NCBI GenBank assembly: GCA_001801425.1
Contig: MGXR01000017.1
Location: forward strand, 62,001 to 126,000
Direction: 5' to 3'
DNA from: Gammaproteobacteria bacterium RIFCSPHIGHO2_02_FULL_42_43
GTDB lineage: Bacteria > Pseudomonadota > Gammaproteobacteria > Coxiellales > Coxiellaceae
Length of the DNA: 64,000 nucleotides
Below, piece after piece: positions 1-64,000 of this stretch (within the stretch, counting starts at the first letter, position 1; the number at the start of each line of letters is the position of its first letter). Under the pieces are notes generated by a model that ran no database searches, was not told where the DNA came from, and was given only the letters and a program-made list of their open reading frames with translations. Made by a program: the position numbers and the translations under genes.

Positions 1-839
1 ATAAGACGTTTACAATTAATGTAAAATCGATGTGTTATTTTTTTTTCCCCGCACTATTAATCGGCGGAGGGTGGTATGTCTATAAGTTTTTGTATTATGG
101 AAATTTAATTGGTAGTGATGATGCAATTCATCTTGCTAAGCAAGGTGGTTTATTTGCAGGCCTCAAAGAACACTTTTCAATATTTGAAGTTTTTAGAAGT
201 ATGGCCGTCACAATAGTTACTTATATTTGGGCTGGTACACAGTCGCTTATAAGAATGCCACATATAATGCAGATACTTTTACTTTTTTCAACAGGGTACT
301 TTTTTTTAAACAGCTTATTAAGGATAATCAAGAGGCCGATTGAAGATGAACTCTGGATCCCTATATGCTTATTATTAGTGTTTGCTGGTGGGTTTTTTTA
401 TCATGTCATTTTATGTATTGCACTTTCTGGCAATGGTGATACACCAGGATGGTATTTGCACATACTTTTGCCATGGACTGCGCCAATGATCGGAGTGGGA
501 TTTTCATATCTTTGGTCGCAAATCAAAAAAAGATGGGTTATTATTTTCCTGCTCTGCTATTCAATTCTTTTTTTTGTTATTTCCTTTTGGTTTCAATTGA
601 CCCTATTCGCAGGATGCTCAACCAAAGGGGGTGATAAATATTATCATTTTACAGCGCCATATTATTGCTTAGGTAAATTTGTTTTGATTGTGCATAACCT
701 TTCGATCTTAACATGGTCTGCAATAGCATTACCCTGTTTTATAGTTGGGGTGTTGCTGTTATTATTTTTACTAAAAGTCACGCTAGTGCCAGAAAGATTG
801 TCAAGAAAAGATAATTTAATAAAATTGGAAATTGCATGA
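1..839 (+). CDS. Polytopic membrane protein, C-terminal part (GT-C/GT39-like)
   Basis: The reading frame is open from the left edge (frame 3) with no stop before the first Met codon at 30, so the 5' end lies outside the window. The visible part has several hydrophobic segments and a loop with [17 protein letters not shown], which resembles the periplasmic-to-membrane transition of ArnT/PMT-like GT-C glycosyltransferases that use polyprenyl-phosphate sugars. The stop overlaps the start of the next gene by 4 bases (ATGA), which suggests co-transcription and translational coupling with the UDP-xylose synthase. The family call is only by pattern. It could instead be another multi-pass envelope protein, such as a polymerase-like protein. 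Confidence 0.55.
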
Positions 840-1822
840 AAAAAATATTAGTTACCGGTGGTGCGGGTTTTTTAGGATCTCATTTATGTGAACGCTTAGT
901 GAATGCAGGTCATGATGTGCTGTGTGTCGATAACTATTTTACAGGCAACAAAAGGAATATTGCGTATTTGTTTGGTAAGCCTAATTTTGAATTTATGCGG
1001 CACGATATTGTTAATCCACTGTACGTGGAGGTTGAGCAAATATATAATTTGGCCTGTCCTGCGTCACCTATTCATTATCAATATGATCCAATACAAACAA
1101 CCAAAACGTGTGTAATGGGATCGTTTAATATGCTGGGGCTTGCGAAACGTCTGAAGGCGCGAATTTTGCAAGCCTCAACCTCTGAAGTGTATGGTGATCC
1201 CGCCGTGCATCCACAACCAGAGACATATTGGGGAAATGTGAATCCGATTGGTCCTCGCAGTTGTTATGATGAAGGTAAGCGTTGCGCAGAAACCTTATTT
1301 TTTGATTATCGGCGCATACACCATGTCGACATTAGAGTGGTACGAATATTTAATACGTATGGACCACGCATGCATCCGAATGATGGACGCGTCGTGAGTA
1401 ATTTTATTATTCAAGCGTTACAAGGTGCGCCGATTACGATTTATGGAGATGGATTACAAACTCGAAGTTTTTGTTATGTTGATGATCTAATTGAAGGGAT
1501 GATTCGAGTAATGGGGAATATGGGCGACTTAACAGGCCCAATTAATATTGGAAATCCCGTTGAGGTCAACATGCTAGGATTGGCAGAAAAAATAGTAAAA
1601 ATGGTGCATAGTGAGTCTAAAATCATCTTTAAATCCTTACCGCAAGATGACCCCAAGCAACGTCAGCCAGATATAGAATTGGCAAAAGAAAAATTAAATT
1701 GGATGCCATCTATTTCGCTTGAGGTTGGTCTTCAGAAAACGATTGATTATTTTAGAAGATTAATTACAAGCAATAGCAGTTTAACTAACCCTGTTGTTTT
1801 GGATTTAAAAGTTCCGGCCTGA
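836..1822 (+). CDS. uxs: UDP-glucuronate decarboxylase (UDP-xylose synthase), SDR family
   Basis: This enzyme converts UDP-glucuronate to UDP-xylose, through a UDP-4-keto-pentose, in the cytoplasm. The 328-residue protein has the NAD-binding GGAGFLGS at residues 8-15, the Thr-Ser-Glu-Val-Tyr block at about 115-119 and the catalytic Tyr144-x3-Lys148 (YDEGK). The signatures [12 protein letters not shown] and [10 protein letters not shown] are characteristic of this family rather than of general epimerases. Length and full coverage fit bacterial Uxs. It starts inside the stop of the upstream membrane-protein gene and ends 22 bases before a convergent GT4 gene. The linked xylosyl- or 4-keto-pentosyl-transferase cannot be named from sequence alone. 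Confidence 0.93.
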
Positions 1823-1844
1823 TGATCTAGCACTTACCCGTTTT

Positions 1845-2960
1845 TTAGTCATGTAATACTTTTTTCCACGCCGTCATCATATTGTTTGCCTCATTTTTCA
1901 AGGTCCAGCCTGCAATTAAGTTTGACGCGTTGCTTGCCATCATTATTCTTTTTTCGGGATTTTTCAACATAAAGTCCATTGCATTGTAAAGAGATGCCAC
2001 CTCTTTGGGTTCAACAATTAAACCTTCGCGATGCTCAAAAACTAAATCGTCGATGCATCCAACCGTTCTACTGACGATCAGCGGCTTTCCAGCGGCCATA
2101 GCTTCATTGACAACCAAACCCCACGGTTCCCAATGTGAGGGCAGTACAAATACATCAGCAGCATTATAGATGCGCCACAAAAATTCCCCACTAACTCTTC
2201 CAAGGTAATTGATTTGCTTGCATTGCAATGCCGCCAATTTTACTTCATCAGCCAACTCACCATCACCCACTATCCATAGTGTTGCTACCTTATCATCCAG
2301 CAATTGAGTCGCGGCCATCAATTCGCGAATACCTTTCCAATCCAGTAACCGCCCCACATATAAAAAAATTACCGCCTCTTTTTGTGCCCCGTGTTGTGTT
2401 CTTAATTTTTCACGATCAAGCAAATCGAGATGGTCGATATATTTCTTGATGCGTTCCACATCGACCGTCATCTGTGCATGAATTATTTTTTGATTACTCA
2501 CGCCGTAATAATGTAAATAGCCCGCTTGTCGCTTTCCTCCTGGCAAAAAGAAAGCCGGAAATCGAAATAATGCCGGATACAATAATTTTTTAATTGTTTT
2601 TTTCCATAATGGAATTGAAAAATTGAGCGGGGTATCGGTTTCTACTGTTATGGGCAAGAAAAAAAATCTAGAAATCAGTATTAAAAATAATGTAAAAAAA
2701 CGGCTCCACCCAGCAATATGAATCAATTTATATTTTCTTTGAAAGAAAATAGACACTAAAAGCGATATTAATTTTCTCTTTGACTGAAGAATGGAAAATT
2801 GGATAACGCTAGATGCTAAATCCCATTGCTGTGTTAAATTTTCACTTAAAAAAATAATATCCAACTGCTTTTTATAATCCGAGAATCCGTATGTTAATAA
2901 ATCCATGATGTAGGGTGTTGGCTCAATAAAGATCATTAAGATTTTTTTATTGTGATTCAC
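1845..2960 (-). CDS. GT4-family glycosyltransferase
   Basis: This is a retaining GT-B glycosyltransferase that adds a sugar from a nucleotide donor to the growing lipid-linked glycan at the inner membrane. The C-terminal donor domain is clear: YVGRLLDWKG at about 201-210, VGDGEL at about 231, and the E-x7-E pair at Glu278 and Glu286 (PSHWEPWGLVVNE). A hydrophobic stretch around residues 88-105 in the N-terminal half may help membrane association. It is the last gene of the leftward cluster that begins at 7316. It overlaps the preceding GT4 gene by 14 bases. Donor and linkage are unknown. Confidence 0.85.
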   Translation of the reverse strand: MNHNKKILMIFIEPTPYIMDLLTYGFSDYKKQLDIIFLSENLTQQWDLASSVIQFSILQSKRKLISLLVSIFFQRKYKLIHIAGWSRFFTLFLILISRFFFLPITVETDTPLNFSIPLWKKTIKKLLYPALFRFPAFFLPGGKRQAGYLHYYGVSNQKIIHAQMTVDVERIKKYIDHLDLLDREKLRTQHGAQKEAVIFLYVGRLLDWKGIRELMAATQLLDDKVATLWIVGDGELADEVKLAALQCKQINYLGRVSGEFLWRIYNAADVFVLPSHWEPWGLVVNEAMAAGKPLIVSRTVGCIDDLVFEHREGLIVEPKEVASLYNAMDFMLKNPEKRIMMASNASNLIAGWTLKNEANNMMTAWKKVLHD

Positions 2961-4182
2961 CGCATATTTCCTTATATAAAGACAACAATTTCTCAGCGTG
3001 TTTTTCCCAAGTAAAATATTTTAAAACATGTTGCTGCCCCGCATCAGCAATCTCCTTCATTTTTTCCACATTGATAATGGAATAACGCAACATTTCAACA
3101 AGACTATTAACATCTTTTGGTTCAGCCAGCAACCCTGTTTTGCCGTGCTCTATGAACGCTTGTGGTCCCTGGTCTTTTACACCAATGGTCAATAAACCAT
3201 GCGCCATCGCTTCTACATAAGCGATACCGAACGCTTCGCGATAGGATGGCAAACAAAATATATCCGATTGTCGCAAATAAGCATAAACTTCATCGTGCAT
3301 GCAATCACCAATAAACTCGATCTGATTTTCTAAACTAAATTCCGCTGCAATTTTTTCTAAATATTTTCTTTGATACCCGTCACCAATAATTTTATATCTC
3401 CAATTCTCGATGCCTAATTTTTTGAGTTCTGCCAAAGCTCTGAGCGTTATATCAACCCCTTTGCCTTCATGTAAATTACTCACACTGATAATGCCCGTAG
3501 TATCACCTTGTTTTCTACAAGACCTGTCAAACTTCACTGTGGGTACCTTAAAACCATTGTGCACAATACTCGCATTAAAATCCTGTTCCATTACCTGAGA
3601 AAACAGATATTGCAATGATTCTCCCACGTAAATAACTTTGTTTGCTTGACTGAGTGCACGTTTAAATTGCTTTCCTGCAACTCCTTTTCTCATGCGCTTG
3701 CAAGTATCAACACCATGGATGGTCACCACTGCGGGAATATTCAATTGTTTCCCCGCCGAAACTGCTGCCATTCCTGCTATCTCGCCATGCGCATGAATAA
3801 GTTCAACACCATACATCTTAATCAATTTTTTAATAATAGGGACAACACGTATCAAATAAAAAAAATTAGAGACGCTGCGAAAATAATGTCTTGGGATAGA
3901 AAAATAACGACAAATTTTTAACGTCACAGGAAATTGGGTTTCGTCAATTTTCTCGATAATAAAATCAGGGTGAAAAATCGCGGCGAATTTTGGCCGCCAA
4001 GATGGTGTAACCAAAACAACGGGATCAACTCCAAGCGCTGTTGATGCGCTAATTGGGTCCCATATATATTGAAATCTTTTGCTTGTTGAGTATGCAGGAA
4101 AACATGGTGAAACGTATAATACCTTCAAACCTGAAAATTTTGCGGTATTTTTCGTTGAAATTTTCTTAAATGGCATTTTCAT
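2947..4182 (-). CDS. GT4-family glycosyltransferase
   Basis: This is a 411-residue GT-B glycosyltransferase. The N-terminal acceptor domain has HAHGE at 130-134 and a TIHGVD segment at about 154-159. The donor domain has VSNLHEGKG at about 234-242, IIGDG at about 265-269 and the E-x7-E pair at Glu316 and Glu324 (REAFGIAYVE). All match the GT4 fold. Its 3' end overlaps the next GT4 gene, and about 50 bases separate it from the upstream FemAB-like gene. It is not closely similar to the neighbouring GT4, so the two probably transfer different sugars. Substrates cannot be deduced. Confidence 0.87.
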   Translation of the reverse strand: MKMPFKKISTKNTAKFSGLKVLYVSPCFPAYSTSKRFQYIWDPISASTALGVDPVVLVTPSWRPKFAAIFHPDFIIEKIDETQFPVTLKICRYFSIPRHYFRSVSNFFYLIRVVPIIKKLIKMYGVELIHAHGEIAGMAAVSAGKQLNIPAVVTIHGVDTCKRMRKGVAGKQFKRALSQANKVIYVGESLQYLFSQVMEQDFNASIVHNGFKVPTVKFDRSCRKQGDTTGIISVSNLHEGKGVDITLRALAELKKLGIENWRYKIIGDGYQRKYLEKIAAEFSLENQIEFIGDCMHDEVYAYLRQSDIFCLPSYREAFGIAYVEAMAHGLLTIGVKDQGPQAFIEHGKTGLLAEPKDVNSLVEMLRYSIINVEKMKEIADAGQQHVLKYFTWEKHAEKLLSLYKEICGESQ

Positions 4183-4233
4183 GTAGCTGGCTATTTTTTT
4201 AATAAGAAGTAAAATTTTAAACGATTCTTTTTT

Positions 4234-5187
4234 TTAATTACATCTGAGCTTTTTCCTAACCAGCGATGACAAAATTTTCCCTCTCCAGTTGAAAGAATGA
4301 AATTGTTCGCCGAACAACTGAATAATTTGCCCACCCATTTTCTTTTTAAACGCAGCAACACCTGGATTTTTGATCTCATCGATACCTTCTAAATCATATA
4401 AAGTGCAATTTTTTTCACACGCCCACTCAATCACAGACCATTGCACCAACTCACCCACGCGCAATTTTCCGTATTTTCTATCTACGGCTCCCCACATGTA
4501 ATGGCAATTTTTACCGGAGCGCAAAATAAAGGCGCCGGCTGCAATTTTATTTTCACACTTCACTAAAAATAATTTCGCTTCGACTGAATTTTCATCGCCA
4601 TGATCTAACAAATATTGCATGAATGCTTGGTTATATTGAAATCGAAATGTTTTTTTTTGACTAACGGTAATGCACAACTGATAAAATTCAGCTACTTCTT
4701 GTGGTGAGATAGCGAAATAATTCTGTGCGCCCAATCGCAATGCGCTTCGTACACCGTAACGCCACTGTTTGTCCAAAGCAGACCATAATTTTTCCTTACC
4801 TAAACTCAAGTCAATCCAACTAGTTTGGCGTGATTGTTTTTTTTCCGAATTAGGAAGTGGTTTCCAAGGCGAAAAAATGCAGAGGGAATCCCCGGTCTTT
4901 TTTGAATAACTCAGAAAATCATCTTGTATATCTTCCCAACCAATTCCGGATGCCAATGTCGGTCCTTGTGGAATCCAGGTGATTTTTGTAAATGGCTTTG
5001 CGCCTCTTTGTTCCGCACGCGCTAAAGCAGCTATTTTATTTTCGTTATAAAATGCTAAAAAGCGCTGAGATTTTCCATAAACAGTTTTTTTTGCTTCGCC
5101 CCACAATGCCGATTGTAAAGGATGGCCGCCCATTTCAGCTAACAATACATCCCATTCTTTCGGTGAATGATCATCTTTGCATCGCAT
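4234..5187 (-). CDS. FemAB/FemX-like GNAT-fold acyl (aminoacyl) transferase
   Basis: FemABX proteins transfer an aminoacyl or acyl group to an amino group on a lipid-linked or nucleotide-linked acceptor. Family signatures include HPLQSALWGEAKK near the N-terminus, the WRYGVRSALRLG segment, and the C-terminal LYDLEGID and GVAAFKKKMGG. The frame is open up to 5313, but the ATG at 5187 overlaps the stop of the upstream gene as TAATG, giving a 317-residue protein of normal family size. I chose that start. In a polysaccharide locus, such proteins are usually suspected of decorating amino sugars rather than building peptidoglycan bridges. The acceptor here is unknown. Confidence 0.8.
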   Translation of the reverse strand: MRCKDDHSPKEWDVLLAEMGGHPLQSALWGEAKKTVYGKSQRFLAFYNENKIAALARAEQRGAKPFTKITWIPQGPTLASGIGWEDIQDDFLSYSKKTGDSLCIFSPWKPLPNSEKKQSRQTSWIDLSLGKEKLWSALDKQWRYGVRSALRLGAQNYFAISPQEVAEFYQLCITVSQKKTFRFQYNQAFMQYLLDHGDENSVEAKLFLVKCENKIAAGAFILRSGKNCHYMWGAVDRKYGKLRVGELVQWSVIEWACEKNCTLYDLEGIDEIKNPGVAAFKKKMGGQIIQLFGEQFHSFNWRGKILSSLVRKKLRCN

Positions 5188-6554
5188 TAAATCAATTCTT
5201 CTGTTTTTTTGGTAAGGCACAAATCTTGATACCCGCTCAGTTGCATGATTTGATTTTGATGCTCTTTCTCTGAAAGCATCGTCTCGCAAATAATTTCGGT
5301 GTCGCGAGGCCAAAACATCACACGATTATACATAGGATAAACCGTTACATAAACGGCCTGTGTAAATAAGTCTGTTGGGTGATGCAAATTAACAGGCAAT
5401 GTTCCGCGATCTAACGCAGTTGCTAACGAAGTAGACGACCATGCAGCAAGAATTTTTGGATTCCATTGCCTGTACGAATCATCAAAGAATCGCAAATGAT
5501 CATCAATGATGACATCGGGGTATTGTTTTTTCATTAACATTAACTCACGCAACGACACAAACATTGTTGGTCGAAACACAATTTTAAACTCCAACGTGAA
5601 CGCTTTCTGAATCAAAGAGTCTATTGCTTGAAAATGCATTCTGGATAATAATTTTGGAAATACAATCAATATCACATTATTTTTTTTTATTCTATTATCG
5701 GTGCATATATTTTCATTAATACGCACTTTTGTGTTCTTTAAATATTTTTCAAAATAATTTTTCTCAAACATTGTTATCGCATTTATCTGATGAACTTGCG
5801 GTATCATCATACTAATTGCGACTAACCCATGCTGTATGTAAATACTTCTAATGCCTTCATCAACACATGCCATCAAAGGGACGTCTGATGCCAAAAAATT
5901 AACTTCTGACGCATTCTGCGATTGAGCTATACGCCAAAATTGACGATAAAATGTGTATATCCCAATGTTTAATGCACTTACAGTTAAAAATTCACATAAA
6001 TGACTTGATATCTCATAAATTGAATTTTTTAATTTTTGACAATGCCCAAATGAAAGCTTGCACAACATAATGAGCAAAGATAAGAGATGTGGTCGTCCTA
6101 TCTGGTTTGCACCCTCGCCTGTTTCACAGTGAATTCTAATGAGCGCAACATTAGATTTTTTGCATTTTTCATAAAAATATTCTTCAGAGCAAGCGCCAAA
6201 ACCCATAAATATTTTTTTTGGAAGGTAGCTGATGCTTTTTTTATCTTTATTTTTTCCAATTTTCCACCACAATGAAAGCGCTCTAACAAACCCGACAAAA
6301 AACACCACTAAATCAGCCAGTTGTAGTTCATTCATCCATTTGATACATAAAAATATTAATTTTCCATATCTTCCAAATGGTGGCTTCTGCCCCACTGCAA
6401 CAGCGTGAATCATCATTTCGCTGGCAACAGCCCAGCAGGGTATTTCTTTTTGCGACTGCAGTTTAATAGTGAGCACTGAAACCTTTTTGCGAACACAATC
6501 ATTGATCATCATCAGCGAAACAACATGATCGTTTTCTTGAATCATCGACATCAC
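5187..6554 (-). CDS. Putative surface-polysaccharide glycosyltransferase with QHG motif
   Basis: No family is recognised with certainty. The 455-residue protein is cytoplasmic or peripheral, with an IYIQHGLV segment at about 238-245. A QHG tripeptide in this kind of context recurs in GT-B-like transferases of capsule and O-antigen loci, including polysialyltransferase-like and LIC12162 proteins. A Rossmann-like half follows (VILIVFPKLL, then FRPTMFVSL). It is tightly linked to the FemAB-like gene (1-base overlap) and to the methyltransferase upstream (3-base gap), so they are probably co-expressed. A role in transferring one of the nonulosonic acids made in this locus is possible but is inference. 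Confidence 0.55.
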   Translation of the reverse strand: MMSMIQENDHVVSLMMINDCVRKKVSVLTIKLQSQKEIPCWAVASEMMIHAVAVGQKPPFGRYGKLIFLCIKWMNELQLADLVVFFVGFVRALSLWWKIGKNKDKKSISYLPKKIFMGFGACSEEYFYEKCKKSNVALIRIHCETGEGANQIGRPHLLSLLIMLCKLSFGHCQKLKNSIYEISSHLCEFLTVSALNIGIYTFYRQFWRIAQSQNASEVNFLASDVPLMACVDEGIRSIYIQHGLVAISMMIPQVHQINAITMFEKNYFEKYLKNTKVRINENICTDNRIKKNNVILIVFPKLLSRMHFQAIDSLIQKAFTLEFKIVFRPTMFVSLRELMLMKKQYPDVIIDDHLRFFDDSYRQWNPKILAAWSSTSLATALDRGTLPVNLHHPTDLFTQAVYVTVYPMYNRVMFWPRDTEIICETMLSEKEHQNQIMQLSGYQDLCLTKKTEELI

Positions 6555-6557
6555 TCA

Positions 6558-7316
6558 TTATTGTTGGTCATTTTCTTTTTTGATCTCTAATATTTTAATG
6601 TTGATCAGCAAAGATGCGCCATTCACCAGCTGAAATGGCGTTTTTTCAGTCTTGATCGTCCATGTTCGCATGGGATCGTTAGTTTCTTGAATATCATGCG
6701 GCATTGCAAATTCATGCCACACCCATGAAATGGCATTGTGCTTACTTAATATTTTTTCGTAGGTTTGCATTGAAAACATATTCCAGCCAGAACTCCAATC
6801 GGTGACATCAGCACAGGATTTTCTATATCTCGTAATAACATCAACAGAATGCGCATTAAATATACCCGCGATATACAGAGATCCACCTACTTTTACTACA
6901 GATAATAAATTATCAATCGGCGTTTCAATGTTATCAAAAATCTGAATCGTCCCAATGCAAAGAACAATATCGTGTTGTGTTTTCAAAGTATTGGGTACGG
7001 TCAAAATATCCTGACACTTCCAGGTTTCCGTTGGCATTTTGTTGCGCGCTTGCTGAACCATGGATTCAGAAACGTCGATTCCGGTATACCGACCCGATGG
7101 AAACTGCGTACGCAAATAGCAAATAAACTCGCCTGTTGCGCAACCCACATCAAGAATACTGATGTCATCAGGCAGGTTGTTTTTTTTAATAATCGATACA
7201 ATACGTTTAAACATCTCTTTTGGATTTTCATACCTGTTTTCATTCAAATAAATACCGTCATCTACCGCTTTCCTAATATCTTTCACCACCAACATTTCTT
7301 TTTCTGTGTAAATCAT
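6558..7316 (-). CDS. Class I SAM-dependent methyltransferase
   Basis: The 252-residue protein has SAM-binding motif I at 54-63 (ILDVGCATGE), an acidic motif II (YTGIDVSESM) and a motif IV region (HDIVLCIGTIQIF). These match the Methyltransf_11/25 type that methylates small molecules or sugars. It is the first gene of the leftward cluster. The ATG at 7316 follows a purine-rich ribosome site (AAGGAAGGG) by three bases from its end. Upstream lie the 7374-7518 inverted-repeat element and the divergent nonulosonate operon. The methyl acceptor, perhaps a sugar hydroxyl, is not predictable. Confidence 0.85.
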   Translation of the reverse strand: MIYTEKEMLVVKDIRKAVDDGIYLNENRYENPKEMFKRIVSIIKKNNLPDDISILDVGCATGEFICYLRTQFPSGRYTGIDVSESMVQQARNKMPTETWKCQDILTVPNTLKTQHDIVLCIGTIQIFDNIETPIDNLLSVVKVGGSLYIAGIFNAHSVDVITRYRKSCADVTDWSSGWNMFSMQTYEKILSKHNAISWVWHEFAMPHDIQETNDPMRTWTIKTEKTPFQLVNGASLLINIKILEIKKENDQQ

Positions 7317-7373
7317 TTACCCTTCCTTTTTTAACTTTTACGAACTGATGCGCTACCTACCCACAAAAGATTC

Positions 7374-7518
7374 AGAAGCTGTTTGGTTAAACTACTATCA
7401 CGGCGATAATACGTTGATTTTTGCGGTCCGTTGCTCATTTACTCACATGTAAACTCCGCTACGGTCCTCGAAAATCAACGTATTCTCACGCGTGCTAGCG
7501 TTTAACCAAACAGCTTCT
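7374..7518. repeat. 145-bp inverted-repeat element (MITE/REP-like) between divergent operons
   Basis: The 19-base arms at 7374-7392 and 7500-7518 are perfect reverse complements (AGAAGCTGTTTGGTTAAAC). Inside them a second pair is complementary over about 14 bases (AATACGTTGATTTT around 7408-7421 and its complement around 7471-7484), followed by related GGTCCGT/ACGGTCC blocks. The whole element can fold into one long imperfect hairpin. It has no open reading frame. Size and structure fit a miniature inverted-repeat element or a large intergenic palindrome. It fills about half of the 304-base gap at 7317-7620; the rest holds the promoter of the rightward operon. No second copy was seen in the window. 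Confidence 0.75.
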
Positions 7519-7540
7519 CAGTTTATACAGCAGATGTTGA

Positions 7541-7570
7541 TTGACTAACATTAACCATCTACCTCATAAT
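7541..7570 (+). promoter_or_regulatory. Candidate sigma-70 promoter of the nonulosonate operon
   Basis: A -35 box TTGACT (7541-7546) and a -10 box CATAAT (7565-7570), each one mismatch from consensus, are separated by 18 bases. They lie about 50 bases upstream of the ATG at 7621 and just outside the inverted-repeat element. A GGGA ribosome site precedes the start codon. Confidence 0.5.
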
Positions 7571-7620
7571 TCTGCGAAAACTTAAAAACTTATACCATAG
7601 AATACGCTCGGGAACATAAA

Positions 7621-8745
7621 ATGAGGAAGATTTTTATTGTTACGGAGCGACGCGCTGATTACTCGCGATTCAAACCAATTTTAAAATTAATCCAACAAGA
7701 CCCCCTGCTGGATTATGATCTCGTCGTGACTGGATTACATTTAAAAAAGGAACATGGTTTTACTTTGAGCGAAATCGAGACTGACGGATTCAAAATTTTT
7801 TCGACTTTCGAAATGTACCATGAGACGGAAGATTCTGGTGCCGCGATGGTACGCTCTTTTGGTACTGCGGTCCGAGATATTACTCGCGAGCTGGAGAAAT
7901 CCAAACCTGATTTAATCCTCTCCGGGTTTGATATCGCGGCAAATTTTGCTGTGACAATCGCAGGTGCACATATGAATATACCAGTTGCGCATATTCAAGG
8001 CGGTGAAGTTTCCGGAACTATTGACGAATCTATCAGGCATGCAATGAGTAAATTTGCACATTATCACTTTGTGGGTAATCAAGACGCTGTCGATCGCCTA
8101 GTGAAAATGGGGGAGCTTCCTGAGATGATTTTCAATGTAGGATGTCCCTCTATAGATGCAATTCTTGCAGTAGAAAATGATGCTGCTATTGTACAACGCT
8201 ATAAGTTAACCCTTCCTTATGCGGTAGTCTTGCAACACCCGGTCACCACTGAAGTCACGGAATCTGGAAAGCAAATTGAAAAAACATTGAATGCCATCAA
8301 TGAATTGGGAATAGATGCACTATTTATCCTGCCAAACAATGATGCGGGCTACTCACCGATTGTGAAAAAAATCGAACAATGTCATTTCAAGCGCGTCGCC
8401 AGTTTAACATTGCATGATTATGTCAATTTACTTAAAAAATCGAGTGTGTTGGTTGGAAATTCCAGTAGTGGTATTCATGAAACTGCTTCATTACATATCC
8501 CAACCATTAACATTGGTTCGCGGCAACAGGGGCGACTTCGACCCATGAATGTCATCGACGTGAGTTACAATACATTAGAAATAAAAGCGGCTATTCATAA
8601 GTGTTTATCTGATCTGGACTTTTTGCAAGTAGTAAAAAAGTGTCTCAATCCCTACGGTGATGGGAAATCAGCTCGCAAAATTGTAGAATTGCTAAAAAAA
8701 ATTAGAGTGGACGCAAGTGTGATACAAAAAAGGATCTCATATTGA
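7621..8745 (+). CDS. neuC: NeuC/LegG-type UDP-sugar 2-epimerase (hydrolysing)
   Basis: Hydrolysing 2-epimerases convert a UDP-HexNAc, or its 2,4-diacetamido-6-deoxy form, to the free manno-configured sugar and UDP, feeding a sialic- or legionaminic-acid synthase. The 374-residue GT-B-fold protein has RRADYSRFKP at 10-19, HIQGGE at 124-129, HPVT at 206-209 and VGNSSSGIHE at 278-287, all typical of the NeuC branch rather than the non-hydrolysing WecB type. It heads the operon, overlaps the next gene by 4 bases, and is followed by a NeuB-type synthase. The neighbouring dehydratase-like SDR and the amidination genes favour a legionaminic-acid-like product over Neu5Ac. Confidence 0.88.
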   Translation: MRKIFIVTERRADYSRFKPILKLIQQDPLLDYDLVVTGLHLKKEHGFTLSEIETDGFKIFSTFEMYHETEDSGAAMVRSFGTAVRDITRELEKSKPDLILSGFDIAANFAVTIAGAHMNIPVAHIQGGEVSGTIDESIRHAMSKFAHYHFVGNQDAVDRLVKMGELPEMIFNVGCPSIDAILAVENDAAIVQRYKLTLPYAVVLQHPVTTEVTESGKQIEKTLNAINELGIDALFILPNNDAGYSPIVKKIEQCHFKRVASLTLHDYVNLLKKSSVLVGNSSSGIHETASLHIPTINIGSRQQGRLRPMNVIDVSYNTLEIKAAIHKCLSDLDFLQVVKKCLNPYGDGKSARKIVELLKKIRVDASVIQKRISY

Positions 8746-9704
8746 TGAAAAAAAAAGTATTAATCACCGGCGGCTCTGGAACAGTCGGTATATCTTTTAT
8801 AAAAGAATTTTACGAGCGCTACCATTTTGTTAGTTATAGTCGCAATGAAAAAAAACAAATAACACTGAAGCGAAACTTTGACGATGTGAAATTATATTTG
8901 GGTTCCGTTGAAAACAGGCACGAACTTATTAATGCTTTCATTAAGATAAAACCCGACATTGTTATTCACGCAGCCGCATTAAAACACATAGAAACTGGCG
9001 AAAAACAACCATCGCAAACAGTGAAGGTAAATATTCTTGGAAGTCTCAATGTCATTGAAGCCTCGCGAAGCGCTGGAGTTCCCGTGACAATCGGTATCAG
9101 CTCTGATAAAGCTTGCGGCTCGAATAATGTTTACGGATACACCAAAATTATCATGGAACGCCTTTTTTTGGAGGCGGACGATGACAAAAATCGATTTGCC
9201 TGCTGCCGTTTCGGCAATGTGGCCGGCAGTCATGGCTCCGTTATTCCGTTCTGGTTGACTCTCGCCAAAGAAAACAAACCCCTGTTATTGACAGATGCCG
9301 ATATGAATCGATTTATGTTTTCTCCCCATGATTCAGCCTGCTTAATTCAAAAAGCAATTGATATTGCCGAAGCACATCACGGTGGTTTTCTGCTAATCAA
9401 AAAAATGAAATCAATCAACATGCTTGAATTGGCGAAACAAATATCGTCAAACATTACCATAGTGGGAAAAAGGTTTGGAGAAAATTTAAACGAAACGTTA
9501 ATTAGTGTTGATGAGCTCCCCTTTTCTCGAGAAGAAGGTAAGTATATTACCATCCGAATGCAAAAAAATTTACAGGATAATCAGCTCTCGAAAGAATTGA
9601 ACACTCTGTATGCCGAAAAAATGGACCTAGAAGAAATAAATGATTTGATTCAAAATGTCAAAGAAAATCTCAATACCACTTTATTGACCACACATGCGTA
9701 TTAG
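8742..9704 (+). CDS. CapD/PseB-type SDR, putative UDP-HexNAc 4,6-dehydratase
   Basis: This is a soluble extended SDR of the Polysacc_synt_2 (CapD/PseB) group. The nucleotide-binding GGSGTVG is at residues 10-16, SSDKA at about 120-124 and the catalytic Tyr131-x3-Lys135 (YGYTK). Members remove water from UDP-GlcNAc to give 4-keto-6-deoxy sugars, and in a nonulosonate operon that would be the first committed step. It is shorter and less canonical than the true PseB at 55888; the usual VNPxNLYG block reads CGSNNVYG. Another oxidoreductase role is therefore possible. It overlaps the neuC-like gene by 4 bases. Confidence 0.75.
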   Translation: MMKKKVLITGGSGTVGISFIKEFYERYHFVSYSRNEKKQITLKRNFDDVKLYLGSVENRHELINAFIKIKPDIVIHAAALKHIETGEKQPSQTVKVNILGSLNVIEASRSAGVPVTIGISSDKACGSNNVYGYTKIIMERLFLEADDDKNRFACCRFGNVAGSHGSVIPFWLTLAKENKPLLLTDADMNRFMFSPHDSACLIQKAIDIAEAHHGGFLLIKKMKSINMLELAKQISSNITIVGKRFGENLNETLISVDELPFSREEGKYITIRMQKNLQDNQLSKELNTLYAEKMDLEEINDLIQNVKENLNTTLLTTHAY

Positions 9705-9713
9705 GAAGTAAAC

Positions 9714-10751
9714 ATGTCTGAATTTAATTTGAGCGGCAGAATGATTGGGGAGAATTACCCACCCTTGGTTATTGCGGAGCTTGGTATTAATCATGAAGGT
9801 TGTTTAAAAACAGCATTTGAAATGGTGGATGCGGCGCATAGCGCTGGGGCTGAGCTCATTAAACATCAAACACATGTGATTGAAGATGAAATGTCCGATG
9901 AAGCGAAATCGGTTATCCCTGGCAATGCAGACGTTTCTATTTATGAAATTATGGCGCGTTGCGCTCTCAATGAAAAAGATGAGTTGGCTTTAAAAAATTA
10001 TATCGAAAACAAAGGAATGATTTTTATCAGTACACCATTCTCTCGTGCGGCAGTGGATCGCCTGGAGCGTTTTGGCGTGCGCGCTTATAAAATAGGTTCC
10101 GGAGAATGTAATAATTACCCGCTCATTCATTACATTGCTAGCAAGAAAAAACCGATAATTCTGAGCACTGGAATGAATGATATTTCCTCCATTGCAAAAT
10201 CAGTCGCAATCATGCGTCAATATAAAATTCCGTTCGCTTTATTACATTGCACCAGCATCTACCCGACACCACCCTCCTTAATTCGATTGGGTGCGATGAC
10301 GCAGTTAAAAGAAATTTTTCCAGGCGCGGTTATTGGTCTGTCAGACCATTCAATTAATAATCTCGCATGTCTGGCAGCTACTGCTTTAGGTGCGTCGATA
10401 TTAGAACGGCATTTCACAGACCATAAAAACAGAATAGGTCCTGATATTGCTGTTTCCATGGATAAAAATGAGCTTCGAGAGTTGATTGCACAGTCTCGGC
10501 AAATTGCTTTAATGCGCGGAGGAAAAAAGGAAGTTCAACCAGAAGAACTTATTACTACACAGTTTGCTTATGCATCCGTTGTCGCCATTGATCATATCCA
10601 GGAAGGTGAGTCATTAACAGAAAAAAATTTGTGGGTGCGCCGCCCAGGAACAGGTGATTTTCTAGCAGATGATTATATTCATTTATTGGGAAAAAAGGCT
10701 GCAAAGGTAATTTCAAAAGGTGCTCAAATTAAAAAAATCGATATCCGGTGA
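9714..10751 (+). CDS. neuB: NeuB-type nonulosonic-acid synthase (sialic/legionaminic)
   Basis: This enzyme condenses phosphoenolpyruvate with a ManNAc-like six-carbon sugar to form a nine-carbon acid. The TIM-barrel domain shows IAELGINHEG at about 20-29, ELIKHQTH, FISTPFS, KIGSGECNNYPLI, STGMND, and the metal and PEP region GLSDHSINN with ASILERHFTDH. A C-terminal SAF (antifreeze-like) domain covers about residues 285-345 (VVAIDHIQEGESL...). The 345-residue length is typical. It lies third in the operon. A second, distinct synthase of the PseI type is at 51322, so the locus makes two different nonulosonates. Confidence 0.9.
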   Translation: MSEFNLSGRMIGENYPPLVIAELGINHEGCLKTAFEMVDAAHSAGAELIKHQTHVIEDEMSDEAKSVIPGNADVSIYEIMARCALNEKDELALKNYIENKGMIFISTPFSRAAVDRLERFGVRAYKIGSGECNNYPLIHYIASKKKPIILSTGMNDISSIAKSVAIMRQYKIPFALLHCTSIYPTPPSLIRLGAMTQLKEIFPGAVIGLSDHSINNLACLAATALGASILERHFTDHKNRIGPDIAVSMDKNELRELIAQSRQIALMRGGKKEVQPEELITTQFAYASVVAIDHIQEGESLTEKNLWVRRPGTGDFLADDYIHLLGKKAAKVISKGAQIKKIDIR

Positions 10752-10760
10752 GAAAATACT

Positions 10761-11501
10761 GTGAGAATAATTGCCCGAGTTGATGTTAAAAACGGATTTG
10801 TAATTAAAGGCATTCATTTGGAGGGTTTGCGCAAACTCGGAGATCCAAAACTATTTTTAAAAAAATATTACGAGCGAGGTGCTGACGAAATCATACTGAT
10901 GGATGCCGTTGCATCTTTGTATGATAGAAATAATCTTTTTGATCTATTAAAATCTGCTTGTGAAGAAATTTTTATCCCTGTAACTATTGGTGGTGGACTA
11001 CGCACATTGGCAGATGTTAAAAAGGCATTATTGTCTGGCGCGGACAAAATTGCCATTAATACAGCGGCGATTAAATCTCCTAAGTTTATTTCCGAGATTG
11101 CAAACTCTTACGGCTCTCAATGTGTCGTTGCGTCTATTGAAGCCAAAAAAATAAATTCCAATCGTTGGGAAGCCTACATTGATAACGGCAGAGAAAAAAC
11201 AGGATTAGACGTCCTGGAGTGGGCAACAAAATTGCAAACTTTGGGTGCTGGCGAGATCATGCTCACCAGCATTGATCAGGAAGGAACAAAAAATGGTTTT
11301 GATATTGAATTGATAAAAGCGATAAATGATGGTGTTACTATTCCAGTGATTGCTTGTGGGGGAATGGGCGCGCTGTCTCACATCGATTCTTTGTGCTGCG
11401 AAACAACACCTAGCGCAATTGCTTGCGCTTCTGTTCTGCATTACGACATATTAACCATGCAATCCATAAGAGAACGCATCACCTATGTTAATCAAAAATA
11501 A
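10761..11501 (+). CDS. HisF-like cyclase subunit of sugar amidination (WbuZ/HisF2 type)
   Basis: The homologue of imidazole-glycerol-phosphate synthase HisF is encoded here within a sugar operon, not a his operon. With the adjacent HisH-like glutaminase it should deliver ammonia to the WbpG-like enzyme at 12155 for making an acetamidino group. It uses a GTG start at 10761. The first catalytic Asp is kept (ARVDVKNG, Asp8), and phosphate-binding glycines are present (TIGGGLRT, ACGGMG). The second catalytic Asp of HisF is Glu here (VASIEAKK), in line with a changed function. It overlaps the HisH-like gene by 17 bases. Confidence 0.85.
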   Translation: MRIIARVDVKNGFVIKGIHLEGLRKLGDPKLFLKKYYERGADEIILMDAVASLYDRNNLFDLLKSACEEIFIPVTIGGGLRTLADVKKALLSGADKIAINTAAIKSPKFISEIANSYGSQCVVASIEAKKINSNRWEAYIDNGREKTGLDVLEWATKLQTLGAGEIMLTSIDQEGTKNGFDIELIKAINDGVTIPVIACGGMGALSHIDSLCCETTPSAIACASVLHYDILTMQSIRERITYVNQK

Positions 11502-12135
11502 AAATATCGTAGTGGTGGATTACGGCCTAGGTAATTTAAAAAGTTTACATAATGCTTTTCGTGCGATTGGCATTGAAGTGATTGTTTCCTCGAATCAAAA
11601 AAAAATTGACAATGCGGATGGAATGATTATTCCAGGCGTTGGTGCTTTTGGCGTTGCTATGCAAAAAATAAAGACATGTGGCTTGTTTGAAACCATCAAT
11701 CATTTCTTATATTCACAAAAACCTGTGTTAGGTATTTGCTTGGGAATGCAATTGCTATTTGAAAAAAGTGAAGAAGCTGTTGGCGTTTCTGGATTTTCTT
11801 ATTTTTTGGGTGACGTTAAAAAATTGAGCGTTGAAAATACAAAGAACATGCGTTTACCGCATATTGGCTGGAAGAAACTTAGTCAACACGAAAAAAGCAC
11901 GCCGCTATTTTCAAATAGCATTTTGTCCCATCTTTTTGACCAAACGCAATATTTCGTGCATTCCTTTATTGTAAATCCACAAAATTCGACAGAAATTTTG
12001 GCAACTTCACAATATGCTAAAAAAGAATTTGCTTGCGCTGTCCAGAAAAACAATGTAATTGGTGTGCAATTTCACCCAGAAAAAAGTCGTGCGCCGGGCT
12101 TAAATGTTCTGAAAAATTTTGTCGATCTATGTTAA
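11485..12135 (+). CDS. HisH-like glutamine amidotransferase (WbuY/HisH2 type)
   Basis: This class I glutaminase releases ammonia from glutamine and channels it through the HisF-like partner. The catalytic triad is complete: Cys85 in GICLGMQ, His197 and Glu199 in QFHPEKS. The oxyanion and PGVGAFG segments are also present, and the 216-residue length is normal for HisH. Position between HisF-like and WbpG-like genes, with overlap on the 5' side, matches the trio known for the acetamidino sugars of Pseudomonas and Legionella-type O-antigens. A role in histidine biosynthesis is unlikely, as no other his gene is nearby. Confidence 0.87.
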   Translation: MLIKNKNIVVVDYGLGNLKSLHNAFRAIGIEVIVSSNQKKIDNADGMIIPGVGAFGVAMQKIKTCGLFETINHFLYSQKPVLGICLGMQLLFEKSEEAVGVSGFSYFLGDVKKLSVENTKNMRLPHIGWKKLSQHEKSTPLFSNSILSHLFDQTQYFVHSFIVNPQNSTEILATSQYAKKEFACAVQKNNVIGVQFHPEKSRAPGLNVLKNFVDLC

Positions 12136-12154
12136 AGATTCAAAGGAGATTCAG

Positions 12155-13390
12155 GTGGGTATCGTGATAGAAAAAGTCGCTAAAAAAGAAGATGTTTTGT
12201 TTGGGCTACCCAGAGAAGTTAAGTTTTGTAAATCCTGCGTGATCTCTAATCAAAGACCGAACTCAACGATTGAATTTAAGCATACAAAATTAGACAAAAA
12301 AGAAGTGATTGGCTTTAATTCGGATTGCATTTGCTCGGCATGTCAATACAGCAAAATAAAAGATGAGGTGATCGATTGGAAAGCCAGAGATAAAAAATTA
12401 CTGCGATTACTAGAAAAATATCGCAGATCTGATGGCGGGTACGACGTTGTTGTCCCGGGAAGTGGTGGCAAAGACAGCGCCTATGCTTCCCATATTTTAA
12501 AATACAAATATGGAATGAACCCCCTGACAGTCACCTGGGCGCCACATTTGTACACGGATATTGGACGAAAAAATTTTGAAAACTGGATACACGTAGGCGG
12601 ATTGGATAATATTTTATTTACACCCAACGGCCGCTTACATCGTTTACTGACAAAATTAGCTTTCCATAATTTATTACACCCCTTCCAACCATTTATTGTT
12701 GGGCAACGCATTATTGGCCCATTGATTGCGGCGAAATTTGGCATTCCCTTGGTTATGTATGGTGAAAATCAAGCGGAATATGGAAATCAACTCAATGAAA
12801 ATTATGTACCCACTATGGATAAAAAATTTTTTTCAGCGGAAAATGCCCGTGAGATATTTTTAGGCGGAACATCTATCGCTAACATTATTCATGATCATAA
12901 TTTTTTACTTAATGATTTTACACCTTACATTCCTCCTGCTGCCGAATATTTAGAAAGCAAAAATATATCCGTTCATTACTTAGGTTATTATTTAAAATGG
13001 GATTCTCAGGAATGCTATTATTATGCATCTGAAAACACAAGATTTGTAGCGAACGATCAGAGAACAGAAGGAAGTTATTCTAAATATTCAAGCATTGATG
13101 ACAAAATTGATCCATTTCATTATTTTACAACCTACATCAAGTTTGGTATCGGGCGCGCCACTTACGATGCAGCACAAGAAATTCGCAATGGAAAAATTAC
13201 TCGTGAAGAAGGGGTTCACTTGGTAAAAAAATACGATCACGAATTTCCGCAAAAATATTTTAAGGAATTTTTAGAATATATCGACACCACAGAATCGGAA
13301 TTTTTTGAAATAATCGATCGCTTTAAATCCCCTCATTTGTGGGAAAAACAAGCTGGAACATGGCGCTTAAAATACACGGTTTATGACTAG
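12155..13390 (+). CDS. N-acetyl-sugar amidotransferase (WbpG/WbuX/PseA family)
   Basis: The family replaces the oxygen of an N-acetyl group with nitrogen, giving an acetamidino group, using ATP and ammonia from the HisH/HisF pair. The PP-loop ATP-pyrophosphatase motif is clear (PGSGGKDSAYA). The N-terminus carries two cysteine pairs (CKSC, then CICSAC) that may bind zinc. The frame is open from 12119, but a strong ribosome site AAAGGAG (12142-12148) lies 6 bases before the GTG at 12155, so I use that start (411 residues). The gene ends tail-to-tail with the cytidylyltransferase, overlapping it by 4 bases. Confidence 0.87.
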   Translation: MGIVIEKVAKKEDVLFGLPREVKFCKSCVISNQRPNSTIEFKHTKLDKKEVIGFNSDCICSACQYSKIKDEVIDWKARDKKLLRLLEKYRRSDGGYDVVVPGSGGKDSAYASHILKYKYGMNPLTVTWAPHLYTDIGRKNFENWIHVGGLDNILFTPNGRLHRLLTKLAFHNLLHPFQPFIVGQRIIGPLIAAKFGIPLVMYGENQAEYGNQLNENYVPTMDKKFFSAENAREIFLGGTSIANIIHDHNFLLNDFTPYIPPAAEYLESKNISVHYLGYYLKWDSQECYYYASENTRFVANDQRTEGSYSKYSSIDDKIDPFHYFTTYIKFGIGRATYDAAQEIRNGKITREEGVHLVKKYDHEFPQKYFKEFLEYIDTTESEFFEIIDRFKSPHLWEKQAGTWRLKYTVYD

Positions 13391-14097
13391 TTCTGATCGC
13401 CAAAAATAAATTTTGCAAGCTTAAAATCATCCGCTGTATCAATATCGATGCTTTTTAATAACGACATTTCATAGGGCAAACAAGGCTGAATAAAAAAACT
13501 TTTGTGTTTTAGAAATTCGTCTGTCCTCGCAATATAAATCGCACCATTCTGCGCGTACACTTTAGAAAGATGCTGTTTTGGTTTTTCTAAATCTTCCAAA
13601 TCAAAGAAAGGTATTAACGAATTATCTTCTTCTAGTGAAAACATTTTATGGGGATGACAGGATGGCTCAAAAACGCTAATTAAAGACGGGCTATTCGGTG
13701 AATTGAGTATTAATTCACAAGCTTGGTCAATATCTCTCGTTGTTCTTAAAGGCGATGTGGGTTGTAATAGAACAATATACTCAGATTCTATTTGGTGGTT
13801 TCTTTTTAACGATGTGATAACATCAACAACCACATCACTCATTAGTACATTATCTTCAGATAAGTGACTGAGTCTTTTATGAATAAAACACGATTTTTTA
13901 TCAATATCGGAAAGCAAGTCTTCAGAAATATTGGTTGTCAATATACATTGATCTACATATTCTGATTCAGAGGCTGCATCAATCGCATAACTCAACAATG
14001 ATTTTCCCAGTATTTTCTTTAAATTTTTATTGGGTAATCTTTTAGATCCTTCCCTTGCTGGAATAATAGCTGTAAAAATATTTACATGACTCATCAA
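13387..14097 (-). CDS. neuA: CMP-nonulosonate cytidylyltransferase (NeuA/LegF type)
   Basis: This enzyme activates the nine-carbon acid with CTP to the CMP-sugar. The CTP-binding motif IIPAREGSKRLPNKN is near the N-terminus, followed by LLQPTSPLRT and, near the C-terminus, IDIDTADDF, all typical of CMP-sialate, CMP-legionaminate and CMP-pseudaminate synthetases. The length of 236 residues fits. It is on the opposite strand to the neuC-neuB operon but converges on it. A separate PseF is at 54066 in the pse operon, so this one most likely serves the NeuC/NeuB product. The second Met codon (14094) is an equally good start. Confidence 0.88.
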   Translation of the reverse strand: MMSHVNIFTAIIPAREGSKRLPNKNLKKILGKSLLSYAIDAASESEYVDQCILTTNISEDLLSDIDKKSCFIHKRLSHLSEDNVLMSDVVVDVITSLKRNHQIESEYIVLLQPTSPLRTTRDIDQACELILNSPNSPSLISVFEPSCHPHKMFSLEEDNSLIPFFDLEDLEKPKQHLSKVYAQNGAIYIARTDEFLKHKSFFIQPCLPYEMSLLKSIDIDTADDFKLAKFIFGDQN

Positions 14098-14130
14098 AAT
14101 TAACCGTGTTTAAAAATTCAGTATTTTATT

Positions 14131-15426
14131 TTATAACAATTGGAAATTTTTTCTTAAAAAATCAGCGCCTACTTTAATGTAATACCCATCAGTATTTTTT
14201 TGTATATAATGATCCCAAAACGATTTTTGTAATTTCTTTGTATTTTCATCAATGTGTTCTAAAATCGGGGTATTCATATCAATTTCCATTTCTTTAATAA
14301 TCTCTAAAATTTCCTCTTCTGTATTCTGAATAACCTCAAGATGATATTTCTTTAACAATTCCATTACTGGTAATTTTCCATTTGATTGGTTTATTAGTTC
14401 GTAGTATTCGCAAAACGGAAGAAATTCATTTGTTATTCTATTCCTTATTTTTTTTGGTATAAATAATTTATTGGGGTACCAGGGCAGGAGCTCTCCTGGC
14501 AACACAACATTGGTAAAAACACCTGGTCTTCGAAATATTTGAGAGACGCAATCCAATCCCGTGACAGTTGAAATAAAAAAAGTACAGCGAGAAAGTAAAA
14601 ATATATCTAAAAAATCGCAGCGTAAATGACTGGTTGCGTAATCTATAATTCTATCATGCAAAACATCAAATTTTTTTGCTACTGCTTTCCCCATTCTAAC
14701 AACGCAATACCCTTTCTCAGCCAAATAAAGAGCTGCGCTTTTAAAGGTACTCACATCAACATCTCGAAAATTATGATAACTCCAATCATTTCCGGGAAAA
14801 TAGGTATTCAAGTACGCTGAATCTCGCACCATTAAGCAAACTATTTTAGCGTCTAGCGACAGACCTAAATCAACCAGTGATTGTTCGCCTTTTTTAATCT
14901 CCGATGGTAAAAATTTTAAATGCATGCTTGTTTTTTTTAGTAATCCTTTGGGATCATTTGCGCCAGAAGTGGGTTCGAAAGTACATTTTATTGTGTCATA
15001 TTTATATGTCCTTCCTAACAGAAACTTCAATATAGTATCCACCTGTTCGGCAATTACTGGAAATGGAAGTACAAAAATTACTCTTTTCCACATCAGATGC
15101 AACTGAGAATTACAAATAGGAACAGAATTTAGTTTTGCGTAAAATAAATAACGACATTTTTTTTTACTAAACTCGGACTCTATGGTGCACAACGCAAGCT
15201 CGGTATTTAACGCATAGTGCCCAATTCGATCTGAAAATAAAGCGACTAGTTTAATTTTATAAAATGGAAAAATAACAGCGGCAAATATTGCTATTGGAAG
15301 CGAACAGATATATCTGGAAGTAAATAAAAATTTTCTGATAATCTTGTGAATCAAAAGTAATCCGCGTTTTGGTCCAGCGGTAGCTCTAATCTTTATCTGT
15401 TTATCGATACTTCCGTCTATTTTCAT
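14131..15426 (-). CDS. TIGR04372-family putative glycosyltransferase, copy 1
   Basis: This is one of three paralogues in the window (also 19928 and 37348). It has a hydrophobic N-terminal segment at about 38-62, then blocks shared by all three: SDRIGHYALNTE, LMWKRVIFVLPFP, LMVRDSAYL, a HNFRDVDVSTFKSAALYLAEKG run with VVRMGK, and ISTVTGLDCVSQIFRRP. The family was defined from surface-carbohydrate loci and is taken to be glycosyltransferases of GT-B-like fold, although substrates are not known to me. The gene overlaps the FkbM gene upstream by 26 bases. This FkbM-TIGR04372 linkage is repeated at 18569/19928. Confidence 0.8.
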   Translation of the reverse strand: MKIDGSIDKQIKIRATAGPKRGLLLIHKIIRKFLFTSRYICSLPIAIFAAVIFPFYKIKLVALFSDRIGHYALNTELALCTIESEFSKKKCRYLFYAKLNSVPICNSQLHLMWKRVIFVLPFPVIAEQVDTILKFLLGRTYKYDTIKCTFEPTSGANDPKGLLKKTSMHLKFLPSEIKKGEQSLVDLGLSLDAKIVCLMVRDSAYLNTYFPGNDWSYHNFRDVDVSTFKSAALYLAEKGYCVVRMGKAVAKKFDVLHDRIIDYATSHLRCDFLDIFLLSRCTFFISTVTGLDCVSQIFRRPGVFTNVVLPGELLPWYPNKLFIPKKIRNRITNEFLPFCEYYELINQSNGKLPVMELLKKYHLEVIQNTEEEILEIIKEMEIDMNTPILEHIDENTKKLQKSFWDHYIQKNTDGYYIKVGADFLRKNFQLL

Positions 15427-16663
15427 CTCTAAATAATCCCAGCGAACATTTAAGCCTATTTTTTTTAATTAGGGCAGAAATCTCGTCAAATTTGTAATCA
15501 AAAAGTAAATTTTCAATGGAAGAATTTTTTTTGTTTTTAAAAACAAACATCCATTCTTTTGCGTGATTCCTGGAATTATTAACAAAATGCACAATGCTGG
15601 CTAACGGCGTTATTCTTTTTAATGTACTTTTTATTAATGTCTTCGTGTAACAGTAGACATTGACTCTAGCAGGGATTTTGAAATTTTCAGTTGTAGCACG
15701 TGAGCGCTCCATACTTTGATCTAGGTTAAATGTTTCCGAAAAGGTTGGAACGCGATTTGGATTGGTATTGGCGGAACATGCGGCCAGGTAAAATTCACGA
15801 CAAAATCTTACATATTTAGCGCTGGATAAATTTAGCTTGTTTTCTAAAAATTCAGCGCTTGTTTTCTCCATTAATTTAATTGCTAACTCAACGTGTCCTC
15901 TACAAATTAAAAAAAAGGCCAATTTTAAAATCGCATTGTCTCTTTCGTGTTGACCAGGAAAATCGATTTTAATCTGCGTTAATGATTTAACAAAAACCGC
16001 ATCTGCGGATACATGAGATCCTTTTCCGCGTGATGCAATTGACATTGGCAAAGGAGACATTTCAGTTAATGTGTCAAAACAAACAAACTCAAATCCATAA
16101 TTTCGCAATAAATGAGACACATCTCCAAATAAAGGTTGGTCGGCATACAAAGGAGAAAACTCAACTTCGGATATGACCGCTAAAGTTTTTGTAAGTGCTT
16201 TTGCCGAGCCTTCAAGAATACAATGTTCACTTCCTTGTGTGTCAAGACAAAAAATATCCGGGGAAGGTATGTTTTCTGTTTCTATCACTTTATCAAGAGT
16301 GGTAGTATTTATTTCCATTTCAATAATTGTCTCACTTGTTTCACCCCAAACGTAATCATAATGATAATTGCCATCTTGAAAAAAATAATATTCTCTATAG
16401 TGTAAATTCTGTTTTAATAAGCTACTGGTGTTAGGATCTCGATTTATATTTAACACTGCTGTAGATATTTTGTTATCTAAACAGTACGGTAAAATATGAT
16501 GTTGACCATAATGCTGCGTAGAATATTTTTCAATCCGTTCGATCGCATCTTTATCAGGTTCGTACAGAACCACAGTAAAATCATTACGGAAAGATGGTGG
16601 GATCTTAAAGCTCACAGAGCCTCCGCGCGCTCCTACGCAATGAACAACAATATTGTTTTTCAT
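15401..16663 (-). CDS. FkbM-family methyltransferase, copy 1, with C-terminal extension
   Basis: FkbM proteins are SAM-dependent O-methyltransferases acting on hydroxyls of sugars and polyketides. The N-terminal half (about 1-230) shows the FkbM pattern: VVLYEPDKDAI, the TLDKVIE segment, IFCLDTQGSEHCILEGS and the ISEVEFSPLY run. About 190 further residues follow, with no domain I recognise. The paralogue at 18569 has the same architecture, including the FkbM core and the tail with KLAFFLICRGHVELAIKLM-like repeats, possibly a helical TPR-like segment. It is encoded between the TIGR04372 gene (26-base overlap) and the kinase-nucleotidyltransferase gene, all leftward. Confidence 0.83.
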   Translation of the reverse strand: MKNNIVVHCVGARGGSVSFKIPPSFRNDFTVVLYEPDKDAIERIEKYSTQHYGQHHILPYCLDNKISTAVLNINRDPNTSSLLKQNLHYREYYFFQDGNYHYDYVWGETSETIIEMEINTTTLDKVIETENIPSPDIFCLDTQGSEHCILEGSAKALTKTLAVISEVEFSPLYADQPLFGDVSHLLRNYGFEFVCFDTLTEMSPLPMSIASRGKGSHVSADAVFVKSLTQIKIDFPGQHERDNAILKLAFFLICRGHVELAIKLMEKTSAEFLENKLNLSSAKYVRFCREFYLAACSANTNPNRVPTFSETFNLDQSMERSRATTENFKIPARVNVYCYTKTLIKSTLKRITPLASIVHFVNNSRNHAKEWMFVFKNKKNSSIENLLFDYKFDEISALIKKNRLKCSLGLFRDENRRKYR

Positions 16664-16685
16664 AAAAACCTTTTTTGAAAAATAT

Positions 16686-18218
16686 CTATTTCAGCAAATG
16701 CGACACATGTTTCATTAAGTTTATTTTTTCGATATACCGCTCATTTCCCATAACGCTAACTGCTTCAGCGCCAACTACATTACTAATAAAACCAATTAAT
16801 TCAGCTGGCGCATCTTGGTAAGCATAAAGACTCGAGATGGCAAGCACTGCATCTCCTGCGCCAACACGATCTACAACATTATGTGCAAACGCAGGCACTT
16901 CATATATAGATTCATTTTTTTTCCCAACATAAACACCATTCTTCCCGCTGGTAATCATGACATTTTGATAATTATGTTCTTGCATTAATCGTTTTAATTG
17001 CTCTGGGGTTGAAAGATGTTTTTGACGATAATTGAGTTGCAATTCACGTGTTGCGATAGATACAAAATTTGCTTTTTGGTATTTTGAAATGCAATTAAAA
17101 CCGTTATTTCCCGCATTCGATTGTGTATTGACAGCAAGAAATTTTGCTTTCTGCGTAATAATCTCAATTGCATTCTGATTTAATAAACCATGTCCATAGT
17201 CCGCAACAATAGTTAGATCGTGATTATCTAATAATGCGTCAAGATGTTTTAGTAGTAATTCATTTTGCGCATCTTCTAAAAAATCATCATTAATTTCATA
17301 CACTTCAAATAATTTTTGCCGTAAATATTCCTCCACGTAACGACGCTTAACAATCGTTGGAGAATCTTTTTTGTAAATGGGTATCATTTTTACATTTGGT
17401 TTAAGATTTTTTTTAATCATTTCCTCATGTTCTGATTTTTCACCCAAATAAGTTACACAAGTTATTTCACTGCAAAATTCACTCAAATGATTGGCAAGCG
17501 CTAATATCCCGCCAGCATAAGTTTTACTATGGGATTCTTTTGCTACCAGTGTAGGTTCCTTTCCTGCTTTTCCAATCACATCGGAAAAATGATAAATGTC
17601 AACAATCGCCTCACCAACAACCAACGCTTTTAATTTTTTAGAACTCTCCAAGTAAGAAATAATTTTTTGAGGCGAGTATTTTTTCTTGAAATTATTTAAA
17701 TATGTGGTTACTTCTGCTGAAAATGGTGAAAAAAATTCATTTAATAATTCAGAGGAGCTGAATGTTACTTCACTCGTAAATACAGTTCTGCCACCCACTG
17801 CGCTAACCGCAGCATTTTCTTCATCAATTTTCCCAGTGATATCGTCCTCGCTATTTTTATATTCATCTCCTTTCGCGTACACAGTTGGTCGAATCAAGGA
17901 GATTGCCTCAACAGCGGTAGGCCATGAATTGATAATAACGAAATCAACACAATCGAGTGCTGCAACCGCTTCTGCGCGTAATTTTTCTGTGAATCGCGGG
18001 CGATTTGGACCCTTGTTAACAAAACGATCAGGGGTAATGGTCACCACTAATATATCACCATATTTTTTTGCTGCTTGAAAATGTTTGATGTGGCCAATAT
18101 GAAGCAGATCAAAAACACCGTGAGACTGAACAATTCTGGGCAAATAGTATTGCGATAGCAACTCATTGAACTCGACAAAGCTCACTATTTTTTCCCTTGC
18201 GTACGCGGTAACTTCCAT
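16686..18218 (-). CDS. Nucleotidyltransferase-PfkB sugar kinase fusion (HldE-like, reversed domain order)
   Basis: The N-terminal domain (about 30-165) is an HldE/RfaE-type nucleotidyltransferase with HGVFDLLHIGHIKH (HIGH at 40-43) and VVTITPDRFV. The C-terminal domain is a PfkB/ribokinase-type sugar kinase with TYAGGILALANHL and the signature DRVGAGDAVL. Classical HldE has the kinase first and the adenylyltransferase second, so the order is inverted. It probably phosphorylates and nucleotide-activates a heptose or similar sugar. The frame is open to 18323, but AGGAAG lies 6 bases before the ATG at 18218, which I chose (510 residues). It is the first gene of a leftward operon ending at 13387. 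Confidence 0.82.
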   Translation of the reverse strand: MEVTAYAREKIVSFVEFNELLSQYYLPRIVQSHGVFDLLHIGHIKHFQAAKKYGDILVVTITPDRFVNKGPNRPRFTEKLRAEAVAALDCVDFVIINSWPTAVEAISLIRPTVYAKGDEYKNSEDDITGKIDEENAAVSAVGGRTVFTSEVTFSSSELLNEFFSPFSAEVTTYLNNFKKKYSPQKIISYLESSKKLKALVVGEAIVDIYHFSDVIGKAGKEPTLVAKESHSKTYAGGILALANHLSEFCSEITCVTYLGEKSEHEEMIKKNLKPNVKMIPIYKKDSPTIVKRRYVEEYLRQKLFEVYEINDDFLEDAQNELLLKHLDALLDNHDLTIVADYGHGLLNQNAIEIITQKAKFLAVNTQSNAGNNGFNCISKYQKANFVSIATRELQLNYRQKHLSTPEQLKRLMQEHNYQNVMITSGKNGVYVGKKNESIYEVPAFAHNVVDRVGAGDAVLAISSLYAYQDAPAELIGFISNVVGAEAVSVMGNERYIEKINLMKHVSHLLK

Positions 18219-18347
18219 AATCTTCCTGTGATAATTGCTAATTATTACTATATCGCTCGCCAATGAAGATGCGATACTACCACACTTCATCACCCGCGGC
18301 ATATCCTGATTAAAACGAACCATGAAATGAATTCATGTTTGCTAAAT

Positions 18348-18432
18348 CTAAAGGGGAAGTCACGATTCTCCCTTTAGAAACCCCGTTGTGATAAAACACT
18401 TCAAAATGCGAAAACACAACCGCATTTTAAGT
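18348..18432. other. Structured intergenic DNA between divergent operons
   Basis: The 350-base gap 18219-18568 separates divergent genes. Two inverted repeats are visible: CTAAAGGG (18348-18355) with CCCTTTAG (18370-18377), and a 12-13-base imperfect pair at 18398-18410 and 18421-18432 (arms around AAAATGCG/CGCATTTT). Neither is followed by a T-tract, so a simple intrinsic terminator is not indicated. They may be operator-like sites or remains of a small element. Confidence 0.35.
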
Positions 18433-18464
18433 GGGATGAGTATGATCGAATCTGCTGAATATGT

Positions 18465-18494
18465 TTGACTCCGTGGATTTTTAAATGGTATTTT
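18465..18494 (+). promoter_or_regulatory. Candidate promoter of the FkbM gene at 18569
   Basis: TTGACT (18465-18470) and TATTTT (18489-18494) are spaced by 18 bases. A good ribosome site GGAAGGA follows, just before the ATG at 18569. Confidence 0.45.
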
Positions 18495-18568
18495 ATTTTG
18501 CTATCAATTTCTAACGTATTAAGTTACGAGCTATAGATTTCTACTAAAACAAGCGGAAGGATTCAAAT

Positions 18569-19735
18569 ATGAAAAATAAAATAGTTGTGCATCATGTTGG
18601 TGGAAGAAATGGATCAACTAGTTTTCCAATGTCATCAATTCTTAAAAATGATTTTGTTGTTGTTCTGTATGAACCGGATACGGATTGTCTAGAACATGCA
18701 AAAAATAATGTTGCAGCATCTGATATTGTTTTGCCTTATTGTCTTGGGAAAAATAATAATGAAATTGGTTATTTAAATGTTAATTATGATCCATACACTA
18801 GTTCTCTTCTAAAATCAAACCAAAAATATTCTTCATATTATAATTTAGGATTTGCGGATCCCGGAATCTATATTGATTATGTTTATGGAGAAACACGCAA
18901 GACGATGGAGCAGTTAAAAATAGAAACAATAACACTAGACAAGATTTTAGAAAATGATAATGTTCCTTCACCTGATGTGCTATGTCTTGATACGCAAGGA
19001 ACGGAGTATGAAATACTTGAAGGGGCGAGTAATGCTTTATTAAATGTAGTAATGATTATATGCGAAGTTTCGTTTACTGATATTTATGAAAATCAAAAAC
19101 TTTTTGGAGATGTGTCGCGGCTGTTAACTAGCAAGGGATTTGAATTTGCATCTTTCTTAAACTTGTCTGAAGCATCCCCATGCAGAGTCCCAATAAGCAT
19201 GAGGGGTAAACGAATGCTGATGGAGGGTGATGCTTGCTTTTTTAAGCCAATAGAGCAACTGGAAACTGATTTGAGCGATGATGAATTTTTGCTGGCAGCA
19301 ACAAAGCTCGCATTTTTAACTCTAAAATTAGGTTACATTGAAAATGCTGTAAAAATTATTTCGAACCAAAAAATACAAAATTTTATATACTCTCACAATA
19401 TAAATGTAAAATATTTTGATTTTTTAAGGGAGTTTATAAAAATTCTTAATTCAGAAAAGCAAGTTTATTTGCCTACCTTTAAGGAACGATACTCTTTTGA
19501 ACAGAGTAAAAATAGATTTAAAATTGATGCCAGTGAAGAAATGCCAGAAGAAAATAATACAGAAGCTAAAATCATTTCTTGCAAAAAGAAAAAACAAAAA
19601 AACTTTTTTTTGAGACCATTTTTAAGTAGAATTAAGAGATCGTTTCTCTTTTCTCCAATGGAAAATTTATTCATCAATCATGGCCTGTATGATACAGCAT
19701 GTCTTATCAAACAAAATCGAAAAAAATTTACTTAA
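18569..19735 (+). CDS. FkbM-family methyltransferase, copy 2
   Basis: This 388-residue paralogue of the protein at 15401 shares the start (VVHHVGGRNGS versus VVHCVGARGGS), VVLYEPDTD, PYTSSLLKSN, the GETRKTMEQLKIETITLDKILE region, LCLDTQGTEYEILEGA and the same C-terminal extension of about 160 residues. It is predicted to transfer a methyl group from SAM to a sugar hydroxyl. It is transcribed alone rightward from its own promoter region, and converges on the second TIGR04372 gene. The pairing FkbM plus TIGR04372 is thus present twice, in different relative orientations. Codon use is more AT-rich than in the metabolic genes nearby. Confidence 0.83.
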   Translation: MKNKIVVHHVGGRNGSTSFPMSSILKNDFVVVLYEPDTDCLEHAKNNVAASDIVLPYCLGKNNNEIGYLNVNYDPYTSSLLKSNQKYSSYYNLGFADPGIYIDYVYGETRKTMEQLKIETITLDKILENDNVPSPDVLCLDTQGTEYEILEGASNALLNVVMIICEVSFTDIYENQKLFGDVSRLLTSKGFEFASFLNLSEASPCRVPISMRGKRMLMEGDACFFKPIEQLETDLSDDEFLLAATKLAFLTLKLGYIENAVKIISNQKIQNFIYSHNINVKYFDFLREFIKILNSEKQVYLPTFKERYSFEQSKNRFKIDASEEMPEENNTEAKIISCKKKKQKNFFLRPFLSRIKRSFLFSPMENLFINHGLYDTACLIKQNRKKFT

Positions 19736-19905
19736 GATAACCTCAGTTCGGGGTTTTCTGTTAAAAAATTATTCGATCCCAGTAATTTAATCGCTGACAT
19801 TTTTAGTGGCTCAATAATATATGAAACTATTGCCGCCATCAAATGTTCAAGATCGACCAAAGATGAAAATTTTTTGTTCGCCGGGAATTTCTGACGTAAA
19901 GTGCA
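19732..19905 (-). other. Possible 3' gene remnant in a convergent gap
   Basis: Read leftward, the gap 19736-19927 contains an open stretch of 57 codons, bounded upstream by an in-frame stop and ending in a stop at 19732-19734. It has no start codon near its beginning. The translation includes a hydrophobic helix-like part (LMAAIVSYIIEPLKMSAI). It may be the tail of a lost gene or chance in AT-rich DNA; no family is recognised. Confidence 0.2.
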
Positions 19906-19927
19906 TTAGTTCCGATCTAATCTGGAG

Positions 19928-21325
19928 TCACTTCACATTGCCCACTCCAGTTCGATGCACCCCTGATAAAAATCCATACTGAATCGAAAAATCATTTCCT
20001 ACTTTTACTTTTACATCACTGGGGTTTTCTACAATATGATAACAATATTCTTTTAAAATCTGTTTTTTTCGCTCATGATCAGCGATTGACTCTGTGTGAA
20101 CGTTAGATAAATTTTTTATCATCTCACAAACAACTTCCACAATCTCATCTTCCGTATTATCAATTAGCTCCAGGTTATTTTTTACAAAAAAATCGGGCAT
20201 TACTCTTTCGCCTAACAAAAATATTTTATGAATTTCAGCATACGTTAAAAGCTTTCCCGTCAGTTTATTTTTAATTTTTTTGTGTATAAATAGTGAATGC
20301 GCGGCATGTGTCTGAAGCTCATTCGGAATACTCACATTCGTAAACAATAAAGGGCGCCTAAAAAGCTGTGATAACGCATCCACTCCTGTTGATGTGGACA
20401 TAAAAAATTGGCACTTTGACGAAAGATAAACATCTAAAAAATCAGAGCGCAGCGCGTGATTTGCATAATCAATAATCAGGGGGTGATTCACATCAAAATG
20501 ATCCGCGACCCACTTACCCATTCGAATGACATAATACCCTTTTTCAGCCAAGAACAATGCTACCTTTTTGTAAGTCATCACATCTGCATTGCGATGATCA
20601 TGATATCTCCAATTATCCTCTGGAAAAAGTCTTTCTAAATACAGCGAATCTCTAACGGCCAAACAAATATGGGGGGAATTAGCCTGCAAACCTAATTGTT
20701 TTAATAAAATTTTTCCCAGCATTTCTTCTTCTTGGGTAAAAAAAACATGTGGTTGAAACTGCTCTAGCAGTCCCCACTTATCTTTTGCGAAATTCCCATC
20801 TTCGACTGTTTTCTTTATGATGTCATTTTTATATTCCGCTGAATATAACGATAGAAATTTATCGATCTGAAGACAAACTATTGGGAATGACAGAATAGGC
20901 AAAATTCGCTTCCACATCTTGTGCACTTGTGTATTAGCGACAACCCTGTGTGTATAAAAATAATATCTTCTTGCTGGGCAGCATTTCTTATCTAAACGCC
21001 CTGCATCAAATGCACAAAGCATTATCTCGGTATTCAAGCAAAAATGCCCCAAACGTTCAGATAATAATCGAACAAATCTGATCTTAATCACTGGGCTTAC
21101 TATATAAATAATAAGTGAGGCAGGTAACGAAAAAAAAAATGCGCATGAATGATATAAATACAATGGAAATAATTCTTTGCATGTGCTGACATACCCATTT
21201 TTTCTAATCCTAAAAATAAGGATATTTATTCTGGTACGAAAATAATTTATAAAATTGATGATTGATAATGGCAGAATCTTTCTGCACATTTTAATGATGT
21301 TATAATATGTTGCGTTATTTTCCAT
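19928..21325 (-). CDS. TIGR04372-family putative glycosyltransferase, copy 2
   Basis: This 465-residue paralogue of 14131 and 37348 has the same conserved blocks: SERLGHFCLNTE, MWKRILPILSFPIVC, AVRDSLYLERLFPEDNWRYHDHRNADV, TYKKVALFLAEKG with VIRMGK, and STSTGVDALSQLFRRPLLFTN. A hydrophobic N-terminal stretch at about 55-80 suggests membrane contact. The open frame reaches a TTG at 21340, but the ATG at 21325 is the better start. Its first codons and leader also have a partial copy at 38726-38770. It converges on the FkbM gene at 18569. The IS3 relic lies upstream, so this gene sits at a rearrangement boundary. Confidence 0.8.
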   Translation of the reverse strand: MENNATYYNIIKMCRKILPLSIINFINYFRTRINILIFRIRKNGYVSTCKELFPLYLYHSCAFFFSLPASLIIYIVSPVIKIRFVRLLSERLGHFCLNTEIMLCAFDAGRLDKKCCPARRYYFYTHRVVANTQVHKMWKRILPILSFPIVCLQIDKFLSLYSAEYKNDIIKKTVEDGNFAKDKWGLLEQFQPHVFFTQEEEMLGKILLKQLGLQANSPHICLAVRDSLYLERLFPEDNWRYHDHRNADVMTYKKVALFLAEKGYYVIRMGKWVADHFDVNHPLIIDYANHALRSDFLDVYLSSKCQFFMSTSTGVDALSQLFRRPLLFTNVSIPNELQTHAAHSLFIHKKIKNKLTGKLLTYAEIHKIFLLGERVMPDFFVKNNLELIDNTEDEIVEVVCEMIKNLSNVHTESIADHERKKQILKEYCYHIVENPSDVKVKVGNDFSIQYGFLSGVHRTGVGNVK

Positions 21326-21569
21326 TTTACCAACATTCAATCACGTTAGCTCAAAAACTCCGGACTATAAATATTCTGTGTAAATGACTTCATCAGTCGA
21401 CTTTAAAATGACAATATTTTTTAACATTGCCGGATTTGTTTTTTATGATACCAGATTTTTTTAAAAAATAAAATAAACGTTTAAAAACATGGGCTTTTTA
21501 CAATTGATCTAACCCTGCTTTGACGGACACCCTGTTGAGAGAATAAATTCTCAACAACGGGGATACTAA

Positions 21570-21870
21570 ATGAAGGGAAAAATACAAATAAAGAAAGAAC
21601 GCTGACAATTTAACGAATTCAAAGATCAAGTGCTGCTACGCGCTGCGAAAGACAGATTTTCATAAGCAGAAAAAGATCTTGGGATTAAAAAATTATTAAT
21701 TTATTACTAGTGATCCAGAAAAAATTGAGTAGCACACCATTTGAAAATCAGAAAATGTGGCAAGCAGAAACGGTGAGATTAAAGAGCAAAGTTTAGCACT
21801 TATTGCAGAATAATGCTTTCTTAAAAAAGTAGCCACGTACCTCACAAAAGAACTCAGGTGAGGTACAGAA
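21570..21870 (+). pseudogene. Decayed IS3-family orfA (transposase helper) relic
   Basis: The 668-base gap 21326-21993 holds a broken transposase fragment. From ATG 21570 the frame gives MKGKIQIKKER-stop-QFNEFKDQVLLRAAKDRFS-stop-AEKDLGIKK, resembling the helix-turn-helix start of IS3-group OrfA. After a frame change, about 21763-21858 gives AETVRLKSKV-stop-HLLQNNAFLKKVATYLTKELR, the usual leucine-zipper end of OrfA. At least four stops and one frameshift make it non-functional. No OrfB and no convincing terminal inverted repeats were found. An 8-base hairpin (arms TGTTGAGA/TCTCAACA) lies just before it. Confidence 0.7.
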
Positions 21871-21993
21871 TAATTAAACAAAATAAAAATAATTTTTCAA
21901 TAAAATTGCCATTGACAATGAAAAATGAGACACTTCAACCTGCAGTTAAAAAATCGCAAGTTGAAATGGAATAAGCGCATAAGGAAAATTTTG

Positions 21994-23139
21994 ATGGATA
22001 TACCTTATCTTGAGTTTTACTTAAAGCATAATATCTCACCCGTGACGCAAACGATTCGGAATAAAAAAAGTTTTTTTATTCAGAGACAATATTTGTATCA
22101 AAGTTTGGGTATAGCACCAATTCTCCTGAGAAATAAAAGTATCTTAGAATTTGGGCCTGGAAATGGTGTTAATGCCATTTTTAATTACGCATTTTCGCCA
22201 GCGAGATATGTATTAGTAGATGGCAATCTATTGGCAATAGAAAATATTCGTAAAAATTTTTCAACGCATTTTCAGAATTTAGATTCCTTGGAAGTTGTGC
22301 ATTGTTTATTTAACGAATACGATCACAACCCTTTATTTGACTTGGTGATTTGTGAAAACTTCATTGCAAACTTAGATGACCCCGCTCGAATGGTTGTGGC
22401 ATTTTCTCAAAATGTAATACCCGGTGGCATTTTATTTATTACCTGTAATGATGCTGCCTCGTTATTGTCAGAAACACTGAGATCATTCATCGGATTATTA
22501 TTGACGCGTGATATAAAAGATCTCCGTAAAAAAGCTGATTTTTTAACAAATTATTTTTGTTCGCATTTGTCTTCACTAGCTCATGTTGGGCGAAGCTTTA
22601 ACGATTGGGTTTTAGATAATATTCTTCAGGAGCGTTATTCGATTTATGCACCACTTTTTTCTATCAGTCAGGCCGTACACGAACTTAACGGTTCCTTTAT
22701 TTTTTATCATTCATCCCCCGTTTTTCACACCGAAATGCGATGGTATAAATCTGTTAATAGCGATATTGCATTAGAAAATATGAGCAAAATTATTGTGAAT
22801 TCATATTATAAAAATATGTTAAATTTTTTGGATTATCGCATTAACTTGCCACCGCATTCAATTGAGCTGGGAAAATCGATTTTAAGATCGGCTGAAAAAA
22901 TTAGGGAGTTGTGCCAAAAGTACCATAGTAATTCTGAAAATAAGTCATTGTTATCACTGACCGTGGAATTAAATTATCTTGCCGAATTAATCTCCCCTTG
23001 GGCAAACGATACTGCGATTACTATAAAAGCGTACGCCACAATCTTTGAGTCTGGAAATTTTGAACAAATAAATACAAACCCTTATTTAATTCACTGGTGG
23101 GGTCGCGGTACGCAATATCTAAGTTTTGTAAAAAATTAA
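21994..23139 (+). CDS. Class I SAM-dependent methyltransferase
   Basis: The protein has SAM motif I (ILEFGPGNGVN, about residues 50-60), motif II (RYVLVDGNLLAIE) and a motif IV region (FDLVICENFIANL), followed by about 200 residues without a recognised domain. The frame is open from 21925, but AAGGA at 21981-21985 lies 8 bases before the ATG at 21994, which I chose (381 residues). It is a single rightward gene between the IS3 relic and the leftward 23314-34347 operon. It is unlike the C-methyltransferases elsewhere because it lacks their N-terminal cysteine pairs. The acceptor is unknown. Confidence 0.8.
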   Translation: MDIPYLEFYLKHNISPVTQTIRNKKSFFIQRQYLYQSLGIAPILLRNKSILEFGPGNGVNAIFNYAFSPARYVLVDGNLLAIENIRKNFSTHFQNLDSLEVVHCLFNEYDHNPLFDLVICENFIANLDDPARMVVAFSQNVIPGGILFITCNDAASLLSETLRSFIGLLLTRDIKDLRKKADFLTNYFCSHLSSLAHVGRSFNDWVLDNILQERYSIYAPLFSISQAVHELNGSFIFYHSSPVFHTEMRWYKSVNSDIALENMSKIIVNSYYKNMLNFLDYRINLPPHSIELGKSILRSAEKIRELCQKYHSNSENKSLLSLTVELNYLAELISPWANDTAITIKAYATIFESGNFEQINTNPYLIHWWGRGTQYLSFVKN

Positions 23140-23313
23140 TAAGCGATCATTTTAATTTCAAATGAATTGAAACTTGAAAAGCTCAACATCGAATAAACCT
23201 CTTGTATAACCTTGAGTAATGCGACGAGGTCACAGAAAAAATGAGTGGGAAAGCGCAGTTGACACGGGAGTCAATGAGCATTTTTATGGAGGGGCTGAGT
23301 TGTTACAAATAAC

Positions 23314-24084
23314 CTACATACGAACCTGTTGATTGAAATCGATAATAGACCCCGTCATCATTTCTGATTTTGTACTTAATAAAAATTCGACTAAATATGC
23401 AATATCATGCGGCTGAATCAAACGTCCAAAGGGTAGATTTTTACCCACATCATCGAGCCAAGTCTCAGCATTCCCTAATTCTTTATGCAATTTACGTTCG
23501 TTGTCCGTATCTGTCCATCCAATATTAATTCCATTGGCACGAATTTTTTCTCCTTTTAAAGAATTCGCTAAACTACGTGTAAATGTGGCCAATCCCGCTT
23601 TTGAGGCATTATAAGCGATCATTTCTGGTCTACCACAATACCATGAAAAACTACAAATGGTTGTGATACTTCTACCAGTACCTTTTTTAAGTAGTGGTAA
23701 AATTTCTTGTATCAAAAAAAATGCGCCCTTCAAATTTATATTGAATATTTTATCCCAAACGATTTCGGTGGTTGTTTCAATGGTGCCTCTATCTGTAACG
23801 CCTGCAGAATAGACCAACCCATCAATGAATGGAAAATGCATCGCACAAAATTTATAAACTTCTCGACATTCAGATACTTTTGATAAATCTGCCTTCACAA
23901 AATAGGCTTTACACCCCATCTTTTGAATGGCTTGAATAACTCTTTTGCCATTTTCCTCATTTCTACCGCAAATAATCAATTTTTTTATGCCAATATTAGC
24001 AAGGTGCAATGCAATTCCCTTACCAAGACCCTGCGTTCCACCAGCAATAAGTACGACATTCGGCAAACAATCATTAGACGACAT
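23314..24084 (-). CDS. Classical SDR oxidoreductase (FabG-like)
   Basis: This 256-residue classical short-chain dehydrogenase has the cofactor motif GGTQGLG at 15-21, the NNAG-equivalent VYSAGV at about 91-96, catalytic Ser145 (CSFSW), and Tyr158-x3-Lys162 (YNASK). FabG-like SDRs reduce ketones with NAD(P)H. In a nucleotide-sugar operon, the substrate is likely a keto-sugar or an acyl side-chain precursor. It is the last gene of the long leftward operon, 133 bases after the medium-chain dehydrogenase. The two could act in sequence on the product of the E1-like pair. Confidence 0.85.
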   Translation of the reverse strand: MSSNDCLPNVVLIAGGTQGLGKGIALHLANIGIKKLIICGRNEENGKRVIQAIQKMGCKAYFVKADLSKVSECREVYKFCAMHFPFIDGLVYSAGVTDRGTIETTTEIVWDKIFNINLKGAFFLIQEILPLLKKGTGRSITTICSFSWYCGRPEMIAYNASKAGLATFTRSLANSLKGEKIRANGINIGWTDTDNERKLHKELGNAETWLDDVGKNLPFGRLIQPHDIAYLVEFLLSTKSEMMTGSIIDFNQQVRM

Positions 24085-24216
24085 TCGCTACTTCTCATAA
24101 CTTTCTAAAAATATTATTTCAACATTCGAGCAAAAGCACCCACAATCTTTCGAATAGCAAATGAATCAGTCCTGTTTTAACGGTCGACGCTAATACAAAA
24201 ACTAAAGTAGCCCACT

Positions 24217-25260
24217 TCATTCTGCGCATTTTATTAACGCCCTCACAATTTCTTTATTTTTTAAATCATCAACTGCGTGGTTAATGTTTTCTAATGAGTA
24301 TTTTTTACTGATCAATTTTTCCAGTGGCAATAATTTTTTTTGATAAAATTTATCAAACTTTTTAACATCACTATCAGGCACACTCTCACCACCCCATGTC
24401 CCTTCAATTTTCTTACCGCAAATTAATTCAAATGGATCCAGTGATATTTTTTCATGATGCGCTGGATGAGATGCAAAAATACATTTTCCACCATTGCGTC
24501 GCACCACATTAAATCCTAGCTCAATGGTTTTCGCAAGGCCCGCTGACTCAAAACAATAATCAACACCACCATCGGTTAACATCCTGACACACTCAATCAC
24601 ATTTTCTATCTTGGAGTTGACGCAATGCGTTGCACCCAACATCTTCGCCAATGCTAATTTCTCAGAATTAACATCGATAGCAATAATCTTTTTAAAATTC
24701 CGCAGTTTTGCAGATAAAAGTGCGCTCAATCCAATTCCACCCAATCCCAAAAATGCAACTGTTCCACTAAAATTCTCGGGAACCGTATTCAACACCATCC
24801 CTAGTCCGGTTGGAATTGCGCAGCCATATAACACGGATAACTCACTGGGTGTGTGTCGTGGTTTTTTAACAACTCGATTTTCAGATACAACAGTGTAATC
24901 ACTGAAAGTGGTAACAGATCCCGCATTAACTCTCAAACCATCGGTGGTTTGATATTGCGTTGCACCGCCCTCTAATCCGAACCCCTTAATCCAACCCAAA
25001 ATAACTTCATCACCAATTTTTATTTTTGCAACCTGTTCGCCAACATCAACAACAACACCAACACCTTCATGCCCCAGCAAATGCGGTAAATATTTATCTT
25101 CGCCGCGAAGACCTGAAATTTCCATTAATTGACTATGACAAAGACCCGCATAATTCATTTTAACCAGCGCCTGACCTTTTTTTAACTTAGGAGTCACGAT
25201 GTTATTGAGAATCATCAATGGTTTGTTATGCTCCATTAGGATCGCGGCGGTCATTAGCAT
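24217..25260 (-). CDS. Medium-chain zinc alcohol dehydrogenase-like oxidoreductase
   Basis: This MDR-family dehydrogenase carries catalytic-zinc ligands Cys41 (AGLCHS) and the GHE pair His64-Glu65, and the NAD-binding GLGGIGLSALLSAK. The four-cysteine structural-zinc loop of many alcohol dehydrogenases is not seen. The start at 25260 overlaps the stop of the E1-beta gene as TAATG; the ATG at 25254 is an alternative. It follows the E1 alpha/beta pair directly, as acetoin- or keto-acid-related MDRs often do. Its substrate here is more likely a keto-sugar or a carboligation product than ethanol. Confidence 0.85.
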   Translation of the reverse strand: MLMTAAILMEHNKPLMILNNIVTPKLKKGQALVKMNYAGLCHSQLMEISGLRGEDKYLPHLLGHEGVGVVVDVGEQVAKIKIGDEVILGWIKGFGLEGGATQYQTTDGLRVNAGSVTTFSDYTVVSENRVVKKPRHTPSELSVLYGCAIPTGLGMVLNTVPENFSGTVAFLGLGGIGLSALLSAKLRNFKKIIAIDVNSEKLALAKMLGATHCVNSKIENVIECVRMLTDGGVDYCFESAGLAKTIELGFNVVRRNGGKCIFASHPAHHEKISLDPFELICGKKIEGTWGGESVPDSDVKKFDKFYQKKLLPLEKLISKKYSLENINHAVDDLKNKEIVRALIKCAE

Positions 25261-26309
25261 TAAAACGGCCCCCGAAACCAATCGCCTGGCACATCGTGCG
25301 GGCAATTATTTTTTGAAACAAACGTCGGTATTTTTGCGCCAAGCATTTTTGCAACCTCACGCACAATATCACTGGCTGTTGGATGAAAATGCTTGGTGAG
25401 ACCAAAGCTGGTGGGCTCTGGATTGTCGGGATTGGCAATCATTTTCGGCGCAGATTTTAAATCTGAAAATAAATGACAACTGACACGCGAAATAATTTCA
25501 CTCGCCACTGAACACATCGGTTGACTTGTATCTAGCGCTAAAATACGTTTTGTTTTTCGCACTGAATTAAAAATAGTTTCTGCATCCAGGGGCCGGATCG
25601 TGCGAATATCCATCACTTCACAATCAATATTAAATTGCGACAAATATTCTGCAGCACAGAGCGCTTCAACAATCATGTATGACATACCAACCAGAGAAAT
25701 ATCTTTACCAACACGTACTATTTTCGCTGCACCGATTGGCACCTCATAATCTTCTGCGGGCACATGACTCACACTATTGTGCAACCAACGATGCTCCAAA
25801 AAAACCACCGGATTTTGATCACGAATACTCGATAACAACAGCCCTTTTGCGTCATACGCTGATGCGGGTGACACTACTTTTAACCCCGGAATATGCGCAA
25901 ACCACGATTGTAAATTTTGAGAATGCGTCGGGCCCTGCCCCCAACCGCGCCCCATAATTAATCGAATTACAATTGGAATAGATGACTGACCGCCAAACAT
26001 GTAATGCCATTTTGCCGCTGAATTCACCAACTGATCCATCACCAACAAGAAAAAATCCAAGCGTTGATGCGACATCACCGACGGGTATCCACCCAACGCA
26101 AGCCCCACCGCAACACCCGTCATCGCATTCTCAGAGGTTGGCATGTCAAACACGCGATCTTTTCCAAACTTCTCTTGCAAGCCTTCTGTTGTACCAAAAA
26201 TATGTTTGGGATCATCAGTACCTAATCCATAACAAAGCAATCGATTATTTTCTTGCATTGCGATGTGTAGCGCTTCATTAATCGCCGCTGTGTAAGTTAG
26301 TTGGCGCAC
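25260..26309 (-). CDS. 2-oxoacid dehydrogenase E1 beta-like subunit (TPP-dependent)
   Basis: This 349-residue beta subunit has the hallmarks of PDH/acetoin dehydrogenase E1 beta: MTGVAVGLALGGYPSV, FLLVMDQLVNSAAKWHYMFGGQ, RLIMGRGWGQGPTHSQ and, near the C-terminus, DIRTIRPLDAETI. With the alpha subunit it would form a TPP-dependent heterotetramer that decarboxylates a 2-oxoacid. No E2 (lipoyl) or E3 gene is present, and the setting is a sugar operon. A carboligase-type or acyl-donating role, for example adding a two-carbon unit to a keto-sugar, is a possible inference. It overlaps the alpha gene by 13 bases. Confidence 0.87.
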   Translation of the reverse strand: MRQLTYTAAINEALHIAMQENNRLLCYGLGTDDPKHIFGTTEGLQEKFGKDRVFDMPTSENAMTGVAVGLALGGYPSVMSHQRLDFFLLVMDQLVNSAAKWHYMFGGQSSIPIVIRLIMGRGWGQGPTHSQNLQSWFAHIPGLKVVSPASAYDAKGLLLSSIRDQNPVVFLEHRWLHNSVSHVPAEDYEVPIGAAKIVRVGKDISLVGMSYMIVEALCAAEYLSQFNIDCEVMDIRTIRPLDAETIFNSVRKTKRILALDTSQPMCSVASEIISRVSCHLFSDLKSAPKMIANPDNPEPTSFGLTKHFHPTASDIVREVAKMLGAKIPTFVSKNNCPHDVPGDWFRGPF

Positions 26310-27301
26310 ACTGTCTCCTGATGCATTGTTGCAGCGTATTCGCCACTGATTGCTTCTACTTTTTCTGGAAATGACGATTGCTCGGCAAATAAAAATGCTT
26401 TTTGAATTTCCTGCTCAATTTCTACAGTAATTTTTTCCAATCGTGATTTATTTAAAATATTTTCTTGCAATAATTTTTTTTGAAAAGAGGAAATAGAATC
26501 TTTTTCTCGCCATGATTCATATTCTGACACACTGCGATAACCAATATCATTGTCAAAATTAGAACCGCAATGTTCACGATAGCGATAGGTATAAAACTCA
26601 ATAAATCCAGGGCCATTTCCGCTGCGAACGTGATCGATCATTTTTTGTGATGCGTGATAACAATCCAATACATCATATCCATTTTCAACAAAATCAGTTG
26701 CAGCACCAATGGCATTCGCCATTTGATGTATTTTTCTACCCTCAGGCTGTCGTTTGCAAAGGGGGGTATAAACAGAATAAAAATTATTTTCGCAAATAAA
26801 TAAAACCGGTAATTTTTTTAAAACAGCAAAATTGAGCGATTCGTAGAATACACCTTCTTCAACCGCGCCATCGCCAATATAAATGACACTGATATCATCG
26901 CGCTGATTCAATTGAATTGAAAAACCCAATCCCACACCGATAGGAATTGTGTTGCCAACAATGGCGGTACTTCCCATAAATCCTTGCGCTTGATCAACCA
27001 AATGCATGGAACCGCCGCGGCCACGACAACAACCCGTCACCTTGCCATGAATTTCCGCGATCATCGCATTTAACTCACCACCCTTTGCAAGATAATGCGC
27101 GTGCGCACGATGTCCGCTGACTGCATAATCTGTTTTTCGTAATAACGCGCCTGTTGCTGCTGCGACCGCTTCTTGCCCGATGGATAAATGAACGGGCGTG
27201 CGCATTTTTTGATGCACATAATTATCAGCGATCGCTTCCTCGATCATGCGGATGCGTAACATTTGGTAAAATAAATTATGGTGTAAACCAATAGTAGTCA
27301 C
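26297..27301 (-). CDS. 2-oxoacid dehydrogenase E1 alpha-like subunit (TPP-dependent)
   Basis: The thiamine-diphosphate motif is intact, with GDGAVEEG at 143-150 and the closing ENN at 171-173. The upstream SGHRAHAHYLAKGG and GRGGSMH segments are typical of PDH/acetoin E1 alpha, including the His used to bind the substrate. The length of 334 residues is normal. It overlaps the beta gene (13 bases) and the methyltransferase gene upstream (26 bases), so it is firmly part of the operon. Lack of E2/E3 partners and the sugar-gene setting make ordinary oxidative decarboxylation doubtful. Confidence 0.87.
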   Translation of the reverse strand: MTTIGLHHNLFYQMLRIRMIEEAIADNYVHQKMRTPVHLSIGQEAVAAATGALLRKTDYAVSGHRAHAHYLAKGGELNAMIAEIHGKVTGCCRGRGGSMHLVDQAQGFMGSTAIVGNTIPIGVGLGFSIQLNQRDDISVIYIGDGAVEEGVFYESLNFAVLKKLPVLFICENNFYSVYTPLCKRQPEGRKIHQMANAIGAATDFVENGYDVLDCYHASQKMIDHVRSGNGPGFIEFYTYRYREHCGSNFDNDIGYRSVSEYESWREKDSISSFQKKLLQENILNKSRLEKITVEIEQEIQKAFLFAEQSSFPEKVEAISGEYAATMHQETVCAN

Positions 27302-27929
27302 CCGTGTATCCCGCTTCTAAAAATAATTTCTTCCAGTCATCGACATGCAATACTGTTTTTGCTGTTAAATTCCAATCTTCCATTCGTTTTTTTTCTTCAT
27401 CATCATGATAAGCGTCAACAGTAATAAAACTATATTTTCGCTTCACGCGCTCAATTTCTTTCAATGCTTGAATTAATTCTTTGCGTTCAAAATTATGCAA
27501 GGTGGTAATGGAAATAACACAATCAAAACTCTTGTCTGGAAATGGTAACTTCGTTGCGCAAGCAACATGGCAATGCGCCTTTACGCTATCGATTGCGTTG
27601 CTAATTGCATACTCTGAAATATCAATTCCTGCAACAGAAATCCCGGGAATTAACCGCGCCATGTCATGCAACATAAATCCCTTGGCACAACCAATATCTA
27701 AAACAGAGCTGCTGAGGTTCAGTTGATATTGCTTCTGAAAATCATGAATAACGAGTTCCCAATATTTTGGATGATAATGAAAACCGCCATAACCCTGATC
27801 ACGTGAACCATCAAAAAACGCTTTTCCAAATTGTCGCGCAACAGCGCGATCTGTTTCTGTTTTTTGCAGGCCACGCTCAGCAACATCACGCTTGGAACGC
27901 GGATAATTTTTCATTAAATTAATTTCCAC
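27276..27929 (-). CDS. Class I SAM-dependent methyltransferase
   Basis: This 217-residue methyltransferase has SAM motif I (VLDIGCAKGFML), motif II (VAGIDISEYAI) and motif IV (FDCVISITTLHNFE). It is of the small Methyltransf_11/25 type. It is locked into the operon by overlaps of 26 bases with the E1 alpha gene and 11 bases with the PhyH gene. It has no metal-binding N-terminus like the C-methyltransferases, so an O- or N-methylation is more likely. The substrate is unknown. Confidence 0.82.
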   Translation of the reverse strand: MEINLMKNYPRSKRDVAERGLQKTETDRAVARQFGKAFFDGSRDQGYGGFHYHPKYWELVIHDFQKQYQLNLSSSVLDIGCAKGFMLHDMARLIPGISVAGIDISEYAISNAIDSVKAHCHVACATKLPFPDKSFDCVISITTLHNFERKELIQALKEIERVKRKYSFITVDAYHDDEEKKRMEDWNLTAKTVLHVDDWKKLFLEAGYTGDYYWFTP

Positions 27930-28776
27930 ACAGAGCCCTCTTCTCTATTGAATATATTTTTTCAACATACTTAGCAATGTCGCCCTTAATTAATGACTGA
28001 TAATATCCCGGTCTCGTGTTGGTTGGCGCCAGCATACTTTTTATACGTAAATCAATGCTAATCCTGGTTTTGTGTGAAAAGTTTTGCGCGCGATGTATAT
28101 GATGTGCAAAAAAAATAATTGCTTGCCCTACATCTGGAGTAAGCAATTTAATTTTGGTTTGATCAAGTTTAGACATTGTGTCATCACTTTTAGGTGCATA
28201 TAAAAATCCCAATTCATTCGCAAGAGAACCCTTTGTTACTTTTTTTCTAAATAAATTTTTCTCTTCAGTTAAGGAAATATTATCTGCAGGTACCAAATGG
28301 GAATCTTTAACAACCATCAATCCAGCGCCTGTTTCAAGCGGGAAAATCGGGAACCAAAAATTCAGCTCCCAATGTGAATTTCCATAAAAGGTATCCCTAT
28401 GCCAATCAATGAAGTCGTCTTCCTGATTTGGTCGTGAAATTCTTAAATACACATCTGACTGGATATCAATATCAGGGCCAAAAAGCGCCACAAAATACTC
28501 GATGTTATCCAATAATAAATTTTTTACTAATTGTCTTTCGACAATACAATCCTTTGCTTTTTTTATCAGCTGTAAACGCGAATCATCATCAATTTTCTGC
28601 TCATGAAATTCTACGGGATCAAAAGAAAATATTGATTTAATCTGATCCTGAATAACTTTTATGTGTTGCGTATTTTTAAAATACAAAACAGCATATCCGT
28701 CTTCACAAATCTGCGCTTGTTTTTTGGTTGCCAACTCACTCTGATTGTTCACAAAACCTCCATAGCAAAACACCAT
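27919..28776 (-). CDS. Phytanoyl-CoA dioxygenase (PhyH) family Fe(II)/2-oxoglutarate oxygenase, copy 1
   Basis: The double-stranded beta-helix core carries an intact iron triad His126-x-Asp128 (WHRD) and His228, with the 2-oxoglutarate-binding Arg238 (HKTRISIDLR). PhyH-type enzymes hydroxylate unactivated carbons, and in LPS loci they are suspected of sugar or acyl hydroxylation. The ATG at 28776 directly follows the stop of the aminotransferase gene. A GTG at 28752 has a GGAGG site just upstream, but with only 4 bases of spacing. Two other PhyH genes lie at 33499 and 40365, with low mutual similarity, so three different substrates are plausible. Confidence 0.83.
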   Translation of the reverse strand: MVFCYGGFVNNQSELATKKQAQICEDGYAVLYFKNTQHIKVIQDQIKSIFSFDPVEFHEQKIDDDSRLQLIKKAKDCIVERQLVKNLLLDNIEYFVALFGPDIDIQSDVYLRISRPNQEDDFIDWHRDTFYGNSHWELNFWFPIFPLETGAGLMVVKDSHLVPADNISLTEEKNLFRKKVTKGSLANELGFLYAPKSDDTMSKLDQTKIKLLTPDVGQAIIFFAHHIHRAQNFSHKTRISIDLRIKSMLAPTNTRPGYYQSLIKGDIAKYVEKIYSIEKRALCGN

Positions 28777-29901
28777 TCATACACATACAAATTTTGTAAT
28801 TTTTTCAATAACACAGTTTACCTCTTCATCACGTAACTCAGGATGAACCGGCAAGCTCAACATTTCATTCATCAATCGTTCTGCTACCGGAAAATCGCCC
28901 AATCGATACCCCAAATTTTTGGCTGCGGGTTGCAAATGAAGCGGCACAGGATAATGCACGCGCGTATCAACACCGTTATTTTTTAAAAATTGCGCCAATG
29001 CATCACGTTTATTGCTTTGAATCACAAAATTATGATAAACAGAAAATATATCATGATGATCAGTTGGCGTTTTCACCAGGTGATGTAAACCGTGATGATA
29101 TTTCGATGCATTGAGTCGACGTTTTTCATTCCATTGATCCAAGTATTTTAGTCCAACCGACACCAGCTTTGCTTGCACCGCATCCAAACGTGAATTCAAA
29201 CCCCATTGCGTGCACGTATCCCTATCTTTCAATCCATGATTGCGCAATAACTGCAATTTCGCATAATGCGATTGATTTTTTGCAACTACAATTCCACCAT
29301 CGCCATACACATGCAAATTTTTGAGGGGATGCAAACTAAAACAACCAAAATCCCCAATCGTTCCCGTCATTTTTCCTTGAAATTTTGCACCAATGGATTG
29401 CGCTGCATCTTCAATCACAAACAAATGATGCTGCGTTGCGATTGCCGTAATTGCGGACATATCCACAGGCCTTCCCGTTAAATGAACGGGAATTATCGCT
29501 TTTGTTTTTGCTGTAATGTGTTTTTCAATTTCATTGACATTAATATTTAAATCATCACTGACATCGCAAAATACAGGTTTAGCACCCACAGCCACGACAG
29601 CACCTGCGGTTGCCACAAAAGAATTCACGGGAATAATCACTTCATCGCTTGCGCCAATTTCTAATACTTTTAACGCTAGAATAATAGCATCGGTGCCATT
29701 GGCAACCGTTAACACATAAGGCGTTTGCAAATAATCAGATAATTGTTTTTCGCATGCCTCTGTCCATTCGCCAAAAATATAATTTCCCGATGAAAATACA
29801 GCGTCCACGGCTGATAATATTTCTTCGCGATGCAATGCATAGCGGCGTTTAAAATCAACAAAAGGCACTTGCAATTGCGTTTTATTTTCTTCGATGCGCA
29901 T
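28777..29901 (-). CDS. DegT/DnrJ/EryC1/StrS sugar aminotransferase
   Basis: This PLP-dependent aminotransferase converts a keto-sugar nucleotide to an amino sugar with glutamate. The PLP lysine lies in FSLHPLKNLHVYGDGG. NGTDAIILAL, VHLTGRP and IEDAAQSIG match the fold-type I sugar transaminases. The GDGG after the lysine resembles 3-keto-sugar transaminases (QdtB/FdtB/WbpE type), not the GEGG of 4-amino types such as PseC. It adjoins a paralogue at 29901 with a TAATG overlap. The pair may act on two positions or two sugars. Confidence 0.88.
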   Translation of the reverse strand: MRIEENKTQLQVPFVDFKRRYALHREEILSAVDAVFSSGNYIFGEWTEACEKQLSDYLQTPYVLTVANGTDAIILALKVLEIGASDEVIIPVNSFVATAGAVVAVGAKPVFCDVSDDLNINVNEIEKHITAKTKAIIPVHLTGRPVDMSAITAIATQHHLFVIEDAAQSIGAKFQGKMTGTIGDFGCFSLHPLKNLHVYGDGGIVVAKNQSHYAKLQLLRNHGLKDRDTCTQWGLNSRLDAVQAKLVSVGLKYLDQWNEKRRLNASKYHHGLHHLVKTPTDHHDIFSVYHNFVIQSNKRDALAQFLKNNGVDTRVHYPVPLHLQPAAKNLGYRLGDFPVAERLMNEMLSLPVHPELRDEEVNCVIEKITKFVCV

Positions 29902-31043
29902 TAATAAAATTCCAAAATAAGTTCAATCATGTCATTTAAATCATTTTCAGAAATAAATTCATGCACGGGCAGAGACAATGTTTTTTTAGAAATTTTTTCA
30001 GCAACGGGAAAATCACCTGGACGATATCCCAAATAATCTGCGGCAGATTGTAAATGCATAGGAACAGGATAATGAATTTTTGCATCCACGCCATTTTCAA
30101 TTAAATGCTGCTTTAATACATTGCGATTTTCACAAACTATCGAATATAAATGATAAACCTGTTTGAACTCTCGCTCGCGTTTGGGAATGGTGATTTCTGA
30201 AATCGTTTGCAACGCAACATCTAAATAATTGGCATTATAAATTCGCGCGCGCGTAATAACATCTAATTTACTGAACAAATGATCGGCAACGACCGCTTGA
30301 ATCGTATCTAATCTTGAATTATAAGAAAATTGCACACATTCATCGCGCCCTTTTAAACCATGATTTCGCATCAGTCGCAGTCGATCGGCGATTTCATCTG
30401 ATTGTGTGGTAATGATGCCACCGTCTCCCCACACATTTAAATTTTTCAGTGGATGAAAACTAAAACAACCGATATCGCCCAATGTTCCTGCATAACGATT
30501 TTTATAAGTTGCTTGGATCGCATGACATGCATCCTCAATAACGAATAAATTATTTTTTTTCGCAATAAAATTAATGTCGTCCATGCGACACGGTTTCCCC
30601 GCCCAATGCACAGAGATAATCGCTTTGGTATTTTTGGTTATCTTGGATTCAATTTGATTGGGATCCAAATTATAATCCGATAAAATATCGGCAAAAACAG
30701 GCCTAGCACCGGCTGTTACAATTGCACCGATGGTGGCGTAAAATGTGAATGGGGTGGTAATCACTTCATCACCCGGCTGCACACCCAATGCTTTTAAGCT
30801 TAGAAATAAAGCATCGGTGCCACTACCGACTCCAATTGCATGTTTTGAATGAATACTATTTTTAAATCTATTTTCAAAATCATCCACTGGTTTTCCCAGC
30901 GTAAAATCATTGCTCATGACAACATTTTTAATCTTTTCTAAAATAATGTCGGCATCGGAAAATTGTTGTGATAAATAATTATGGTTAATCCGTAATTTTT
31001 TGTCTTGTGTATATTGCTCAGGTAAAAAATTGGCGACAGTCAT
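29901..31043 (-). CDS. DegT/DnrJ/EryC1/StrS sugar aminotransferase (paralogue of 28777)
   Basis: This 380-residue PLP transaminase has the Schiff-base lysine in CFSFHPLKNLNVWGDGG, VGSGTDALFLSLKALG near the N-terminus and IEDACHAIQ. It is clearly paralogous to its downstream neighbour over the whole length, and also has the GDGG form. An ordinary locus needs one such enzyme per amino sugar, so two in tandem suggest a diamino sugar or two products. It could also supply the 4-amination that the NeuC/NeuB pathway needs and lacks locally. The start is 2 bases after the C-methyltransferase stop. Confidence 0.88.
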   Translation of the reverse strand: MTVANFLPEQYTQDKKLRINHNYLSQQFSDADIILEKIKNVVMSNDFTLGKPVDDFENRFKNSIHSKHAIGVGSGTDALFLSLKALGVQPGDEVITTPFTFYATIGAIVTAGARPVFADILSDYNLDPNQIESKITKNTKAIISVHWAGKPCRMDDINFIAKKNNLFVIEDACHAIQATYKNRYAGTLGDIGCFSFHPLKNLNVWGDGGIITTQSDEIADRLRLMRNHGLKGRDECVQFSYNSRLDTIQAVVADHLFSKLDVITRARIYNANYLDVALQTISEITIPKREREFKQVYHLYSIVCENRNVLKQHLIENGVDAKIHYPVPMHLQSAADYLGYRPGDFPVAEKISKKTLSLPVHEFISENDLNDMIELILEFY

Positions 31044-31045
31044 AC

Positions 31046-32269
31046 CTATTTATCCTTTTTAGATTCTGGGCTAATAAATTCCTTCCAAAATGGTGGTGTG
31101 AAAAGACTGGGTGGGAGTATAGAGTAAAAAACAACCCCTTGATTAATAAGAGCACGATGTCTATTCATCACCTTTTCTTCATTTTCAGAACTTACACCCA
31201 TTAAAACAACATCAATATTGCGTTTCATTAATTCATCACTAGAAAGAATCTCTAAACATGATCCGGACATATATAAATTTTGTTTTTCAGGTTGATCGTC
31301 GGCGACAAAATCGATATATTTGGCAATATGTGTAAAATTAATAAACCCAGCTGATCGGTTTCCCGCCCCATAAACAGCAATTTTTTTACCTGTCTTGACT
31401 AATTCCGAAATAAATACGTTCATGGCAAATTTAAATCTTGGCCATTTTTCAACATAATGCATGATTTTTTGAGTCTCGAGGTTATTTTTTTGATACTTTT
31501 TTTTATTGTTTAGCTTCTTTGATAATCTACCGATAATCAGCTGACAAGTTCCAGCAAAAACAAATGTTTCATAATAAACTTCCTCAATGTTTATTTTTTC
31601 TAAGAAATATCTCAAAGTATCGTGAGTAAAATAGTTAACATGCTCTTCCCATAGCGCATAATCACAACCCGCAATGTAGCTCTCAAAATCAGGCACTTCG
31701 ATGAATACAAGAGCTCCCAATTGCAAAATATTTTTCATGTTTCTGCTAAAATTTTTCAAGTCAGTAATATGCTCTAAAACCTGCCTGATTATAAGTAATT
31801 CACATTTGCCATATTTTTTAATATATTTCTCTGCGGTTCCCTCATTAAAAAATCCATGTATCGTTTCAATATTTTTTTTCATTGCAGACAAACAAGAATC
31901 TTCGGTTGGTTCAATGCCTACCACATTACAATATCCAGCATCTCGTAAATAATGCAAAAATTTCCCATCATTACTGCCAATTTCTAATATTTTCGCATCA
32001 TTAGCAACACCATTTAATTTCATCAATTCTAATAAACGAGGAATGTGCGGTTCAAATTTCCAATCACTCAAAGTAATATAATTTTTATACAAAATATCTG
32101 GTGAAATTGGATTGAAAATAAAAATATGATTACAATAATCACATAAGGCAAGTTCCAATGGATAGGAGAATTCTTTTTGTGTAACTGTTTTCATATAATG
32201 ATGAGCGATAGGAAAATTTCCGAAGTTCACCAATGAATTACTGTTGGAATGGCATAAATTACACTTCAT
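31046..32269 (-). CDS. Sugar C-methyltransferase (zinc-type, TylC3/MtmC-like), copy 1
   Basis: The architecture is that of NDP-keto-sugar C-methyltransferases: an N-terminal zinc-binding part with Cys3/Cys6 and Cys43/Cys46, a SAM domain with ILEIGSNDGKF at about 94-104, the conserved LEHITDL and EEHVNYFTHDTL region, and a C-terminal Rossmann-like part (IAVYGAGNRSAGFINF). Such enzymes add a methyl branch next to a keto group, usually at C3. Copies 2 and 3 are at 35884 and 47547. The neighbouring aminotransferases and SDR suggest a branched amino sugar. Start and stop fit the spacing of the operon. Confidence 0.86.
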   Translation of the reverse strand: MKCNLCHSNSNSLVNFGNFPIAHHYMKTVTQKEFSYPLELALCDYCNHIFIFNPISPDILYKNYITLSDWKFEPHIPRLLELMKLNGVANDAKILEIGSNDGKFLHYLRDAGYCNVVGIEPTEDSCLSAMKKNIETIHGFFNEGTAEKYIKKYGKCELLIIRQVLEHITDLKNFSRNMKNILQLGALVFIEVPDFESYIAGCDYALWEEHVNYFTHDTLRYFLEKINIEEVYYETFVFAGTCQLIIGRLSKKLNNKKKYQKNNLETQKIMHYVEKWPRFKFAMNVFISELVKTGKKIAVYGAGNRSAGFINFTHIAKYIDFVADDQPEKQNLYMSGSCLEILSSDELMKRNIDVVLMGVSSENEEKVMNRHRALINQGVVFYSILPPSLFTPPFWKEFISPESKKDK

Positions 32270-32283
32270 ACGAAAAATTTAAC

Positions 32284-33270
32284 CTAAGGTTTATGAATGT
32301 ACTCTAATGGAAATGTCTTAATAACACTTAAATTTGAACACAACCAGTTAATTGTTCTATTTAATCCCTGCTCCAAATCTATTTTTGGAAGCCACCCTAA
32401 TTCATTTTGAGCTTTATCTGTTTTCATACAATAAACAGCATCTTTTCCAGGTCTCTCTGGAGCGTGAGAGACTAGACTATCATAGTCAGTATTTAATTGA
32501 GTGCAAATTTTTGCAACAAGTTTGGCAATTGAAATGGGCGATTCAGAAGTGAAATGGTAAGTCTCGCCCAGTTTTCCGCGTTGAATAACGCAATCAATTG
32601 CTCTTGCCACGTCATCGCCATAAATAAATGCGCGTTCCGAAACACCACCACCATGTAACAATAATTTTTTTCCTGTGAGCGCATAAATGATAGTTCTTGG
32701 AATAATGCGATAAAGCTGCTGATGCGGACCATAAAAATTTGCGAAACGCGTCAAAATTACTGGGAACTGATATTGCTGATGAAAGGCTTTTAAGCTCATA
32801 TCGATCGCTGCATGAGAGACAGCATACGGTGTTGATGGATTAAATATTTTTGTTTCATCGACAGCGTTATCCGTATTACCATATACCTCCGGTGTTGACA
32901 CTCGAATATAACGCTTTAAAAAATCGCATTGTCTTAAATAATTATGTAATCGCACCTTTGAAACAAAGTTAGTTTGATACCATTGCTCTGGATTTTCCCA
33001 GCTTTCCGCAACCATACCTTGACCCGCAAAATCTATAACGAAATTTGGTTTTTCTATATTAATTAAAGCGGTTAATTCATTGAAATTCGTATTAATGTCA
33101 CATTGATAAAATTGAAATAATTTTATATGTGGATTTTTTGCATAAACCAATAGCAACGGATGCGGTTCCGCTGAACGACTAACGCCAACCACTCCCCGCT
33201 CTCTCGTTAATAAATAATTAACGAGAGATGCGCCCGCAAAGGAATTGCTGCCTAAAATGAGATACTTCAA
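32284..33270 (-). CDS. NAD-dependent epimerase/dehydratase-like SDR with YxxxH active site
   Basis: This extended SDR of the GDP-mannose or dTDP-glucose 4,6-dehydratase type has the cofactor segment GSNSFAGASL near the start, STPEVYG at 125-131 and RFANFYGPHQQ. The usual Tyr-x3-Lys is Tyr149-Ala-Val-Ser-His153; the codon is CAT, so Lys is replaced by His. The dehydratase Asp of STDE is Pro. It may be a reduced or altered enzyme. The start is TTG (33270), and the region just upstream is the decayed end of another epimerase gene, so the start was probably shaped by recombination. Confidence 0.78.
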   Translation of the reverse strand: MKYLILGSNSFAGASLVNYLLTRERGVVGVSRSAEPHPLLLVYAKNPHIKLFQFYQCDINTNFNELTALINIEKPNFVIDFAGQGMVAESWENPEQWYQTNFVSKVRLHNYLRQCDFLKRYIRVSTPEVYGNTDNAVDETKIFNPSTPYAVSHAAIDMSLKAFHQQYQFPVILTRFANFYGPHQQLYRIIPRTIIYALTGKKLLLHGGGVSERAFIYGDDVARAIDCVIQRGKLGETYHFTSESPISIAKLVAKICTQLNTDYDSLVSHAPERPGKDAVYCMKTDKAQNELGWLPKIDLEQGLNRTINWLCSNLSVIKTFPLEYIHKP

Positions 33271-33280
33271 GTACTGACAT

Positions 33281-33505
33281 CCAGTAATTTCATCATTTTT
33301 AAATTATAGTAAAATAATCTTCGTTTTTTAATTTTCTTGCTGAAGTTGGAACACAATTTCCTGAGTAGCATTCCCTACTACCTTCTTAGACTTACATCCA
33401 ATCAGAAACAATTTATCAAAACAAGCATGATAGGATCGCAGATCGTTGATATGAATATTAGAACACATTCAAATATCGCCAAAAATAGCCACTTAAAATC
33501 AAAAA
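33281..33505 (-). pseudogene. Decayed 3' copy of the epimerase gene at 38802
   Basis: Read leftward, 33281-33445 matches the last about 55 codons of the gene at 38802: DLRSYHACFDKLF versus DPRSYRVCSDKLL, and NATQEIVFQLQQ versus IAIQEMVFQFQQ. Further up, about 33455-33505 matches an internal part (KVAIFGDI-stop-MCSNIHIND versus KVMTLFGGDQVRPNIHIDD), with about 145 bases between the two deleted. Stops and frameshifts show that it is dead. It fills the gap between the SDR gene at 32284 and the PhyH gene at 33499. Even the TTGAAGTAT at the start of the 32284 gene has a counterpart after the 38802 gene. Confidence 0.8.
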
Positions 33506-34347
33506 TAAGGTTTTCTTGTTGACCCGTAAGTACGAAACGGTGAAAGATGGGGATTCCCACACTTTTTCAAAACACGCGATGCCGCACCTAAATGAAATAT
33601 CTCCCAACTGCTCATCATATCAAATCCTGTATATTTTTCAAAAATGTTTCTGACTGTAGTCGTGTAAGCTAAACGTGGGCACTCTACCATATTTTTAACC
33701 GTGCGATGCAGCGTGAGGGATGAGAAAATAAGAACATCGCCTTCCTTGCATTTTATATTCACAATCTCAGCATCATCCGGCAACCATTTCGGCTCTCTAT
33801 TTTGATGGGGAATATGTCCCCAAACATGGGATTTTTTTACCATCTCCATCGTTCCTGCACCTTCTTCAAGAAATATAGGTGCCCAAAAAGAACAAGTCTT
33901 ATATCCTGCACCAGACCAAAATTCTTGATGAAATTTTTTTACTAGTGAATCATTTGCTTCGTCTTTTACATTTACCGGCAACTCTGAAGTTATTTCATAA
34001 GCGAGATCAACGCCAAGAATATTAATAAAACTATTCAATATGGCCGGGGTAGTTAAAATATATTTTGGAAATTCAGCGCAAACAATTTCTCGCATAACCA
34101 ATCTGTTAATTTCATAAGGATGAACATTCTTTGATAGCGCTTTATATTGTTCAGCAAAACTCAACCCTGTTGGCGCGCCTAGTTTTACTAATTTCTCACA
34201 GATGCAGCTTTTAACGCGAGTTATCAGATCTTCATGAATTACATTTTCTAATAGAAAATACCCGTTTTCTAAAAACTCATTGATTTTGGCTTGGGCATTA
34301 ACCCTGATTTGATTGGAAACAGCTAAATTCCCTATCTCTTCCATCAT
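33499..34347 (-). CDS. PhyH family Fe(II)/2-oxoglutarate oxygenase, copy 2 (HxE variant)
   Basis: This 282-residue protein has a recognisable PhyH core: FHQEFWSGAGYKTCSFWAP, the GAGTMEMVKKSH block and FSSLTLHRTVKNMVECPRLAYT. The iron ligands would be His140, Glu142 (HQE in place of the usual HxD) and His214, with Arg225 for 2-oxoglutarate. It is the first gene of the long leftward operon, with a promoter-like sequence upstream. The Asp-to-Glu change can still bind iron but may alter chemistry. A sugar or acyl hydroxylation is the default inference. Confidence 0.78.
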   Translation of the reverse strand: MMEEIGNLAVSNQIRVNAQAKINEFLENGYFLLENVIHEDLITRVKSCICEKLVKLGAPTGLSFAEQYKALSKNVHPYEINRLVMREIVCAEFPKYILTTPAILNSFINILGVDLAYEITSELPVNVKDEANDSLVKKFHQEFWSGAGYKTCSFWAPIFLEEGAGTMEMVKKSHVWGHIPHQNREPKWLPDDAEIVNIKCKEGDVLIFSSLTLHRTVKNMVECPRLAYTTTVRNIFEKYTGFDMMSSWEIFHLGAASRVLKKCGNPHLSPFRTYGSTRKPYF

Positions 34348-34449
34348 TCAAAAAACTCCCGTTATACTTTTCAAAAATCCATTTTACTCTACCATCATTT
34401 TTTTATTTAAAATATGACGATCAATATAATTTTAATGGAAAATTAAAGC

Positions 34450-34478
34450 ATCATACTTTGATTCATATACCTAATCAA
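34450..34478 (-). promoter_or_regulatory. Candidate promoter of the 34347-23314 leftward operon
   Basis: On the minus strand TTGATT (34478-34473) and TATGAT (34455-34450) are spaced by exactly 17 bases. The site is about 100 bases upstream of the ATG at 34347 and next to the hairpin element at 34488. Confidence 0.5.
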
Positions 34479-34487
34479 TTATAATAT

Positions 34488-34633
34488 CCTCTCGGACCTC
34501 AAGATGCGAACTTCCGATTTTGATAAGTTGAGTGGTATAGGTATAGTTTTAAGCGCCCAGATTGCGAGCAATTCAAACGTTTCGATTGAAAAAATGATGG
34601 AATGCTTAAATTCGCATCTTGAGGTCTGAGAGG
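34488..34633. repeat. 146-bp element with 23-base terminal inverted repeats
   Basis: The arms 34488-34510 and 34611-34633 are reverse complements with one mismatch (CCTCTCGGACCTCAAGATGC... in the left arm). The 100-base interior has no open frame. The size is almost the same as the element at 7374-7518, but the sequences are unrelated. It lies in the 317-base gap 34348-34664 between the divergent PhyH and WbuC genes; the remainder of the gap holds the leftward promoter. It could be a non-autonomous mobile element or a regulatory hairpin. Confidence 0.7.
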
Positions 34634-34664
34634 TATATCACTCTGAGTAAGGTAGGTGATTTTA

Positions 34665-35225
34665 ATGAAGCTGATACAAGAAACTCCCGAAGTGTATTAT
34701 CTAACTGGCTCCCAAGTGCTTCTGGAAAAGAAAAATTTTGACCAACTGATTGATTTGGCATTTAGAAGCAAAAGACAAAGAGCAAGATATTGCACACATC
34801 AAAACAAGGGGAGTAATTTACACGAAATGTTTGAGGTGTTTACACGTCAAACCTATCTGCGCCCACTCAAGCAGGAAAAAAAAATATATTCATTTCATAT
34901 AATTCAAGGGGCTGTTGATATTTATTTATTTTCAAACGCGGGTGAGGTGACTGATGTGATTTCATTGGGTGATTTTCAATCTGGAAAGACATTTTATTTC
35001 CGCCCACCTGCAAACACTTATCGCACACTACTCACCATGACAGACTTCGTTTTGTATCATGAAGTGACGACTGGTCCATTTCAAAAAGAAGATACTATTT
35101 TTGCGCACTGGGCACCACAAGAAAATGATACTGATGGCATTGGGCAATTTATTTTGCAATTACACGCCAACAAGATATCTCGCGAGCGACTCATGCCCCT
35201 CCAAAGATCGTCCGCCGTCGACTAA
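34665..35225 (+). CDS. wbuC: WbuC-family cupin
   Basis: WbuC proteins are small cupin-fold, probably metal-binding proteins of O-antigen loci, with no reaction established to my knowledge. The protein of about 186 residues matches the family: RARYCTHQNKGSNLHEM, IYSFHIIQGAVDIYLF, PPANTYRTLLTMTDFVLYHEVTTGPF and FAHWAPQE. The frame is also open to a GTG at 34656, but the ATG at 34665 fits the GGTAGG-type ribosome site better. The last 66 bases overlap the convergent SDR gene in antisense. The hairpin element lies directly upstream, so it could affect expression. Confidence 0.82.
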   Translation: MKLIQETPEVYYLTGSQVLLEKKNFDQLIDLAFRSKRQRARYCTHQNKGSNLHEMFEVFTRQTYLRPLKQEKKIYSFHIIQGAVDIYLFSNAGEVTDVISLGDFQSGKTFYFRPPANTYRTLLTMTDFVLYHEVTTGPFQKEDTIFAHWAPQENDTDGIGQFILQLHANKISRERLMPLQRSSAVD

Positions 35226-35879
35226 AATGTTTTGGCCCGTAACAAAACCGGCATTTTTACTGCAAAAAAAACTGACAACATTAGCGATATCTTTTGCATC
35301 TCCCAGTTTCTTTAGGGGCGTTATCCTTTTTAATAAATCTACTATTTCATAGTTTTTGTCATAAAACTCGCGATTAGATTCTTTCAATATTGTCCCCGGT
35401 AAAACACTGTTAAAAGTAATTCCATATTTCCCAAAATAAACGGCATAATATTTTGCTAGTTGTTCTAAAGCGGATTTTCCAACATGATATTCAAGAGGTT
35501 GCTCTCTAACTATAAATTTTCTTGCAGGAGATCCAAGAAATACAACTCCCCCACCATCCTTCATGGAATCAGGAATTAATTTTTCAATAATGTATTGGGT
35601 CGATCGTAATGAAATTTGGATTTCAATATCCAAATTATTTTGGCTTACTCTATTTTTTTGAGAAAAAACAATGTAGTTAAAATTTATTTTATTGCTATTG
35701 ATAAATTTTATTGCTTTTTCCAAACTGGACGGATCAGATAGATCGGACTGAATTATTTCCCCTTCCCAGCTATTTTTATTTCTTGATAGAACAATTACCC
35801 TATCTCCGCGTTTTTTAAATTGATTGGCTATCTCTAAACCAAGACCCTTTGAACCACCAATAATAAGTGAAGTATTCAT
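35160..35879 (-). CDS. Classical SDR oxidoreductase
   Basis: This 239-residue short-chain dehydrogenase has the cofactor motif GGSKGLG at about 8-14, catalytic Ser in VVFLGSPAR, Tyr-x3-Lys in YHVGKSALEQLAKYYA, and the C-terminal GQNILVDGGRSL typical of FabG-like SDRs. The gene is 4 bases downstream of the C-methyltransferase gene at 35884, so the two are probably one operon: methylation next to a keto group, then ketone reduction. Its 3' end runs 66 bases into the opposite-strand wbuC gene. The substrate is inferred, not shown. Confidence 0.84.
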   Translation of the reverse strand: MNTSLIIGGSKGLGLEIANQFKKRGDRVIVLSRNKNSWEGEIIQSDLSDPSSLEKAIKFINSNKINFNYIVFSQKNRVSQNNLDIEIQISLRSTQYIIEKLIPDSMKDGGGVVFLGSPARKFIVREQPLEYHVGKSALEQLAKYYAVYFGKYGITFNSVLPGTILKESNREFYDKNYEIVDLLKRITPLKKLGDAKDIANVVSFFCSKNAGFVTGQNILVDGGRSLEGHESLARYLVGV

Positions 35880-35883
35880 ATTT

Positions 35884-37125
35884 TTATACGCATTTTGATG
35901 GCTGAATTGCAGTTAGTACTCGAATAGACGGGAGTGGGATAATGACAGTGCATCCGAAGTTCGTTAATTTTTCATATATCATCTCATAAAACCTCCAGGC
36001 TAAAATGATCACCACAGAGTCTTCGTTTAGCATGACATCATTTAATTGCTTAACAGGGATGTGGATTCCGGGGCTATAGGTACCTACTTTTCTTGGATTG
36101 TCATCAAGCAAACAATGAATATATTTTGCTAAACAGAAGTGGTAAATAAGTGTAGTAGATGTTGCGGAGGCACCATAAGCAAATATCTTTTTATCCTTGT
36201 GTTTTTCTAACTCAACAATAAGACTCTTTTTAAGCGCTTCAATTTTATACATCCAGCGATTAAAAAAATCTGCGTTTATATTTTCGCGAATTTCTATTTG
36301 AGTGAAAATCGCGACACTTTGATCAATAGAATGCTGAGATAATTCTCTGGAGAAATAATAACGCAACGATCCACCCTTGGTAGCAACGGGCTCCACCCTG
36401 ATTAATCTTAATTCAAATTTTGCGAAAAAATGGGTTATCGGCAAAATGGAAAAATAAGAGAGATGTTCATGATAAATAAAATCAAACACCATATTTTTTG
36501 CCATATCTAGCAAATAAGATGACTCGATAACCAAAACCCCGTTCTTCGCCAATAAATATTCCAATCCTTTCGTAAAATCAGTAAGATCATCAATATTTGC
36601 AAATACATTGTTCAAAGTAATAAGATCTGCCGCACCATATTCCTTCTTAATTTTTTTTGCCAATTCAAAATTAAAAAATGTAGATATGGTTTCTATTCCA
36701 CGGGTTGTTGCCTGCTCAGCAATTTTATTGCATGGCTCAATACCGAGAACCCTGAACCCATTTTGCTGAAAATAATTTAGCAAAGTTCCATCGTTACTAC
36801 CTATATCAACAACCTTGTCACCTGCCTGTAGTTGTAATTTATTGATCACTTGGTTTGCATAGGATGCAAAATGCGCGCTTAAACCAGACGAGCTGGTTGT
36901 GATATAGATGTAATCGCCGTAAATCGTTTCTGAATTGACAACATACTCAATTTGAACAAATTGACAAACATCACATTGAAATAAATCCAAAGGATACACA
37001 GGCTGATTTTGAATTCTTTTCAAATACTCATCGCAAAGAGCGGTTGGGGTGAGTGATAACACCTTGATGAGATGTTTGCTGTCACACAATCGACAGGTTT
37101 TCCGTGTGTAATATTTTCCTGGCAT
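35884..37125 (-). CDS. Sugar C-methyltransferase (zinc-type), copy 2
   Basis: It has the same architecture as copies at 31046 and 47547: zinc-type cysteines Cys11/Cys14 and Cys51/Cys54, SAM motif VVDIGSNDGTLL, LNNVFANIDDL in place of the LEHI-type motif, the YHEHLSYFS region and a C-terminal KIFAYGASATSTTLIYHF. It should add a C-methyl branch to a keto-sugar nucleotide. The frame is open to a TTG at 37143, but GGGGA precedes the ATG at 37125 by 7 bases, which I use (413 residues). Pairing with the SDR at 35160 suggests methylation then reduction. Confidence 0.86.
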   Translation of the reverse strand: MPGKYYTRKTCRLCDSKHLIKVLSLTPTALCDEYLKRIQNQPVYPLDLFQCDVCQFVQIEYVVNSETIYGDYIYITTSSSGLSAHFASYANQVINKLQLQAGDKVVDIGSNDGTLLNYFQQNGFRVLGIEPCNKIAEQATTRGIETISTFFNFELAKKIKKEYGAADLITLNNVFANIDDLTDFTKGLEYLLAKNGVLVIESSYLLDMAKNMVFDFIYHEHLSYFSILPITHFFAKFELRLIRVEPVATKGGSLRYYFSRELSQHSIDQSVAIFTQIEIRENINADFFNRWMYKIEALKKSLIVELEKHKDKKIFAYGASATSTTLIYHFCLAKYIHCLLDDNPRKVGTYSPGIHIPVKQLNDVMLNEDSVVIILAWRFYEMIYEKLTNFGCTVIIPLPSIRVLTAIQPSKCV

Positions 37126-37248
37126 TTTACAATCCCCATCCAATACAATGAATTGTTTCTACTACCATTCTTAAAATTAGTCAACAGAGAACGCATGTAC
37201 TTTAATATCAACACAAATAAGCGTACCCGCTTTCATATCACGCAAAAT

Positions 37249-37277
37249 TTGACGTTAACTTAAAAATTTAATAAAAT
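37249..37277 (+). promoter_or_regulatory. Candidate sigma-70 promoter of the gene at 37348
   Basis: TTGACG (37249-37254) and TAAAAT (37272-37277) are spaced by exactly 17 bases, and each is one mismatch from consensus. The start codon is 71 bases downstream. Confidence 0.55.
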
Positions 37278-37347
37278 CACACGCTTCAAAATACAATCGA
37301 AATATTAACAGGGGTTTTGTTTAAATTTTAAACATGGACGATAATAG

Positions 37348-38679
37348 ATGAACTTTATTAAACAAAAATTTGTTACTGTGCGAAAAACCATTATTGGTGT
37401 TTATAGTGAGCGGGGTACGCTCGCAATTTTTCCTTATCTTCTAGATAGAGTGACACATTATCTTTTTTTCTTTATAAAATTTATAATCACATTGCCTATT
37501 GCTTCCATACTCATTGCTCTCAGGCCATTTAAAGAAATTTATTTGGTCATGTTATTATCTTCTCGAATTGGTCATTTTGCTGCAAATACAGAACTTATGC
37601 TATTAAAAGAACATAAGGAAATATATTCAAAAAAAAAGCTGTTTCTTTTTTATGAAGAAGAACTGGTTTGCAATACTCAACTATCAAAAATGTGGAAGAG
37701 AGTTCTTCCTGTGTTGCCTTTCCCGAGAATTTGTCGTGAAGTTGACAAAACAATGTCACTGTTACTTGGAGGAAAATATAAATACAATGTTGTAAAATCT
37801 TTCGAGGATTGTCGCCTGGGACGGGATCATCAACAACTTTTGGAAACGCGAAACACCCCATATATCTATTTTACCCCCAGGGAAGTATCTGAAGCAGAAA
37901 AAAGATTAAATGCATTTGGAGTAGAAAAAGGAAAGCAATTTGTATGCTTGTTGGTTCGTGATGCTGGATATTTAAATCATAGAGCTCCGGGGAAAAATTT
38001 ATTTAGCCACCATGATTATCGTAATGCCGATATAACAAGTTATCGTAAAGCCGCTCTCTTTCTTGCTGAAAAAGGCTACGTTGTATTTCGCATGGGAAAA
38101 CACGTCGAGAAAAAATTTAATGTTGAGCATCCCAATGTAATTGATTATGCCAATCATCCAAAGCAGTGCGACTTGTTGGATATTTATTTGCCCGCACACT
38201 GTACCTTTATGATCTCGACCGCCACTGGATTAGACGGCATAGCGCAACTTTTCCGAAGACCTTTGTTGTTTACTGATTTATCACCAATCCTCTTTCAGGT
38301 ACCATTTTGGTATCCTTCTGTGATGTTTATTATTAAAAAAATCCGATATCGCCATACTAACGCTATCTTGACGTTTCGCGAACTAGAAAAAGAATTTATA
38401 GATGTGCGTGACCTTACCATGCAAGCTTCTCTGCGAGAAAAAAACGTGGAAATTGTTACAAACACAGAAGAAGAAATATTCGATGCCGTTACTGAAATGG
38501 AATTGCGAATTAAGAATACCTGGATAGAAACAGAACAAAGCAACCAGTTGCGAAATATGTTTTTTCAGGAATGTTTCCCCCCTACTTTAATTTTTAATGA
38601 ACTCCGGTTCTCATTAGAAAAAATAAAAATAAAAATGGGAAGTAAATTTTTACAGGAAAATACAGCATTGTTTTCGTAA
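37348..38679 (+). CDS. TIGR04372-family putative glycosyltransferase, copy 3
   Basis: This 443-residue third paralogue (others at 14131 and 19928) has SSRIGHFAANTELMLL, MWKRVLPVLPFPRICREVDK, LVRDAGYLNHRAPGKN, the HHDYRNADI block followed by SYRKAALFLAEKG, VFRMGK and ISTATGLDGIAQLFRRPLLFTD. The N-terminal hydrophobic segment at about 30-55 is kept. It stands alone on the plus strand with its own promoter and is not next to an FkbM gene. An 8-base hairpin (TACCAAAA at 38705-38712 with TTTTGGTA at 38720-38727) follows the stop, without a clean T-tract. Confidence 0.8.
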   Translation: MNFIKQKFVTVRKTIIGVYSERGTLAIFPYLLDRVTHYLFFFIKFIITLPIASILIALRPFKEIYLVMLLSSRIGHFAANTELMLLKEHKEIYSKKKLFLFYEEELVCNTQLSKMWKRVLPVLPFPRICREVDKTMSLLLGGKYKYNVVKSFEDCRLGRDHQQLLETRNTPYIYFTPREVSEAEKRLNAFGVEKGKQFVCLLVRDAGYLNHRAPGKNLFSHHDYRNADITSYRKAALFLAEKGYVVFRMGKHVEKKFNVEHPNVIDYANHPKQCDLLDIYLPAHCTFMISTATGLDGIAQLFRRPLLFTDLSPILFQVPFWYPSVMFIIKKIRYRHTNAILTFRELEKEFIDVRDLTMQASLREKNVEIVTNTEEEIFDAVTEMELRIKNTWIETEQSNQLRNMFFQECFPPTLIFNELRFSLEKIKIKMGSKFLQENTALFS

Positions 38680-38725
38680 TAGATCGGGACTCCTAAATCT
38701 GAATTACCAAAACGCTCAATTTTGG

Positions 38726-38770
38726 TATGCGGTGTTATTTTCCATTTTTCTAACGTTCAGTAGCGTTAAT
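38726..38770 (-). pseudogene. Short 5' fragment of a TIGR04372 gene
   Basis: About 33 of 45 bases match the start region of the gene at 19928-21325, including a 15-base identical run over the first codons (ATGGAAAATAAC) and its leader. The reading frame stops after about nine codons. It lies directly upstream of the 3' end of the epimerase gene at 38802. It looks like a recombination leftover, although it is short and chance cannot be excluded. Confidence 0.45.
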
Positions 38771-38801
38771 GCGTAAATTATTTCCTTGATAACAAAATAC
38801 T

Positions 38802-39743
38802 TCAAATTCCTACACCCGACAACTTCATCATTTTTAAATTGTAACAATGCTCTTCGTTCTTTAATTTTTTTTGCTGAAATTGAAACACCATTTCCTGAAT
38901 TGCGATTTCTACTGTTTTTTTAGGCTTAAATCCTGTCGACAATAATTTATCGGAGCAAACACGATAAGATCGTGGATCACTGGAAGGTGTCACTTGAATT
39001 TCCGAAGGCACATATTTTTTAACAAGATTGGCAATCTCTAAAATAGATAAATTTTCAAATCCTGCATTATAAATCCCCTGGATGCCTGGGTTTTTTAAAA
39101 AAAATAAATACAAGTCGGTAATGTCATCGATGTGAATATTGGGGCGTACTTGATCTCCGCCAAAGAGGGTCATCACTTTATTCGAGAGCGCTTGTATTGT
39201 CATCATATTGACTGACACATCTAATCGCATGCGCGGCGAATATCCGCAGACGGTTGCGGGGCGCACAATTTGCAATGTAATTTTATTTTGGTAACTCAGC
39301 AAAACCCGTTCGGTCACCATTTTTGTTTTGTTATAATCTGAAATTGGATTTAACGGTAAATCTTCGGTTACTTTTTCTGCATCATTCACACCATACACGC
39401 TGCCCGATGACGCATAAATAAATTGTTTTACGTAATTTTGTATCGCTAATTCTATTAGCTGCATCATTGCAAGCGGCCCAATTTCCCAACTTAATTTTGG
39501 ATTTAAATCAGAGCAGGGATCGTTGGAAACAGCGGCCAGATGAATCACTACATCCGTATTTTTAAACCAGCTCGGATTTGGCGTGCGTGTATCTGCTTTC
39601 AAAACAGTTAAGTTGGCATGCGGTTGTAAATAATTTCCAAACCATTGCGTGTCAACAACAATCACTGTGTGATTTTCTTGCAATAATTTTGGCACCAAAA
39701 CAGAACCTTTGTAGCCGCAGCCGCCGGTAACTAAAATTTTCAT
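38802..39743 (-). CDS. NAD-dependent sugar epimerase/dehydratase (extended SDR)
   Basis: This 313-residue extended SDR has NAD-binding GGCGYKGS at 7-14, SSGSVYG with the catalytic Ser-containing block, and Tyr-x3-Lys in DYNKTK. The HLAAVSNDPCSDLNP and RPATVCGYSPRMRLD segments are typical of NAD-dependent epimerases that act on heptose- or hexose-type nucleotides. The ATG overlaps the stop of the SIS isomerase gene by 4 bases, which suggests that they act in one pathway. A decayed copy of its 3' end is at 33281. The precise reaction is unknown. Confidence 0.85.
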   Translation of the reverse strand: MKILVTGGCGYKGSVLVPKLLQENHTVIVVDTQWFGNYLQPHANLTVLKADTRTPNPSWFKNTDVVIHLAAVSNDPCSDLNPKLSWEIGPLAMMQLIELAIQNYVKQFIYASSGSVYGVNDAEKVTEDLPLNPISDYNKTKMVTERVLLSYQNKITLQIVRPATVCGYSPRMRLDVSVNMMTIQALSNKVMTLFGGDQVRPNIHIDDITDLYLFFLKNPGIQGIYNAGFENLSILEIANLVKKYVPSEIQVTPSSDPRSYRVCSDKLLSTGFKPKKTVEIAIQEMVFQFQQKKLKNEEHCYNLKMMKLSGVGI

Positions 39744-40345
39744 AGTAATTCCCGCAGTCGATCAGTCAGGTAATGCAAAATAAAGGCGTGACCAATTTCA
39801 ACTTGACCATACTCTTTTGAATTTAACCAAAGATTGTAATGACCAATTTGACGCAGCACGTTATTTTCAGTAAAACCACTTAGCGTGATTACAGTGGCGC
39901 CCTGATTTTTAGCAACATCAACCGCATTGATAATATTTTTTGAATTACCGGAGCTGCTGATAGCAATCAGCACATCTTCTGATTGAATAAACCGCGCTAA
40001 TTGTTTTGCATAAACATACTCATATCCATAATCATTGGATAAACAAGTTGTCACTGCGGGATCCAGCATCGCCGTTGCTTTCATTTTCGCCATATTTAAA
40101 AAGTCGATCACTGCGTGACTTGCAATGGCTGCGCTGCCGCCATTGCCTGCAATATAGGCTGTGCCAAATCGATCACGACAAATAAGTAAGATATTCAGAA
40201 TTTCATGCAACCCTTTTTCAAGAATTATTGTTTCATAAGAAAAATTGGTAATGGTTGTGTTCACTAACACACGTGAAAATCGATCAATGCAGGTTATTAA
40301 ATCCAAATACCCCGTTTTTGGTTTTTCTAATTCAACGCAATCCAT
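39740..40345 (-). CDS. SIS-domain isomerase (GmhA-like phosphoheptose isomerase)
   Basis: The SIS fold is clear: GNGGSAAIASHAVIDFL, CLSNDYGYEYVYAKQL, AISSSGNSKNIINAVDVAK and the C-terminal EIGHAFILHYLTDRL. GmhA-like enzymes convert sedoheptulose 7-phosphate to heptose 7-phosphate. The kinase-nucleotidyltransferase at 16686 could then use such a heptose. The frame is open to 40378, inside the PhyH gene, but GAAGGG lies 9 bases before the ATG at 40345, which I chose (201 residues). It overlaps the epimerase gene by 4 bases. A hexose-specific SIS enzyme is possible. Confidence 0.82.
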   Translation of the reverse strand: MDCVELEKPKTGYLDLITCIDRFSRVLVNTTITNFSYETIILEKGLHEILNILLICRDRFGTAYIAGNGGSAAIASHAVIDFLNMAKMKATAMLDPAVTTCLSNDYGYEYVYAKQLARFIQSEDVLIAISSSGNSKNIINAVDVAKNQGATVITLSGFTENNVLRQIGHYNLWLNSKEYGQVEIGHAFILHYLTDRLRELL

Positions 40346-40364
40346 GTCACTCATCCCTTCGTTA

Positions 40365-41123
40365 CTATCGCTGCACAAACAACATAAATTCCATGCTGAT
40401 TCTACAATATCGACCCCTGTTTACCGCGCCAGCATGCAAAAGTTTATCATGAAACACAACAGCATCACCTGAGACAGTATTCAAAAGCTCGATGTTTAAC
40501 TTATTCTCGTCATCATCAAATTGCGGTTTGACAAAACCATGGCGAAATTCCCCATGATAACGCCATTGTTTTTTTTGAGAATCAGAAACCACCTTGAGTC
40601 CATTTAAACCAGGCTCACAACATAGCGCAACCCATACCTTGACAGCTTTCATTCCAGAGGGTGGTTTAACACCATGACCTAATTGCAAAAACCAATCATC
40701 CGCATGCAATGGCCCAATATCCGAGGGTTGGTTAGGCCTCACTAAACGCCAAACGAATTCTTCATATCCAATATTTTCTTCATCCGCAACGATAAAAGGG
40801 CCGTATGCTTTTTCAAGATTTTTAATCAGCGATAAAGATCGCATAACCTTAGCCGCCTCTCTGGAAAAAATCCTATTAGGCTTAGCCCAAAGCGCGCCAT
40901 GATCCACCAAATGTGCCAACTCATGATATCGTTCAATGCCAATGTCAGAAAAACGCTTCCAGTAAGTTGAGTTATTTTTTTTAATGATATTCAGCCATTG
41001 TTCTCTGACAATAGACTTGAGCAATTCAACTTCTTTTTGGTCCAGTTTAAATTTCAAATAAAAACCGCGACCCTGCTCAATCTCTTGATCAACTGCATGC
41101 TCGATACATTCCATGTTTATCAT
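40365..41123 (-). CDS. PhyH family Fe(II)/2-oxoglutarate oxygenase, copy 3
   Basis: This 252-residue PhyH-type protein has the iron triad His140-x-Asp142 (LHADDW) and His230 (LLHAGAVNRG), with a likely 2-oxoglutarate arginine at 238 or 241 (RYCRISMEF). The GLKVVSDSQK block matches the family. It is divergent from the copies at 27919 and 33499. It lies between the SGNH/MBOAT pair and the heptose-type SIS and epimerase genes. A hydroxylation of a sugar acid or deoxy sugar is a reasonable but unproved guess. The third-codon Met at 41114 is an alternative start. Confidence 0.82.
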   Translation of the reverse strand: MINMECIEHAVDQEIEQGRGFYLKFKLDQKEVELLKSIVREQWLNIIKKNNSTYWKRFSDIGIERYHELAHLVDHGALWAKPNRIFSREAAKVMRSLSLIKNLEKAYGPFIVADEENIGYEEFVWRLVRPNQPSDIGPLHADDWFLQLGHGVKPPSGMKAVKVWVALCCEPGLNGLKVVSDSQKKQWRYHGEFRHGFVKPQFDDDENKLNIELLNTVSGDAVVFHDKLLHAGAVNRGRYCRISMEFMLFVQR

Positions 41124-41186
41124 TAAACCGCCAAATTTGGGAAAAGAACATCCTAAATGCGTATCGCGAGAGTATAAGATTTACTA

Positions 41187-42314
41187 CTACACTTGTAAAC
41201 TTTTATTCAGAAACAATTTATTGAGTCCTTCTGTTTTAAGATGCCAATTATCACTAAAGTATTTTGTAGAGAGTTTCACCCGTCCGGGATCATACGATCC
41301 TATTATTTTAAGCTGATATTTTTTCGCAATATCATTAAAATATTGTTGGGCAACAAAAACCATCTGATAATTTTTATTCTTTTTTACCAATTGTTGATAT
41401 TCCAGTGGCGCTAGTGGCGGGAAATATAAAATCACACGAACATGATGTTGCACTAAGTATTTAATAAAAGAATCAAACAACTGAGTACTTTTGGGATCCA
41501 GCCGTGATTGAGACCAAAAATTTTTCCAACCATCAACGTGATTAACAACATAAGTATTCGCTTCAGCTGGTGTTGTTAATTCTTCGCTTGGCGTTGGTAA
41601 TCGCGCACCATCGGGTTGACGAACAAAACAGTTAGGGCAAATATCTACGGTATTAGATAGCACTCTGACATTCAAATTAATTCCGAGATTTTCTTTTTGT
41701 TTTAGAGATAAGGTCAGTTTATTGAACGACGCCATTAAATATTCTGAAGATAACAGTTGTGAATATTTTTCAAAAAAGCCAGATAGGCGAATATAATAAT
41801 CAAAAGAAAATCGCCGACCCAAAATCAAATTTTTCCCTTCGTTAAACTCCTTGATATATTCTGTTTTCCACAAAGTTTCCGGGCTGGATTTTGAAACTAT
41901 CCACGGATCTAAACAAATAATCAAAATTTTTGGTTGATATCCTTTTTTTTGCAGCAAATAATACAAAGCGATGTCGTCCTGAAGATTAGCCGATGAAACG
42001 CTTGCATTGAAAAAACGAGGCCTGTTAAAAACAGTGTGCGAGAGCGGCATAATATGACTGGAGCCCAACACAAAAATATCCGGCGCAACAGGCAATTTTT
42101 CCAACATAATTTTTTGCAACAGTCGCTCATTATAATTTGCTTGAACGATCATAGATTGGTTTTTCAAAAGTGCTTTCGACATCTTTTGCTCAACTTCAGC
42201 GCCATGTGAAAATTGATTACCCGGATCAACCCAATAATTAAATAACATTATAAATATCAGAAAAAACGAAATTGATAAGACGTAAATAATAAAAAATTTC
42301 TTATATAGTTTCAC
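41187..42314 (-). CDS. SGNH-like membrane-anchored partner of the MBOAT acetyltransferase
   Basis: One N-terminal transmembrane helix (about 9-28) anchors a periplasmic domain of the SGNH/AlgJ-DltD kind. The nucleophile block is VLGSSHI (Ser85 or Ser86) and the catalytic Asp-x-x-His is DNWHLKTEG (Asp355, His358) near the C-terminus. Such proteins take an acetyl group delivered by a partner MBOAT and pass it to a polysaccharide. It follows the MBOAT gene by 3 bases. Two cysteines in CPNC may form a disulfide. The modified sugar is unknown. Confidence 0.78.
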   Translation of the reverse strand: MKLYKKFFIIYVLSISFFLIFIMLFNYWVDPGNQFSHGAEVEQKMSKALLKNQSMIVQANYNERLLQKIMLEKLPVAPDIFVLGSSHIMPLSHTVFNRPRFFNASVSSANLQDDIALYYLLQKKGYQPKILIICLDPWIVSKSSPETLWKTEYIKEFNEGKNLILGRRFSFDYYIRLSGFFEKYSQLLSSEYLMASFNKLTLSLKQKENLGINLNVRVLSNTVDICPNCFVRQPDGARLPTPSEELTTPAEANTYVVNHVDGWKNFWSQSRLDPKSTQLFDSFIKYLVQHHVRVILYFPPLAPLEYQQLVKKNKNYQMVFVAQQYFNDIAKKYQLKIIGSYDPGRVKLSTKYFSDNWHLKTEGLNKLFLNKSLQV

Positions 42315-42317
42315 AAG

Positions 42318-43862
42318 CTAAAACCTAAAATAAAGAAAAATACTGGAAGCATGAACATAAATAATATCTAGAATAAATACAAGAATTACAGTACAAGTTC
42401 CAACAAGGTTGGGTTTCCAAGTTAACCGTGATTTAATATTTTCCCAAGAAATTAATGCGGGCCTATATTTATGCATAATCTGATATGAATTTGGCATAAA
42501 CCATACAATGATGAGAGAAATTAAAATAAGCGTAATAGCATGGAGAGATGCTACTGTATCGCTAGCCATCCATGTTGTCTGTGTACTGAAACTAACATGC
42601 AGCTTTAATAAAAATATCTTTGCTGCGAAAGGAATAGGCCAGTAGTTCGGCAATATCAATGGATTAAAAAACATTGCGTGTAAAATAGCATGCGCCGTCG
42701 AAAAGTTCGGGGCGCGAAAAAATACCCACGCAACCATCACCAATACAAAAGTAAACAAACATGCAACGACCCTGAAAACAATCGTGTTACTTTCACGAAG
42801 ATTAAAAATTTTCTTTAATGTCGCCCACCAATGATTACAACATAAATAAATTCCATGCAGACACCCCCATACTACGAATGTCCAACTTGCGCCATGCCAC
42901 AAACCACCCAAGAACATGGTGATCATTAAATTTAAATAACGTCGTGATGGGCCTTTGCGATTGCCGCCCAAGGGGATATACAAATAATCTCGTAAAAAAC
43001 GAGACAACGTCATATTCCATCGGCGCCAGAATTCAATAATGTTCAATGATTTGTATGGAGAATAAAAATTTACAGGTAATTTAATCCCGATTAGCAGCGA
43101 CAAACCAATCGCCATGTCAGAGTATCCAGAAAAATCAAAATATAATTCTAATGTATACGCCAAAGAAGAAATCCATGCATCCAACAATGAAATATGCGCA
43201 CTGTATATATCATAAATTGGGCTAACATACGCCCCAAGGTTGTCAGCTAAAATAGTTTTTTTAAAAAGACCGATACTAAATAAGATGATTCCGATACTAA
43301 AATTTCGATAGCTAAAAGAAAAAGTGCTGCTTTTGGTAAACTGCGGCATCACTTCTTTATGATGAATAATGGGGCCGGCAATAAGATGGGGGTAATACGT
43401 TACAAATAACGCATAATTCAGTAAATGATATTTTTGAACTAAGCCGCGATAACTATCCACTAAAAAAGCAATTTGCGTAAATGTAAAAAATGAAATTCCG
43501 ATAGGTAACACAATATTAAAACTCTCAAAATGATTATGTGAAATAATGTTGAGATTTTCAATAAAAAAATTGAAATATTTAAAGTAAGCGAGTAGCAATA
43601 AATTAAAAATAACCCCTGAGAACAACAAATATTTTTTTTGAGGTAAAGTTGTGGTGATAATATACTTTCCAATTAAAAAATTGATAACAATGGAAAAAAA
43701 AAGCAAAAACACATAATGATAATTATTCCAACCGTAAAAAATGATTGAAGTAACAAACAAAACAGTTAGTGCAGCCTGCTTACTGTATTTTGCGGTGAAA
43801 AAAAACAGTACTAGCGTTGCTGGCAAAAAACCAAAAATAAATATGAAGCTATTGAAAAGCAC
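42318..43862 (-). CDS. MBOAT-family O-acyltransferase (AlgI-like)
   Basis: This 514-residue polytopic protein with about 11 hydrophobic segments carries the MBOAT hallmarks: FWRRWNMTLSRFLRDYLYIPLGGNR, and FLGGLWHGASWTFVVWG with the active-site His, at about residue 320. It is expected to bring acyl groups, usually acetyl, across the inner membrane for polysaccharide O-acylation with the SGNH protein at 41187. The start is GTG at 43862, preceded by AAGGA at 10 bases. It is the first gene of a leftward cluster, divergent from the CDP-sugar operon. Confidence 0.92.
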   Translation of the reverse strand: MLFNSFIFIFGFLPATLVLFFFTAKYSKQAALTVLFVTSIIFYGWNNYHYVFLLFFSIVINFLIGKYIITTTLPQKKYLLFSGVIFNLLLLAYFKYFNFFIENLNIISHNHFESFNIVLPIGISFFTFTQIAFLVDSYRGLVQKYHLLNYALFVTYYPHLIAGPIIHHKEVMPQFTKSSTFSFSYRNFSIGIILFSIGLFKKTILADNLGAYVSPIYDIYSAHISLLDAWISSLAYTLELYFDFSGYSDMAIGLSLLIGIKLPVNFYSPYKSLNIIEFWRRWNMTLSRFLRDYLYIPLGGNRKGPSRRYLNLMITMFLGGLWHGASWTFVVWGCLHGIYLCCNHWWATLKKIFNLRESNTIVFRVVACLFTFVLVMVAWVFFRAPNFSTAHAILHAMFFNPLILPNYWPIPFAAKIFLLKLHVSFSTQTTWMASDTVASLHAITLILISLIIVWFMPNSYQIMHKYRPALISWENIKSRLTWKPNLVGTCTVILVFILDIIYVHASSIFLYFRF

Positions 43863-44016
43863 GGTCAGGCATTCCTTGTCCAGAATTCACCTTAATGATG
43901 AATTAGGATGATATGTGTCGTGCATACAAAAATCAACATTCTAGATTTTTATCACATTATGATCTACGATACAAAAAAGTAAAATGTTTGGTGAGCAATA
44001 CCAAGGGATGTGTGCG

Positions 44017-44814
44017 TTGAAAGCAGTGATTCTCGCCGGCGGTTTTGGCACCCGCATTTCAGAAGAAACCCACCTAAAGCCAAAACCCATGATTGAAATT
44101 GGTGATAAACCCATTCTATGGCATATCATGAAAATTTACAGCACGCATGGCATTAATGATTTTATTATCTGCTGTGGATACAAGGGGTACATTATCAAGG
44201 AATATTTTTCAAATTACTTCCTGCATATGTCTGATGTCACCTTCAACATGAAAAACAACCAAATTAAAGTGCATCATCATGAAGCAGAGCCTTGGCAAGT
44301 CACATTGATTAATACGGGTGAAAATACATTAACGGGCAGCCGATTGAAACGTGCTTTAAAATATTTAGACAGCGAAAAATCTTTTTGCTTCACTTATGGA
44401 GATGGTTTAGCAGATATCGATATTTCAAAGCAAATTGCCTTTCATAACATTCACGGAAAATTAGCAACCATTACCGCTGTTCAACCGCCAGCGCGCTATG
44501 GCGCTCTTAAAATAAATAATCATTGCGTCACTGGATTTACGGAAAAACCGCGCAACGAAGGTGGCTTGATAAACGGTGGATTTTTTGTACTGTCTCCAAA
44601 ATGTCTTGAATTAATTGATAGTGATAACACTAGTTGGGAAAAGGAACCACTCAATACACTAGCGTCATCGAATGAACTTATGGCATTTGAACATTACGGA
44701 TTTTGGCATCCAATGGACACCTTGCGTGATAAAAACTATTTAGAGAAATTATGGCAATCTGGAAGCGCTCCGTGGAAAATTTGGCATAAAAAAGAATTGC
44801 TGGCGAAAGTATGA
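44017..44814 (+). CDS. rfbF: Glucose-1-phosphate cytidylyltransferase
   Basis: RfbF makes CDP-glucose from CTP and glucose 1-phosphate, the entry point for CDP-6-deoxy sugars. Signatures are KAVILAGGFGTRISEETHLKPKPM, IICCGYKGYIIKEYFSNY and FTYGDGLADIDI. The frame is open to 43984, but AAGGG (44003-44007) sits 9 bases before a TTG at 44017, where the usual N-terminus MKAVILAGG begins; I chose it. The ATG at 44008 is an alternative. It heads a compact rightward operon running to 51318. Confidence 0.93.
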   Translation: MKAVILAGGFGTRISEETHLKPKPMIEIGDKPILWHIMKIYSTHGINDFIICCGYKGYIIKEYFSNYFLHMSDVTFNMKNNQIKVHHHEAEPWQVTLINTGENTLTGSRLKRALKYLDSEKSFCFTYGDGLADIDISKQIAFHNIHGKLATITAVQPPARYGALKINNHCVTGFTEKPRNEGGLINGGFFVLSPKCLELIDSDNTSWEKEPLNTLASSNELMAFEHYGFWHPMDTLRDKNYLEKLWQSGSAPWKIWHKKELLAKV

Positions 44815-44817
44815 AAA

Positions 44818-45912
44818 ATGAATAACAAAATCACTGCGTTAATTCCCACTTTTCAACGCCCTCAATTTTTGCAAAGAGCGATACGAAGCGTGCTCAATCA
44901 AACACATCAAAATTTACAAGTATCTGTATTTGACAATGCGTCAAACGATGGCACGAGAGAGATGGTGCAGGCTATGCAACAGCAAGATGGCAGAATTTTT
45001 TATCATTGCCATAAAGCAAATATGGGTGCTTTGAAAAATTTTAAATACGCTTTTGGCACAATCAATACACCTTATTTTTCTATATTGAGTGACGATGATG
45101 CTTTAATCGATGATTTTTATGAAAATGCCATTCAAATTTTAGAAAAGCATGAAGATATTATGTTTGTTATTTTTAATACGTTGCTAATAGATGAAAATTC
45201 TAATCTAATAGGAAATAGAACAAGCACAAATTCGTTAACAATTTTTCGCAATGATGAGCGATTTAACGCTACATCCATTGCTAATCTTCCATCAACCTGG
45301 ACATCAATGCTTTTCAGAAAAGAAGTTGCAACAATTTACACGAAAATGCAGGATCAGTTTGACATTGCTGCGGACATGAAATTCCTTATGCTAGCGCGCA
45401 CGAAATATCATTTCGCGTATTATTCTAAAGTAGGCGCATTTTTTACGTATCATTCAAATACAGCGAGTACACAAAGGCCCTACTTTGACCTGATGCATCA
45501 CGCCGTTCAAATTTCGCGTTACATTGAAATATACTATGATTCCTCAATATCTCAGCTGGCAAAAGAACAAGCGTATTTAACAGTTAAAAATATGTTATCA
45601 CCTAGTATAAAAAATAATTTTGACGCTTGCAGTACTTCGATAAAACAGGCCATTAAAAAAATTTGCAATCATCCTAACTTAGAAAAAAAAGTAATTGATG
45701 ATGAAATTACCTGTGCAAAACGCGCTGGATTTAACATAACCGCCTTCATTTTAAATCAAATTTACAAGAATAAAATTGTGAATTATTTTGTTCGAATGTT
45801 TTTCTCTCGATATTACGAAAAACATAAGGCGCATCACGCAGTTAAAATGACCGTGTTACAAAACACTGCATACAAAAAAATGTTTGAAAAATTAAAAGCG
45901 CTCACCGCATGA
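44818..45912 (+). CDS. GT2-family glycosyltransferase
   Basis: This GT-A-fold family 2 glycosyltransferase has ALIPTFQRPQFLQRAIRSVLNQTHQN at the start, VFDNASNDGT, and the metal-binding ILSDDDALI (DxD). The C-terminal half is less conserved and has basic, helix-like stretches. It lies between rfbF and rfbG, with a 4-base overlap with rfbG, so it probably transfers the CDP-derived sugar made by this operon or the next sugar. Linkage and acceptor are not known. Confidence 0.87.
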   Translation: MNNKITALIPTFQRPQFLQRAIRSVLNQTHQNLQVSVFDNASNDGTREMVQAMQQQDGRIFYHCHKANMGALKNFKYAFGTINTPYFSILSDDDALIDDFYENAIQILEKHEDIMFVIFNTLLIDENSNLIGNRTSTNSLTIFRNDERFNATSIANLPSTWTSMLFRKEVATIYTKMQDQFDIAADMKFLMLARTKYHFAYYSKVGAFFTYHSNTASTQRPYFDLMHHAVQISRYIEIYYDSSISQLAKEQAYLTVKNMLSPSIKNNFDACSTSIKQAIKKICNHPNLEKKVIDDEITCAKRAGFNITAFILNQIYKNKIVNYFVRMFFSRYYEKHKAHHAVKMTVLQNTAYKKMFEKLKALTA

Positions 45913-47003
45913 AAAGCACAATCAATTGGGCTGATCAAACTATTATGATAACTGGGCATACCGGATTTAAAGGCGCATGGTTGTCTTTATTATTACGTCA
46001 ATTGGGTGCTTGCGTTCATGGTTATGCGCTTAACCCATCAATCCAGCCCAACTTATTCACCATAACAAAAATTAATTCTGTGTTGGCCTCAGATACACGC
46101 GCTGATTTAATGGATCTTGCACAACTAAAATTTGCATTACAAAAATCGCAACCCGCTATTATTTTTCATCTCGCTGCACAATCTTTGGTGAGAGAAAGTT
46201 ATCGTAATCCTCTGGACACATTAAACAGTAATGTCATTGGGACAGTACATTTATTAGAGGCAGCGCGTGAAATTGATTCTATTCGCGCAATTATTGTGGT
46301 TACCACTGACAAAGTTTATGAAAATAATGAATCTGAAAATGCATATTCTGAAAATGATCCTCTCGGTGGTCATGATATTTATAGTGCAAGCAAAGCGGCC
46401 GCAGAAATTATTACCGCAAGCTATCGCCGTAGTTTTTTTAATGCATCTTCGACAAAGTCAGTGAACATTGCAACTGCGCGCGCAGGAAATGTTTTTGGTG
46501 GTGGTGATTGGGCAATGGATAGATTAATTCCGGACTGTATCCGTTCGTTTCAAAAAAAAATACCTGTGCAATTACGTTTTCCTAACTCAGTTCGTCCATG
46601 GCAACACGTGCTTGAACCGTTGCGCGGATATTTACAATTAGCTGAAAAATTATTATCGCCCGACGGAAAGCAATTTTCCCATGCTTGGAATTTTGGGCCA
46701 GATATTAATAATGATCTCACGGTTGGCACAATTGCTAATACAATAGCAAGACTCTGGGGAAAAGATGCGGTAGTAGTGATTGATAAATCAAAATCGCATC
46801 CGCATGAAGCGCACATGCTTCAATTAAACAGCAAAGAAGCGCGGAAAAAACTTCACTGGAAGCCACGATGGGAGTTTGAATACGCATTACAACAAACGGT
46901 ATCCTGGTATAAAGCATGGCAACAAGATAAAAATATGTTTGAATTTTGCAACCAGCAAATTCAAGCTTACATGACCGAAAAAGAATATGCCAAATCGATT
47001 TGA
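45909..47003 (+). CDS. rfbG: CDP-glucose 4,6-dehydratase
   Basis: RfbG converts CDP-glucose to CDP-4-keto-6-deoxyglucose. The 364-residue protein shows the NAD-binding TGHTGFKGAWL, HLAAQSLVRESYRNPLDT, TTDKVYEN and the catalytic Tyr-x3-Lys of DIYSASKAAAE, plus GNVFGGGDWAMDRLIPD, all specific for this dehydratase. It is preceded by rfbF and followed by an epimerase with a 17-base overlap. There are no ddhC/ddhD-type 3-deoxygenation genes, so the pathway branches off differently from that of the 3,6-dideoxyhexoses. Confidence 0.95.
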   Translation: MKSTINWADQTIMITGHTGFKGAWLSLLLRQLGACVHGYALNPSIQPNLFTITKINSVLASDTRADLMDLAQLKFALQKSQPAIIFHLAAQSLVRESYRNPLDTLNSNVIGTVHLLEAAREIDSIRAIIVVTTDKVYENNESENAYSENDPLGGHDIYSASKAAAEIITASYRRSFFNASSTKSVNIATARAGNVFGGGDWAMDRLIPDCIRSFQKKIPVQLRFPNSVRPWQHVLEPLRGYLQLAEKLLSPDGKQFSHAWNFGPDINNDLTVGTIANTIARLWGKDAVVVIDKSKSHPHEAHMLQLNSKEARKKLHWKPRWEFEYALQQTVSWYKAWQQDKNMFEFCNQQIQAYMTEKEYAKSI

Positions 47004-47550
47004 TGTGCTAAATACAAAAATATCTTCACTGAAGATCATTCAGCGAAAAATATTAAGCGATGATCGCGGGTATTTGGAACGTTTGTTTTGTTTTGAAGAA
47101 TTAAGGACGGTGATTGCTGAAAAAAATATTGTTCAAGTAAATCATACGTTGACTAAAACACGCGGAATCATTCGCGGTATGCATTTCCAAATACCACCGC
47201 ATGCAGAAATAAAATTGGTGAGTTGTCTTAAAGGCGAAGTGTTTGATGTAGCAATCGATTTAAGAAAAAATTCACCGACTTTTTTATCGCACCATGCGGA
47301 AATTTTAAATGAAAATAATTACAAGACTTTTTTAATTCCAGAAGGTTTTGCGCACGGATTTCAAACCCTCGCTGACGATTGCGAAATGCTATATTTTCAC
47401 ACTAGTGCTTATTGTAAAGAAGCTGAACGTGCTCTGAATGCGCTTGATCCACGGCTCAACATATCTTGGCCGTTGCCCCTCACTTTTCGTTCTGAACGTG
47501 ATGAATCACATCCACTACTTACTCAAGATTTTACAGGGGTTTTGGTATGA
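46987..47550 (+). CDS. RmlC-like 3- or 3,5-epimerase of a 4-keto-6-deoxy sugar
   Basis: This 187-residue cupin is of the dTDP-4-keto-6-deoxyglucose 3,5-epimerase type. Conserved segments are LSDDRGYLERLF, TRGIIRGMHFQIPPHAEIKLVSC with the catalytic His, VFDVAIDLRKNSPTF, FLIPEGFAHGFQTL and YFHTSAYC. In this operon it should act on CDP-4-keto-6-deoxyglucose before C-methylation, as in yersiniose- or virenose-like pathways. It overlaps rfbG by 17 bases and the methyltransferase gene by 4 bases. It is not possible to say whether C3, C5 or both are inverted. Confidence 0.88.
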   Translation: MPNRFDVLNTKISSLKIIQRKILSDDRGYLERLFCFEELRTVIAEKNIVQVNHTLTKTRGIIRGMHFQIPPHAEIKLVSCLKGEVFDVAIDLRKNSPTFLSHHAEILNENNYKTFLIPEGFAHGFQTLADDCEMLYFHTSAYCKEAERALNALDPRLNISWPLPLTFRSERDESHPLLTQDFTGVLV

Positions 47551-48773
47551 AATGCCGACATTGCTATGCACAAGTCACATTGCCATTGATTGACCTGGGA
47601 AGTGCGCCGCCATCTAACGCATACTTAACTCTTGAAAATATAAATGCGCCCGAGAAATGTTTTCCGCTTCGCGTGCTGGTATGTGAGCAATGCTGGTTAG
47701 CGCAAACTGAGGATTTTTCAGATGCCGCAGAATTATTTAACAACGACTATGCTTATTTCAGTGGTTTTTCGAGCAGTTGGTTAACGCATTGCAAGAATTA
47801 TGTGGATGAAATGATAGTGCGTTTTAATTTAAATGGTTGTCATCATGTAATTGAAGTTGCAGCTAACGATGGATATTTATTGCAATATGTAAAAGCAAAA
47901 AATATTCCATGCGTCGGGATTGAGCCGACTGCCAGTACTGCGAAGGCTGCGCGTGAAAAAGGCATTCCTATTATTGAGGAATTTTTTGGTGTCGCGCTGG
48001 CAAAAAAATTAATTGCGCAAAACAAGAAAGCTGATTTAATGATCGCTAACAATGTATTAGCGCATGTGCCAGATATAAACGATTTTGTTTCCGGATTTAC
48101 TTTATTGCTCAATGAAAATGGTGTTGCCACATTTGAATTTCCGCATTTGTTAAAATTAATTGAAGAAAATCAATTTGACACTATTTATCATGAACATTTT
48201 TCCTACTTATCGTTCACTGCGGTGAATAAAATATTTTTAGATAATGGCATTAAAATATTTGATGTTGAAGAACTTGATACACATGGCGGCAGTTTACGCA
48301 TATTTGCGCAACGCATCGATACAGGAATACAGCCTTGTTCTTCTCGCGCAAAACTTTTATTACAAAAAGAAAAAAATCATCGGGTGCTAACGAGAAATTA
48401 TTATTTAAAATTCCAAAAGAGGGTTGATAAAATAAAAAATGATTTTTTATCATTTTTGTTAAATGCTAAAAAAGAAGGGAGATTGGTTGCGGGCTATGGC
48501 GCTGCTGCCAAAGGGAATACACTAATCAATTACGCATCGATTCGTTCCGATTTAATTTCGTTTGTTGTTGATCGAAATCCGGCAAAACAGGGAAAAATGT
48601 TGCCGGGCAGTCATATTCCCATTTGTGATGAAGCCGCACTTAAAAAATTAAAGCCGGACTATATTGTTATCTTTCCGTGGAATTTAAAAACTGAGATAAT
48701 GCAACAGCTCCTATATATATCAGAATGGGGTGCGCGATTTGTTACAGCAGTGCCGGAGTTGAAGGTATTATGA
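47547..48773 (+). CDS. Sugar C-methyltransferase (zinc-type), copy 3
   Basis: Cys3/Cys6 and Cys46/Cys49 form the N-terminal zinc site. The SAM domain shows VIEVAANDGYLLQYV, NNVLAHVPDINDF, YHEHFSYLSFTAV and the C-terminal VAGYGAAAKGNTLINYA, as in TylC3-like 3-C-methyltransferases. It probably methylates C3 of the epimerised CDP-4-keto-6-deoxy sugar. The stop overlaps the aminotransferase start by 4 bases (ATGA). The sequence is distinct from copies 1 and 2, so it has its own substrate. The product would be a branched, then 4-aminated, sugar. Confidence 0.88.
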   Translation: MKCRHCYAQVTLPLIDLGSAPPSNAYLTLENINAPEKCFPLRVLVCEQCWLAQTEDFSDAAELFNNDYAYFSGFSSSWLTHCKNYVDEMIVRFNLNGCHHVIEVAANDGYLLQYVKAKNIPCVGIEPTASTAKAAREKGIPIIEEFFGVALAKKLIAQNKKADLMIANNVLAHVPDINDFVSGFTLLLNENGVATFEFPHLLKLIEENQFDTIYHEHFSYLSFTAVNKIFLDNGIKIFDVEELDTHGGSLRIFAQRIDTGIQPCSSRAKLLLQKEKNHRVLTRNYYLKFQKRVDKIKNDFLSFLLNAKKEGRLVAGYGAAAKGNTLINYASIRSDLISFVVDRNPAKQGKMLPGSHIPICDEAALKKLKPDYIVIFPWNLKTEIMQQLLYISEWGARFVTAVPELKVL

Positions 48774-49891
48774 AATCCCGTATTTATTACACTAAACCAT
48801 CAATTACCGATCTAGAAGTTTCATATGCTACTGATGCAGCTAAATTTGGTTGGGGTGATCGTTGTTATGATTATATTTATCGTTTCGAAAATGAATTTAA
48901 AGTCTACTTAAATTCAAAATTTGCGATTGCGACATCAAGTTGCACCGGCGCTTTACATATTGGACTTTCTGCTCTGGATATTAAACCAGGCGATGAAGTC
49001 ATTCTCGCTGATACTAACTGGATCGCTACAGTTGCGCCGATAGTACAGTTAGGCGCAACACCCGTATTTGTTGATATTTTATCGGATACTTGGTGTATTA
49101 ATCCTAAATTAGCTGAAGCGGCTATCACGCCTAAAACCAAGGCAATTATCGTCACTCATTTGTATGGCAATCTATGCGATATGAAAACGATGCTTGAGAT
49201 TGGAAAACGGCATAATATTTTTATCATTGAGGATGCTGCAGAAGCGCTGGGATCGCAACTGCGCAATGAGAAAGCTGGTAGCATGGGTATATTTGGAATT
49301 TTTTCCTTTCATGGGACAAAAACACTAACCACAGGCGAAGGCGGAATGTTCGTCACTAATAATGCGGCGTTATATGAAAAAGTATTAACACTTTCTAACC
49401 ATGGTCGCTCACGAAATCAAACCAAGCAGTTTTGGCCAGACACTATTGGTTTTAAATACAAGATGTCCAACATACAAGCAGCGATTGGTTGTGCGCAAAT
49501 CAAGCGTATACATGAACTGATCAACCGAAAGCGAGAAATATTATCTTACTACAAACAAAATTTAAAAAATATTTCGTGCATTTCGATGAACCCTGAACCA
49601 ACCGGAACAGTGAATAGTGCGTGGATGCCAACCATTGTTTTTGATAAAAACTTGTGTATTACTCAAGAAAATTTGCAGTCGGCATTCAAAAATGGAAATG
49701 TTGATGCGCGTGTTTTTTTTCATCCTTTATCTAGCCTGCCAATGTTTTCATCCCATCCTAAAAATCCTCTAGCGCTAGACATTTCAAAACGCGCTATTAA
49801 TCTACCCAGTTATCACGATATGACAAGATCGGAACAAGATCGTATTATTGAAATAATCCAATCTCTTTTGATTAACGTTTGCAATTTTTAG
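48770..49891 (+). CDS. DegT-family sugar aminotransferase (PerA/RfbE-like)
   Basis: This 373-residue PLP transaminase has the lysine in FSFHGTKTLTTGEGGMF; the GEGG form is typical of 4-keto-sugar transaminases such as perosamine synthase. Also present are SSCTGALHIGL, VTHLYGN, IEDAAEALGS and KMSNIQAAIGCAQIKRI. The frame extends upstream to 48725, but the ATG at 48770 overlaps the stop of the methyltransferase gene and gives the normal N-terminus. It should aminate C4 of the CDP-branched sugar. The next gene is an N-acyltransferase. Confidence 0.9.
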   Translation: MKSRIYYTKPSITDLEVSYATDAAKFGWGDRCYDYIYRFENEFKVYLNSKFAIATSSCTGALHIGLSALDIKPGDEVILADTNWIATVAPIVQLGATPVFVDILSDTWCINPKLAEAAITPKTKAIIVTHLYGNLCDMKTMLEIGKRHNIFIIEDAAEALGSQLRNEKAGSMGIFGIFSFHGTKTLTTGEGGMFVTNNAALYEKVLTLSNHGRSRNQTKQFWPDTIGFKYKMSNIQAAIGCAQIKRIHELINRKREILSYYKQNLKNISCISMNPEPTGTVNSAWMPTIVFDKNLCITQENLQSAFKNGNVDARVFFHPLSSLPMFSSHPKNPLALDISKRAINLPSYHDMTRSEQDRIIEIIQSLLINVCNF

Positions 49892-49901
49892 TGGATTGGC
49901 A

Positions 49902-50543
49902 ATGGAAAAAAAATTTATTACCAATGTATCTGAGAATTTTAAATTGATCAAACAGCAAAATAGCATAGTTTCCGCGTGGAAAATGGCTATTCCATTGCAA
50001 AATAACCAAGGTTTTTTGCTTCCTATTTGCAAGGCACATATTGCAGAACCACAAATCTGTGAAAAATTAACCCGCTGGAGAAATACAGCTATGTTAGCTT
50101 TTCAAACACAGTTTATTGCCACACCACAAAGAACCCACGTTTGGCTAAAAAAGCTAATTAACGAATCCCCAACTAGGGTATTATTTTTAATCACTGATGA
50201 AAAAAAAACTGAGGTTGGTCATGTCGGATTGACTAATCCAAATAAAACCTACCTCATCGAACTTGATAATGTACTGCGCGGTGAGCTCAATATGTCTCCT
50301 GGAATTATGGCTAATGCAGTTACATCATTAATAAGCTGGGTAAAAACCATTACTCTAACAAAAGAGGTTTTTTTGCGCGTTTTCGAAGATAACATGCGCG
50401 CGGTCAACTTTTATCATCAGTTGGGATTTAAAACTTGCTTGCGTGAACCGCTCAAGAAAATAGAATCAAAAGAATCTATCACTTATCTTCCTGCGACTGA
50501 TGATGTATGCGATAAAATTTATTTGCATATGTTTTTATCTTAA
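49902..50543 (+). CDS. GNAT-family N-acetyltransferase (PseH/RimJ-like)
   Basis: This 213-residue protein of the GNAT fold has RWRNTAMLAFQTQ, a segment TEVGHVGLTNP, and the late FLRVFEDNMRAVNFYHQLGFK, the usual acetyl-CoA and acceptor parts. Such enzymes acetylate 4-amino sugars of nucleotide-sugar pathways. Its position directly after the aminotransferase implies N-acetylation of the CDP-branched 4-amino sugar. The formyltransferase in the pse operon makes this one unlikely to be the missing PseH, although it cannot be excluded. The start is ATG 49902; a TTG at 49896 is also open. Confidence 0.8.
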   Translation: MEKKFITNVSENFKLIKQQNSIVSAWKMAIPLQNNQGFLLPICKAHIAEPQICEKLTRWRNTAMLAFQTQFIATPQRTHVWLKKLINESPTRVLFLITDEKKTEVGHVGLTNPNKTYLIELDNVLRGELNMSPGIMANAVTSLISWVKTITLTKEVFLRVFEDNMRAVNFYHQLGFKTCLREPLKKIESKESITYLPATDDVCDKIYLHMFLS

Positions 50544-50568
50544 TTGTAGAAAACTAATAAGGGTCTTT

Positions 50569-51318
50569 ATGATTCCATATCAAAAATTTAAAAATGAATG
50601 TGTGCAAGAAATTTCCTCTCAAGGATCCGATCTGTCTTTGACTCAATTATCTCAAGTCTGGTTAAATCAATCAGTGACTAGAAAATATTCATATCATTTC
50701 GAATGGATGGGTCGCCCCATCATTCAATATCCACAAGATATTATTGCTATGCAAGAACTCATCTGGATAATTAAACCCGATTTAATTATTGAGACCGGGA
50801 TTGCGCACGGTGGTTCATTGATTTTTTCAGCATCGATGTTGGAATTAAATGCGATATGCGGTGGCCCGCGCGATGCCACCGCGTTGGGAATTGATATCGA
50901 TATACGAGCTCACAATCGCGAAGCAATCGAAGCTCACCCGTTGTTTAAGCGAATATCAATGATTGAGGGATCTTCTATCGACTCCGATATTGTTAATCAA
51001 GTAAAAGAAAAAGCGGTTGGCAAAAAGAATATTTTGGTTTGTCTCGACAGCAATCACACGCACGATCATGTGCTTGCTGAGCTTGAAGCTTACGCACCGC
51101 TCACCTCAATTGGAAGTTATTGTGTTGTCTTCGACACCATCATTGAAGATCTTCTTGAGGACACTTTTCCAGATAGACCGTGGTCTCGTGGAAATAATCC
51201 AAAATCAGCTGTTAATGAATATCTCAAAACACACCCTGAATTTGTGATCAACAAGGAAATTGACAGTAAGTTATTAATTAGTGTTGCGCCGGGTGGGTAT
51301 TTAAAACGGGTAAAATAG
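50569..51318 (+). CDS. CmcI-family (cephalosporin hydroxylase-type) SAM-dependent methyltransferase
   Basis: This 249-residue protein is of the CmcI/rhamnosyl-O-methyltransferase type. The SAM segment IIETGIAHGGSLIFSASML, the metal-type ALGIDIDIRAH, LVCLDSNHTHDHVLAELE, and the late PWSRGNNPKSAV mark the family. Such enzymes O-methylate sugars or small molecules. The frame extends upstream to 50500, but AAGGG 5 bases before the ATG at 50569 decides the start. It is the last gene of the rightward CDP-sugar operon and converges on pseI with a gap of 3 bases. Confidence 0.85.
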   Translation: MIPYQKFKNECVQEISSQGSDLSLTQLSQVWLNQSVTRKYSYHFEWMGRPIIQYPQDIIAMQELIWIIKPDLIIETGIAHGGSLIFSASMLELNAICGGPRDATALGIDIDIRAHNREAIEAHPLFKRISMIEGSSIDSDIVNQVKEKAVGKKNILVCLDSNHTHDHVLAELEAYAPLTSIGSYCVVFDTIIEDLLEDTFPDRPWSRGNNPKSAVNEYLKTHPEFVINKEIDSKLLISVAPGGYLKRVK

Positions 51319-51321
51319 CAT

Positions 51322-52371
51322 TTAGATAAAAACATCCCACGCAACAGGCTGACCTCGCTTAATGTTTTTTTTAATCGCTCTACCTATGATGTCAAAATAA
51401 TGCTTTGGTGCTAAACCATAGCCTGGTCTAATGCAACGAATATCGTCTTGCGTGATTATTTTTCCTTCTGACAAATCCCTCACAAAATAAATTGAACGTC
51501 GAAACTGTTTAGATTTTTCCTCCGCTAAATTTTTTTCATATTTTACGCTGCCCAATGCTTCCCATGCGCGCTCTGATTCTTCTGTCAGCATTTTAAATTC
51601 ATGTGGCTCTAACGAAAAATCAGAATCAACACCGCCATCTGCTCTACATAATGTAAAATGTTTTTCGATGACTGTTGCACCTAATGCTGCAGCTGCAAGC
51701 GCAACACCAATTCCCATCGTGTGATCAGATATTCCAACCTGACAATCAAACATTTTAGATAAATGAGGAATTATTTTTAAATTCGCATCTTCTGTGCGAG
51801 CAGGATAAGCACTTGTACATTTTAATAAAACTAAATTTTCACAACCGTTATCTCGCAATGTATTTACCATTAATTGCAAATCTTGCAAGTCAGCCATACC
51901 CGTTGAAACAATGACGGGTTTCCCCGTTTGAGCAACTTTCTTTAATAAATGAATATCCGTATTTTCAAATGATGCAATTTTATAAGCTGGCACATTCAGT
52001 GATTCTAAAAAGTCTACTGCTGTTTCATCAAATGGGGTACTAAAACAAATTAACCCTAATTCTTTCGCATGCTGCATAATAGGCGCGTGCCATTCCCAGG
52101 GTGTGTGTGCTTCCTTGTATAGATCATATAGATGACGCCCAAACCACAAGCTCTTTGGATCGGTAATTCTAAATCCATCCAAGTCTACATTTAACGTCAT
52201 GGTATCTGCAGTATAGGTTTGTAACTTAATAGCGTCCGCACCTGCTTTCGCCGCTGCATCTACGATTTCTAATGCGCGATCTAATGATTGATTATGGTTA
52301 CCAGACATTTCGGCGATGCAAAACGGTTTATGCGCATTACCAATTTTTCGATCTTGAATACAGAACCCCAT
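51322..52371 (-). CDS. pseI: Pseudaminic acid synthase
   Basis: PseI condenses 2,4-diacetamido-2,4,6-trideoxy-altrose (or a formyl analogue) with PEP. The 349-residue NeuB-family protein has IAEMSGNHNQSLDRAL, the IKLQTYTADTMTL block, FSTPFDETAVDFLESL, KIASFENTDI, GISDHTMGIG and VIEKHFTLCRADGGVDSDFSLEP, all PseI-like rather than NeuB-like. A C-terminal SAF domain (about 290-349) is present. It is last in the pse operon. It differs from the NeuB-type protein at 9714, which supports two different nonulosonates. Confidence 0.93.
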   Translation of the reverse strand: MGFCIQDRKIGNAHKPFCIAEMSGNHNQSLDRALEIVDAAAKAGADAIKLQTYTADTMTLNVDLDGFRITDPKSLWFGRHLYDLYKEAHTPWEWHAPIMQHAKELGLICFSTPFDETAVDFLESLNVPAYKIASFENTDIHLLKKVAQTGKPVIVSTGMADLQDLQLMVNTLRDNGCENLVLLKCTSAYPARTEDANLKIIPHLSKMFDCQVGISDHTMGIGVALAAAALGATVIEKHFTLCRADGGVDSDFSLEPHEFKMLTEESERAWEALGSVKYEKNLAEEKSKQFRRSIYFVRDLSEGKIITQDDIRCIRPGYGLAPKHYFDIIGRAIKKNIKRGQPVAWDVFI

Positions 52372-52374
52372 GCA

Positions 52375-53028
52375 TTAAACCTTTTGTTTTTCAATTTTAA
52401 TAACGTATTTACATCCGAGGTACTCAAAATATGCTGGATATTTTTCATTATCGACAACGCGCAGCAAGTTAAACAATTCTTGCAGTGTTTTATCTTTATC
52501 TAGCTCGCTATCAGACGACAGACGTTTCTTATAGAAACTACTCTCACCCGATTGTATCCTTGCAGTTCGCACAACAACGTCATAATAAGCTACAAATTGA
52601 AAACACAGGCGAATAGTAAAATCTGCCTGAACAATACGCATTTCCTCAATCAATTCATGTCCTGCAAACTGTATTATCTCCTGCAAATAAATTTTTCCAC
52701 TATCTAGTGCTTCATCCGCTTCAAATAGCGTCATCGGAATATCATTTCTCCCTTCTAGAATCTGCCACGTTAACGGAGACCAACCTTTTCCCAAAGGTAA
52801 TGCGCTACCGTGCACAACCAAATTATGGCGGTGCTGATTCAATATTTTTTTGGGTACAATTTTTGAAAAACTTAAATAAAAAACAATATCGCTTGGTTGT
52901 AATAATATTAAATCATGAATCAACACAACCTCAGCAGCATATTCTTTTAATTTTGCTACCAACGTATCAATGTAGCTGTTCAGCCAACTCGATTTATCGG
53001 TAACAATACTAATACGACTGAATCGCAT
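52375..53028 (-). CDS. Formyltransferase-like protein of pseudaminic acid pathway
   Basis: The fold is that of methionyl-tRNA-formyltransferase-like sugar N-formyltransferases: HNLVVHGSALPLGKGWSPLTWQILEG with the catalytic His and LDSGKIYLQ with the catalytic Asp. Comparable proteins lie in other pse clusters, where they probably formylate the 4-amino group in place of acetylation by PseH. The usual Asn before the His is Val here, as I believe is common in this branch. AAGGGG lies 6 bases before the ATG at 53028 (217 residues). The frame is open to 53046. It overlaps pseG by 20 bases. Confidence 0.8.
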   Translation of the reverse strand: MRFSRISIVTDKSSWLNSYIDTLVAKLKEYAAEVVLIHDLILLQPSDIVFYLSFSKIVPKKILNQHRHNLVVHGSALPLGKGWSPLTWQILEGRNDIPMTLFEADEALDSGKIYLQEIIQFAGHELIEEMRIVQADFTIRLCFQFVAYYDVVVRTARIQSGESSFYKKRLSSDSELDKDKTLQELFNLLRVVDNEKYPAYFEYLGCKYVIKIEKQKV

Positions 53029-54088
53029 CAACCACCCCTTCCGCACCTTGGTAATTTAAAAATAACCGGAAACCAGCTGACAACATCCGATCCCGTTTTT
53101 CAAATGTCAATGAACGTAACTTTGATGATAACGCTGAAACATGCTCAATAAAAATATGCGCTCCTGCTGCTGCGACATCACTGCAAATCTGATACTGATT
53201 CTCAGCAAGCGAAAACACAATCGACGGAATACCTGCGAAACAACGTTCATATACGCCAGATCCACCAGAACCAATCACCAAATCCGATTTCATCAACAAA
53301 TCCGTGAAATAGAGAGGCGTAAAGTGCACTGCAATATTAGAATATGTTTTACAAAAATCCTTAACATCGTCGCCATGCACATTAGCGGGACCTAAAATAA
53401 CATCTAGATTATAATTTAATATTAATTTGCTTTTCTCTAATTGCTGTAATACCTGTAGCGTCATATTCTTTGAATCAGCCCCGCCCATGAGTATAGTGAT
53501 ATTTGAAAGTGGTGTAGTTTTTTTTCGTAACTGAACTCTTCTTTCATGTAATGCCAATATTTCTGGGCGAATGAGCGCGTACACTGGTCCTAATAGTTGT
53601 TTGCAGCGCGTTGACGCAAATGATTGATAGCGTATTTTAGCATTCAAATAATAATTTTGATCCAGCAAGATATCGCATACATGTTTTCGATTTGCTAAAT
53701 CATCAATAACCATTAGGTGTTTGCTGTTTCGCCTCAATGAAAGTTCCCAATCACCACCCAGAGCATAATGATCTACGATCATCCAATCCAGGTATATTTT
53801 TATTCGATTCGATACCTCATCGGCATCCTGCGTTTCACTGACCCACAACCAATTTGAATACCGGTCAGATAAAACCTGTGCTGCATATCGCTCTTTTTCA
53901 AAAAATGGCAGCAAACACACATTAAATTTCTCGGTAGCGATATACGGTGTCATATTACCTGGATAATCTCGACAAACAAACAAAACTTCATGACCTGCGC
54001 GTCGCAACGCATTCGCTAATGTTAAGCATCGCATCACATGACCAGAACCAATAACAACAGAAGCATCAACGCGAATGCCAATATTCAT
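53009..54088 (-). CDS. pseG: UDP-2,4-diacetamido-2,4,6-trideoxy-altropyranose hydrolase
   Basis: PseG removes UDP from the pathway intermediate to give the free sugar for PseI. The 359-residue GT-B-like protein starts with IRVDASVVIGSGHVMRCLTLANALRRAGHEV, the hallmark with the catalytic His, followed by VIDDLANR, LLDQNY, TILMGGADSKN and GSGGSGVYERCFAGIPSI. Overlaps with pseF (23 bases) and the formyltransferase gene (20 bases) show operon membership. No unusual features are seen. Confidence 0.93.
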   Translation of the reverse strand: MNIGIRVDASVVIGSGHVMRCLTLANALRRAGHEVLFVCRDYPGNMTPYIATEKFNVCLLPFFEKERYAAQVLSDRYSNWLWVSETQDADEVSNRIKIYLDWMIVDHYALGGDWELSLRRNSKHLMVIDDLANRKHVCDILLDQNYYLNAKIRYQSFASTRCKQLLGPVYALIRPEILALHERRVQLRKKTTPLSNITILMGGADSKNMTLQVLQQLEKSKLILNYNLDVILGPANVHGDDVKDFCKTYSNIAVHFTPLYFTDLLMKSDLVIGSGGSGVYERCFAGIPSIVFSLAENQYQICSDVAAAGAHIFIEHVSALSSKLRSLTFEKRDRMLSAGFRLFLNYQGAEGVVDAIQSY

Positions 54089-54755
54089 ACTTATACTCTG
54101 CTAACTGCCAATCAGATAACATATCAATATCTTGCACATGCGTTTCTGGCAAAATAATTGCCTCCATTTCACCCTGTAATAATTGTTTATTCTTTAAAAA
54201 AGATACTGTGCGCATCCAATAAAATTGACCTGCATCATGATAGCTTGGTGTCAAATCTTGCGAACGAGTTAGCGCATGTGCTGAATCCAAAAAGTGAATT
54301 CTTTCGTTTTTAAAATGCAACGCTCGCTGAACTGGAAAAGAATATTTTACCACAGGAAAAACTACCGACAACGCTGAATTATTTTTCAATTTTATAAAAG
54401 CCTCCAGCAATCGCTCCCTTGTTAAAAAGGGCGCTGTTGGATATAAACAACAGAGATATTTAAAATATTTTTTATTTTTTCGATATTGATTAACCACCTC
54501 AAACAGTACTTCTGCTGTTGTTGCAAAATCATCGGCGGTTTCTTTTGAGCGCATAAATGGCACTTTAGCACCATATTTTTTCGATATTTCCGCAATTTCA
54601 TCATCATCCGTTGAAACCATTACTTCATCAAAACAATTTGAATTCAACGCGGCTTCAATGGAGTATGCAATAATTGGTTTCCCACAAAATTCTTTTATAT
54701 TTTTTCGAGGAATACGCTTGCTTCCGCCACGCGCAGTAATCACTGCTAAATTCAT
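54066..54755 (-). CDS. pseF: Pseudaminic acid cytidylyltransferase
   Basis: PseF couples CTP and pseudaminic acid to CMP-Pse. The 229-residue protein has the CTP motif ITARGGSKRIPRKNIKEFCGKPIIAYSI, VSTDDDEIAEI, LYPTAPFLT, the TPSYHDAGQFYWMRT block and VQDIDMLSDWQLAEYKY at the end, all of the PseF type. It overlaps pseC by 4 bases and pseG by 23 bases. It is only distantly similar to the cytidylyltransferase at 13387, in keeping with separate acids. Confidence 0.94.
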   Translation of the reverse strand: MNLAVITARGGSKRIPRKNIKEFCGKPIIAYSIEAALNSNCFDEVMVSTDDDEIAEISKKYGAKVPFMRSKETADDFATTAEVLFEVVNQYRKNKKYFKYLCCLYPTAPFLTRERLLEAFIKLKNNSALSVVFPVVKYSFPVQRALHFKNERIHFLDSAHALTRSQDLTPSYHDAGQFYWMRTVSFLKNKQLLQGEMEAIILPETHVQDIDMLSDWQLAEYKYEYWHSR

Positions 54756-55891
54756 GTCAAGCTACCATTTAATTTTTCAATAATGAACTCTTGAGATTCT
54801 TCATTTAAATCAAAGAATATCGGCAATGAAATGGCGCGTGAATAATATTGTTCTGCAATTGGAAAATCACCGAATCGAAAACCCATTTTTTGATAATAAG
54901 GCTGTATGTGAACGGGAATATAGTGAACATTCACACCAACCCCCGCCTCTCGAAGTTGATTAAAAACATGGGTCCTTTGCTCTGATTGAATCACATACAA
55001 ATGCCAACTCGATTGCTCTAGTTCATGTTGTAACGGTAATTGAATGGGCAGGCCCGATAATCTCTCGTGATAACGCTTTGCCAGATATCGTCTACGCTCA
55101 ATAAATTTTTCAATATTTTTTAGTTGCGTCAAGCCCAATGCTGCTTGAATGTCAGTTAAACGATAATTATAACCCAGATCTATTTGTTGATAATACCAAG
55201 CGCCTTCAGAACACTTGGTCATATCATCTGAATTTCGTGTCACGCCATGACTTCGAAGCATTCTCATTTTTTCCGATAAATGGCGCTGATTGGTAATAGC
55301 CATTCCACCCTCGCCGGTCGTAATAATTTTCACAGGATGAAAACTAAATACAACGATATCAGAATATTCGCATGAACCTACTTTTTTATCGTGATAGCTT
55401 GCACCAATCGCATGAGATGCATCTTCGATAACGAAACATCCATACTGTTTTGCAAGTTTAGAAATTTTTTCCATATCGCAAGATTGACCTGCAAAATGCA
55501 CGGGCATAATAATTTTCGGCAACTTTTCCTTTTTTTTAGCGTCCCTCAGCTTTTCTTCCAAAGCTATTGGACACATATTGAACGTCCTTGGATCGATATC
55601 AACAAAATCAACTGAGGCGCCACAATACAAGGCGCAATTTGCGGAAGCTAAAAAAGTATTAGGTGATGTCCACAATATATCTTGATGGCTCAAATCCAAT
55701 GCGCGACACGCTAAATGCAAAGCAGCGGTCGCATTACACGCACTAACTGCATACTTTGCATTAACATATTTAGCTATGGCTTGCTCGAATTTATCAACAG
55801 TTGGGCCTTGCGTTAACCAATCAGATTTTAAAATTTCTGTCACTGAATCGATATCATCTTTATTGATTGTTTGACGACCGTATGGAATCAT
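54752..55891 (-). CDS. pseC: UDP-4-amino-4,6-dideoxy-N-acetyl-altrosamine transaminase
   Basis: PseC aminates the 4-keto product of PseB. The 379-residue PLP enzyme begins MIPYGRQTINKDDIDSV, with AVSACNATAALHLACRAL, VHFAGQSCDM, IEDASHAIGA, and the lysine in VFSFHPVKIITTGEGG. The YNYRLTDIQAALGLTQL segment is also conserved. Overlaps of 4 bases with both neighbours place it between pseB and pseF. The GEGG form agrees with 4-amination. Confidence 0.94.
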   Translation of the reverse strand: MIPYGRQTINKDDIDSVTEILKSDWLTQGPTVDKFEQAIAKYVNAKYAVSACNATAALHLACRALDLSHQDILWTSPNTFLASANCALYCGASVDFVDIDPRTFNMCPIALEEKLRDAKKKEKLPKIIMPVHFAGQSCDMEKISKLAKQYGCFVIEDASHAIGASYHDKKVGSCEYSDIVVFSFHPVKIITTGEGGMAITNQRHLSEKMRMLRSHGVTRNSDDMTKCSEGAWYYQQIDLGYNYRLTDIQAALGLTQLKNIEKFIERRRYLAKRYHERLSGLPIQLPLQHELEQSSWHLYVIQSEQRTHVFNQLREAGVGVNVHYIPVHIQPYYQKMGFRFGDFPIAEQYYSRAISLPIFFDLNEESQEFIIEKLNGSLT

Positions 55892-56892
55892 GTTGTCACC
55901 GTTTGATGATACAATTCAGTAAGTTCATCGATTGTTAAAAAATGTGGGTTTGTTTCAGAATTATATTCAAAGTCATCATTTTTATTAGGAAAGCCTTCCT
56001 CACTCAATTTATTGCAATAATAATTATTTTCTTTGATAAATTGAATTGCTGGACGCAACACATAGTGATCTGGAAATTCAACCACGAGTCGAGCTTCATC
56101 CTTCGGGCACATCACTTCATGCAATTTTTCACCTGGCCGAATGCCAACCGAGTGTTGTGAAAGATGGGGAGCAAGCGCCGATGCCAAATCGGTAATGCGA
56201 ATAGACGGAATTTTTGGCACAAAAATCTCACCACCCTGCATTCGACAAAAACTCTTAAATACAAACTGAATTCCTTTTTCCAACGACAACCAAAAACGTG
56301 TCATGCGCACGTCGGTGATTGGCAATGACATTACACCTTGCTGAATTAACTTTTCAAAATAGGGCAAAACAGAACCGCGCGATCCAGAGACATTACCATA
56401 GCGCACCACAGAAAATGTCGTTTGGTGTCCACCAGCAATATTATTCCCCGCGATAAATAATTTATCAGATGCTAATTTTGATGCGCCATATAAATTAATG
56501 GGATTCACTGCTTTGTCAGTTGACAACGCAATCACTTTTTCAACCTCATTAGCAAGGGCTGCCTGAATCACATTTTGCGCACCATTTACATTCGTTTTCA
56601 TGCACTCCATTGGGTTGTATTCTGCCGCAGGCACCTGCTTTAATGCGGCTGCGTGAATGACATAATCGATGCCGCGCATTGCTTGCGTTAACCGTTCACT
56701 ATCGCGCACATCACCCAAAAAATATCGCATTTCCGGAAAATGAAATTTTTGATTCATTTCATATTGTTTTAATTCATCGCGAGAAAAAATTACCACTCTT
56801 TTGGGAGTATAATTTTCAAAAAGCATTTGGATGCATTGATATCCAAACGATCCTGTTCCGCCTGTGATGAGAATAGATTTGTTATTAAACAC
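55888..56892 (-). CDS. pseB: UDP-N-acetylglucosamine 4,6-dehydratase (inverting)
   Basis: PseB converts UDP-GlcNAc to the 4-keto-6-deoxy-L-arabino intermediate, the first step to pseudaminic acid. FNNKSILITGGTGSFG is at the N-terminus, then HAAALKQVPAAEYNPMECMKTN, STDKAVNPINLYGASK (Tyr-x3-Lys) and RYGNVSGSRGSVLP. The frame is open to 57147, but the normal family start is Met-Phe-Asn-Asn, which corresponds to a GTG at 56892. The longer version would add 85 unusual residues crossing a tandem repeat. I use 56892 (334 residues), with some doubt, as no strong ribosome site is seen. Confidence 0.9.
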   Translation of the reverse strand: MFNNKSILITGGTGSFGYQCIQMLFENYTPKRVVIFSRDELKQYEMNQKFHFPEMRYFLGDVRDSERLTQAMRGIDYVIHAAALKQVPAAEYNPMECMKTNVNGAQNVIQAALANEVEKVIALSTDKAVNPINLYGASKLASDKLFIAGNNIAGGHQTTFSVVRYGNVSGSRGSVLPYFEKLIQQGVMSLPITDVRMTRFWLSLEKGIQFVFKSFCRMQGGEIFVPKIPSIRITDLASALAPHLSQHSVGIRPGEKLHEVMCPKDEARLVVEFPDHYVLRPAIQFIKENNYYCNKLSEEGFPNKNDDFEYNSETNPHFLTIDELTELYHQTVTT

Positions 56893-56915
56893 GTCTCTTT
56901 TCCGATAAGGATATT

Positions 56916-56985
56916 GGTAGTGTAACTTTCTTTCTGAAAATTTCAATACTGGTAGTGTAACCTTCTTTTTGAAAATTTCAATTTT
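56916..56985. repeat. Two tandem 35-base direct repeats upstream of pseB
   Basis: 56916-56950 and 56951-56985 are direct repeats with about four mismatches, beginning GGTAGTGTAA and containing TGAAAATTTCAA, itself an inverted repeat. They lie in the 504-base gap 56893-57396 between divergent pseB and the LIC12162-type gene. They may be operator sites for regulation of the pse operon, or slipped-strand duplication. The rest of the gap shows no recognisable gene; the 73-codon open frame at 57186 has no known features. Confidence 0.6.
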
Positions 56986-57396
56986 TCTAAACATGCCGCC
57001 AATTTTTATTTTGATTGTTGCAATCAGAGGAACATCGGTGCTATATTGCCTCGATTGATTTTTGCACCAGGGATTCAAAGCGTAGCCTATATTCTCAAAG
57101 AAAATAGAGAAAATTGAGTTGTAGAACCAATTTATGGATATAAACATAAAATACCCGCAATTACTTTTTTTAAAAGAATCAAAAAATGTGTCTCCATACA
57201 GGGAAGATCTTTAGTATACCTGCGTTTTTAAAATTCACCCTTCACGAATCAATGCGGGATGAGGAAGCATTACAAAAAATAGGGATACCAGATAGACTAT
57301 ATTTTTACCAAAATACTGCTAGTTTTGTAAGATTAAACTCGTTTTTTGCGTTAAAAATAACTGGCATTGGAAATGCGAGCAGCGCTAAAAAAAGAA

Positions 57397-59205
57397 ATGA
57401 AAATTAACGACACGTTTCTTGTCATGTCGAGCTTGCCAGAGTTTTGTGATAATTCAAAACCATGTGTTTATTTAGGCGAATGGTGTTTATCCTGGGAAGA
57501 AAAAATATCTAAAAACTTTCATGGTAAAGCTATATTTTCAGATTCGCTTGTTAATAAAATAAATTCTATACATGGTTTCAATTACACAATAAAAATATAT
57601 GAGGCGTTATTACCAAAACTCTCACAATGGTTAAACACCGTTCATCATCTCCAATATTCTTTGCGTTATTGGCGCATCATCATTGGCCCGTTCTTATTGT
57701 TATATATCCAGACTGTCTATCATCGATTCATGTTATTAAAAAAAGCTCATACGGCATATTCAAATTTAAATACTATCGGATTAACTTCCTCTTCATTTGT
57801 AACACCTGATGACACCGATGATTTCTTGTATCTGGCCGGGCATAGCGATGGATGGAATCATCAGCTCCTGACGCAATTATGGAATTTAACATTTCAACCA
57901 ATATCGCGCAACCGAGATTATTTTTGGGATCCGGAGCTAAAACAACGTCATGCCAATGCACAGGAAATCACCCGCTACAAAATCCGAACCAAAATCCAAA
58001 TTCACCTAATCAAGCTACTGATCAAAATAACTGGAAAAAGGGTAACTGGGCTACATAACACTGACATTATTTTTTGCGGAAAATGGAATTTACTTAAAAT
58101 ATTCCTGCTCTCTAAATTGAAGGCGTTGCCACTATTTGAAGTATTGCCTAAACAAATTTTATCTCATAAAAAAAAAGCTATTAGCAAGGTGATTCGCAAT
58201 GAACTTGGCAGCATTGAAGTCAAAGGTAGTTTTTCTAAATTAATACTGGAAACACTGAAGATCAATTTACCACTTAATTTTCTAGAATCCTACCAAAATG
58301 CTAACGAAGAAAGTCAGCGATGTTTTCCATATAAATTAAATACTGTATTTACACTAAGCTTAATAGAAAATGACAAAATGAAATTCTGGGCGGCAAGACA
58401 GGTTGAGGCTGGCGGAAAGCTAGTTACTATGCAGCACGGCGGATGCTACGGACACTATAGTTTTTCAACATACGAAAACATAGAACGAGAAAATACGGAT
58501 GCATTTATTTCCTGGGGATGGTCGGACAATGGGAAAAAAATAATTCCATCTCCAGGTGTATTTATCTCAAAACTTATCGAAGAGAATAGAAAAAATCCTA
58601 GAAGCGAAGAGTGCCATTTGATTTTATGGTCTGTGACAGAACCAACGAGTCGCTATTTAACATACTTCTCTGCCTTTCCGGTCACAACAACCATGTACCC
58701 CTATTTGAAATGGCAGGAGCGATTTTTAGCAGCAGTAAAAACAGATGTATTGAATGAGATATTGTTTAGACCACGACAAACACGTCAATGGCATCACTAC
58801 ATTGTATCCAGATGGAAAACACTTAAAATTGATACAGAAAATGAAAAAGAGGCCTTTTTTAACAGATTAAAAAATACAAAAATCTTGGTGGTGGATAACC
58901 TTAATACGACTTTTCTATATGGGTTAGCACTTAACATTCCGACGATTTTATTTTGGGAAAAAAATTCTTATCCAATTCGCAAAGAGGCGAAACCATTTTT
59001 TGAGTTATTGCAGAATGCTAAAATTTATCATGATTCTCCAGAGTCCGCCGCAACACTACTCAATAATGTCGCTGAAAATCCTGCTTCGTGGTGGAGTAAT
59101 CGAGTAGTGCAAAACGCGAGGGAGAAATTTTGTGATACTTATATAAAAACTTCAGATCATGCGTTGAGAGAGTGGGCAAAAATTTTGATAACCATTCAAA
59201 CGTAA
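57397..59205 (+). CDS. LIC12162-family putative transferase (TIGR04331)
   Basis: This long protein (about 602 residues) matches the LIC12162 family of polysaccharide loci: SSLPEFCDNSKPCVYLGEWCL at the start, LVTMQHGGCYGHY with MQHGG from residue 345, ENTDAFISWGWSD and, late, DNLNTTFLYGLALNIPTILFWEKN. These are thought to be glycosyl- or other transferases of GT-B-like fold. A strongly hydrophobic segment at about 93-110 could reach the membrane. ATG 57397 is chosen over an upstream one at 57367; ribosome sites are weak for both. It converges on the WbpM-type gene with a 10-base overlap. Confidence 0.75.
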   Translation: MKINDTFLVMSSLPEFCDNSKPCVYLGEWCLSWEEKISKNFHGKAIFSDSLVNKINSIHGFNYTIKIYEALLPKLSQWLNTVHHLQYSLRYWRIIIGPFLLLYIQTVYHRFMLLKKAHTAYSNLNTIGLTSSSFVTPDDTDDFLYLAGHSDGWNHQLLTQLWNLTFQPISRNRDYFWDPELKQRHANAQEITRYKIRTKIQIHLIKLLIKITGKRVTGLHNTDIIFCGKWNLLKIFLLSKLKALPLFEVLPKQILSHKKKAISKVIRNELGSIEVKGSFSKLILETLKINLPLNFLESYQNANEESQRCFPYKLNTVFTLSLIENDKMKFWAARQVEAGGKLVTMQHGGCYGHYSFSTYENIERENTDAFISWGWSDNGKKIIPSPGVFISKLIEENRKNPRSEECHLILWSVTEPTSRYLTYFSAFPVTTTMYPYLKWQERFLAAVKTDVLNEILFRPRQTRQWHHYIVSRWKTLKIDTENEKEAFFNRLKNTKILVVDNLNTTFLYGLALNIPTILFWEKNSYPIRKEAKPFFELLQNAKIYHDSPESAATLLNNVAENPASWWSNRVVQNAREKFCDTYIKTSDHALREWAKILITIQT

Positions 59206-61100
59206 ATATCTACGGAATTCTCAGAAAATTTAAAATTGTCGTACTCCATTCTCGAGTTTTTTTCTAAAAAAATTCCTTCGTTTTCTAATAATTGCTTCAT
59301 AGCCTGTATCAAAAAACTTTCATCGTATTCTAAGAAACCCAGCTCGAATAAACCGAATATTTTTTGAATTTCACTCCAATTTTTTCTAATATCACCATTA
59401 GCCTTAAAAATTTTTTTCTGTTGTGTTTTAATTAGCTCTTCTTTTTCATAAAATAATTCTTCGAATAATTTTTCCCCGGGTCTTAAGCCCGTATAAATAA
59501 TTTTAATTGTGCTGAAACTATTTCCTGATAATTGAATCAAATGTTTTGCTAAATCCAAAATTTTCACAGGTTGGCCCATATCCAATACAAAAATTTCACC
59601 ACCCATTCCTTGTGCACCCGCTTGTAAAATCAACTGAGATGCTTCCTGGATTGTCATAAAATAACGTGTCATGTCAGGATGTGTAACAGTAACTGGCCCT
59701 CCCTGCGCAATTTGTTTTTTAAATAAAGGAATCACGCTGCCCGTTGATCCAATCACATTACCAAAACGCACAGTAATAAAAGCAGTATTACTGATTTGAT
59801 TGCAAGCCTGGCAAAAAATTTCAGCGATTCTTTTGGTAGCACCCATCACATTGGCTGGATTGACTGCCTTATCGCTGGATACCAACACAAATTTTTTTAC
59901 GTGATATTTTATAGCAAGCTCGGCCATTATTTTCGTTCCAACGACATTGTTTTTAACGGCCTGCACAATTTGAAATTCCAAAATGGGTACGTGCTTATAT
60001 GCCGCCGCATGAAAGACAATGGTCGGCCTGTGTTTTTTCATCACATATTCCAGCGCATCAACATCGACAACACTGATCAATTCGATGAATATTTTTTTCG
60101 CTTCTACATTAGATAATGCCTGCTCAACTTGATACAAATTAAACTCAGAATGATCGACGATCACTAATTTTTTGGGATTCATTTGCAATATTTGGTAGCA
60201 CAGTTCAGATCCGATAGATCCACCACCGCCACTGACTAACACCACTTGATCATGTAAAAAATTTTTAACCCCTTGCCAATCCAGCTCAATAGGATCTCGC
60301 CCCAGTAAATCCTCAAGTGATACATCGCGTGGCTGCAAACTCGATGGTTGTCCCGCTTCAAATTCTGCGAGCGACGGCAATAAGCGAACTGACACTTGAT
60401 TCTCTTCGCAAAGCTTCACAATGTGTTGCAGTGTTATCGTTTTTATAGAAGGTATAGCAACCACCACTAAATCAATTTTTTCTTTTTTAACTACGCCTGG
60501 CAACTGCGCAATGGAGCCGACGATGGGCACTCCGCGAATTTCTTTGCTTTTGAGTGCGGGATTATCATCTAAACTGACAACGGGTTGGTACTGCCTTTCT
60601 GGCAATCGATCTAATTCACGCAAAAATAATTCAGCGCCTCTGCCAGCACCAACAACCAATACTCGTTTTATTTGCTGCGCAATGGTTTGCTTGTCCGAAA
60701 AATACCGTATCGCCGAACGACTGAGCCCCAAAATCAAAATGAGCCACAATGGGTAAATAAACCAAATACTTTTTGGAATAAGAATCAAATCATGCGCTAA
60801 AAAAAGAATAGTGATGTTAACAATCCAAGCACATAAAATCGCTTTGGCCAATCGCATTAATTCTGGTAGCGAAAAAAAACGCCACAGCGGCCGGTACGTT
60901 TTATATCGCCAATAAAAAATGGTGTGCACAAAAGCCACTAGCAACTGCGCTTTAAATCCATGCTCCAAAACACGCAAGGTGGTGGCATCAAAATTATAAC
61001 AAACAAAAAAAGCAACCCACCACGACAAAATGACCGCAAAAATATCGTGGCTCAAAATAATAAAAACAGAATGTCTTCTCAGAAAATTAAGATTGATCAT
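59196..61100 (-). CDS. Membrane-bound UDP-sugar 4,6-dehydratase (WbpM/PglF/CapD family)
   Basis: This 634-residue protein has four N-terminal transmembrane segments (about 12-34, 52-66, 85-104, 112-129), a first Rossmann-like domain (VLVVGAGRGAELFL) and a C-terminal SDR domain with GGGGSIGSE at 291-299 and SSDKAVNPANVMGATK. The catalytic Tyr is Met419, with Lys423, as is usual in WbpM-type enzymes. It converts UDP-GlcNAc to UDP-4-keto-6-deoxy-GlcNAc, for UDP-QuiNAc, -FucNAc or bacillosamine synthesis. It overlaps the WbpL-like gene by 14 bases. It is the expected partner for the initiating transferase. Confidence 0.92.
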   Translation of the reverse strand: MINLNFLRRHSVFIILSHDIFAVILSWWVAFFVCYNFDATTLRVLEHGFKAQLLVAFVHTIFYWRYKTYRPLWRFFSLPELMRLAKAILCAWIVNITILFLAHDLILIPKSIWFIYPLWLILILGLSRSAIRYFSDKQTIAQQIKRVLVVGAGRGAELFLRELDRLPERQYQPVVSLDDNPALKSKEIRGVPIVGSIAQLPGVVKKEKIDLVVVAIPSIKTITLQHIVKLCEENQVSVRLLPSLAEFEAGQPSSLQPRDVSLEDLLGRDPIELDWQGVKNFLHDQVVLVSGGGGSIGSELCYQILQMNPKKLVIVDHSEFNLYQVEQALSNVEAKKIFIELISVVDVDALEYVMKKHRPTIVFHAAAYKHVPILEFQIVQAVKNNVVGTKIMAELAIKYHVKKFVLVSSDKAVNPANVMGATKRIAEIFCQACNQISNTAFITVRFGNVIGSTGSVIPLFKKQIAQGGPVTVTHPDMTRYFMTIQEASQLILQAGAQGMGGEIFVLDMGQPVKILDLAKHLIQLSGNSFSTIKIIYTGLRPGEKLFEELFYEKEELIKTQQKKIFKANGDIRKNWSEIQKIFGLFELGFLEYDESFLIQAMKQLLENEGIFLEKNSRMEYDNFKFSENSVDIYV

Positions 61101-62094
61101 TCACGGGCACTCGCATTAAGAAGATACGTTTTCTGATAATTGTAAACCAAATCAACCAAAAACCGGAAAAAATCAGCGTTGCATATAAAATTAATATCGG
61201 GTATTGCAAATGTATTGAAAACTCCGCCAGCGGCAAACAAATAATCACATTAACACACAAAATTCCCAGTGTAATTCGTCGGTGCGAAATGCCAGATTGC
61301 ACCAACCGTTGATAAGCATGCTCACGATGCGCCTCATACCACGTTTTTTTCTGAAGTAAACGATAAATCAGCGTAAAACTGGCATCAGAAAGAAAAACAG
61401 CAAACAATATCCACCATGTCGAGATAGATAACGCATGTTGATTATTTGTAATCCACATCAGCATCGCAAAGAGATAACCCAAAAATCCACTGCCCGCATC
61501 ACCCATAAAAATTTTTGCAGGAGGCCAATTGAATACCAAAAATCCCAACACCGAAAAAGTCAGCGCAAAACAAACGTAAGCCACACCCACTTGCCCCAAA
61601 AAATACAACATACTTCCTGCGGCAGCGCTCACAAAAATCGCCTGCGTTCCCGCCAAACCATCCACTCCGTCCATGAAATTGTATAAATTGGTAAACCAAA
61701 CGGTAACAAATACTGCAAAAATGTAAAATACCGACGATGCAACACCAAGAATTGCAAGCCCCGCCATTGCTGATGCTACTTGTATCAACGCGCGCCACCG
61801 TGCTCGCACACCAAATAAATCATCACAATAGCCAATGCACGCGATTGGAATTCCGCACAACAACGCCAAAAAAACACTCAATTGGATAAAATGAAAAATC
61901 CATAAAAAAACAAGTGCCACATAAAAAAGAATAACAAATGCCAACCCACCGCCGCGCGGTATCGGTTTTTGATGCAGGCTGCGATCATTGGGAAAATCTA
62001 AAATATTTTTTTTAAAAGAAATCATAAGAATAAAATACGTCAAACACAACGATAAAAAAAATACAATGGCGCCCAATAAAAAAAAATACGTCAT
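61087..62094 (-). CDS. Undecaprenyl-phosphate sugar-1-phosphate transferase (WbpL/WecA type)
   Basis: This MraY/WecA-family membrane transferase of 335 residues with about ten hydrophobic segments starts polysaccharide synthesis by transferring a HexNAc-1-phosphate to undecaprenyl phosphate. Key motifs are PIPRGGGLAFV, CDDLFGVRARWR, NFMDGVDGLAG, IFMGDAGSGFLGY and AHREHAYQRLVQSG. WbpL proteins use UDP-FucNAc or UDP-QuiNAc, in keeping with the adjacent WbpM-type dehydratase. The 14-base overlap with that gene, and 9 bases to the upstream deacetylase gene, indicate one operon. Confidence 0.92.
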   Translation of the reverse strand: MTYFFLLGAIVFFLSLCLTYFILMISFKKNILDFPNDRSLHQKPIPRGGGLAFVILFYVALVFLWIFHFIQLSVFLALLCGIPIACIGYCDDLFGVRARWRALIQVASAMAGLAILGVASSVFYIFAVFVTVWFTNLYNFMDGVDGLAGTQAIFVSAAAGSMLYFLGQVGVAYVCFALTFSVLGFLVFNWPPAKIFMGDAGSGFLGYLFAMLMWITNNQHALSISTWWILFAVFLSDASFTLIYRLLQKKTWYEAHREHAYQRLVQSGISHRRITLGILCVNVIICLPLAEFSIHLQYPILILYATLIFSGFWLIWFTIIRKRIFLMRVPVNDQS

Positions 62095-62103
62095 CCCTGC
62101 AGC

Positions 62104-62868
62104 TCATCCATTGGATATTTTGACGCAGTATTCGTGATAAATCTCATGCATCGACACTATTTTATATTTTTTCCTAAAAGCGAATTCGATGATTTTCTGT
62201 ATGACGTTTCGAATTCCGTGACCTTTGTGTTCCACTGTTTTGATATCCATAGTGCTCATATTATTCCATATTTCACGATTCATACTATCTTTTATTTTAC
62301 GCGTGTAAGAAAAATCAGGGGTATTAAATGCCATGTGGGCGGGATGAAAATTAATAATTTTCAAACCGGGTGTCTCTAATCGAGGAATCAGTTGATTAAA
62401 ATCAAGTGTTGGATCCATCAACAAATATCCACCATCTTCTAAAAAAATCGGCAAGCTCAACAGCCCACTTCGATGCATTAAAGGGCGAATATTGGGCTCG
62501 CATCGGGTGCAATGATTAGAAACAAATTTGAATCCTCGTTTTGCGAAATCATCCATAATATCGTTCACCTCAAAATAACGGTGACAACGAAATCCATCGG
62601 CGTCTGGCACTAATTGTTTGCAATAATCGATTACTTCTGAAAAAGAATTGCCCTGTGAACTGTCGGGCAAAAAATTGGGGTGAATGAGCATTTTAATTTT
62701 TTTTGCGGCATTTAAATCGCTCAAAAATGCACTTTCGTTGGTATTAAAATACGTTAATCGTAATGCATCGCCCGACAAAATCTGATGGCTGTAACGAATG
62801 ACTTCTTCTGACGCCCAATCGATATCCGATGTAAAACAAAAAACAGGGGATTGAGTCCATGAATACAT
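62104..62868 (-). CDS. WbmS-like polysaccharide deacetylase-fold protein
   Basis: This 254-residue protein begins with VFCFTSDIDWASEEVI, which resembles the metal-binding Asp block (T-S-D-x-D) of the carbohydrate esterase 4-like WbmS family. LIHPNFLPDSSQG supplies His residues and FRCHRYFEVNDIM and IINFHPAHMAFN match later blocks. In Bordetella-type O-antigen loci such proteins accompany nucleotide-sugar genes. It may deacetylate a sugar intermediate. The genes before and after are close (8 and 9 bases), so it belongs to the leftward initiation operon. Confidence 0.72.
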   Translation of the reverse strand: MYSWTQSPVFCFTSDIDWASEEVIRYSHQILSGDALRLTYFNTNESAFLSDLNAAKKIKMLIHPNFLPDSSQGNSFSEVIDYCKQLVPDADGFRCHRYFEVNDIMDDFAKRGFKFVSNHCTRCEPNIRPLMHRSGLLSLPIFLEDGGYLLMDPTLDFNQLIPRLETPGLKIINFHPAHMAFNTPDFSYTRKIKDSMNREIWNNMSTMDIKTVEHKGHGIRNVIQKIIEFAFRKKYKIVSMHEIYHEYCVKISNG

Positions 62869-62876
62869 ATCTTTCC

Positions 62877-63353
62877 TTATTTATCATGATCAATCATAAT
62901 TAAATGCTGCAGATCATGCAGCATCACTATTTTATCACGCGCAAAACCCGCATTTTCCATCGCTTTAATGCTGCCAATATTATTGGGCTGCACATACGCA
63001 AAAATATTTTTTGAAAAATCGTAATACCTCACCAATTCACTACCCTTCCTGAAAGCCGCCGATGCAATTCCTTTTCCATGCATCTTTTGCGCGATATTAA
63101 TACTAACTTTGGCCGCATTTGGGATAATATCTGAATTTAAAACATAGCGAATTTGGCCCGCGGGCTCACTATTTGCTTCAATAATAAAAAAAAGACAGTG
63201 GGGATCTTGCAGTGATTTTTCAAACCAAGATTGGTGTTCTTCCAATGACAATGCTCTTGTAGCGCCCATCCATGGAATAGTGGTTGGTTCATTGCGCCAC
63301 GCCAAAATTTTATCGGAGTCAATCAAAATCGCTTTTCGCAGTGAAATTTTCAT
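62877..63353 (-). CDS. GNAT-family N-acetyltransferase
   Basis: This 158-residue GNAT enzyme has KISLRKAILIDSDKILAWRNEP, a later VSINIAQKMHGKGIASAAFRKGSE (acetyl-CoA binding) and NIGSIKAMENAGF. It probably acetylates an amino sugar. The frame is open up to 63395, but the typical N-terminus MKISLRKA starts at 63353. It is the first gene of the leftward group. It lies back-to-back with the GT4 gene that begins at 63431, leaving only 77 bases for promoters. Confidence 0.83.
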   Translation of the reverse strand: MKISLRKAILIDSDKILAWRNEPTTIPWMGATRALSLEEHQSWFEKSLQDPHCLFFIIEANSEPAGQIRYVLNSDIIPNAAKVSINIAQKMHGKGIASAAFRKGSELVRYYDFSKNIFAYVQPNNIGSIKAMENAGFARDKIVMLHDLQHLIMIDHDK

Positions 63354-63430
63354 ATTTGTCATAACATAATTGACAAGATTGAATACGCGCTTCATCTTAT
63401 TACAAACGTATTCGTCAGTAAACGAAATTT

Positions 63431-64000
63431 ATGAAGATCTTATTTATCACCGATAATTTTTATCCTGAAGGAAATGCAATTGCGAGTCGCGTCTACGAAC
63501 GAGCTTGCTTTTGGGTGAAGTGGGGATATCAAGTGACTGTGATTACTTCAGCACCTAATTTTCCAGAGGGAAAATTGTATCCCGGTTACAAAAATAAATG
63601 GTTTCAAACAGAAATATTGCGGGGCATTCGCGTCATTCGCGTTAAAACGTTTATTAAAAGCAATACCGGGTTCTTATTCAGGATTCTCGATTTTTTATCT
63701 TTTCTGCCATCGTCATTTTTAGCTGGAATTAGGCAAGATAAACCCGATGTTGTAGTTACCACTTCGCCGCAATTTTTTGGTGCCATTTCGGCTTGCTTGA
63801 TTGCTCAATGTAAACGAGTGCCGCTTATACTGGAGCTCGGGGATATCTGGCCTCAATCTATTGTGGGTGTGGGTGCCATGCGTGACAGTGCTGTGATTCG
63901 CCTGTTGGAAAAAATTGAGTTGGCTCTTTATCGTGCGAGTCAAAAAATCGTTGTGGTTTCCCCATCATTCAAAGACAATCTGGTTTCTCGGGGAGTGAAT
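63431..64000 (+). CDS. GT4-family glycosyltransferase, N-terminal part (WbuB-like)
   Basis: The gene runs off the right edge; 190 codons are visible without a stop. The N-terminus KILFITDNFYPEGNAIASRVYERA, the PGYKNKW block, QDKPDVVVTTSPQFFGAISA and ILELGDIWPQSIVGVG match the acceptor domain of WbuB/WcaI-type GT4 glycosyltransferases. It would add an early sugar, often the second residue (such as L-FucNAc), after WbpL-type initiation. The donor domain lies beyond 64000. Upstream is the divergent GNAT gene. Confidence 0.85.
   Translation, partial: MKILFITDNFYPEGNAIASRVYERACFWVKWGYQVTVITSAPNFPEGKLYPGYKNKWFQTEILRGIRVIRVKTFIKSNTGFLFRILDFLSFLPSSFLAGIRQDKPDVVVTTSPQFFGAISACLIAQCKRVPLILELGDIWPQSIVGVGAMRDSAVIRLLEKIELALYRASQKIVVVSPSFKDNLVSRGVN

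Follow-up and report, generated by a model that had tools for sequence, protein, structure and literature searches.

The pair of ThDP-dependent E1-like subunits encoded in the window, the 64,000-nucleotide stretch of DNA analyzed here, probably acts as an alpha2beta2 carboligase that moves an acetyl group from pyruvate to a 4-keto-heptose nucleotide, and not as an acyl-CoA-forming dehydrogenase. The computed support comprises intact subunits, the lack of an E2 on the contig, a separate clade and changed active-site positions, together with a conserved cassette and the occurrence of a transketolase in several relatives without the pair. The initial annotation had suggested a carboligase that adds a two-carbon branch to a keto-sugar nucleotide. 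This is the best-supported reading, with both a nearby E2 and clustering with E2-type enzymes absent, but it is less new than implied since E1 precedents exist in antibiotic biosynthesis.

An E1 pair and the search for E2 and E3

The E1-alpha-like subunit (26297..27301, minus strand, 334 aa) and the E1-beta-like subunit (25260..26309, minus strand, 349 aa) both begin with GTG, and their reading frames proved intact where they had first been placed. E1-alpha matched Pfam E1_dh (1.1e-64), and E1-beta matched Transket_pyr and Transketolase_C. The GDG-x26-NN motif ascribed to E1-alpha is present (GDG143-145 and NN172-173, nucleotides 26783-26875), and this ThDP motif, together with the conserved Glu60 and His129 of E1-beta, is shared with E2-dependent 2-oxoacid dehydrogenase E1. 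The gene overlaps described earlier within the sugar operon were also found. The SAM methyltransferase gene directly upstream of E1-alpha (27276..27929, minus strand) shares 26 nt with it, the two E1 genes share 13 nt, and the gene of a zinc-type MDR dehydrogenase (24217..25260, minus strand) has one base in common with E1-beta (TAATG), provided that the ATG at 25260, and not the TTG of the longer form, is its start. Both subunits scored below the NCBIfam cut-offs (299.2 of 393.85 and 292.1 of 321 bits). The fold of E1-beta is that of PDH E1-beta, with likeness also to split transketolase and DXS.

The absence of E2 and E3 from the window, which the initial annotation had pointed out, was borne out by our searches. 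By a PF00198 profile search the genome has three genes for E2, which map to contigs C13, C18 and C20, and none on C17, the contig of the window. An E2 just outside the window would have spoken against the carboligase, and tblastn with the C13 E2 detected none within the window or its flanks of 20 kb each. No E3 came up when the window was scanned in all six frames for a redox motif, which does occur at locus L173, where it adjoins the genome's own C18 E2. The only other E1-alpha match in the genome lies on C13 and is followed by an E1-beta and then by a lipoyl-domain E2 gene. Moreover, an E2-like ORF was found in none of the 80 related loci, many of which are incomplete, while the same E2 query was positive in all five other E2-type E1 loci as well as in its own locus.

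In an E1-beta tree that includes three PDB sequences, a branch with 100% SH-aLRT separated the 19 E2-type rows from the window enzyme, so that the clustering with ordinary PDH or acetoin E1 that had been named as a possible refutation was not observed. The window E1-beta carries the signature H81/R83/D85/R121/W123/R174, with residues conserved to 95% or more across 89 sequences and to no more than 10% across 32 E2-type sequences; Gln125 is fixed in 89/89. Altogether 22 core positions are changed compared with E2-type E1, and a C-terminal extension is added. This tail (D339-F349, 25263..25295, minus strand) reads DxPxxxFxGPF and is shared by 79 of the 80 closest loci, with a lone exception that ends at a contig edge. 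In Bacillus E1 this C-terminal end of E1-beta contacts E2. The AlphaFold monomer of E1-beta had a pLDDT of 89.6 overall, of 51-61 in the tail and of 57 in residues 121-130; with the tail this poorly defined, the model does not give its packing place. Judged by its separate clade, its different active-site signature and its tail, the window pair is not an ordinary PDH/acetoin E1.

Among actinobacteria, 30 loci with flanks of 1.5 kb served to compare the signature with the presence of a neighbouring E2. None of the five loci with the signature had an adjacent E2-like frame, which was present in 17 and lacking in eight of the 25 loci without it (P 0.009). Two of the five (L206 and L207) are the same genes as the signature-defining L060 and L079, so only three of them are new, and the comparison lends the signature weak backing.

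A putative heptose-type cassette around the pair

Cassette genes were counted in 40 of the 80 related loci, namely those with 8 kb on both sides, and window proteins served as queries, which biases the counts towards window-like genes. Relatives of the SIS isomerase occurred in 38 of these loci, of the Cj1427-like dehydrogenase in 34, of the methyltransferase in 33, of DH46 in 32, of the HldE-like protein in 30 and of the MDR in 28. As a control, none of six E2-type E1 loci gave a SIS or Cj1427-like match. Of the 74 E1 pairs examined, 39 have a methyltransferase relative as the gene immediately preceding E1-alpha. The window itself encodes the GmhA-like SIS isomerase (39740..40378, minus strand), an HldE-like fusion of a nucleotidyltransferase followed by a PfkB kinase (16686..18323, minus strand) and the NAD-dependent, Cj1427-like SDR (38802..39743, minus strand). 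By similarity only, the latter would be the keto-sugar-forming enzyme of the locus. Its YxxxK motif reads YNKTK in the alignment, and its best solved relative is 6vo6/6vo8, which we take to be Cj1427, a heptose C4-dehydrogenase. Since the scores of the SIS and HldE-like proteins fall well short of the curated GmhA and HldE cut-offs, a heptose is what we infer for this sugar. Taken together, the neighbourhood suggests a nucleotide sugar of the heptose type, a feature that the initial annotation had not noticed.

Besides, two DegT aminotransferases (28777..29901 and 29901..31043, both minus strand) are optional members of the cassette, with DegT genes in 10 of the 40 well-covered loci. A 2OG-Fe(II) oxygenase-like gene (27919..28776, minus strand) reached 65.4 of 150 bits with TIGR04324, which is below the cut-off, gave no Pfam match and was found in few relatives. 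The window also encodes an SDR of the 4,6-dehydratase/epimerase kind (32284..33270, minus strand) with His at the lysine position of YxxxK. The gene set is common to very distant bacteria and is not yet linked to a known product; among its bearers, which include Rhodopseudomonas pentothenatexigens JA575 and Roseibium marinum DSM 17023, we identified none whose polysaccharide is known. Phage and plasmid collections yielded only relatives below 60% identity. A Streptomyces plasmid carries a pair (L168) with the same signature, which adjoins condensation-domain and acyl-carrier genes.

A search with the Cj1427-like dehydrogenase gave 24 places, and the surroundings were read for the window's own, seven and five further ones. 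In eight loci outside the window the dehydrogenase had at least 44% identity, and no E1 pair was present in the stretch read. Six of these eight carry a transketolase, which is split in five and interrupted in one. The remaining two, L203 (66%) and L236 (47%, genes interrupted), had neither an E1 pair nor a transketolase in the 20 kb read; the L203 genome encodes an E1 pair on other contigs. At 35-40% identity, L183 (a 3 kb contig), L237, L238 and L239 gave no match to SIS, DH46, methyltransferase, MDR or transketolase, and kinship of the dehydrogenase at this level is therefore no cassette marker. The split transketolase pairs elsewhere match PF00456, which was not among the listed matches of the window E1-alpha, where E1_dh was found instead; the window pair is thus not a split transketolase. 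Hydroxyacetyl addition to keto sugars has been proposed for transketolase. Next to a GmhA-like isomerase, a transketolase could equally supply a ketose phosphate.

Proposed reaction and competing explanations

In the proposed pathway the GmhA-like isomerase and the HldE-like kinase/nucleotidyltransferase would provide an NDP-heptose, which the Cj1427-like enzyme would oxidize at C4. E1-alpha/beta would then decarboxylate pyruvate and transfer the acetyl carbanion onto the C4 ketone, and the MDR, the methyltransferase, the aminotransferases and the oxygenase may carry out later tailoring of the branched sugar for a surface polysaccharide. The alpha2beta2 make-up, pyruvate as donor, the 4-keto-heptose acceptor, the product, the branch position and the order of steps are what we infer from the gene set.

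The frequent SIS isomerase, the transketolase in relatives without the pair and the resemblance of the E1-beta fold to split transketolase and DXS would also suit a DXS- or transketolase-like synthase that joins a 2-oxoacid and an aldose phosphate to a special ketose phosphate, to be activated by the SIS protein and the HldE-like kinase. We consider this unlikely. Sedoheptulose 7-phosphate is already a product of central metabolism, pyruvate as donor would give a 1-deoxyketose that a GmhA-type isomerase presumably does not accept, and the invariant Gln125 stands where transketolase and DXS have an Asp four residues before the His aligning with His129. The acetyl group might instead be placed on a ketone other than heptose C4, such as a product of DH46 or of the MDR, or on a keto sugar derived from a hexose. 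DH46 and the MDR are frequent as well, and known E1-type branching takes place at C3 or C4, but the Cj1427-like protein is the commonest likely ketone maker and its characterized relative acts at heptose C4, which leaves a different ketone quite unlikely.

We give still less credence to the supply of an acyl or aldehyde unit to another acceptor, such as a carrier protein or a DegT-made amino sugar, which would result in an unusual acyl substituent as the initial annotation had also suggested. The two aminotransferases in the operon and the acyl-carrier genes beside the Streptomyces plasmid relative fit this idea; against it, DegT genes are infrequent and no acyltransferase occurred among the annotated families found in at least seven loci, in a clustering restricted to proteins of at least 130 aa, a size above that of carrier proteins. 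That the pair is an ordinary PDH or acetoin E1 working with an E2 and E3 encoded elsewhere in the genome is highly improbable. Three E2 genes are available and the fold is that of a PDH E1-beta, but the separate clade, the scores under the NCBIfam cut-offs, the 22 changed core positions and the extension at the very end that meets E2 in Bacillus E1 argue against it. The acetyl transfer to a 4-keto-heptose nucleotide is the reading that we prefer.

Relation to known sugar-branching systems

E1-alpha/beta pairs that add a C2 branch to keto sugars are a recognized class in antibiotic biosynthesis ('alphaKADH2'), and the window pair is like it in lacking an E2 and lying in a nucleotide-sugar cluster. 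E1-type branching is represented by AviB1/AviB2 (avilamycin), Pau11/Pau12 (paulomycin), EvdU5/EvdS3 (everninomicin) and KbDH-alpha/beta (kibdelomycin), with branching sites at C3 or C4. For aldgamycin it is reported to be backed by feeding and knock-out, and KbDH-alpha/beta reportedly coupled a ketone with pyruvate in vitro. According to a review, no structure has been determined for any ketone-accepting E1-type or transketolase enzyme. These systems resemble ours in that an E1-alpha/beta-type pair serves nucleotide-sugar branching, and in avilamycin the nonheme-iron enzyme AviO2 is involved, too. However, they belong to actinomycete antibiotic clusters, whereas the window pair, compared by description, lies in a polysaccharide locus with a heptose-type cassette, is spread over many phyla and has the GPF tail. 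Krug et al. are cited for some 120 gene clusters that contain an E1 of this kind.

The earlier comparison with YerE holds for the probable reaction type, and YerE, ErwE and JanthE also share the LPS setting, but they are single-chain enzymes of another ThDP superfamily (acetolactate-synthase type). They combine TPP_enzyme N, M and C in one chain, where the window has E1_dh plus Transket_pyr/Transketolase_C, and neither the window nor the 20 kb flanking it on each side gave a YerE-like match. A YerE-like family adjoins the pair in 25 of the 80 related loci. Consequently, the two are not simple substitutes, and there the branch could be the work of the YerE-like enzyme, with another role for the E1 pair. 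The split transketolase that has been put forward for miharamycin and amipurimycin (structure 6yaj/6yak) is likewise a two-gene ThDP enzyme and occurs in cassette loci without the E1 pair, but it has Transketolase_N instead of E1_dh and would be expected to transfer hydroxyacetyl, not acetyl. The capsular heptose pathway of Campylobacter jejuni (GmhA, kinase, NTase, Cj1427) has counterparts in the GmhA-like isomerase and the Cj1427-like C4-dehydrogenase of the window; the parts of its description available to us (PMC10680097) name no ThDP enzyme, and the word 'transketolase' is absent from that text. The literature covered, mostly outside subscription papers, includes the antibiotic precedents, but nowhere in it did we see an E1 pair described within a surface cassette of the heptose type. 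E1-type sugar branching is known; new are its setting among heptose-type genes, its distribution over many phyla, an exchangeable ThDP enzyme and the tail.

We tentatively propose a wider scheme, which we regard as possible though short of probable. A pathway found across many phyla would lead to a surface sugar of nine carbons that has not been described so far, namely a heptose with a 4-C-acetyl (or hydroxyethyl) group. The branch-making ThDP enzyme would be exchangeable, with the E1 pair giving acetyl and the split transketolase hydroxyacetyl, sometimes joined by a YerE-like enzyme, and the invariant DxPxxxFxGPF tail would replace the E2-docking end of ordinary E1 and close or gate the site for a nucleotide sugar. 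If this is true, many genes named 'alpha-ketoacid dehydrogenase' or 'transketolase C-terminal domain-containing protein' would become sugar-branching enzymes, and a new class of higher-carbon surface sugars would be predicted in bacteria from Chlamydiota to Prochlorococcus. The E1 pair versus the split transketolase in one pathway would, moreover, be a natural comparison of how ThDP enzymes choose ketone acceptors.

Bradyrhizose was considered as a product and rejected. The part of the report seen (PMC4743980) describes its O-antigen cluster in photosynthetic Bradyrhizobium as eleven genes including a 4,6-dehydratase. Reaction-centre genes were present in 49 of 391 Rhodopseudomonas-family genomes, 15 of which (7.0-8.5 Mb) were taken, on size alone, as photosynthetic Bradyrhizobium. 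In each of the 15 a single E1-beta match reached E 1e-40 or better; its identity was 38-40%, and it was taken as PDH; the pair is thus apparently absent from them, and the bradyrhizose idea was dropped. A C4-branched O-antigen sugar has been reported for R. palustris CGA009, as cited in the portion of PMC9912281 at hand, and a YerE-like enzyme is assumed to form it. The E1 pair itself is present in 10 of 16 Rhodopseudomonas genomes.

E1 pair and its active-site signature

Both E1 subunits are intact open reading frames, as the initial annotation had stated. E1-alpha (26297-27301, minus strand) matches the Pfam domain E1_dh, E1-beta (25260-26309, minus strand) matches Transket_pyr and Transketolase_C, and the thiamine diphosphate (ThDP) motif is kept in the pair. 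Moreover, the pair is indeed locked to its neighbors, since the upstream methyltransferase, E1-alpha, E1-beta and the downstream zinc-type dehydrogenase (MDR, 24217-25260) overlap by 26, 13 and 1 bases, which suggests translational coupling of the four genes. Both subunits match NCBIfam models of pyruvate dehydrogenase (PDH), though under the cut-offs, with 299.2 bits against 393.85 and 292.1 bits against 321. The genome (1.86 Mb) encodes three E2 proteins, every one on contigs other than that of the window, and a single further E1-alpha match on contig C13, where E1-beta and then a lipoyl E2 follow. Using this E2 as query, tblastn gave no match in the window or in the 20 kb on either side, and a motif scan (not an HMM search) of the window found no E3 redox motif. 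The described absence of E2 and E3 from the 64 kb was thus borne out, for E2 also just outside the window.

To compare active sites, 89 window-type E1-beta sequences were set against 32 of E2 type (29 loci and three PDB chains), leaving out L113, which is cut by a contig end, and four duplicate Rhodopseudomonas loci. Of the 29 loci, six had an E2-like ORF; the remaining 23 belong to genomes of the Rhodopseudomonas family and were presumed to encode PDH on the strength of their long frames and an identity of 37-41%. At 22 core positions one residue occurs in at least 95% of the window-type and at most 10% of the E2-type sequences. These include H81, R83, D85, R121, W123, Q125 and R174 and, judging by E1 structures, presumably surround the substrate. 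H81, R83, D85, W123 and R174 were also present in 10 of 10 more distant pairs, and E1-alpha showed corresponding changes, e.g. H64 versus Tyr and E243 versus Gly. A tree was built from 115 rows after removal of 19 near-copies (quick IQ-TREE, SH-aLRT only), and in it the 19 E2-type rows formed one side of a 100% branch, so that the pair does not cluster within ordinary PDH or acetoin E1. An E1 pair on the Streptomyces griseofuscus plasmid pSGRIFU1 shares the six signature residues H81, R83, D85, R121, W123 and R174 and ends in GFAGPY, but its neighbors encode condensation domains and acyl carriers instead of sugar enzymes.

An E1-beta alignment was scanned against a named genome collection and the best 80 of at least 549 relatives were taken; since they were picked by similarity to the window, counts over them apply to this clade and not to E2-less E1 pairs in general. 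These best 80 come from 20 named phyla, apart from two records of unassigned phylum, and are labelled Bacteria (77), Archaea (two, both on 3-4.5 kb contigs) or unlabelled (one). The closest among them (84% in E1-beta) has a very similar gene set and lies in a metagenome-assembled genome labelled Verrucomicrobia, reflecting either transfer or a binning error. The motif DxPxxxFxGPF ends E1-beta in 79 of the 80 loci, the exception being L113 with its contig-end truncation, and a G[PA][FYW] ending is absent from all the other ORFs that were clustered. E2-type E1-beta proteins end about 20 residues sooner. Because the C-terminus of E1-beta participates in E2 docking in Bacillus PDH, a fixed extension at this end would suit an enzyme that has given up contact with E2.

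Sugar cassette around the pair

ORFs were called around the 80 loci, many of which end at contig edges, and those of at least 130 aa were clustered. The families adjoining the pair in these best 80 of at least 549 were a Cj1427-like dehydrogenase (57), the methyltransferase (53), the short-chain dehydrogenase DH46 (50), a GmhA-like SIS isomerase (50), the MDR (43), an HldE-like fusion (29, and a second type in 18) and DegT (20). Counted over the 40 loci that extend for 8 kb or more to each side, the totals were 38 for SIS, 34 for the Cj1427-like protein, 33 for the methyltransferase, 32 for DH46, 30 for any HldE-like protein, 28 for the MDR and 10 for DegT. At least three of five core genes were found in 51 of the 80 loci, spanning 14 named phyla. 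None of six E2-type control loci (L043, L044, L045, L049, L053, L054) had a SIS or Cj1427-like match, and an E2-like ORF was present in all six (one being the query itself) versus none of the 80.

For the protein at 38802-39743 a single solved structure, 6vo6/6vo8 (3.1e-40), reaches E 1e-30; its PDB title says no more than 'putative sugar-nucleotide epimerase/dehydratease', and we take it to be Cj1427. Cj1427 oxidises GDP-heptose at C4 with 2-oxoglutarate as electron sink (PMC10680097). Genes annotated as or resembling L-2-hydroxyglutarate oxidase near the cassette at L170, L200 and L201 and in four of the 80 loci (L067, L071, L103, L134) fit such a 2-oxoglutarate-recycling C4-dehydrogenase. 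The nearest kin of the SIS protein (39740-40378) are phosphoheptose isomerases, and the protein at 16686-18323 is an HldE-like nucleotidyltransferase/kinase. Because both score well under the curated cut-offs, the cassette sugar may be other than ordinary D-glycero-D-manno-heptose.

In DH46 (32284-33270, minus strand) His replaces the lysine of YxxxK, and 50 relatives have Arg (29), Lys (13) or His (8); judged by this residue, DH46 is possibly something other than a normal 4,6-dehydratase. Immediately upstream, a 38-residue fragment (33334-33447, minus strand) with 55% identity to the Cj1427-like dehydrogenase is perhaps the remnant of a copy once beside DH46, as in other cassettes. Besides, a B12-binding radical SAM family (e.g. 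L082:10073-11626) occurs in seven of the 80 loci, immediately after E1-beta in five.

Exchange with transketolase and the carboligase interpretation

With the Cj1427-like protein as query, the 274 genomes of the class yielded, besides the window, eight places where this dehydrogenase has at least 44% identity. A transketolase is present in six (L199, L200, L201, L202, L204, L205), whose genomes gave no E1-alpha match at E 1e-60. The transketolase is encoded as N- and C-subunit genes in five; in L199 the N-half is interrupted. In L200, L201 and L202 it directly adjoins DH46, and its other side is taken by a relative of the methyltransferase followed by the MDR, much like the E1 pair in many cassettes. 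Thus, a ThDP enzyme is usually part of the pathway, but not necessarily an E1 pair. A family including a Pfam-checked split transketolase (L062) also lies near the E1 pair in six of the 80 loci. At L239, in a genome from the same family as the window genome, two short E1-alpha-like fragments (14295-14700 of the locus; 57% over 37 aa and 32% over 94 aa) lie on opposite strands.

Most simply, the E1 pair and transketolase would be alternative means of attaching a C2 unit to one ketone, which the C4-dehydrogenase, the commonest ketone maker in the cassette, would supply. E1-type pairs that transfer acetyl from pyruvate onto keto sugars are known, for aldgamycin from feeding and knock-out and for KbDH-alpha/beta from in vitro work with ketones; about 120 clusters are predicted to hold E1-type branching pairs, and hydroxyacetyl addition in miharamycin is proposed for a transketolase (PMC12247030). 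AviB1/AviB2 with AviO2 and Pau11/Pau12, with pau11 mutated, are described in PMC4425429, and EvdU5/EvdS3 is a hypothesis (PMC10338323).

An explanation through a ketose phosphate would account for the E1/transketolase exchange as well, but we consider it improbable. If instead a YerE-like enzyme makes the branch, the E1 pair would do something else; this family is found in 25 of the 80 loci, 16 of them among the 40 that are well covered. It is of acetolactate-synthase type, and the closest structure to its annotated member in L059 (10710-12533) is 8rph, which the PDB describes simply as a ThDP-binding protein and which is presumably JanthE. Neither the YerE-like protein nor the split transketolase gave a tblastn match in the window and 20 kb on each side. 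Two of the eight dehydrogenase loci count against the carboligase, as a ThDP enzyme nearby is missing. Within the 20 kb read at L203, nothing matched E1, transketolase or the YerE-like family, but the genome of L203 carries the E1 pair on other contigs. L236, from the same family as the window genome, has no ThDP enzyme match in the stretch read, with relatives of the dehydrogenase, apparently interrupted, HldE and the methyltransferase. Over the stretch read, both loci hold the rest of the cassette in incomplete or interrupted form, and for this reason they leave the standing of the interpretations unchanged. It also weighs against the carboligase that none of the cassette bearers could be matched to a solved polysaccharide. 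The carboligase proposed in the initial annotation is nevertheless the best interpretation on offer, although unproven, and the enzyme type is already known from antibiotics. New is its setting, a heptose-type surface cassette with broad spread, an exchangeable ThDP enzyme and a fixed tail. The window carries two more sugar clusters (7621-14097 and 51322-57147), which we take to be nonulosonic acid-like (NeuB/NeuC/HisF/HisH/WbpG-like; Pse-like).
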